This document shows, one piece after another, positions 1 through 27,211 of a stretch of 27,211 bases of DNA (position 1 is its first letter; each line of letters starts with the position of its first letter). The DNA comes from a virus. The stretch spans positions 1 to 27,211 of IMG/VR virus record IMGVR_UViG_3300037247_000895, one strand, 5' to 3'. A program made the translations under genes and the position numbers. The notes beneath the pieces were generated by a model. It searched no databases and was not told where the DNA came from. It worked only from the letters and a program-made list of their open reading frames with translations.

Positions 1-40
1 CCATTCTGAGCGTCTGTATAGATTCAAAAGCGGTGGGGGA

Positions 41-268
41 ATGAGAATCCCTGACGCGCCCCGCCTGCTACCAGAAGCCGCTGGCGTCGCCGAGTACGAC
101 GGCCGCCGCGTCACTCTCTTGGGGCCATATGGCACGAAGCTCGATTGGTGGCTGGTTTCTGGGAGCTGGGCACTTCCCGGAACCCAGCCTATGCTCTACG
201 TTGGTCGGGACGAGGCCGAGGCCCGCAAGGTGTTCGAGGCTGAGGCCGAGAGACTGAGGAATGGATAA
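41..268 (+). CDS. Hypothetical small protein upstream of terS
   Basis: A 75-residue ORF that I do not recognise. It is mixed alpha/beta in character, with a Trp-rich centre (DWWLVSGSWALPG) and a charged helical C-terminus rich in Glu, Ala and Arg. There is no signal peptide or membrane segment. The purine run GGGGGA touches the ATG directly, closer than a normal Shine-Dalgarno, so the start is uncertain. The 3' end overlaps the next gene by 8 bp, as in a compact late operon. Its place just before the small terminase suggests an accessory or moron gene; function unknown. Confidence 0.5.
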   Translation: MRIPDAPRLLPEAAGVAEYDGRRVTLLGPYGTKLDWWLVSGSWALPGTQPMLYVGRDEAEARKVFEAEAERLRNG

Positions 269-491
269 CGTCGACACCTGGTGCATTGCTTTTGAGCGCC
301 GTCTAGTGGAGCGGGGTATCTACATCGGCAGGCGGTCATATTCGGACGACCTAGAGGCTTACGGTGGGGCGGTGACTTACCAACTAGGCCAACCTCCCGA
401 GCACATGCATGCCAGGATTAGCTATGTCCTCATGCTTCAGGGTACTCCTGCGGTTGCCGCCGATTATGTGGTAGAGAGGCTGAGGGGCTAG
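261..491 (+). CDS. Hypothetical small protein
   Basis: A 76-residue ORF starting ATG inside the end of the preceding gene, with GAGGAATGG-type purines just upstream. The N-terminal half (MDNVDTWCIAFERRLVERG) looks helical and the C-terminus (PAVAADYVVERLRG) ends in another helix. No known family is visible. It stops two bases before the small terminase start, so it is probably co-translated with the packaging genes. Confidence 0.5.
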   Translation: MDNVDTWCIAFERRLVERGIYIGRRSYSDDLEAYGGAVTYQLGQPPEHMHARISYVLMLQGTPAVAADYVVERLRG

Positions 492-493
492 AA

Positions 494-922
494 ATGCCAG
501 CACCAGGAGTCAAGCCGAACGAGGGCCAGCCTGTCCGTCACCGCGTCAAGCCACGACACGAATGGGTTGAGGTAGAGCACCGGCCTTTCGAGGATGGGCC
601 CCGGTTGCCACGCAACCAGCCGAGCGGACCGCTCTGGCCGGCGGCGACGAAGCGCTGGTGGGGGGTCATCTCCCGGATGCCCCATTGCATCCTGTGGGAC
701 GAGGCCGACTGGCAGTTCGCCCTAGATACGGCTTCTGTCGCTGCGGCCTTCCACGGGGGGGACATGAAGCAGGCGGTGGAACTGAGGCAGCGGGAGAAGG
801 TGATGGGCACGACGCTGGACGCCCGCCGCGACCTCCGCATCCGCTACGTGGAGGCGGTGCAGGAAGAGGAGCGACCAGCTATTGCAGCTATCGAAGACTA
901 CAGGAAGGCGCTGAGAGAATGA
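494..922 (+). CDS. terS: Terminase small subunit
   Basis: A 142-residue protein with the pattern of phage small terminases common in high-GC host phages. A Pro-rich N-terminus precedes a PSGPLWPAATKRWW block (about residues 43-56). An SRMPHCILWDEADWQFALDTA helix pair follows, then a Gly-Asp turn, an ELRQREKVMGTT segment and a DARRDLRIRYVEA helix. In this family the protein binds phage DNA and loads the large terminase for head filling. The position, 0.9 kb upstream of terL, supports the call. The gene ends in an ATGA overlap with the next ORF. The alternative is a generic DNA-binding phage protein, which I think unlikely. Confidence 0.8.
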   Translation: MPAPGVKPNEGQPVRHRVKPRHEWVEVEHRPFEDGPRLPRNQPSGPLWPAATKRWWGVISRMPHCILWDEADWQFALDTASVAAAFHGGDMKQAVELRQREKVMGTTLDARRDLRIRYVEAVQEEERPAIAAIEDYRKALRE

Positions 923-1149
923 GAATCACGGATGATAATGGGCTAGACTTAGGTCACTTAGGCATTCTAGAGTTTCGGCCAGGAGAGATTGCGATAATTC
1001 GGTGCGAACGCCATCTCACGATGGATCAACTTTATGAGTTGAAAGACGCATGGGCCGAGGCACTCCCTGGAATCAAGGCGATAATTCTGACAGACGGCAT
1101 GACGATAGAGAAGGCCAGAGAGGAAATGACAAAGGCGCTGGAGGGATGA
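919..1149 (+). CDS. Small phage protein, unknown function
   Basis: A 76-residue ORF whose ATG overlaps the terS stop (ATGA at 919-922). The C-terminal two thirds have a repeated phage small-protein look: a hydrophobic strand (GEIAIIRCE), a helix (MDQLYELKDAWAEALPG) and a second strand (IKAIILTDG), then a charged helix. This beta-alpha-beta layout recurs in small proteins of many tailed phages with no assigned role. A longer in-frame ORF exists upstream, but it would lie wholly inside terS, so the overlapping ATG is the better start. Confidence 0.6.
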   Translation: MRITDDNGLDLGHLGILEFRPGEIAIIRCERHLTMDQLYELKDAWAEALPGIKAIILTDGMTIEKAREEMTKALEG

Positions 1150-1382
1150 TGCCTGACCAGTTGGAAGAGACGCTGATTAAGATTCAGGATGCCTTAGAGA
1201 ATCTGGCTGAGCAATTGGGCTTAGCCTGGAAGGACTATATCCGGAAGACATATCCGGAGCGGGCATGTCCGAACTGTGATTTCGTGGCGGCTGAGGAGGG
1301 CGAGGAATTCCTGCCCTGCCCAGGGACTGGTTCAGTATTGCATGGCGTCTATGAAACAAGATCGAGGACAGGGGCCGAATGA
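1146..1382 (+). CDS. Small Cys-containing phage protein
   Basis: A 78-residue ORF starting ATGATG across the previous stop. Residues 1-45 are predicted helical and amphipathic (LEETLIKIQDALENLAEQLG). A CPNC pair near residue 49 and a later CPG give a partial zinc-ribbon pattern; only three Cys are present, so metal binding is uncertain. It ends in an ATGA overlap with a clearer zinc-ribbon gene. Function unknown. Confidence 0.6.
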   Translation: MMPDQLEETLIKIQDALENLAEQLGLAWKDYIRKTYPERACPNCDFVAAEEGEEFLPCPGTGSVLHGVYETRSRTGAE

Positions 1383-1594
1383 TCACCGATACTGATCTTA
1401 CGTGCCCGCGCTGTGGTGGGAGGGACTTCGAGGAACATGACTGCGGCCCAGATGGATGGGATGATGACGTGACGTGGATATCTGAGGTCTGCACCCATTG
1501 TCGCCTTTGGTACTCCGGCTGGACCGAGCAGTGGCTTATTGATTGCGCAGTCTGGACGGACGAAGAGGATGCCGAGGAGTTTGTGCCGCAATGA
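1379..1594 (+). CDS. Zinc-ribbon small protein
   Basis: A 71-residue acidic protein with two Cys knuckles: CPRCGG at residues 9-14 and CTHC at about 38-41. These could bind one zinc in a ribbon fold. The spacer is rich in Asp and Trp. Such small ribbons are frequent phage accessory proteins, either nucleic-acid or protein binding; nothing here shows which. The ATG overlaps the preceding stop (ATGA) and the TGA overlaps the next start the same way. Confidence 0.62.
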   Translation: MITDTDLTCPRCGGRDFEEHDCGPDGWDDDVTWISEVCTHCRLWYSGWTEQWLIDCAVWTDEEDAEEFVPQ

Positions 1595-1845
1595 CCATCG
1601 CTCTCGCCCCGCCCGCCAGGATCGGTACTGTTGAGCATCCCCTCACCGGCGATAAGTGGGACGTTCTTGACCGTCGTGGTCTCTTCCGGTGTAGGCATCG
1701 TTTTCTATTTCGCACAGTTAAGCCGAACGAGGGATATGGCTATTTTATGGTCGCCAATGCATCTGCGGCCGCACATCTCGTCGAATGCCAACGAGGATTC
1801 ATGTTCGGATGGCGAACTAATATCGGAGTCCGGGCTGGCCTATGA
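1591..1845 (+). CDS. Hypothetical small protein before terL
   Basis: An 84-residue ORF that begins and ends in ATGA overlaps, which marks it as a real member of the packaging operon. It is basic, with short beta-rich segments (GTVEHPLTGDKWDVLD; GYGYFMVANASAAAHLVE), and I do not recognise it. It contains the coding block for VKPNEG, also found near the terS N-terminus; the shared 13 bases look coincidental. Confidence 0.58.
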   Translation: MTIALAPPARIGTVEHPLTGDKWDVLDRRGLFRCRHRFLFRTVKPNEGYGYFMVANASAAAHLVECQRGFMFGWRTNIGVRAGL

Positions 1846-3494
1846 CGACCGAAGCCCCGCCCATAGGCATCCACATCGGCCCCACGACTGTCCCAGAGCG
1901 CACCCTCGGCTGGGAGATCCTCGGTTGGACGAAGGAGTACCTCCTGCAGCCGGACGGCCCGAATGCCGGCGAGCCGTGGGTCTTCACCAACGAGCAGGCG
2001 CGTTTCGTGCTCAACTGGTACGCCATCGATGAGCAAGGCCGGTTCGTCTGGCGCTATGGGATGCTGCGCAGGATGAAGGGTTGGGGCAAGGACCCGGTGG
2101 GCGCCGCCCTCTCCTGCATCGAGTTTGTCGGGCCGTGCCGTTTCCACCACTGGGATGGCTCGGCAACCCTTATCCCTTCCATGAAGCTCCCCGCCGACCA
2201 GGGTTTCGGTGAACCCGTCGCCGGGCCCCACTATGCGGCCTGGGTGCAGATAGCCGCCGTCTCCCGCGACCAGACCCGCAACACCATGACGCTCTTCCCC
2301 GGCATGATCTCGCCCAAAGCCATCGAGGAGTTCGGCATCGACATCGGCAAGGAGATCATCTACGCCTATGGCGGGCGCCGGCGTATTGAGGCGGTAACGA
2401 GCTCGCCCCGGGCGTTGGAGGGCGGGCGGGCCACCTTCATACTGAAGAACGAGACCCATCACTGGCTAGCACCGAACGAGGGGCATGAGATGAGCAAGGT
2501 CATCGCCCGTAACGCGGCGAAGTCCCGCGATGCCTCCTCGCGGGTGCTGGCCATCTCGAACGCCCACGCTCCCGGCGAGGACTCGGACGCCGAGCACGAT
2601 TACGAGGCTTGGAAAAAGATCGACCAGGGCCTTTCGAAAGCTACGGGCCTTCTCTACGAATGTCTCGAGGCACCAGAGGAGACGGACCTAGAGGACGACG
2701 AGTCCTTGATGGCTGGCCTCCTGGCGGCGCGCGGCGACTCCGAGTGGGTCGACCCTGACCGCCTGATCGCCGAGATTCACGACCCCCGGACTTCGGCGGC
2801 GATGGCCCGGCGCTTCTACCTGAATCAGATCGTCGCCGAGGAGGACAAACCCTTCGACAGCAAGAAATGGGAGACGCTGGCGGGGACAGGTCGCAAAGTC
2901 CCGGACGGCGCGCTTATCACCCTCGGCTTCGATGGTTCCATCAGCCAGGACCACACGGCACTTATCGGGACCGAGGTGGCGACGGGGCATCAGTGGGTCG
3001 TGGGCTACTGGGAGCCTGAGATCATGGCTGACGGCGAAGTGCGCATCCCCTTCATGGAGGTCGACGAGACCGTTGATGCGGCCTTTGGGCGCTGGAAGGT
3101 GTGGCGCTTCAACTGCGATCCGTTCTACTGGAAGGACATGACGGCTGCCTGGGCAGGCCGCTACGGTGACGACGTCGTCGTCAACTGGGCGACGAACCAG
3201 TACCGAAGGATGGCGGCCGCTCTGCTCGCCTACCGGAACGCCATCGAGACCGGGGCGCTGACGCACGACGGGGACGCACGATTCACCGCTGCGATATATA
3301 ATGCACATAAGCACATGCGCGAATTTCGGGACGACCAGGGCGAGCGGATGTGGACCATCCAGAAGGAGCGGCCGGACTCACCGCTGAAGATCGACGCGGC
3401 GATGGCCGGGTGCCTGTCGTGGGAGGCGTCCCTCGCCGCTATCGCTGCCGGCGCGGTGGGTGAAGAGGACGAGGCGGGGGTATTCTTTGTCTAG
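1842..3494 (+). CDS. terL: Terminase large subunit
   Basis: A 550-residue two-domain packaging motor. The N-terminal ATPase has a deviant Walker A, RRMKGWGKDP at residues 76-85, of the type seen in many phage terminases. A Walker B-like strand ends in NETHHW (203-208), and the SRVLAISNAHAPGED segment (233-247) fits the ATPase coupling region. The C-terminal RNase H-like nuclease shows candidate metal-binding acids: D364 in LGFDGS, D426 in FNCDP and D518 in KIDAAMA. It translocates DNA into the prohead through the portal and cuts it. Length is normal and the ORF is intact. Its ATG overlaps the previous stop, and a TTG-start gene overlaps its own stop. Confidence 0.95.
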   Translation: MTTEAPPIGIHIGPTTVPERTLGWEILGWTKEYLLQPDGPNAGEPWVFTNEQARFVLNWYAIDEQGRFVWRYGMLRRMKGWGKDPVGAALSCIEFVGPCRFHHWDGSATLIPSMKLPADQGFGEPVAGPHYAAWVQIAAVSRDQTRNTMTLFPGMISPKAIEEFGIDIGKEIIYAYGGRRRIEAVTSSPRALEGGRATFILKNETHHWLAPNEGHEMSKVIARNAAKSRDASSRVLAISNAHAPGEDSDAEHDYEAWKKIDQGLSKATGLLYECLEAPEETDLEDDESLMAGLLAARGDSEWVDPDRLIAEIHDPRTSAAMARRFYLNQIVAEEDKPFDSKKWETLAGTGRKVPDGALITLGFDGSISQDHTALIGTEVATGHQWVVGYWEPEIMADGEVRIPFMEVDETVDAAFGRWKVWRFNCDPFYWKDMTAAWAGRYGDDVVVNWATNQYRRMAAALLAYRNAIETGALTHDGDARFTAAIYNAHKHMREFRDDQGERMWTIQKERPDSPLKIDAAMAGCLSWEASLAAIAAGAVGEEDEAGVFFV

Positions 3495-3741
3495 TAGGAA
3501 TCCTCACGCACAATGCGTTGGATATTGCAGGCATCCTCGCTCCCGATATGATGATCGTCTTCCCTATCGCTGCACGCAGGATTGGGAACATGGAGTTGAG
3601 CGAGTGCCTTTGCCCATTGATATAGTGAGGGCGCTCGACTCTCGGTTAGCACTCGAGGACAGCGATACCGAGGAGAGATTATATTGTGGCCGCGATTGGC
3701 CCAGGTGGGGTAAAGCGACTAGACGTGAGACGAAGGATTGA
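3487..3741 (+). CDS. Hypothetical small protein, TTG start
   Basis: An 84-residue ORF read from TTG, overlapping the terL stop by 8 bp (TTGTCTAG). A strong purine tract (GGCGGGGG) lies just upstream, which decides this start over positions deeper in terL. It has three Cys (CVGYC, then CTQDW) and a basic C-terminus. It is not recognised. Base composition is lower in GC than the flanking terL and portal genes, fitting an acquired accessory gene. It could also be spacer sequence open by chance, so confidence is moderate. Confidence 0.48.
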   Translation: MSSRNPHAQCVGYCRHPRSRYDDRLPYRCTQDWEHGVERVPLPIDIVRALDSRLALEDSDTEERLYCGRDWPRWGKATRRETKD

Positions 3742-3929
3742 AAACACATGCCATTACCGGAAGCATCGAGGCGGTCGGTCGTCTCCTCGGCTCCCTGCTT
3801 GACCGAGACGATCTGAAGGTCATCGGCCAGGGCGCCATCCTCCTGCTTGCGCTGGCGCTGGTGGCCATTGTCCTGGCGGCAACGGCGGGCCTCGCGCTCG
3901 CCGTCTTCGAGGGGGTGAGGGGGCTGTGA
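3738..3929 (+). CDS. Small single-pass membrane protein
   Basis: A 63-residue ORF with a TTGA start/stop overlap to the preceding gene and a GTGA overlap to the next. Residues about 32-57 are an uninterrupted hydrophobic helix (AILLLALALVAIVLAATAGL and on), preceded by a charged amphipathic stretch with DRDD. That gives one transmembrane span with little periplasmic tail. Small membrane proteins in phage late operons can be holin-like or host-interaction factors. Nothing here proves lysis, and no endolysin is adjacent. Confidence 0.5.
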   Translation: MKTHAITGSIEAVGRLLGSLLDRDDLKVIGQGAILLLALALVAIVLAATAGLALAVFEGVRGL

Positions 3930-4186
3930 GTTCAATACTCTATTGGCGCCGCCTGCCTACCCAATTTAGGGAAGCCCATGAACTCTCCTCGCAGCTCAAG
4001 TTTTTATTGGGACAACACCTATGGGGACATGATGGGAGCCTCCATTCGGCAGGGATGCAGATTCTCCCTGGCTCGACAGATTATGCCTTCCTCGCAGGGT
4101 TGGCCGCAGCCGATATAGAGGGGGCGAGAGGGTTATTGATGGCTATAGACGAATCCGAAGGCGTAGAACTCTCGATTGAAGGCTAG
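3926..4186 (+). CDS. Conserved-looking small phage protein
   Basis: An 86-residue ORF starting GTG in a GTGA overlap. The C-terminal half (YAFLAGLAAADIEGARGLLMAI) is a helical repeat-like segment followed by GVELSIEG. This resembles small unannotated proteins next to phage packaging genes. It has no membrane span or metal motif. It stops directly before the portal region, so it is likely co-transcribed with the portal gene. Function unknown. Confidence 0.58.
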   Translation: MSSILYWRRLPTQFREAHELSSQLKFLLGQHLWGHDGSLHSAGMQILPGSTDYAFLAGLAAADIEGARGLLMAIDESEGVELSIEG

Positions 4187-4210
4187 TTGGCTAAAGGGGG
4201 GAGGCCTGAG

Positions 4211-5719
4211 ATGGGACTTGTCGCGGACACATTCAGCCTAGTTCGCAACCGCGCTCCTCCGCTGCCCATCCAGAGAGCGGGGCAGTGGGCGGCGCCCCCG
4301 CAGCAGGGCTACTTGGGGTATTCCCGGGCCTACATGCGGAACGAGATCGTCTTCGCCTGTATCGAGATGCTGGCGACCTCGGCGGGCGAGCCGCACATCG
4401 TCGGCCGGCGCTTCCGGCGCGAGAGGCCGCAGATCAGGAACGAGGAGCAACGCCTGCAGGCGAGGGGAGTCCCGTTGCGAGACATCTACTCGCAGATGAT
4501 TACCAATGGCTTCTTCACCGACTTGCCCAACCACCCCCTAGTCCGCCTGCTGGATAAGCCGAACCCCTGGATGAGCCGCGGTCAGCTATGGGGAATGGTC
4601 GTTATGGACCGCGCCCTGGCCGGCAACTGCTATCTGCTCAAGGCGAGGGTACAGGGCGGGCCTCTGAAGGGCGCGATGGCCGAGCTGTGGCGGCTACGGC
4701 CGGACCGCGTGAGGATCATCCCCGATCCGGTCAACCATATCGCCGGCTACGAGTACAGGATTGGAACCGAGACGGTGACATACCCACCGCAGGATATCGT
4801 GCACTTCAAGACAAGGCATCCTCTGAGCGATTTTTACGGCATGCCGCCGCTACTGGTTGCCGCCGACCGCGTCACCATCGACGAGTATATGGGAAGTTTC
4901 CTGAGGGGCTTCTATGAGCGCGGCGGCACGGGTCCGGGTTCTATCCTCTCGGTCAAGCAGAGGCTTTCGCAGGAAGCTAAGGATGACATTCGCGACCGCT
5001 TCCGCAGCCAATTTGGCGGGAGTGCGGGCTTCCATGAGATGCTGATCCTGGACCAGGCCGAAAGCACTTATCAACAGATGGGGCTCAACCGTGGCCTGCG
5101 CGATGCCCTGCCCAAGGAGCTCGACGCCATGACGGAGGCCAGGATCGCCATGGTCTTCGGGATCCCAGGCTCCATCCTCGGCCTGCTCATTGGCTACGAG
5201 TCCTCGAGCTACGCCAACAAACGGCAGGATTGGCAGGTGTTCTGGGACTTGACCATGACGCCGCTTCTGAGCGACCTCGACGACGTGCTCAACCTCCAGC
5301 TTGTCCCGGAGTTCGGCTTCATAGACGAGGTGCTGTTCGATCTGAGCGACATCCGGGCCTTGCAGGAAGACGTCGACAAGCTCCACGAGCGGGCACGGAA
5401 GAACGGCCAAGCGGGCTACTGGTCCTTCGAAGAAGTGCGAGAGGCTACCGGTAAAGACCCTAATATTAAGAGTGGTACTTTCTTCATACCGTCCAGCAGC
5501 ATAGCGACTCCTATCGAGGAGATGGGCAAACGGGCAGAGCGATTGGCTGGACCTGGCGAAGACGGGGCTGAGGCTACGGAACCCGTAGGGAACCTGTTGG
5601 ACGAGGTACGACACGACTGTGGGCGCTTAGTCGCCAGGGATGTGGTGGGCAACCCAGAACTCCATTGCGATAAGTGCATGGAGAACTTCAGGCCCCATGT
5701 CGAACTGATCATCTCATGA
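4211..5719 (+). CDS. Portal protein, HK97 type
   Basis: A 502-residue HK97-family portal, the dodecameric ring at the capsid vertex through which DNA enters and leaves. Characteristic segments are the early NEIVFACIEMLA helix, the NHPLVRLLDKPNPWMS block, NCYLLKAR, LWRLRPDRVRIIPD, a VHFKTRHPLSDFYGMPPL turn and the GIPGSILGL region ahead of a long helical stem. I chose ATG 4211 because AGGGGGGAGG lies about 7 bases upstream; an in-frame TTG at 4187, right after the previous stop, lacks this. The C-terminus carries an unusual DCG...HCDKC cluster that could bind metal. It ends in an ATGA overlap. Confidence 0.95.
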   Translation: MGLVADTFSLVRNRAPPLPIQRAGQWAAPPQQGYLGYSRAYMRNEIVFACIEMLATSAGEPHIVGRRFRRERPQIRNEEQRLQARGVPLRDIYSQMITNGFFTDLPNHPLVRLLDKPNPWMSRGQLWGMVVMDRALAGNCYLLKARVQGGPLKGAMAELWRLRPDRVRIIPDPVNHIAGYEYRIGTETVTYPPQDIVHFKTRHPLSDFYGMPPLLVAADRVTIDEYMGSFLRGFYERGGTGPGSILSVKQRLSQEAKDDIRDRFRSQFGGSAGFHEMLILDQAESTYQQMGLNRGLRDALPKELDAMTEARIAMVFGIPGSILGLLIGYESSSYANKRQDWQVFWDLTMTPLLSDLDDVLNLQLVPEFGFIDEVLFDLSDIRALQEDVDKLHERARKNGQAGYWSFEEVREATGKDPNIKSGTFFIPSSSIATPIEEMGKRAERLAGPGEDGAEATEPVGNLLDEVRHDCGRLVARDVVGNPELHCDKCMENFRPHVELIIS

Positions 5720-5925
5720 ACAAAAAGTTCATCGTATTGCGCCAGTGCCCTCCATCTCTCGCGAGGTTGGAGGGCCAGTGGTGCGAAGTCGAATCCGTGA
5801 ATTTAGAGTTTGTCACTGCTGACGACGTCTTGACCTACATCAGCTTTATTGGTACCCGCCGGTTTGAGAGCAGAGAGGATGGATGCAGTGCAGAGGTCTT
5901 TAAACCGGAGAGGGACACGACTTGA
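5716..5925 (+). CDS. Hypothetical small protein
   Basis: A 69-residue ORF with an ATGA overlap to the portal stop. It is beta-rich (KKFIVLRQ; QWCEVESVNLEFV; VLTYISFIG) with three Cys. No family is recognised. A near-consensus promoter begins inside its stop codon, so this is the last gene of the packaging block before a new transcription start. Confidence 0.55.
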   Translation: MNKKFIVLRQCPPSLARLEGQWCEVESVNLEFVTADDVLTYISFIGTRRFESREDGCSAEVFKPERDTT

Positions 5926-5951
5926 CAACCGCAAAAGACTAGCCGCATAAT
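5922..5951 (+). promoter_or_regulatory. Predicted sigma70-type promoter before the head module
   Basis: A perfect -35 box TTGACA (5922-5927) and a -10 box CATAAT (5946-5951, five of six matches) are separated by 18 bp. Transcription would start near 5958. This is the best promoter-like sequence I noticed in the window. It sits exactly where the operon opens a 154-bp gap before the protease gene. Activity is inferred, not shown. Confidence 0.6.
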
Positions 5952-5975
5952 CATCTCGACAATAGTTTAGACGCG

Positions 5976-6034
5976 AGCGCAGCCGAGCGCCCCTAGCGGG
6001 CCAAATAGCGCAGCCAGAGCGTCCACAGCGGGCC
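5976..6034 (+). repeat. Imperfect direct repeat with hairpin potential
   Basis: Two copies, 5976-6002 and 6007-6034, each begin AGCGCAGCC and end AGCGGGCC. Each contains a small potential hairpin with a 4-bp stem and 5-base loop (GCCC/GGGC in the first, GTCC/GGGC with one G-T pair in the second). A third related hairpin is the terminator that follows. The repeats lie in the untranslated leader downstream of the predicted promoter. Confidence 0.55.
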
Positions 6035-6036
6035 TA

Positions 6037-6060
6037 GCGCCCCGAGTGGGCGCCTTTTCT
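6037..6060 (+). terminator. Intrinsic terminator or attenuator before the protease gene
   Basis: Perfect 6-bp stem GCGCCC (6037-6042) with GGGCGC (6048-6053), loop CGAGT, followed by CTTTTCT. This has the form of a Rho-independent terminator with a short T-run. It could end read-through from the packaging genes, end a roughly 100-nt RNA started at the promoter upstream, or act as an attenuator for the head genes. Confidence 0.58.
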
Positions 6061-6079
6061 TGTCTGGGAATAGGTGGCT

Positions 6080-7039
6080 ATGCCGCTGCCGAAGCCGAAC
6101 AAGGGGGAGGAGGAGTCCGATTTTGTCCACCGATGCATGGGTGAGACCGAGGAGGAGTTCCCCGACGAAAGCCAACGGGCGGCGGTCTGTCACCGGCAAT
6201 GGGAAGAGCGGGAGAAGAACAGGATGAAGTCCTGGTACAACATCCGCGATGCAGCCCACGGCGAGGTCGAGGTGCTGCTCTACGACGAGATCGGTTTATT
6301 CGGCATCCCTGCGGCTGAGTTCGTGAAGGATTTGCAGGGCATCAAGGCTCAGGTTATCAGCCTCCATATCAACTCCCCCGGCGGCGTAGTCTTCGAGGGC
6401 ATCGCTATCTACAACAGTCTCAAGCAGCATCCCGCCATCGTCAACGTCACTATAGACGGCATCGCCGCCTCTACTGCCTCATTCATTGCGCAGGCCGGCG
6501 ACCACATCATCATGGCGCAGTCCGCGAGCATGATGATCCACGACCCCCTCGGGAGCCTAGATGCCAAGATTGTTGGCAACGCTGGCGATCTCCGCAGTGC
6601 GGCACATGAAGCGGAGAAGCTTGCCCGGGTGCTAGATAAGGCGGCCGCCAGCATCGCGGGCATCTACGCAGGTCGGGCTGGCGGCACCGAGGAAGAGTGG
6701 CGAGCACGGATGGCCGAAGAGAGCTGGTATCAGGACCAGGAAGCCGTTGACATCGGCCTAGCCGATGAGGTGCTGGAAAGCAAGCCGAAGGTAGCTGCGA
6801 TGGCGGGGGGCGTCTTCAACCTCTCTAAGTTCAAGAATGTCCCGAAGTGGCTACAGAATCAGGGCGGCAGTTTCGAGGCGCCCAGCGGCGGTGACAAAGT
6901 AGACAAACCCGATGCCGAGGACGATCTGCCCGACATCGACTATGCCTGGCACCTCAAGGCGGGCGTCGGAAAAGTAATGGAACCGGACTTGCTGCCGGAG
7001 TACGACTTCGCCGGCGCAATCAGGGAGGGACTGAAGTAG
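6080..7039 (+). CDS. ClpP-like head maturation protease
   Basis: A 319-residue serine protease of the ClpP/SppA-like phage prohead protease type, which processes capsid or scaffold during maturation. The core (about 63-245) shows SLHINSPGGVVFEG, then IDGIAASTAS with the candidate nucleophile Ser131 and MMIHDPLG with His154, in ClpP order. Ahead of it is an extra domain of about 45 residues with the pattern PLPKPNKGEEE...HRCM...FPDESQRAAVC, a small helical motif found in various phage proteins. ATG 6080 is preferred; GTG 6074, two codons upstream, is possible. It directly precedes the capsid gene, as in HK97-like head modules. Confidence 0.92.
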   Translation: MPLPKPNKGEEESDFVHRCMGETEEEFPDESQRAAVCHRQWEEREKNRMKSWYNIRDAAHGEVEVLLYDEIGLFGIPAAEFVKDLQGIKAQVISLHINSPGGVVFEGIAIYNSLKQHPAIVNVTIDGIAASTASFIAQAGDHIIMAQSASMMIHDPLGSLDAKIVGNAGDLRSAAHEAEKLARVLDKAAASIAGIYAGRAGGTEEEWRARMAEESWYQDQEAVDIGLADEVLESKPKVAAMAGGVFNLSKFKNVPKWLQNQGGSFEAPSGGDKVDKPDAEDDLPDIDYAWHLKAGVGKVMEPDLLPEYDFAGAIREGLK

Positions 7040-7047
7040 GATGTAGG

Positions 7048-7085
7048 CCCCGCGCCGCCAGCTTGGACGGCGAGACGACGCGGGG
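7048..7085 (+). other. Stem-loop in the capsid gene leader
   Basis: CCCCGCG (7048-7054) pairs perfectly with CGCGGGG (7079-7085), and CGCC (7056-7059) with GGCG (7069-7072) forms an inner stem. No T-run follows, so it is not an obvious terminator. A second, short hairpin CTGGG-AGA-CCCAG follows at 7099-7111. Both lie in the 130-bp untranslated gap between protease and capsid genes and may stabilise or process the transcript. Confidence 0.45.
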
Positions 7086-7142
7086 TTGAGAGCAAGAACT
7101 GGGAGACCCAGCCCTCGCGCTTCTGTTGTAGCCGATGGCGGG

Positions 7143-7167
7143 CCTCCTGGCAAGGCAGGAGGAGGAG
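7143..7167 (+). promoter_or_regulatory. Hairpin overlapping the capsid ribosome binding site
   Basis: CCTCCTG (7143-7149) pairs perfectly with CAGGAGG (7156-7162) over a 6-base loop. The 3' arm is the first half of the GGAGGAGGAG Shine-Dalgarno tract just before the capsid ATG at 7170. The second GGAG stays unpaired, so the hairpin could tune ribosome access rather than block it. Confidence 0.48.
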
Positions 7168-7169
7168 AC

Positions 7170-8708
7170 ATGAACCCGCTAATCACGATGCTACAGGCGA
7201 TCATGGCGCACCCGTTCCATGCCGTCTCCAAGCCGACGATCCAGGCGTGGTCGAGGCTGAGGCGCGGCTGGTATCGCTTCCAGCTTCGGAGGCTGGGCAT
7301 CCCTGCTATGGCAGGTGGCGCAGGTGGCGCCAAGATCCCGATTCCCGAAACGCAGGCCGAACTCGATGAGCTGATGGGCGATCGGAAGAAGCTCGCCGAA
7401 CTCGTTGAGTCGGGCCAATTCCCCGAGGTCATCGGTGCCTATTCGAAGGCGGTCGACAAGCGCGGCGATCTCGCGACGATGGTGTCCGATCAGCTAAAGG
7501 CCTTTATGACGGGCGAACTGGCGATCCAGGACACCGTCGACAAGAGCGTCAAGGACTCGATGGAGACATTCTTCGCCAGCTACGGCGTCAACCGCCCAAG
7601 GATGGGAGCGCCCGATGACCCGCGTTCCGGGGCGGAACTGAATGCCTGCTACAACCCCCTGGCGCCGGGCACAAAGATGAACGATCTGGGCTTCGCCAAC
7701 CTGGGCGACTTCGCCCGTACTGTCTGGCACAGGAACCCGAACACGAGTGACGAGCGGCTCGGCAAGGCCAAGGCCGTCATGAATGCGTACAGCTCCGTCG
7801 ACCCTGCTACCGGGGGCTTCCTGATCCCCGAGACGATGCGTTCGGAGATTCTGCAGCTCGCGCTGGAAGACTCGATTGTGCGGCAACGGGCGACGGTCAT
7901 CACGATGGGCTCCCTCACCCAACTGATGCCGTTCGTCGACTCGACGACCAACGTGGGCAGCGTCCACGGTGGCATGATCTTCTACTGGACGCCGGAGTCG
8001 GGGACTCTCACCGCTACGCAGGCCAAGTTCGGGCGGCTCAAGCTGGAAGCCAACAAGCTGACAGGGCTCGCGGCCATCCCGAATGAACTCTGGGCCGACG
8101 CCCCAGCCCTATCTAGCTTCCTCATGCAGGCCATCCCGAAGGGTCTGGCCTTCTACGAGGATATTGCCTTCATCGATGGCAGCGGCGCTGGTGAGCCGCT
8201 TGGGTTCCTAAACTCCCCGGCCCTCATTGCCGTGACGAAAGAGACGGCCCAGGAAGCCGACACCATCGCGACCGGGAACGTCCTGGATATGTTCAAGCGG
8301 ATGCTGCCGAGCTCCCTGGGAAGGGCCGTCTGGATCGTAAACCAGTCCTGCTTCCGAGAGCTGATGGAACTCTCGATCGCAGTCGGAGTCGGCGGTGCCC
8401 CCGTGTCTCTGGTGGATATCCGCAACGCACCGCTGATGTCGATGCTCGGACGGCCGCTAATCATCTCGGAGAAGGTGCCGACGCTGGGCGACCAGGGCGA
8501 CCTCTGCTTCGTCGACTTGTCCTACTACCTGATCGGCGACCGGCAGGCGGTGAGCCTAGAGACCTCGGAGCACCGGTACTTCGAGCTTGACGAGACCGCC
8601 CTTCGTGTGATCGAGCGCGTCGATGGCCGGCCATGGGTACAGTCCGCGTTCACGCCGCTGAACGGTGAGACCGTCAGCCCATTCGTGGCCATCGAAGCAC
8701 GAGCATAA
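7170..8708 (+). CDS. Major capsid protein, HK97 fold
   Basis: A 512-residue HK97-type capsid subunit. Residues about 1-190 are a helical, charged region (TQAELDELMGDRKKLAELVE; KSVKDSMETFFASYG), likely a scaffolding delta domain removed by the upstream protease. The HK97 fold follows, from ATGGFLIPETMRSEILQLAL through IFYWTPESGTLTATQAKFG, the long helix region GLAFYEDIAFIDGSG and GEPLGFLN, to LGRPLIISEKVP and the closing AVSLETSEHRYF strands. I chose ATG 7170 for its strong GGAGGAGGAG site; an upstream in-frame start at 7086 would translate the structured leader. The protein forms the icosahedral shell. Confidence 0.95.
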   Translation: MNPLITMLQAIMAHPFHAVSKPTIQAWSRLRRGWYRFQLRRLGIPAMAGGAGGAKIPIPETQAELDELMGDRKKLAELVESGQFPEVIGAYSKAVDKRGDLATMVSDQLKAFMTGELAIQDTVDKSVKDSMETFFASYGVNRPRMGAPDDPRSGAELNACYNPLAPGTKMNDLGFANLGDFARTVWHRNPNTSDERLGKAKAVMNAYSSVDPATGGFLIPETMRSEILQLALEDSIVRQRATVITMGSLTQLMPFVDSTTNVGSVHGGMIFYWTPESGTLTATQAKFGRLKLEANKLTGLAAIPNELWADAPALSSFLMQAIPKGLAFYEDIAFIDGSGAGEPLGFLNSPALIAVTKETAQEADTIATGNVLDMFKRMLPSSLGRAVWIVNQSCFRELMELSIAVGVGGAPVSLVDIRNAPLMSMLGRPLIISEKVPTLGDQGDLCFVDLSYYLIGDRQAVSLETSEHRYFELDETALRVIERVDGRPWVQSAFTPLNGETVSPFVAIEARA

Positions 8709-8720
8709 CCGATAGGCCAG

Positions 8721-8748
8721 TCGGGGCAGGCAATAAACCCCCTGCCCC
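8721..8748 (+). other. Nine-bp perfect stem-loop after the capsid gene
   Basis: CGGGGCAGG (8721-8729) pairs with CCTGCCCCG (8740-8748) over a 10-base loop. It begins 12 bases after the capsid stop. The downstream sequence lacks a T-run, so it is more likely a 3' stabiliser or processing site for the abundant capsid mRNA than an intrinsic terminator. Confidence 0.5.
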
Positions 8749-8795
8749 GGCCATTCACTCGCGGGCATTGAAACCCCTGCGAAGGAGGCAAGAAC

Positions 8796-9230
8796 ATGAA
8801 AGAGTTGGGCAAGGGTATCATCCCGTCCGCCGTGGCGACGGGCAAGCACTTCAACCTCAAGAACGCGAACGGCATCACCTTCATCTGCTACGAGAACGGG
8901 GGTGCCCAGGCGATCACGATCAAGGAGAGCATCGCTGGGGCCAGTGAGCAGGCGCTAGCTGTCGTGACCGAACTCTTCGCGAGTAACGGGGTCGGCGGGG
9001 TGATGACCCGTGAGACGACCGATGCCAATGGCGCATTGGGCACCGGCGACTCCGCCATCGTGAAGAAGGACACGGAGCCATTCGACCAAGCCATCTTCCA
9101 CATAGGCGCGTCCGAGCTTTCCGACGGCTTCGATTCCGTGGAGGTCACGGTCGACGCTGGCCAGTGCATCGGCATCGTGCATCCGCTCGTCCAGCGGGCA
9201 CCGCAGAACCTGCCGGCATCGGCGGTCTAA
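8796..9230 (+). CDS. Putative small virion protein after the capsid gene
   Basis: A 144-residue ORF with an excellent ribosome site (AAGGAGG, 9 bases upstream). It is beta-rich and Gly/Ala-rich, with no membrane span: GITFICYENGGAQAITIKES, ALAVVTELFASNGVGGVMTR and a closing strand VTVDAGQCIGIVHPLV. The place right after the capsid gene and the all-beta look fit a head decoration or minor structural protein, but I do not recognise the family. It is followed within 2 bp by another small gene. Confidence 0.68.
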   Translation: MKELGKGIIPSAVATGKHFNLKNANGITFICYENGGAQAITIKESIAGASEQALAVVTELFASNGVGGVMTRETTDANGALGTGDSAIVKKDTEPFDQAIFHIGASELSDGFDSVEVTVDAGQCIGIVHPLVQRAPQNLPASAV

Positions 9231-9232
9231 CG

Positions 9233-9541
9233 ATGGTCGACATCGAGAAGGTCCGCGCCGAACTCAAGCTCGTCGAGGCATTTCTTGCGAAGCGCTATCA
9301 CTACGAGCACCCGATCAAGGGACACCTCGCGGCTGCGCTTGAGTACCTGGGGGAGGAACAGCAAGGGGCGCCCCCTGAATCTGAGGTCGTAGACTTCCCA
9401 TCCATCGCGGTCTCTGAACCTACAGAGACAGATGCTACGGAGACAGGCGGCGCACCGGTGACTTCAGAGGCGGAGGCCACAGGGGAACCGTGGTCTACAG
9501 AGCCCGACGCACCAGCGCCGCGCAGACGAAAGAGAGGCTAA
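9233..9541 (+). CDS. Small protein with acidic low-complexity tail
   Basis: A 102-residue protein from ATG 9233. The first 45 residues are helical (VDIEKVRAELKLVEAFLAKR) with a HYEHPIKGHLAAALEYLG segment. The remainder is a disordered stretch rich in Glu, Pro, Thr and Ala, closing with a basic tail (APRRRKRG). The charge split could suit a protein linking capsid surface and DNA or another virion part; that is inference. It lies among head genes and its role is unknown. Confidence 0.6.
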   Translation: MVDIEKVRAELKLVEAFLAKRYHYEHPIKGHLAAALEYLGEEQQGAPPESEVVDFPSIAVSEPTETDATETGGAPVTSEAEATGEPWSTEPDAPAPRRRKRG

Positions 9542-9544
9542 CGC

Positions 9545-10021
9545 ATGAGCAATCCAACGAAGGGCAAAGCCATCCGGGAAATGGCCCTGGGCCTGAGAGT
9601 CGAGAAGACGGCGGTCTCCCTCGCCGACATCGACCTCTTCACCGTCAAGGGAGAGGTGCTCATCACCCTGCTCTATGGCGTGGTGACGGGAGTCGGTGAT
9701 GCTGGGCCCACGACCATCCTGTTGAACGAAAAGGCTGATAGCATCGCCCTCTGCGCCGCGACCACCGTAACCCTTGATGCCGTGGGTGAGGTCTACGTTC
9801 TCACGGGCGACAGGTTGGTCATTATGGGCGGTACCGGTGCGGTCCCGGTGCTCAAGGTGGCAGGTATCCTGGCGGCCTTCCCTCACAACGCAATCATTTT
9901 CGATGGTCAGGCAGGTCTTACCATCGAGCTCACGCAGACCGGCGACGACGCCACGCACGCCGTCAAGTGGACGCTCTGCTACATCCCGCTTGAGGAAGGG
10001 GCCTACGTCGAAGCCGCCTAG
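9545..10021 (+). CDS. Putative beta-rich virion protein
   Basis: A 158-residue ORF starting 4 bp after the previous stop. It has alternating hydrophobic strands and Gly turns (GEVLITLLYGVVTGVGDAG; EVYVLTGDRLVIMGGTG; AGLTIELTQTGDD) and no membrane helix. The layout resembles small trimeric beta proteins of phage virions. I cannot name the family. Candidate roles are head decoration or neck ornament. Confidence 0.63.
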   Translation: MSNPTKGKAIREMALGLRVEKTAVSLADIDLFTVKGEVLITLLYGVVTGVGDAGPTTILLNEKADSIALCAATTVTLDAVGEVYVLTGDRLVIMGGTGAVPVLKVAGILAAFPHNAIIFDGQAGLTIELTQTGDDATHAVKWTLCYIPLEEGAYVEAA

Positions 10022-10039
10022 GGCCAGGAGCGATAGCGG

Positions 10040-10204
10040 GTGACGGTCGTACTCATCACGAGCATTAGGACCTTCGTCGGCGTGTCGGGTGATACGAAGC
10101 CCACGGATGCGCCGGCGGGGTCCACGTTCTACGAAACCGATACCCGGACCATCCATGTTTACAACGGCAGCGCCTGGAGCGCGAAGCTGGCGGATTTGTC
10201 ATGA
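10040..10204 (+). CDS. Small fibre-type domain protein, paralogue of the next gene
   Basis: A 54-residue ORF starting GTG with AGGAG 9 bases upstream, easily missed because it is short. It aligns along its whole length with the start of the next gene: both begin MTVVL-TS and share KPT--PAGSTFYETD and Y-GSAW. The module PAGSTFYETDT...VYNGSAW is a common surface motif in phage tail and head appendage proteins. Its last codon overlaps the next ATG. It is either a self-standing module or one half of a tandem duplication. Confidence 0.66.
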   Translation: MTVVLITSIRTFVGVSGDTKPTDAPAGSTFYETDTRTIHVYNGSAWSAKLADLS

Positions 10205-10776
10205 CGGTCGTTCTCACCACCAGTATTCAGACCTGGATAGGGCTCTCCTCGGACTCGAAGCCGACGAGCCCACCGGCAGGCTCGACGTTCTACGAGACGG
10301 ACAGCGGCGCCACCTACATCTACGACGGCTCCGCCTGGCAACTGCTCCTGCGTGGCGGGCCGTTCAAGGCCACCAAGAGCGTCACCTACGCCGCCGGCGG
10401 GACGGGGGCGAACGGTACGGCGACCGCCCTCTTTACCATCACGGGCGAGATCATCGTCGTCTCCCTGGCGCCATTCTGTGAGACCGATCTGGAGGAGAGC
10501 CTGGGAACCCCCAACTTGGCGCTGGGACTCGTGGGGAATACCGCACTCTTTCTCGGCGCCACGACCGCGACGGCCATCGATGCGGGCAAGTTCTGGCTCG
10601 ACACGACTCCCGCTGAGGTCGGCGGTATTGCTATCCCGGCCGCCCTCAAGGAGATCGCCATCACCGCGAACATTCAGTGCTTGGTCGGAGGGACCAACAA
10701 CATTTCGGCGGGAGTGATCCGCTACGACGTTCTTTGGCTTCCGCTGTCGTCAGATGGGTTGCTTGTTGCAGCTTGA
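10201..10776 (+). CDS. Putative virion appendage protein
   Basis: A 191-residue protein. Residues 1-48 carry the same module as the preceding small ORF (PAGSTFYETDSGATYIYDGSAW). The remainder is a beta-rich domain with alternating strands (KSVTYAAGGTGANGTATALF; GEIIVVSLAPFCETDLEES; ALGLVGNTALFLGATTAT; IQCLVGGTNNISAGVIRYDV), like a jelly-roll or fibre head. It probably decorates the virion surface. The C-terminal 27 bp overlap the end of the oppositely oriented HNH gene, so that insertion may have changed its final residues. Confidence 0.65.
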   Translation: MTVVLTTSIQTWIGLSSDSKPTSPPAGSTFYETDSGATYIYDGSAWQLLLRGGPFKATKSVTYAAGGTGANGTATALFTITGEIIVVSLAPFCETDLEESLGTPNLALGLVGNTALFLGATTATAIDAGKFWLDTTPAEVGGIAIPAALKEIAITANIQCLVGGTNNISAGVIRYDVLWLPLSSDGLLVAA

Positions 10777-11202
10777 GTGAGGACATGAACCGTAAAGACC
10801 GTTCGCCATATTACAGTTGTGGCAGAGAACCTGAAAGCCTTCGGGGTAATGCCGTTGTCTCAGCCATAAATAAGTATTATTGGCGATCTGCTTTCGGTGC
10901 GCACTCCCGCCACCGTTCACATGGTCAATTGAAAGAAACTGCACCGTTGCCTCTTGGCAGCAAGCGCACTTCCCGCCGTAGGCTGCAATGGCTGCGAGGC
11001 GGTTTTGTCTCCGCTGCACTTTCCCATGTTTTCTCGCCAGCGCCTTGCGTTCCTCACAGTGAGCCCAGTAATACTCGCGAGCGCGCCTCCGATTTTCTTC
11101 CCGCCCGCCAGGAGTGGCTAGCTGGGCCTGGCGATATTGCCGCATGTATACGGCTTTTCTCTTGCGTTGTTCGGCAACATTCACGTAACCAGTATAGCAC
11201 AT
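10750..11202 (-). CDS. HNH homing-type endonuclease
   Basis: The only minus-strand gene. It has a basic helical N-terminus (AEQRKRKAVYMRQYRQAQ) and an HNH core with CACC, LSIDHVNGGG (catalytic His-type strand), then EGFQVLCHNCNMANG supplying the Asn/Cys part. The Cys pairs likely bind structural zinc. Such free-standing HNH nucleases nick DNA and spread between phages. The start is uncertain: ATG 11202 gives 150 residues, GTG 11184 gives 144. A TATACT box (minus strand, 11191-11196) could be its own -10, making GTG near-leaderless. GC content looks lower than the neighbours, and it sits between two virion genes, as expected of a mobile gene. Confidence 0.85.
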   Translation of the reverse strand: MCYTGYVNVAEQRKRKAVYMRQYRQAQLATPGGREENRRRAREYYWAHCEERKALARKHGKVQRRQNRLAAIAAYGGKCACCQEATVQFLSIDHVNGGGSAHRKQIANNTYLWLRQRHYPEGFQVLCHNCNMANGLYGSCPHSSCNKQPI

Positions 11203-11236
11203 TGGGCTACTACATAGACCAGATCGAGGTAGCCGC

Positions 11237-11413
11237 GTGAGCTGGGCGCAGCTAGGGGCGATCCTGCGGGAGGCGCGAGAGACCGCCGCAGACGAGCGCC
11301 GCAAGCCCCCTGTGGCCTGTCCTTACGATGGGACGCCGCTCAAGTATCACCCGCGCAAGGGCCTGCTGTTCTGTCCGAATGGAGACTATCGGGTGCGGGG
11401 CCCGGCCCCGTGA
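11237..11413 (+). CDS. Small Cys-containing protein in the neck region
   Basis: A 58-residue ORF starting GTG with GAGGT 6 bases upstream. It has a charged N-terminal helix (LREARETAADERRKPP), then CPYDGTPLKYHPRKGLLFCPNG. This CP-DG-PL...G-L-C pattern is a treble-clef or ribbon-like module seen in small proteins beside head-tail connector genes of phages of high-GC hosts. Only two Cys are present. It begins right after the HNH insertion. Role unknown. Confidence 0.65.
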   Translation: MSWAQLGAILREARETAADERRKPPVACPYDGTPLKYHPRKGLLFCPNGDYRVRGPAP

Positions 11414-11435
11414 GCAATGAGGAGGATCGACTGTA

Positions 11436-11597
11436 ATGTTTAAGGCCTTTCGTTTTTGGCTGATGCGTCGCCTAGCTGGACGCACAGCGGTTGTCTTGAA
11501 TACAGACATCTGCTTTGTGGGACCCGGCTGTCATATCGCACCGCGCTATCGTGAGAGTGCGATGTTCTTGTCCAACCACCGCTTCCGTTCAGTGTAG
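11436..11597 (+). CDS. Hypothetical small protein
   Basis: A 53-residue ORF from ATG 11436 with GGAGG 10 bases upstream. The N-terminus is basic and aromatic (FKAFRFWLMRRLAGR), followed by VVLNTDICFVGPGCHIAP. I do not recognise it. The good ribosome site and operon position support it; its shortness counts against. The N-terminal stretch is amphipathic rather than a convincing membrane span. Confidence 0.42.
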   Translation: MFKAFRFWLMRRLAGRTAVVLNTDICFVGPGCHIAPRYRESAMFLSNHRFRSV

Positions 11598-11643
11598 CTT
11601 GTGGCTGGATCAGAAGAATCCGTGAGCGATGAGGGCTCGCTAG

Positions 11644-12720
11644 ATGTCGAACGCGACGCGTTGGTACAGCACCAGAAAGCTCGTCAAGGCCGCTGTGGGT
11701 ATCAGCGGCGCTGACCTTGACTCGCTCATCGAATCTTACATCGAGGTCGCGTCCGAAGACATAGAGAAATTCCTCGGCCGGCGCTTCATCCCTGAGACCG
11801 CAGTCAAGTCCTTTCGCTGGCCACCCCGGATTGGCGGCGGCACTATCCTCCGACTCGAAGACCTGGACCTACTCGCCGTTACACAACTACAGACCAAGGC
11901 TCAGGACGCGACGCCGACGACGATAGACGCCGCAGACTACTTCCTTGAGCCGGTGAATTCCGGTCCGCCCTACAGCCGGGTCGAGATTGACCTCTCTTCA
12001 AACGCGGCCTTCGAATCAGGCGATACCCCACAGCGTTCGATAGCCATCACCGGGAGGTGGGGCTACGGCGAGGACACGAAGACGGCGGGGGCCGTCGAAT
12101 CAGGCTTGGCCGCCGATGCCGCAGCGACGACGTTCGAGTGCTCCGACAGCTCGTTGATTGAGGTCGGTGACACCCTTCTTATCGAGGACGAACAGCTATT
12201 CGTCACGGGCAAGGCTCCGACCTTGCTGGCAGATAGTAATGCCACGCTCCTCTTTGCGATCACAGCTGATCTGACGGACAACGTTCTCACGTTGTCCGCG
12301 ATACCGGCACCCTACATGTTTGCAGGCGAAGTGATCCAAATCGATAGCGAACTTATGTTGATCGAAGTCGCGGCAGCGATAGCAGTAACCGTCAAGCGGG
12401 CTTATGACGGGACATTGCTGGCCACCCACGCCACAGATGCCGACTCGGTTAAGCCCTTCCGGTTGCTCACCGTCGTCCGGGGCGTGAACGGCACCACAGC
12501 GGCCGTACACGCGGACGATACGGCCATCTCGAAGTACGCGCCGCCAGCCGATGTCATGGAGTATTGCCGCGCCCAGGCTATCGCCCTTCATCAGCAGGGG
12601 CGGTCCGGCTGGACTGGCGTGATAGGCGACAGCGAAGGCGGGCAGATCGAGACCAAGATGTTCGCCCTCTGGTCCATGAAGCAGAACCTGATCGCCAAAT
12701 ACCGGCCGGTGACGCTATGA
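11644..12720 (+). CDS. Head-tail connector with inserted beta modules
   Basis: A 358-residue protein. Residues 1-140 match connector/adaptor proteins that plug the portal (LVKAAVGISGADLDSLIESY, a second helix with EDIEKFLGRRFIPET, then strand-rich RIGGGTILRLEDL). The family is usually far shorter; here residues about 150-300 are an insertion of two beta modules with the pattern I-VGD-L-I--E---V followed by V-RAYDGT---H and VVRGVNGTTAAVH. The connector helix returns at the end (VMEYCRAQAIALHQQGRSG). The inserted modules could project from the neck. It ends in an ATGA overlap with the next gene. Confidence 0.72.
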   Translation: MSNATRWYSTRKLVKAAVGISGADLDSLIESYIEVASEDIEKFLGRRFIPETAVKSFRWPPRIGGGTILRLEDLDLLAVTQLQTKAQDATPTTIDAADYFLEPVNSGPPYSRVEIDLSSNAAFESGDTPQRSIAITGRWGYGEDTKTAGAVESGLAADAAATTFECSDSSLIEVGDTLLIEDEQLFVTGKAPTLLADSNATLLFAITADLTDNVLTLSAIPAPYMFAGEVIQIDSELMLIEVAAAIAVTVKRAYDGTLLATHATDADSVKPFRLLTVVRGVNGTTAAVHADDTAISKYAPPADVMEYCRAQAIALHQQGRSGWTGVIGDSEGGQIETKMFALWSMKQNLIAKYRPVTL

Positions 12721-13076
12721 CTAGGCCCAGCAGGGGTAGTCCGCTGTGGGTTAACGTCGTCGTCCGCGGCCCGCTTTTTGACAAGAAGATCGATGCAGTC
12801 GTGAAGAGGGCATTGATTGCAGAAGTCCTGGCGAAAATCGAGGTGCGCCTGAAGCGGGGGGGCAAGGGGCTTGGTGCCAAGCGGAACATCGTGACGGCGG
12901 AGATGGCCTTGGGCCATGCGGCGGCACAGGCCGTTGGGATGGAGGTGAAGTCGACGAAGAAATACCCCCGCACCAAGGGCACGGCCTGGGTCAGCAAGAA
13001 CATCGCAATCGCAAGAGCGATGGCACCACGGGTGTTGCGGAAGGCAGCCAGGAGGATGGTGGGTGAGCTCAACTAA
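12717..13076 (+). CDS. Head-tail joining protein (HK97 gp10-like)
   Basis: A 119-residue basic protein in an ATGA overlap with the connector. The order of a strand (PLWVNVVVRGPLFDK), a long helix (VVKRALIAEVLAKIEVRLKR), a basic loop and a final helix (ARAMAPRVLRKAARRMVGEL) is that of gp10-type neck/tail completion proteins. Its position between connector and tail terminator supports this. Sequence divergence is high, so the exact family is inferred. Confidence 0.65.
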   Translation: MTRPSRGSPLWVNVVVRGPLFDKKIDAVVKRALIAEVLAKIEVRLKRGGKGLGAKRNIVTAEMALGHAAAQAVGMEVKSTKKYPRTKGTAWVSKNIAIARAMAPRVLRKAARRMVGELN

Positions 13077-13497
13077 TAAGGCAGCGTGGCAGAACATTCA
13101 GTCGAAGCTGATGGCGATGGGCTATTGCCGAGTGGCCGTGGTTGGTGAACCTCGCTCTGATGTTCAGAGCGGGATGGTCGCGATCATTCCACAGGGCGGG
13201 GATATTGACGAGACCTCCCTTGCTGCCCCTCGTGAGATCCACCGTTGTGTCCTGCGGTATTACCGCAATTGGCTTGAAGAGGAACAGGAGGAGACCGAAT
13301 TCGTCCTCGACCAGTTTCGGGCAGACATCCTTGAGGACATCTTCGGCGACTTCGAGCTGGGCGGGAACGTGGCCTATGCGCTTCCGGTGGAGTTCTCCTG
13401 GGAGTACGACACCATTACGGTCCAGGGCATTCTCTACCGGGTCGTGGACGTGATGATAGCCTACCGGATTGATGACAGCGCGACGTTTGCGCCGTAG
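13063..13497 (+). CDS. Tail terminator/completion protein
   Basis: A 144-residue ORF starting GTG with AGGAGG 7 bases upstream, overlapping the previous gene by 14 bp. It has an N-terminal helix (AAWQNIQSKLMAMG), central strands (GMVAIIPQGGDIDETS; HRCVLRYYRNW) and a long helix (EEEQEETEFVLDQFRADILEDIF), then strands (VEFSWEYDTITVQGILYRVV). This alpha/beta order fits tail terminator proteins, which cap the tube and join it to the head. Gene order just before the tube genes agrees. Confidence 0.6.
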   Translation: MSSTNKAAWQNIQSKLMAMGYCRVAVVGEPRSDVQSGMVAIIPQGGDIDETSLAAPREIHRCVLRYYRNWLEEEQEETEFVLDQFRADILEDIFGDFELGGNVAYALPVEFSWEYDTITVQGILYRVVDVMIAYRIDDSATFAP

Positions 13498-13505
13498 GAG
13501 GAGAC

Positions 13506-13754
13506 ATGGTTACAGAAGCTACCCCCTCATTCTCGTCGACACCCGCACAGACCACAGCCATCGCAAAGGCTATAGCGGGATCGCTTGGCCTCGATCTCAA
13601 AGCGGTGAAGGGGATGCGCCTGATACTAGAGGTTGGACAGGACCCGAAGTTGGAAATTGACACCTTCATCCGCTACGACCCGGATGGCTTGACGGAAGTG
13701 AAGACCACCATGTCAAGGTATCGACTGGTGGAGGAGCAGAAGGTGACTGCATGA
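13506..13754 (+). CDS. Hypothetical small tail-region protein
   Basis: An 82-residue ORF with a clear ribosome site (AGGAGGAGAC before ATG). A Ser/Thr-rich start is followed by a helix (AQTTAIAKAIAGSLG) and beta strands (GMRLILEVGQDPKLEIDTFIRYD). It ends in an ATGA overlap with the next gene. It is unrecognised and probably a minor structural or assembly factor. Confidence 0.6.
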   Translation: MVTEATPSFSSTPAQTTAIAKAIAGSLGLDLKAVKGMRLILEVGQDPKLEIDTFIRYDPDGLTEVKTTMSRYRLVEEQKVTA

Positions 13755-13936
13755 CAGCAGCTACGAAAGCGAAGCGGTACGTCGTCCAGAACCCGCGCCG
13801 TATCCCCGGGGGCCGGCACATCCTGCGGAGCGGCGAGCGGTACTGGTTCGAGGGCGACGACTTCGAGCCGCCGAAGGGTTGCGACGTGGCGCGCCTCCTC
13901 CGCGACCGGCTGATCAAGGAGGTGCGCGATGGCTAA
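13751..13936 (+). CDS. Small basic tail-region protein
   Basis: A 61-residue basic protein. The short strands RYVVQNPRRIPGG and ERYWFEGDDFEPP and a closing helix (DVARLLRDRLIKEV) resemble the small SH3-like or ribbon proteins found just before phage tube genes. It overlaps both neighbours by a few bases, so it is surely translated with them. Function unknown. Confidence 0.6.
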   Translation: MTAATKAKRYVVQNPRRIPGGRHILRSGERYWFEGDDFEPPKGCDVARLLRDRLIKEVRDG

Positions 13937-14654
13937 GAAGAGCGGCCTAGCCCAGAAGCTCTATGTCCACGGGTACGACATATCCGGCGATGTGGGCGCC
14001 ATCAACAACTGCGCAGGGCCTAGCGCAGTCCTGGACGTGACGAGCATCGAGAAGAGCGCCCACGAGCGCATCTACGGGCTGGAGGACGGGGAGATCTCCT
14101 TCGCCTGCTGGTTCGATGACGCGACCGACCAGTTGCACGATGCTCTGAGCGGCCTACCGAAGACGGACAGGCTGGCCACATGGCTGCTCGGCACGACTCG
14201 CGGCGATCAGGTGGCGGTCGTCCTAGGGAAGCAGATCAATTACGACTGGACGCGAGGCGCCGATGGCAGTCTCGCCGGCACCGTCCAGATCCTCGGCAAC
14301 GGCAATGCCCGCGAGTGGGCCGAACTCCTCGTCGCCAAGGTCACGCATTCCAGCGCCACCGACGAGACGGGAATAGACAACGGCTCATCGAGCGCCGCCG
14401 GCGGCGTGGGGTTCCTACAGCATTTCAGCGGCGCCTCGGGGACTATCGAATACGACATCGAGGACAGCAGCGACTCGACGGATGGGGATGATGGCGTATG
14501 GGCGAACCTGCTGGCCTTTACCGACGTTGCGACGCCTTGGGCGCAGACGGCAGAACGGGTGGAGGTCAGCGGCACGGTCGAGAAGTGGGTGCGTGCCAGC
14601 ACGAACGGCACGTTTACGAACGCCGTGTTCAGTATGGCGTTCAAGCGAGTATAG
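13929..14654 (+). CDS. Tail tube protein (longer copy)
   Basis: A 241-residue beta-rich protein. Residues 1-130 have the tube-type order: HGYDISGDVGAINN, VLDVTSIEKSAHERIYGLEDG, FACWFDDATDQLHDALS, then a strand and NYDWTRGADGSLAGTVQ. The same blocks recur in the next gene, so the two are paralogues. Residues 131-241 are an added beta domain (VGFLQHFSGASGTIEYDIED to VEKWVRASTNG) that may face outward from the tube. By order (after the completion protein, before the chaperones and tape measure) this or its paralogue is the major tail tube subunit. Confidence 0.74.
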   Translation: MAKKSGLAQKLYVHGYDISGDVGAINNCAGPSAVLDVTSIEKSAHERIYGLEDGEISFACWFDDATDQLHDALSGLPKTDRLATWLLGTTRGDQVAVVLGKQINYDWTRGADGSLAGTVQILGNGNAREWAELLVAKVTHSSATDETGIDNGSSSAAGGVGFLQHFSGASGTIEYDIEDSSDSTDGDDGVWANLLAFTDVATPWAQTAERVEVSGTVEKWVRASTNGTFTNAVFSMAFKRV

Positions 14655-14665
14655 GAGGTTAGGCA

Positions 14666-15079
14666 ATGGCGAAAGAGGCTGGATTTCCCATGACCGTAAC
14701 GGTGGATGACTCCGCCGGCGCGGGCAAGGACATTTCCAACGACATCACCAACATCAGCTTCGGAACGCCGAGCGGCGTCCAGGATGTGACAGGGCTCGAC
14801 AAGTCAGCCATAGAGCGCATCCTGCTCTTGGCCGATGGATCGGGCACGCTCAATGGCGTGTTCAACGACGCCGCGGACAAGAGCCATGCGGTGCTGAAGA
14901 ACTACCGGACGATTTTCGCCGGCCTGGTCGGGCGAACCTTGGCGATCGCCATCAGCGGCCAGACGCTCTCAATGGAAGTCGTCTTCACCGATTACGGGCT
15001 GACCCGTGCCGCCGACGGCTCATTGACGTGGAGCGCTCCCTTCCAACTCTCGGACGGGACTGTTCCCGCGTGGAGCTAG
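14666..15079 (+). CDS. Tail tube protein (shorter copy)
   Basis: A 137-residue protein with a strong site (AGGAGG) before ATG 14666. It aligns with the first part of the preceding gene: DISND with DISGD, VQDVTGLDKSAIERILLLADG with its LDVTSIEKSAHERI counterpart, FNDAADKSHAVL with FDDATDQLHDAL, and RAADGSLTW with RGADGSLAG. It lacks the C-terminal beta domain of the longer copy. One copy may form the tube and the other a decorated tube or initiator ring. Confidence 0.74.
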   Translation: MAKEAGFPMTVTVDDSAGAGKDISNDITNISFGTPSGVQDVTGLDKSAIERILLLADGSGTLNGVFNDAADKSHAVLKNYRTIFAGLVGRTLAIAISGQTLSMEVVFTDYGLTRAADGSLTWSAPFQLSDGTVPAWS

Positions 15080-15084
15080 CGGCG

Positions 15085-15492
15085 ATGGGGTTCAAAGTTC
15101 CTCGCCGTAATGCCCTGCTGCGCTTCGAGGGCACGGAGTACGGCGGCGCCGAGATCAAGTGCAGGCTCGACATATCCTTCGCCGACTTCTTCGAGTTCGA
15201 GAAGTTGCGGTGGGCAGGGGAGGATGTCGAGAAGGTGCGCGATCTCATCCAGCGCTTCGCCGAGGACATCCTCATTGAGTGGAATCTGGAGGACGACGAT
15301 GGGAAGGCGATAACTCCCAGCGTGGATTCCCTGTTCAACCTTCCGCCGGCATTCGTCCTTCTCTTGATGCAGGAGTGGCTATCGGCCATAGGGCGAGTGC
15401 CTGGCCCTTTAGGCGCGACGTCGAACGATGGCGGCACGTCGGAGGGGGAGTCGGAGCGGACGGCCGACCCGTCACCAAGCCTCCAGCTCTGA
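15085..15492 (+). CDS. Tail assembly chaperone, short form
   Basis: A 135-residue protein directly before the tape measure region. It has an N-terminal beta part (ALLRFEGTEYGGAEIKCRLD), a helical middle (ISFADFFEFEKLRWAGED, then EKVRDLIQRFAEDILIEW) and a helix (PPAFVLLLMQEWLSAIGRV), then a short Ser/Gly-rich tail. Position and length match the first of the two overlapping chaperones (lambda gpG type) that escort the tape measure during tail assembly. A slippery heptamer lies in its last third and leads into the -1 frame ORF. Confidence 0.75.
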   Translation: MGFKVPRRNALLRFEGTEYGGAEIKCRLDISFADFFEFEKLRWAGEDVEKVRDLIQRFAEDILIEWNLEDDDGKAITPSVDSLFNLPPAFVLLLMQEWLSAIGRVPGPLGATSNDGGTSEGESERTADPSPSLQL

Positions 15493-15629
15493 TCGAGGCC
15501 GAGATGGTCGACGGGCTCTGCCAGCGGTACGGCTGTCCGCCGAGCGTGATCCTTCAAGAGGACGCCGACTACGTCTTGGGCCTGGTGCAACTGGTCGAGA
15601 TGGGCAGAGTGAAGGAGAAGGATGGCTAA
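15085..15629 (+). CDS. Tail assembly chaperone, -1 frameshift fusion
   Basis: Predicted long form: 15085-15411 read in frame, then a -1 slip on CCCTTTA so reading resumes at 15411 to the TGA ending at 15629, about 181 residues. The -1 frame continues RRDVERWRH..., then PALIEAEMVDGLCQRYGCPP and a helix ending VEMGRVKEKDG. This gpGT-type arrangement of two overlapping ORFs before the tape measure is widely conserved in siphoviruses. Seen: the overlap, the exact heptamer phase, and the sensible -1 sequence. Inferred: that slippage occurs. Confidence 0.7.
15405..15411 (+). other. Slippery heptamer CCCTTTA for -1 frameshift
   Basis: C CCT TTA in the zero frame re-pairs as CCC TTT after a -1 slip, a canonical X XXY YYZ site. 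Four bases downstream, CGACGT (15416-15421) can pair with ACGTCG (15436-15441), a 6-bp stem that could stimulate the slip. Confidence 0.7.
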
Positions 15630-17583
15630 CGAAGTAGTCGTCACCATACGGGGCGACGACAAGGCCAGCGGTCCCCTGGGCCGCGTGGATGCCAAGGCGA
15701 AGGGCCTCGGCGGCACGCTCAAGTCGCTGGCACCGTTCGCCCTCGGCGCCGGTGCCGCCCTCGGCGTACTCGGTGCGGTCGGCCTCAAGCTAGGTGGCGA
15801 TTTCGAGAGCGCCTTCAACAAGATCCGTATCGGCACTGGCGCCACCGGCGACGAGCTCGCGGTGCTCAAAGACAGCTTCCGCGACACCTTCAAGTCCGTG
15901 CCCGTTAGCATGGAGGCGGCGGCCGACGCCATCTCCCAGCTCAACACCCTAACTGGTAAGACCGGCGGCATCCTCACAGATATGGCGACCACTGCCCTCG
16001 ACGCTGCCCGATTGATGGGGGAGGACAGCACCGCTCTAATCGAAAACTTCGGCAGGGCCATCAACGCCTTTGGCGGTGCGGCTGAGGATTCCGCCGGAGT
16101 CCTTGATACGATTTTTGTCATATCCCAGAAGACCAACGTACCCATGACGGAGCTCTTGGGGACAGTCCAGACTTATGGTCCAGTGCTGCGAAACCTTGGT
16201 TTTGGGCTGCACGAATCGGCAATCCTGTTCGGCCAGCTCAGCAAGGCGGGTATCGACGTGAGCCGCGTCATGCCGGGCATCAACGCCTTTATGCGCCGGC
16301 TAGCCGACGAAGGGGTCGAAGACCTACGCGGCGGCTTCGAGGACGTGATAGAGCAGATTCAGAACACGACCTCGGACACCGAGGCGCTGAACATAGCGAC
16401 GGAGGCCTTCGGCGCTGAAGGCGCCCAGAGGCTCGTGGTAGCCGCCAGGGAGGGCGCCTTCGAGCTCGGCGAGCTTACCGACGCACTCGCAACGAGTGAG
16501 GGCGCTATCGCCCGCACAGCCAAAGAGACGCAGACCCTAAGCGATAGGTTCACCATCCTCAAGAATCGCGCCCTCATCGCCCTAGAGCCCGCTCTCATCG
16601 GCCTGGTGAAGCAGGTCGAGCGGTTCGCGGACATGGTCACCGAAAAGATAATCCCCGCCATACAGGAATGGTACACGCAGCACCAGCCGCAGATCCAGGC
16701 CGCCATTGAGGATTTCCAGCGGTTCCTAAACGACGATCTGATGCCTGCAATAGAGAACATCGTCCGCATCTTCGAGACGGTCTGGCCGAAGATTGAGCCC
16801 ATCGTGACCAGCGCCCTCAAGGAGGTGCGGATAGCTATAGAGCTAGTGCTGAACATTATCAGCGGGATTATTAAGACCATCCTGGCCATCATGGAGGGCG
16901 ACTTTGGGAAGGCGTGGGAGAACATCAAGACACTAGTTGACGATGTACTGGGAGGCATTCGTGACCTGATCTTCCAGCGGCTCAACACGTTCAAGGAGAT
17001 AGCGCGGCTCGCGCTTGAGGGCCTCAAAGCGTTGTGGGATAGGGCATGGGAGGGAATCAAGACGCTGACCACCGAGGCGTTTGGGAAATTGGTAGGGTTC
17101 CTGGTTCAGCTCCGCACGGACATGCTGGTGAAATGGGAAGAGATTAAGACCGAAGTCACCGAAAAGGTACAGGGCTTCATAGATGATGTTGTCCAGTTCT
17201 TCATCGATCTGCCCGGCCGCATTCTCGACGCCCTGGCTGCGCTGCCCGGCCTGCTCTTCGATGCGGGCAGGGACGCGATTCGGGGCTTCATCGACGGGCT
17301 GTTGAGCATACCGATTCCTATGCCCGACCTGACGCCTGGCTTTGACATCCCCGGTGTGCCGTTTGTGCATAGCGGTACTCGTTTCGTGCCTCGTGACACG
17401 CTCGCCGTCCTCCAGAGAGGTGAAATGGTTATCCCCGCTGGACCAGCCGATATGCTTCGGCGAGGCGAGGGCGGCATAGGGGCAGGCTTCACCTATATCA
17501 ATTACGGCACCCACAACGTTGTGCTACCCAACGTGCGGGATACGAGGGACATGATGCGCGAGATGGACCGGCTGGTGAGGTGA
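15622..17583 (+). CDS. Tail tape measure protein
   Basis: A 653-residue TP901-type tape measure. It has a short N-terminal strand domain, a hydrophobic Gly/Ala stretch (about 36-60), then the conserved helical core with FESAFNKIRIGTGATGDELA, AAADAISQLNTLTGKTGG, a central NVPMTELLGTVQTYGP and ESAILFGQLSKAGID. Long amphipathic helices follow to about residue 570. The C-terminus has the usual VHSGTRFVPRDTLAVLQRGE motif. It sets tail length and chaperones tube assembly. At roughly 0.15 nm per residue, 653 residues suggest a tail near 100 nm. Start ATG 15622 has AAGGAG upstream and overlaps the chaperone fusion end. Confidence 0.92.
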   Translation: MANEVVVTIRGDDKASGPLGRVDAKAKGLGGTLKSLAPFALGAGAALGVLGAVGLKLGGDFESAFNKIRIGTGATGDELAVLKDSFRDTFKSVPVSMEAAADAISQLNTLTGKTGGILTDMATTALDAARLMGEDSTALIENFGRAINAFGGAAEDSAGVLDTIFVISQKTNVPMTELLGTVQTYGPVLRNLGFGLHESAILFGQLSKAGIDVSRVMPGINAFMRRLADEGVEDLRGGFEDVIEQIQNTTSDTEALNIATEAFGAEGAQRLVVAAREGAFELGELTDALATSEGAIARTAKETQTLSDRFTILKNRALIALEPALIGLVKQVERFADMVTEKIIPAIQEWYTQHQPQIQAAIEDFQRFLNDDLMPAIENIVRIFETVWPKIEPIVTSALKEVRIAIELVLNIISGIIKTILAIMEGDFGKAWENIKTLVDDVLGGIRDLIFQRLNTFKEIARLALEGLKALWDRAWEGIKTLTTEAFGKLVGFLVQLRTDMLVKWEEIKTEVTEKVQGFIDDVVQFFIDLPGRILDALAALPGLLFDAGRDAIRGFIDGLLSIPIPMPDLTPGFDIPGVPFVHSGTRFVPRDTLAVLQRGEMVIPAGPADMLRRGEGGIGAGFTYINYGTHNVVLPNVRDTRDMMREMDRLVR

Positions 17584-17584
17584 G

Positions 17585-20011
17585 ATGCTCCACTACGCCC
17601 TGACGCCCACGACCTTCGATGGCGTCGACATCAACGACGGCAGCCTCTACAAGAGCAAATTCCAGCGGCCGGACGACCCCCTGCGGATGGTCACGAGCGA
17701 TCCCGTCGAGGTCGAGGTGCCGGGCGAGTTCTCCTATCCCACCTCGCCCCGCTCGCAGCCCCAGTCCCGCGTCATGGCGTTGCATATCCAGATTCTCGGG
17801 ACGGATCAGACGAACCTCGATGGCCTGAAGGCACTTTTTGATTCCGACAAAGGCGATGTCCTCCTGAAGGTGACGGACGGCGGCGCCAGCCCCGTGACCT
17901 ACCGCCTCACCGTCCGCTGCCAAAGCCTCGTCAACTTGCAGAACAGCGAGAACCTATTCGTCGCCCTTCTCTACGTGGCCCGGCCCATCTTCGAGAACGA
18001 TTCTCAGGGCTCTGATCCGCAGACGGCGGACGGGACCCCCGACCCGCATCTCTGGACGATCGACAACGACGGCACGAAGCGGGCCTATCCCAGCTTCGAG
18101 ATCAAGCCGACCGTCGCAAAATTAAACAGCGCAGATTTTTTGCATCGTTGGCAGGTCATTTTGGCCTGGAGATCAGAATTGGCCGGCGTCGATTCTCACG
18201 GCCTCGGCTATCCCATCGACATAGCGGACGGTAACCTGGACACGGCGGCCGAGGTGACGGCGGGCAGGATGCTGGCGAGCGGCGACGACCTGCGGGTGCT
18301 GGTGGACGGGGAGGAGGTCAACCGGTGGCTCGACGGGATCGATACGGCCAACACGAAGGTCTGGATTAATCTAAGCTCTCAGACCAAGAAGCTGGCTAAC
18401 AGCAAATTCGTCATTAACTCTGCCGATACCGAGATCGAGGTCAACGATCCCGAAGGGCTTATCGGCTGGCCACAGGCGGGGTTCTTCCTTATCGATGCCG
18501 TTGTCGACGAATGTGTACAGTACAAGTCTCGTACTAGCAAGAAGTTTCTTCAGTGTGTGAGGGGGGTGCGTAATACGACGACCCCTGCATCACATCTAGC
18601 TGGTGCCAACCTACGCTGGGTTGAGCATGACATTCAGATACTATCGAATTACACGGCAGCGGGGGACCCTCCAACGCCTAGCGACCGCCAGCCCGTTATC
18701 AGTCTGCAACTTTCCACCAACCTGAAGCACGTCTGGCCTGGTCCTTTCCTTGATCCCACGACACCGACACTCCGTTCAGGCCGGTTGTCGCGTGAGTTCA
18801 CGAACGATAACCGTGTCGCAGCCGCGCTCTCTCTGGAGGACACGGGGACGGTGCTCAAGGCGAAGGACCTGATCGCCTCCGGCGCCGCCACACGCCATAA
18901 CTCCGTCGAGCTATACGTGCCGTGTGGCGCCAAAGCCGCCGCCGCAGCTATCGAGTTCGACCTGAACAAGTCCGATCCGGATGATCCACCCACCCTCGCC
19001 ATGCGGCTCTACGCCTGGGACATTCCTGGGAACCGAGTGCTCCTAAATCGCTACTACGGCCAGGACGCAGGCAACAATCTCCAAGTTACACCTGCAGTCG
19101 TAATGAGCCGCCTCAGGTGGAACTTCGTCTACGCCATGCTGACGGGCGTCATAGAGAACGGCACCGCTGGGATAGTCCTGGGCGCCGATCAGAGCAATGA
19201 GAAAGCTGCGAAGTTCACTCTGGCGGCGGCAAAATCGATATTAGGGTTCGCCGTGCGGGTAGACGTGAGTTCTACCGTCGCCGATTCCCGCTGGTATCTT
19301 TACCCGATGGCGACGAGCCCAGTGGAGCCGGATGACGCTTCGCAACTCTCCAGCGACGTCGATATCCTCGGCACTGAGATAGCCTCGCCAGGAACGCCTT
19401 TGTGGGTTGCCAAAGCCCTCAATGAAATAATTCGTCTCCCCGCTGGCGACTGGGTATTGGCTGCCTACAAGTTCCAGGGCGCTGCTAACTTCATCTGGCA
19501 GCAATTCACCACGCATCGCGTCTCCTTCAGCAACGTTCCTTGGAGCGAAGTTGCCGATACTTGGTCGGAACTAAAGGGCCGCGCCGCTAGCGTCATTCTC
19601 TTCGGTACCGGCGACGAGGACCCTGAAGAGGACAGCCCGTCGGGCGGCGGCTTCGAGTGGGAACTGGACAACATCGAAGTTACTTTCGATGACACGCTGC
19701 CACGTACCCCTTATTTTCTCCGGTCGCCACAGGAGACGATCTACTGGCTGAAGGGCACGATCAAGAATGACGACACCGGCCAGGAGCTGGTTCTGAACTT
19801 CGTGTCTCGCATCGACGACACGCTCACAATCGATTGCATGGCCCACACCATAACCCGCAGCGACACAGGCGCTAGCGTCCTGGGCGCGATGACGCCCTCA
19901 GACCTGGAGGAGTGGCTGCGATTCATCGCGGGCACCAACAATCTCCGATACACGGAGGCGGGGATCGGCGCCGTCGAAATCACCACGAAGCACAGGGACG
20001 CATGGGCATGA
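17585..20011 (+). CDS. Distal tail protein with large insertion (evolved Dit)
   Basis: An 808-residue protein right after the tape measure. The N-terminal 180 residues (GVDINDGSLYKSKFQ; VEVEVPGEFSYP; SRVMALHIQILGTDQTNLDG; VTYRLTVRCQS) and the last 80 (ETIYWLKGTIKNDDTGQ; SDLEEWLRFIAGTNNLRYTE; VEITTKHRDAW) are the split halves of a distal tail protein, the ring joining tube and baseplate. Between them are about 540 residues of beta modules, including a VRGVRNTTTPASH block (about 325-337) like those in the connector gene, and jelly-roll-like stretches. Such insertions often bind host surface sugars. Its TGA is followed by C and by the palindrome array in the same open frame. Confidence 0.78.
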   Translation: MLHYALTPTTFDGVDINDGSLYKSKFQRPDDPLRMVTSDPVEVEVPGEFSYPTSPRSQPQSRVMALHIQILGTDQTNLDGLKALFDSDKGDVLLKVTDGGASPVTYRLTVRCQSLVNLQNSENLFVALLYVARPIFENDSQGSDPQTADGTPDPHLWTIDNDGTKRAYPSFEIKPTVAKLNSADFLHRWQVILAWRSELAGVDSHGLGYPIDIADGNLDTAAEVTAGRMLASGDDLRVLVDGEEVNRWLDGIDTANTKVWINLSSQTKKLANSKFVINSADTEIEVNDPEGLIGWPQAGFFLIDAVVDECVQYKSRTSKKFLQCVRGVRNTTTPASHLAGANLRWVEHDIQILSNYTAAGDPPTPSDRQPVISLQLSTNLKHVWPGPFLDPTTPTLRSGRLSREFTNDNRVAAALSLEDTGTVLKAKDLIASGAATRHNSVELYVPCGAKAAAAAIEFDLNKSDPDDPPTLAMRLYAWDIPGNRVLLNRYYGQDAGNNLQVTPAVVMSRLRWNFVYAMLTGVIENGTAGIVLGADQSNEKAAKFTLAAAKSILGFAVRVDVSSTVADSRWYLYPMATSPVEPDDASQLSSDVDILGTEIASPGTPLWVAKALNEIIRLPAGDWVLAAYKFQGAANFIWQQFTTHRVSFSNVPWSEVADTWSELKGRAASVILFGTGDEDPEEDSPSGGGFEWELDNIEVTFDDTLPRTPYFLRSPQETIYWLKGTIKNDDTGQELVLNFVSRIDDTLTIDCMAHTITRSDTGASVLGAMTPSDLEEWLRFIAGTNNLRYTEAGIGAVEITTKHRDAWA

Positions 20012-20428
20012 CTTTGCGAAAAGATTATCCGGCGATCCTATGGAACGATCAGCGAATCTTTTTGCAAAGACTTCTGGCGAGGGCTCCATAGAATGCTCAG
20101 CCGATCTTTTGGGGAAAAGTTTTGCCGGGCTGCCCACAGGTGTCTTTGCCCATCTTTTTCCGAAAAGATCGAGGCGGCTTTCTATAGAAATGTTGCGACA
20201 ATTTTTCCACAAAAGATCGGCGCGTCCTTCTATAGACAGCCCGTCGAATCTTTTAGGCAAAAGTTCCTGGATCGGTTCCATAGAAATGTCGGCCAATCTT
20301 TTCGCCAAAAGATCGCTCTTACTTTCCAAAGAACCGAATGGCCATCTTTTCTCGAAAAGACGATCTGGCGTTTCTATAGAGCCAGCGGGCAAACACTTTG
20401 CAAAAAGGGGACCAGCTTGGCCCAATGA
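20010..20428. repeat. Array of nine 48-bp units with two alternating palindromes
   Basis: Units begin at 20010 and then every 48 bp to 20394, with no register slip. Each has palindrome A, consensus ATCTTTTNNNNAAAAGAT; the right arm AAAAG is exact in eight of nine, the left CTTTT in six. Centred 24 bp later is palindrome B, core TCTATAGA: exact at 20181, 20229 and 20373, one change at 20085 and 20277, two at 20325 and 20037, weaker at 20133 and 20421. Spacers of about 12 bases vary. GC is roughly 42-48% in the two units I counted. Palindromy keeps +2, +3 and one minus frame open; frame +1 is stopped by TAG in B. The last B-like site holds the hub start codon. Likely a DNA-level element (binding-site or structural array); a 16-residue repeat protein (LF-KRS---SIE) cannot be excluded. 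Confidence 0.85.
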
Positions 20429-21528
20429 GAGCCATCGTCAAGATACGAGATGACTTCCCGCCACACCGTATCCTGGCCGAGCTAACGACCGCGCACGACG
20501 TCGACCGCCTCATGGCGCTGCATGGACCGGGGGACTTCGCCTTCGCCATCGCTACCAACGACGGCCAGGCCAGCCGCGATACCGTGAGGGAGGGGCGCAT
20601 CGTCACCATCGAGTCCACCACGGGCCTACCCGCCTACATCGGTCGCATTCTACGGATGGAGGAGGATACCGGGCGCGGGCGGATCGAGGTGAGTGGCGAC
20701 GGCATCCCGCAGATACTCTACGAGCGCAGCCTGCCTCTTGACCTGGTGTTGAATGAGCAGGCGGCGGGCACCATAGCAATGCACCTTCTCTCCCTGGTCA
20801 ACAGCACGAACCCGACGAGCATCTGGCCCAGTACAAGAGGCGAGCCCGGGACGCCGCTGCGCGGCAGCTTCCAGGCTGGTGCCAGTAGCCTCGGCGAGAT
20901 GCTGGACGAGATGGCGGCCCTAACAGGCGACGAGTGGTGGGTGGAATCGGTACTCGACCAGCGCCAGATGCAGAACTTCCTTCGTTGGGGACGAAGACGC
21001 GGCACCGACAAATCCTACGCTATCCATCTGCAAGAGGGCATCCACTTATCCGCCAGCGAATACGCCCGCGACGCCCTGGGCTTCGCCCAATCCGTGACGG
21101 TGATTGGCGGTGGTGGCGACTTGGCGGACCGTCCAGCAGGGCTCAGCACCTTCGACACGCCATCGGCCTTTCAGCGAAAGGGGACGGTGGTGGAGCGGGC
21201 TTCGGAGGCGCACGTAAGGAGCCTGACCCTGTCGCCCGCCCTGGCGCGTGAGACAGTAGAGGTTCGGCCGCTGGATGAGGATGAGTCAATCCTCCAGGGT
21301 GCGGCGCAGAGGTTGATGGAGATCCCCACGACAGCCGCCGAGACATTACGGCTCACGGTCAATGACCGAGTGTCGTGGTCGCTCTACGGGCCCGGCGATC
21401 ACCTCCGCGTGATCCTGGCGAGCGTCAACTTCGGCGGCATCAGCCGGCGGGTGCGGGTGCTGGCCGTCCAACCGGACGAAGACGCGGGCGAACAGGAACT
21501 GATCGTGAAGGTGGAAGAGGTTGTCTAG
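20425..21528 (+). CDS. Baseplate hub / tail-associated protein
   Basis: A 367-residue protein following the distal tail gene, in the place of the hub (Tal/gp27-like). Typical features are the N-terminal LTTAHDVDRLMALHGPGDFAF strand-turn region, the DTVREGRIVTIESTTGLPAYIG block, EVSGDGIPQILYER, an ASSLGEMLDEMAALTGDEWW helix, and a late VNDRVSWSLYGPGDHLRVIL followed by RRVRVLAVQPDED. It has no peptidase or lysozyme motif, so it is a structural hub. ATG 20425 matches the start of homologous-looking sequence; TTG 20398 would lie inside the repeat array. The nearest purine run, AAAAAGGGGA, is about 14 bases away and comes from the last array palindrome. Confidence 0.68.
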   Translation: MRAIVKIRDDFPPHRILAELTTAHDVDRLMALHGPGDFAFAIATNDGQASRDTVREGRIVTIESTTGLPAYIGRILRMEEDTGRGRIEVSGDGIPQILYERSLPLDLVLNEQAAGTIAMHLLSLVNSTNPTSIWPSTRGEPGTPLRGSFQAGASSLGEMLDEMAALTGDEWWVESVLDQRQMQNFLRWGRRRGTDKSYAIHLQEGIHLSASEYARDALGFAQSVTVIGGGGDLADRPAGLSTFDTPSAFQRKGTVVERASEAHVRSLTLSPALARETVEVRPLDEDESILQGAAQRLMEIPTTAAETLRLTVNDRVSWSLYGPGDHLRVILASVNFGGISRRVRVLAVQPDEDAGEQELIVKVEEVV

Positions 21529-23812
21529 ACAACGCCGGCCGCTATTGGCGCAGTTCGAGCGCTCCTACGGGCTGTTGCCGACGATTCGGGTCCAGCGCCA
21601 GGCGATGAACAGGCTGCTACGGGCACCACGGACGGGCGACACGACCCTGACGCGGGTCGCAGTCACCGGCAACAGCGGCCTGGGTTCGCATCCGACCGAC
21701 CCCGATGCCCACCATGCCGAGGACCACATCACCCGTCACATTGCGGGCGGTGCTGACCCCTTTGGCTTCGGCCACACAATCAACCTTGACCAGATACGCT
21801 TCGGCCACGCGGGGGGACCGCTGCTGAACGGCCCTGGCTCTGGGACTATCCTTGTCCTTACCGGCGACCTGCGTGTAAATGGCGGAAGCCTGGGTATTGG
21901 AGTAGCGCCACCGGCCACGGACGGTGGCCTGCGAGCCATCGCCGCAGGCTTTGGTGCCGACCCCTCGGCAGGGCAGCGATTGGTCATTACCCCACGCGGG
22001 AGCACAGACGGCGAAGAATTGGTGCGCATCACGGGTAACATCTCCCATGTCGGTGCTAGCGCGACGAGTTGGGGCCTGCGGACGAATATCAACTCGACAG
22101 GCGGCCAGGTCTACGCGGCGCTCCTCGGTATGGACTTCCTCGTGCAGCACGTCGGCAGCGCCAATATAGGCCAGTTGGTCGGTGCCCTCATGCGGTGCGA
22201 CTGGAACAGCCCGGCCTACACCACTGACCGTGTGACGGCCTTCGAGGGCAGGACGCGCATGTTCCAGGGTGGGACTCTAGGTGGTCCGCGCCTCCTAGCC
22301 ATTGAAGGTCTACGCATTCTCCATAACTGGGGGCCTGGGGCGGTGAAATCCTATACGGACACCTACCACGGCTTCCGCATTCAGATGTTCGACACAAACG
22401 ACAAGGGCCGTGTCGAGCAGGTCAACATCCTCAGCCTGCAAGAGGCCATACCATTTCCAAAGAACGATGCCGAGCAGACCTTGGGCCTCGACACTGGCGC
22501 CGAGGCGCTGATCAAGAAATTCCGATGGATCAACCAGGATTCGCCCCACGGCTACAACCTCCTGGCGGCCGCCACGAAGATCCCCAATCAGGTCACCTTC
22601 GACCTAAGAGCCATCGGGGACTCCACCGCTGAGATCGATGTCCGCCGGACAACCAAGAATTTCGCCAAGACGCTCAACCTTGCCACCACTGGCGACCTTG
22701 TAATGTTCTCGGACGACCACGACTCGGCCAGTGATATCAACTTCAAGGTCGAGGTCACGACGGGCGGTGCTTTCAGTGCCGCCGTGTGGCGGTGGAGCAA
22801 TGACAACGGGTCCACCTGGGTCGAGGAGAACCTGAGCATGGTGGATGCCGATGGCATCCCGATAAATCGCTTGCTCCAAAACGGCTTCGAGGTGCGCTTC
22901 CGTCAGGGCAACTACACAGCCCTCGACAACTGGACATGGACGGCCATCGCTACGGGCAATCAACTCAGTGTCCTCCGAGTGGACAGCAAGAATGAGGAAG
23001 TCTATATCAGGAGTAGGCTGAACATCCTGGGCGGCGCGGTAGACGTTGTTATTGATACGCGGATTGATGGCGATGCTGCCCCCCGCTTCGCCATGACCAC
23101 ACCCGGGACAATGAACTGGGGCGACGGCACCAATCCTGCCGACGTTGCGCTTGCCCGATACGCTGCGGGCGTATTGGGCCTCGCGGCGGGGAACACCTTT
23201 AGGGCTGACACAGCCGAGCACGACACGATCAACGAGCGGACGCCTGCCGCCGGGGTCGCCGTAGATGGCCTCGTGATTAAGGACGGAGGCATTCACGACG
23301 CCGATGAGGATACGAGTATATGGGTCGAGAAGGCGGCTGACGAGGACATCGTCCGGGTGGGGACGGCGGGCGTCGAACGTGTTCGCTGGGAAGCGAACGG
23401 GGATATGCAGGGCAACTTTATCAAGATGCTTGACGTAGGCGCGGCCATGGTGCAGGCCACCGCCCCGTCGACGCCAGCCGACGGGCAACTCTGGCTAGAC
23501 ACCGCAGCCAGCGGCACGGGAGGCCTCGGTGTACTGAACGTCACGACGATCACCTCGAACGCTACCCTGACGACCTCTCAGACTGTTGTGTTGTGTGACG
23601 CGAGTTCCGGCGCAATTACGGTCACGCTCCCGGCGGCTTCCGGCAACGACGGGCGGCACTACCACATCAAGAAGATCGATTCCTCCGGGAACGCCGTCAC
23701 GATAGACGGGAACGGGAGTGAGACGATAGACGGGGAGACGACGCAGGCGATCGCGGTGCAGTACAATTCTATTCAGCTAGTGTGTGACGGAAGTGTGTGG
23801 CATATCTTATGA
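21521..23812 (+). CDS. Tail fibre / receptor-binding type protein
   Basis: A 763-residue protein starting TTG across the hub stop (TTGTCTAG, as at 3487). A basic N-terminal attachment region is followed by Gly-rich beta stretches (ILVLTGDLRVNGGSLGIGVAPP), a large beta region (about 150-330) and a central domain with strands. A C-terminal appendage domain has PADGQLWLDT, SGAITVTLPAAS and IKKIDSSGNAVTIDGNGSE, a motif frequent in phage fibres. It probably forms a side or tip fibre contacting the host. An alternative ATG lies 28 codons in. It ends in an ATGA overlap. Confidence 0.7.
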   Translation: MSRQRRPLLAQFERSYGLLPTIRVQRQAMNRLLRAPRTGDTTLTRVAVTGNSGLGSHPTDPDAHHAEDHITRHIAGGADPFGFGHTINLDQIRFGHAGGPLLNGPGSGTILVLTGDLRVNGGSLGIGVAPPATDGGLRAIAAGFGADPSAGQRLVITPRGSTDGEELVRITGNISHVGASATSWGLRTNINSTGGQVYAALLGMDFLVQHVGSANIGQLVGALMRCDWNSPAYTTDRVTAFEGRTRMFQGGTLGGPRLLAIEGLRILHNWGPGAVKSYTDTYHGFRIQMFDTNDKGRVEQVNILSLQEAIPFPKNDAEQTLGLDTGAEALIKKFRWINQDSPHGYNLLAAATKIPNQVTFDLRAIGDSTAEIDVRRTTKNFAKTLNLATTGDLVMFSDDHDSASDINFKVEVTTGGAFSAAVWRWSNDNGSTWVEENLSMVDADGIPINRLLQNGFEVRFRQGNYTALDNWTWTAIATGNQLSVLRVDSKNEEVYIRSRLNILGGAVDVVIDTRIDGDAAPRFAMTTPGTMNWGDGTNPADVALARYAAGVLGLAAGNTFRADTAEHDTINERTPAAGVAVDGLVIKDGGIHDADEDTSIWVEKAADEDIVRVGTAGVERVRWEANGDMQGNFIKMLDVGAAMVQATAPSTPADGQLWLDTAASGTGGLGVLNVTTITSNATLTTSQTVVLCDASSGAITVTLPAASGNDGRHYHIKKIDSSGNAVTIDGNGSETIDGETTQAIAVQYNSIQLVCDGSVWHIL

Positions 23813-25287
23813 GTCATCTACTCGCAGGCGAACCACAGAGAGCAGCCTTCGGGGAGGCGTTGGTAGCCCAGCCTACACCGGTTGTCCAGCTCCAGTTCCC
23901 ATACAACATCAACACCGACCTGATCGAGAAGCAGGAGAACGCTTCGGGCACGATCACCCAGGCTGACGGCATGGCGGTGGTCCAGAGTGGTGCGGCAGCG
24001 AGCTCAGGTGCCCACATGCTCTCCAAGACTGCGCTGAAGTACGAGCCGGGCCAGGGCGCGTTAGTCCGCTTCACGGCTCTCTTCACAACGGGCGTGGCTA
24101 ACTCCCTCCAGTTGGCCGGAATCGGGGACGTCGGCGATGGGCTGTTCTTCGGCTACAACGGCGCGACGTTCTCCATCCTCCGCCGGGAGAAGGGCAAGCC
24201 TGAAGTCCAGACCGTAACCATCACCAGCGGGGCGGTCACGGCATCGGGTGACATCACCATCAATCTTGATGGGGTGGCCAAAACTGTCGCGGTCGTTAGT
24301 GGAGACTCGGCGCGGGAGGTGGCAGTGAAAATAGCCGCTGCGGACTTCTCCGACACCGGCGCAGGCTGGAGTGCGAGCGTCCACAACGCCACCGTGATCT
24401 TCAAAGCCTGGAGCGACGGCGACAAGACTGGCACCTTCTCGCTTGTGGATACGGACACGACGGGCGTAGCAGGGACGTTCGCCGAGACGGTCGCTGGCGT
24501 CGCAGCGACGGAGACCTGGATTGCCCAGTCCTCATGGAACAAGGACGTGGCAGATGGCAGTGGCGCTCTCCCCGTCCTCGACCCAACGAAGGGCAACGTG
24601 TTCCAGATCCGCTACCAGTGGCTCGGTTTCGGTCTCATCTCCTTTGCTATAGAGGATCCCGAGAGCGGTGAGTATCACACGGTTCACACCATCCAATTCG
24701 CTAACGCCAACACCAGCCCGTCCCTCCAGAACCCGACATTGCCTCTCCACGTGACGGCGGAGAACACATCCAACACGAGCAACCTGACTGTCAAGACCTC
24801 TTCGATGGCAGGCTTCGCCGAAGGGCACATCGTAGAGGACTCCGTTCTCCACGGGGTTTCGAATGCCATAACCGGGCTGGGGACGACGGAGACGGCGATA
24901 CTCTCCATCAAGGACAACCTGATCCACCAGGGCGAGATCAACCGCGTCCGGGTGAGGCCCGAGTTCATCTCTCTGGCCACCGACGCTACTAAGGCCATTA
25001 TCTTCAGGATACGCATCCAGTCCACGCTGGAGGGACCAGTTGCCTTCACGGACGTGGATGCTGCCGTCTCGGTGATCTCCACCGATGTCGCTGCAACGGG
25101 GGTGACTCCGGGGACCGGCCGAGAAGCGCTGACGATAACGCTGGGGAAAACGGACTCCCTACTGATCAACATTGATGAACTCGACAAGAAGCTGAATCCC
25201 GGCGAGCACGTCACCATCACTGCCGAGGCGGTCAGTGGGTCGTCCCATGAGGCTTCGGCTTCGTTGACGTGGGGAGAATTGTTTTAG
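23809..25287 (+). CDS. Virion structural/appendage protein
   Basis: A 492-residue beta-rich protein in an ATGA overlap with the fibre gene. Residues about 25-130 (VVQLQFPYNINTDLIEKQEN to GDGLFFGYNGATFSILRRE) and 235-340 (WNKDVADGSG, LDPTKGNVFQIRYQWLGFG, EYHTVHTIQFANAN) resemble a structural protein found in several large or marine phages. Between them (about 132-230) sits a beta module with an ITSGAVTASGDITINLDG start. The C-terminal domain has further strands. I infer a tail or capsid appendage; no enzymatic motif is seen. Confidence 0.62.
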   Translation: MSHLLAGEPQRAAFGEALVAQPTPVVQLQFPYNINTDLIEKQENASGTITQADGMAVVQSGAAASSGAHMLSKTALKYEPGQGALVRFTALFTTGVANSLQLAGIGDVGDGLFFGYNGATFSILRREKGKPEVQTVTITSGAVTASGDITINLDGVAKTVAVVSGDSAREVAVKIAAADFSDTGAGWSASVHNATVIFKAWSDGDKTGTFSLVDTDTTGVAGTFAETVAGVAATETWIAQSSWNKDVADGSGALPVLDPTKGNVFQIRYQWLGFGLISFAIEDPESGEYHTVHTIQFANANTSPSLQNPTLPLHVTAENTSNTSNLTVKTSSMAGFAEGHIVEDSVLHGVSNAITGLGTTETAILSIKDNLIHQGEINRVRVRPEFISLATDATKAIIFRIRIQSTLEGPVAFTDVDAAVSVISTDVAATGVTPGTGREALTITLGKTDSLLINIDELDKKLNPGEHVTITAEAVSGSSHEASASLTWGELF

Positions 25288-25288
25288 C

Positions 25289-25891
25289 ATGGCTGTCCTA
25301 AAGATTCGCAGTGGTGGGGCGTGGATCGAAGTGCCTGTAGGTATTGACGACCACGGCAATCTGGCAGGACGCGAGGATGAAGACCACTCGGCTTATATCG
25401 CTAACTCGCTCCTCATTACCCGTGGCGACCTGATCCGCCGTGGGGCCAGCACGCCGGAGCGGATAGGTCTTGGCACGGACGGCCAGGCGCTCAAGTCTGA
25501 CGGGACGGATGCGGTATGGGAGGACGACGAGCACGCCATCGAGGTTGTCATCGGCGACGGTGACGCCGCCATCCCGACGGGTGTGTGGTGCGCCCTGGAG
25601 GTGCCCTATGCCTGCACGGTCAAGGGCTGGACATTGGTATCGCCCCTTGAAAGCGGTGCCCTGGTCGTGGACGTGTGGAAGGACAGCTATGCGAACTGGC
25701 CCCCGACGGTGGCCGACACCATCGGGGGCTCCGAGAAGCCCACCATCACGGCGACGGGCAACAAAGGCCAGGACCTAACCCTGACGACCTGGACGACCGC
25801 GCTGGCGAAGGGCGACTGGCTGATCTTCAACGTGGACAGTGTGGCGACGATAACGCTGGCGACCTTGAGCATAAGGGTGGTGAAGACATAA
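25289..25891 (+). CDS. Small fibre-like protein
   Basis: A 200-residue ORF. It has an N-terminal cap, then SLLITRGDLIRR...ERIGLGTDGQALKSDGTDAVWED, a fibre module widely seen in phage and prophage tail fibres. The C-terminal beta domain (PYACTVKGWTLVSPLESGAL to WLIFNVDSVATITLATLSI) has the character of a carbohydrate-binding or trimeric fibre head. It probably works with the preceding fibre proteins at the tail tip. Its TAA overlaps the next ATG. Confidence 0.66.
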   Translation: MAVLKIRSGGAWIEVPVGIDDHGNLAGREDEDHSAYIANSLLITRGDLIRRGASTPERIGLGTDGQALKSDGTDAVWEDDEHAIEVVIGDGDAAIPTGVWCALEVPYACTVKGWTLVSPLESGALVVDVWKDSYANWPPTVADTIGGSEKPTITATGNKGQDLTLTTWTTALAKGDWLIFNVDSVATITLATLSIRVVKT

Positions 25892-26427
25892 TGGCCCGCC
25901 TAGCTACCGTTACTGACGCCGCCCCGATCCGAGAAGCATGGAGTCTCGTCCGACTCTCTGTGGCTGGTTGGTGGCCGGATGCGATGGGAGAAGTGAAACC
26001 CACCGCCACCTTCGAGGACGCTATCAGGCACAAGAGGAAGCGGTACTACATCGAACCGGCGCAGCGAGGTTGGGCTTCGGCCGCATTCTTTCAGGTGATC
26101 CTGGGAGCTGAACCCCCAGGCGACGAGATCGGTCGCCGATGGGAGCAGATGGATATCTGGGTGCTTCCGCCCGGGCTCTCGGATAACGACTTCGACTGGG
26201 TGCTCTCACGGCTCTTCATCGCCTGGTTCGACGGCGCCATCTCCCGCAAGAGCTGGTTCTGGGGAACGCTACCCAATACAGCCCCAGCCCGCTCCCTGGA
26301 CTACGCCCGGCGGGTTGGCTTCAGGGCGCGGCCACACCCCGAAAAGGACGACTGGACTATCTGGGAAGGCGATCCTGTGGTGGGCAAGGCGTCGGCCGAG
26401 CGGCTGCTGGCGGCGGTGATTCCCTGA
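25891..26427 (+). CDS. Putative GNAT-like acetyltransferase
   Basis: A 178-residue ORF from ATG 25891 (TAATG overlap). The start (ARLATVTDAAPIREAWSLV) and end (NTAPARSLDYARRVGFRARP, then DWTIWEGDP) follow the opening and closing pattern of GNAT acetyltransferases, where a helix then Gly-Phe precedes the last strand. The usual acetyl-CoA loop (Q/R-x-x-G-x-G/A) is not clear, so an inactive or divergent member is possible. It is surrounded by fibre genes, so it may be virion-borne or modify a virion or host protein. Low certainty. Confidence 0.42.
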   Translation: MARLATVTDAAPIREAWSLVRLSVAGWWPDAMGEVKPTATFEDAIRHKRKRYYIEPAQRGWASAAFFQVILGAEPPGDEIGRRWEQMDIWVLPPGLSDNDFDWVLSRLFIAWFDGAISRKSWFWGTLPNTAPARSLDYARRVGFRARPHPEKDDWTIWEGDPVVGKASAERLLAAVIP

Positions 26428-27211
26428 TGGCCCTCCTACTTCACTACACACCAGAGGCTGGTGGCGGCGACGATAGCGTCCTCCAAGGCGCGAGTGGCCC
26501 AACCGTGACTGCCAACGGCTTCTGGGACAGCTATGAGGTACAGCTAATCGGTGCCGCCGACCGCATGAGTTTGACCTGGGGCTATGAGATTGAGCTGGGC
26601 GACGGCGACGAACTGTTCTTCGAGTGGGAACGCCGGATAGACAACTGGTTGGGGCCTGAGGATCAGCCCCTATGGTTCAGGTGTGGCACTGGCACCGTAC
26701 CTAGTACGCCGAGTATTTCGGTGCGGATTATCAAGGACACGGAGGACATCAAGCTCCACATAGTTGACAACAACAACGACTTCAGCACTTCTGGTGCCCT
26801 ATACCAAGTCCCTTTCGACACAGAAAAGCGGCATGGCTGGTCGATCAAGCGATACAACGACGGCGGCAACTGGAAGCTGGACGGCAAATACTATGTTGAC
26901 GGTGTGCAGCAGGGCGCTACCCTCACTCACACCATCACGGGGGACGACAAGACATTTCAGGTAGCATGGATTCGCGCCGAGGGGTTAGCGACGACCAAAG
27001 AGCCTGGTGGCAACGTCGAGGAGTATCTGCACGAGTGCCGCATGGCCGACGACGAGCTGCCGTTCAGCAAGGCAGCGAGCCGCGAGCGCATCAATCTAGA
27101 CGGCAACGGCGGAACAAACGAGTGGCGGAATGACGACGATAGCGGCGCGGCCGACTACACACATATAGACGACACGGCTGGCAACTACGCCGAGGGCACG
27201 GATGAGGAAGA
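26427..27211 (+). CDS. Lectin-like appendage protein, 3' end outside the window
   Basis: An open frame of 261 codons from ATG 26427 (TGATG overlap) to the window end with no stop, so the protein is truncated here. Residues 1-215 look like a concanavalin A/LamG-type jelly roll: WDSYEVQLIGAADRMSLTWG, LFFEWERRIDN, SISVRIIKDTEDIKLHIVDN, HGWSIKRYNDGGNWKL, DGVQQGATLTHTITGDDKTF, then YLHECRMADDEL. A second domain begins after about residue 225 (NEWRNDDDSGAADYTHIDD). Such proteins bind sugars at the virion surface. The fold call rests on pattern only. Confidence 0.62.
   Translation, partial: MALLLHYTPEAGGGDDSVLQGASGPTVTANGFWDSYEVQLIGAADRMSLTWGYEIELGDGDELFFEWERRIDNWLGPEDQPLWFRCGTGTVPSTPSISVRIIKDTEDIKLHIVDNNNDFSTSGALYQVPFDTEKRHGWSIKRYNDGGNWKLDGKYYVDGVQQGATLTHTITGDDKTFQVAWIRAEGLATTKEPGGNVEEYLHECRMADDELPFSKAASRERINLDGNGGTNEWRNDDDSGAADYTHIDDTAGNYAEGTDEE

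Follow-up and report, generated by a model that had tools for sequence, protein, structure and literature searches.

A predicted leader RNA with alternative terminator arms precedes the protease and capsid genes of an uncultivated phage and is a candidate transcription attenuator

We asked what the non-coding stretch between the portal and head protease genes of an uncultivated phage is for. The window analysed here is an entire IMG/VR virus record of 27,211 bases, a genome fragment (27 kb) without the early region. A small ORF lies between the portal gene and this stretch, hereafter the leader, and an HK97-type capsid gene is next after the protease. The first-pass annotation had proposed that the leader encodes either a small RNA or an attenuator, and had likened it to the put sites of phage HK022. 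The genes and signals that frame it are as follows.

4187 to 5719, + strand: portal protein gene (Pfam PF04860, PHROG 12), upstream of the leader
5922 to 5951, + strand: sigma70-type promoter, TTGACA-18-CATAAT, an 11/12 match that no other site in 20 kb equals, with a promoter in the corresponding position in relatives
5958 to 5970, + strand: predicted transcript start region, GACAATAGTTTAG, positioned by analogy with relatives
6037 to 6061, + strand: compact intrinsic terminator, GCGCCC-CGAGT-GGGCGC then CTTTTCTT, with its 3' arm at 6048-6053, paired in relatives
6080 to 7039, + strand: Clp-type head maturation protease gene (Pfam PF00574; PHROG 2976 and 133), the first gene after the leader

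Both signals named in the annotation, the promoter and the 6-bp GC stem with a T-rich tail, were found. The promoter boxes (TTGACA at 5922-5927, CATAAT at 5946-5951) form the sole 11/12 match in positions 1-20000 of the window. Promoter-like sites as such occur at chance level (4 found vs 5.1 expected in 20 kb), and the promoter is credible through its position and conservation, not through site numbers. The terminator is the sole terminator-like site with six GC pairs in 20 kb, and its T run is interrupted. The protease does start after the terminator, as had been described, but its first codon is better placed at ATG 6080 than at GTG 6074; relatives such as L005 begin ATGCCGCTGCCGAAGCCG. The leader contains no ATG, which makes a leader peptide unlikely, and that reading was dropped. 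No tRNA or tmRNA was found in the window, and neither the window nor 20 phage loci matched any Rfam model, which speaks against any known riboswitch or T-box family.

Between promoter and terminator, the window holds repeats and several competing helices.

5976 to 6002, + strand: repeat copy 1, AGCGCAGCCGAGCGCCCCTAGCGGGCC, holding GCGCCC at 5987-5992 (complementary to the terminator 3' arm) and a hairpin at 5989-6001
6007 to 6034, + strand: repeat copy 2, AGCGCAGCCAGAGCGTCCACAGCGGGCC, with an alternative terminator 5' arm, GCGTCC, at 6019-6024, conserved in relatives
6030 to 6042, + strand: inner hairpin, GGGC-CTAGC-GCCC, whose 3' arm doubles as the 5' arm of the compact terminator, with compensatory changes in relatives
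5970 to 6023, + strand: possible long helix P1, GACGC at 5970-5974 with GCGTC at 6019-6023, from sequence inspection
6019 to 6053, + strand: alternative extended terminator, GCGTCCAC at 6019-6026 with GTGGGCGC at 6046-6053, enclosing the inner hairpin, from the minimum-energy fold

The two imperfect direct repeats reported earlier were thus recovered, together with a third, partial copy at 6032-6051 that had been missed. The accompanying statement that each repeat carries a small hairpin holds for copy 1 (GCCC-CTAGC-GGGC), but the second good hairpin, the inner one, straddles copy 2 and the terminator. Hairpins with a C(U/A)AGN pentaloop occur twice on the + strand of the window, both in the leader (5989 and 6030). 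Because the GGGCGC 3' arm can pair with two upstream arms, the direct repeats can be explained as interchangeable parts, most plausibly as alternative 5' arms that serve the terminator 3' arm. A simple antiterminator/terminator pair, inner hairpin vs compact terminator, was first assumed; this model was widened since the extended helix around the inner hairpin likewise abuts the T run. P1 is absent from the minimum-energy fold of the window. It is kept in the subgroup A relatives L014, L024, L030, L425 and L003, with a much shorter interior, as GACGCT/AGCGTC and GACGCC/GGCGTC. By itself, the window RNA was no more stable than its shuffles (z -0.64 and -0.32 in two computations), and structural claims must therefore rest on relatives.

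A separate repeat lies between two tail genes of the window, at 20036-20408, where eight copies of a 37-base unit recur at exactly 48-base spacing, each with one TTCTATAGAA-like and one ATCTTTTnnnAAAAGAT-like palindrome. As 48 is a multiple of three, open reading frames cross this region on both strands. Tandem Repeats Finder did not report the repeat.

Relatives were collected by a portal search (35 loci) and a portal profile (53 loci, partly overlapping), and 33 distinct portal-protease junctions were compared. Of these junctions, about 24 had a good promoter in the corresponding position, a scan-positive terminator was present in 29, and ACAACTGAATAG, a 12-mer at the predicted transcript start, was found in 18 at a match of at least 10/12. 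These counts were tallied by hand from a table, and they overstate the evidence because related phages are not independent. The order promoter, hairpins, terminator, Shine-Dalgarno and protease was kept where portals were 52-70% identical, and traces of the layout were visible at 38% portal identity (L410, L412). Leader DNA was 77-88% identical over 50-96 non-coding bases in phages whose portals were 58-60% identical. Identity to the window was 85% over 61 bases in L024, 88% over 50 bases in L030, 83% over 60 bases in L014 and 77% over 96 bases in L019/L021, with the strongest similarity in non-coding positions 6006-6066 (E-values 2e-11 to 4e-8). No isolated phage carried the same portal above 30% identity; the portal profile search of genome contigs for prophage relatives or a host found none, and in 400 Chloroflexota genomes the profile gave one weak match. 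A longer leader of about 130 nt was seen in L011 (4550-4690), L023, L025, L026 and L027. The L011-type leader differs from the short hairpin leaders in having two tandem GGCCNGAGCG..GAGCC units and a multi-branched fold (z -3.9).

A lack of stem conservation among relatives had been named as grounds for refuting the original claim, and the stems proved to be conserved. The inner hairpin showed compensatory changes at all four of its pairs across 16 leaders with seven distinct stems, the strands being assigned by hand, and it was 95.5% paired in A3. The compact terminator was paired in 100% of cells in 11 relatives. In 11 aligned leader ends, the extended terminator and inner hairpin together were paired in 93.9% of cells, and their covariation score exceeded all 500 shuffles and all slid versions. 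Thus, two mutually exclusive folds are each conserved, since positions 6037-6042 belong to both the inner hairpin and the compact terminator. The stems stay paired, whereas sequence elsewhere in the leader diverges rapidly.

Folding and arm counts in 23 leaders, whose boundaries were set after sight of the sequences, were compared with shuffles that preserve composition and not relatedness. Against dinucleotide shuffles the leaders were more stable (mean MFE z -3.0), with the window (-0.3) and L022 (0.1) as exceptions. Loops of the form C..G. made up 35% of hairpin loops vs 1% in shuffles. Two or more segments able to pair with the terminator 3' arm were present in 20 of the 23 leaders (4.4 expected), and in nine leaders at least two such segments were held by a sequestering hairpin (0.19 expected).

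We consider a transcription attenuator with a regulated intrinsic terminator, serving the protease-capsid operon, the reading that the evidence somewhat favours. The elements generally expected of an attenuator are in place: a promoter, a predicted leader RNA and an intrinsic terminator immediately before a gene. Four to six relatives (among them L008, L016, L033 and L022) keep the small hairpin and the terminator but have no detectable promoter of their own; in these four no promoter-like site was found in 400 bases of portal end and gap. The annotation's pair of options, small RNA or attenuator, fits the conserved layout and structures of the phage family, and these promoterless relatives tip the choice towards the attenuator.

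The other member of that pair is a non-coding small RNA acting in trans, some 100 nt long (5958 to about 6060), regulatory or packaging-related, with the head genes expressed mostly via read-through or from elsewhere. Its own strong promoter and strong terminator would suit it, as would the stable conserved folds in relatives. Phage lambda makes a short late transcript, which this layout resembles. Yet the promoterless relatives look like a regulated terminator and not like a small-RNA gene, and in most relatives the terminator ends 15-35 nt before the protease start, with only a Shine-Dalgarno stretch between. Rapid change outside paired stems, and the placement of the same start motif directly before head genes in unrelated phages, also count against a small RNA, which we regard as unlikely.

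A constitutive promoter followed by an inefficient terminator, which would tune the protease:portal ratio or insulate the operon without regulation, seems to us slightly less probable still. It would account for the interrupted T run (CTTTTCTT), and no regulator was found; the alternative arms, sequestering hairpins and loop sequence, however, show more conservation than a plain terminator would call for. This explanation, the small RNA and a DNA-level element are all opposed by the covariation, by the short distance from terminator to start codon and by the relatives that lack a promoter.

In an attenuator, the leader's 5' end could be where a factor acts, and here the relatives share a motif. 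In all subgroups except the window's own, the predicted transcript begins RYAACYGAATAG. In subgroup A, to which the window belongs (L003, L014, L019, L024, L030, L425), it is replaced by a conserved start, RCAAnnnAGTTnGACGC. At the corresponding place the window has the divergent GACAATAGTTTAG, which agrees with the (G)ACAACTGAATAG of the relatives at 8 of 12 positions and ranks 37 of 27200 12-mers under the motif profile; this does not suffice to establish the 12-mer there.

The pattern of a promoter followed by ACAACTGAATAG was found in 41 viral contigs and in at least 119 bacterial stretches, many from Chloroflexota and Clostridia. Among 19 proteins after the motif in viral contigs outside the portal family, nine were clearly identified as capsid protein or head protease and two weakly; they fall into roughly six groups. 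In bacteria, 12 of 18 loci scanned had the motif directly followed by a SAM, TPP, FMN or cobalamin riboswitch or a T-box. Among Chloroflexota SAM leaders chosen regardless of the motif, 14/23 carried it at 9/12 or better, vs 0.5 for permuted motifs. Of 21 Chloroflexota rRNA leaders, 17 likewise have it at the 3' end of boxA, in the form gcaccttaACAACTGAAGAG or gcaccttaACAACTGGATAG and 50-113 nt upstream of 16S; gcacattgACAACCGAATAG is present in some 16S-23S spacers. Exact copies number only one to three per host genome, and the exact 12-mer is therefore one variant of a looser signal.

Several further occurrences were noted. ACAACTGAATAG and its variants open riboswitch and T-box leaders in Chloroflexota, Clostridia, Synergistetes and others (L181-L299, L327-L356). 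Mycobacterium abscessus prophages (L059, L072, L116, L150, L169; OQ417973.1 23135-23617) carry a promoter with ACAACTGAATAG, after which nearly 500 bases lack annotated genes and may hold a leader or non-coding RNA. In a 200-kb viral contig (L061:1176-1221), a tmRNA-like sequence begins with the same promoter and a TTGACAACTGAATA motif.

Most relatives' transcripts are predicted to begin ACAACUGAAUAG, the 3' half of a host-type rRNA boxA region, and for that reason host Nus factors, NusA in particular, probably read the 5' end of the leader. M. tuberculosis NusA reportedly binds the RNA GAACUCAAUAG, a matching sequence. M. tuberculosis NusA is described as binding a boxC-like RNA (PMC6614801). 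A complete boxA, including a CUUU-type 5' half, was not found in the phage transcripts; since the motif starts 4-9 nt after the -10 box in most leaders, the 5' half of boxA would not be transcribed there. The Nus link applies to the family and extends to the window by analogy, because the window's 8/12 match is unremarkable by profile.

The position of the 12-mer is also an argument for placing the signals in DNA, with the palindromes as repressor or activator operators and the 12-mer as an initial-transcribed or lambda-Q-like loading sequence: in several relatives it straddles the predicted start. This we hold to be improbable, for the same motif occurs far from promoters in rRNA leaders and some 16S-23S spacers, and the stems vary with compensation, unlike fixed operators; on the latter ground the operator reading was rejected.

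For the attenuator, we infer from the anatomy, its conservation, the covariation and the common motif how the leader would work. RNA polymerase would start at about 5958 and make about 100 nt, and then either stop at the terminator near 6060 or read on into the head genes. The arms at 6019-6024 and 6037-6042 could each pair with the 3' arm at 6048-6053 to form a terminator, and 5987-5992 is a third candidate 5' arm. As the two alternative helices each reach the T run, either may terminate; an antiterminated state would arise where upstream hairpins with the C-U/A-A-G-N pentaloop hold the arms back and transcription passes. On this view, the outcome would depend on whether the nascent hairpins allow the terminator to form while polymerase is still on the T run. 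Read-through could be regulated by a factor that holds the arms, for example a protein on the recurring loop, or by a change in pausing, for example through NusA recruited by the 5' motif; either would admit polymerase to the head genes. That the loop recurs points to a second factor, one that binds RNA and comes from phage or host.

A broader proposal, which we put forward tentatively and judge possible rather than likely, is that these leaders form a hitherto undescribed class: two or three tandem pentaloop hairpins, each holding one interchangeable 5' arm of a single terminator, would in most members be coupled to a shortened rRNA-boxA (NusA-type) start, one also present in host riboswitches and T-boxes, and many unrelated phages would use the arrangement to switch on capsid genes. 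Text searches of the open literature returned no paper describing the 12-mer in a leader role or a late-phage leader of this kind. If the attenuator reading is right, premature termination of a structured leader, and not promoters alone, would control the head genes across a large group of uncultivated phages. The start motif also connects the leaders of phage capsid genes with riboswitches, T-boxes and rRNA leaders of Chloroflexota and Clostridia, and host Nus factors would on that view read one general leader code beyond rRNA.

How does the leader compare with known systems? The suggested parallel with HK022 put, a cis-antitermination RNA that acts by RNA alone and binds RNA polymerase directly, through the beta' zinc-binding domain, fared worst and is very improbable: promoter-proximal paired hairpins of about 70-100 nt before a terminator match the description of putL (PMC9378689) in layout alone, but the hairpins here overlap terminator arms, and neither their loop nor the 12-mer has a counterpart in that description. 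Against HK022 24-40.7 kb, the early region with both put sites, the best local score of the leader was 26, and shuffled leaders reached up to 31, with 7/60 at 26 or more; a regular-expression search for put sites in the HK022 record gave no reliable site. Sites of the put family lie just downstream of early PL/PR, and the leader lies between portal and head protease, ahead of late genes. Membership in the put family was therefore not supported; both have paired hairpins close to a phage promoter, and they differ in sequence, genes and anatomy (PMC9378689).

Lambda offers two partial parallels. Like the nut sites (boxA + boxB) used by N, the leader has a putative linear Nus-type motif followed by small hairpins with a conserved pentaloop near a promoter, but its C(U/A)AGN loop is not that of lambda boxB, its operon is the late head operon and its hairpin overlaps a terminator arm. 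In layout, pR'-tR' with Q is similar in having a late promoter and a terminator shortly downstream, before structural genes; the leader differs in lying between portal and protease and in having its conserved signals in RNA. The RAT hairpins of SacY/LicT/BglG are alike in anatomy, with a hairpin 3' arm overlapping the terminator 5' arm, but the phage leaders have two such hairpins each and a different sequence.

Leaders of the rRNA boxA and riboswitch kinds appear to be the closer comparison than put. Chloroflexota rRNA leaders have ACAACTGAAKAG at the 3' end of boxA, and spacer forms read ACAACCGAATAG; the phage transcripts differ in having no boxA 5' half (GCACCTT) and in meeting an intrinsic terminator within about 60-140 nt. 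Riboswitch and T-box leaders of Chloroflexota, Clostridia and Synergistetes differ from the phage leaders, which have small tandem hairpins in place of an Rfam aptamer and, in the window, a degenerate motif. With most of the phage relatives they share the 12-mer start, and with the phage leaders a promoter, alternative folds and a terminator just before the first gene.
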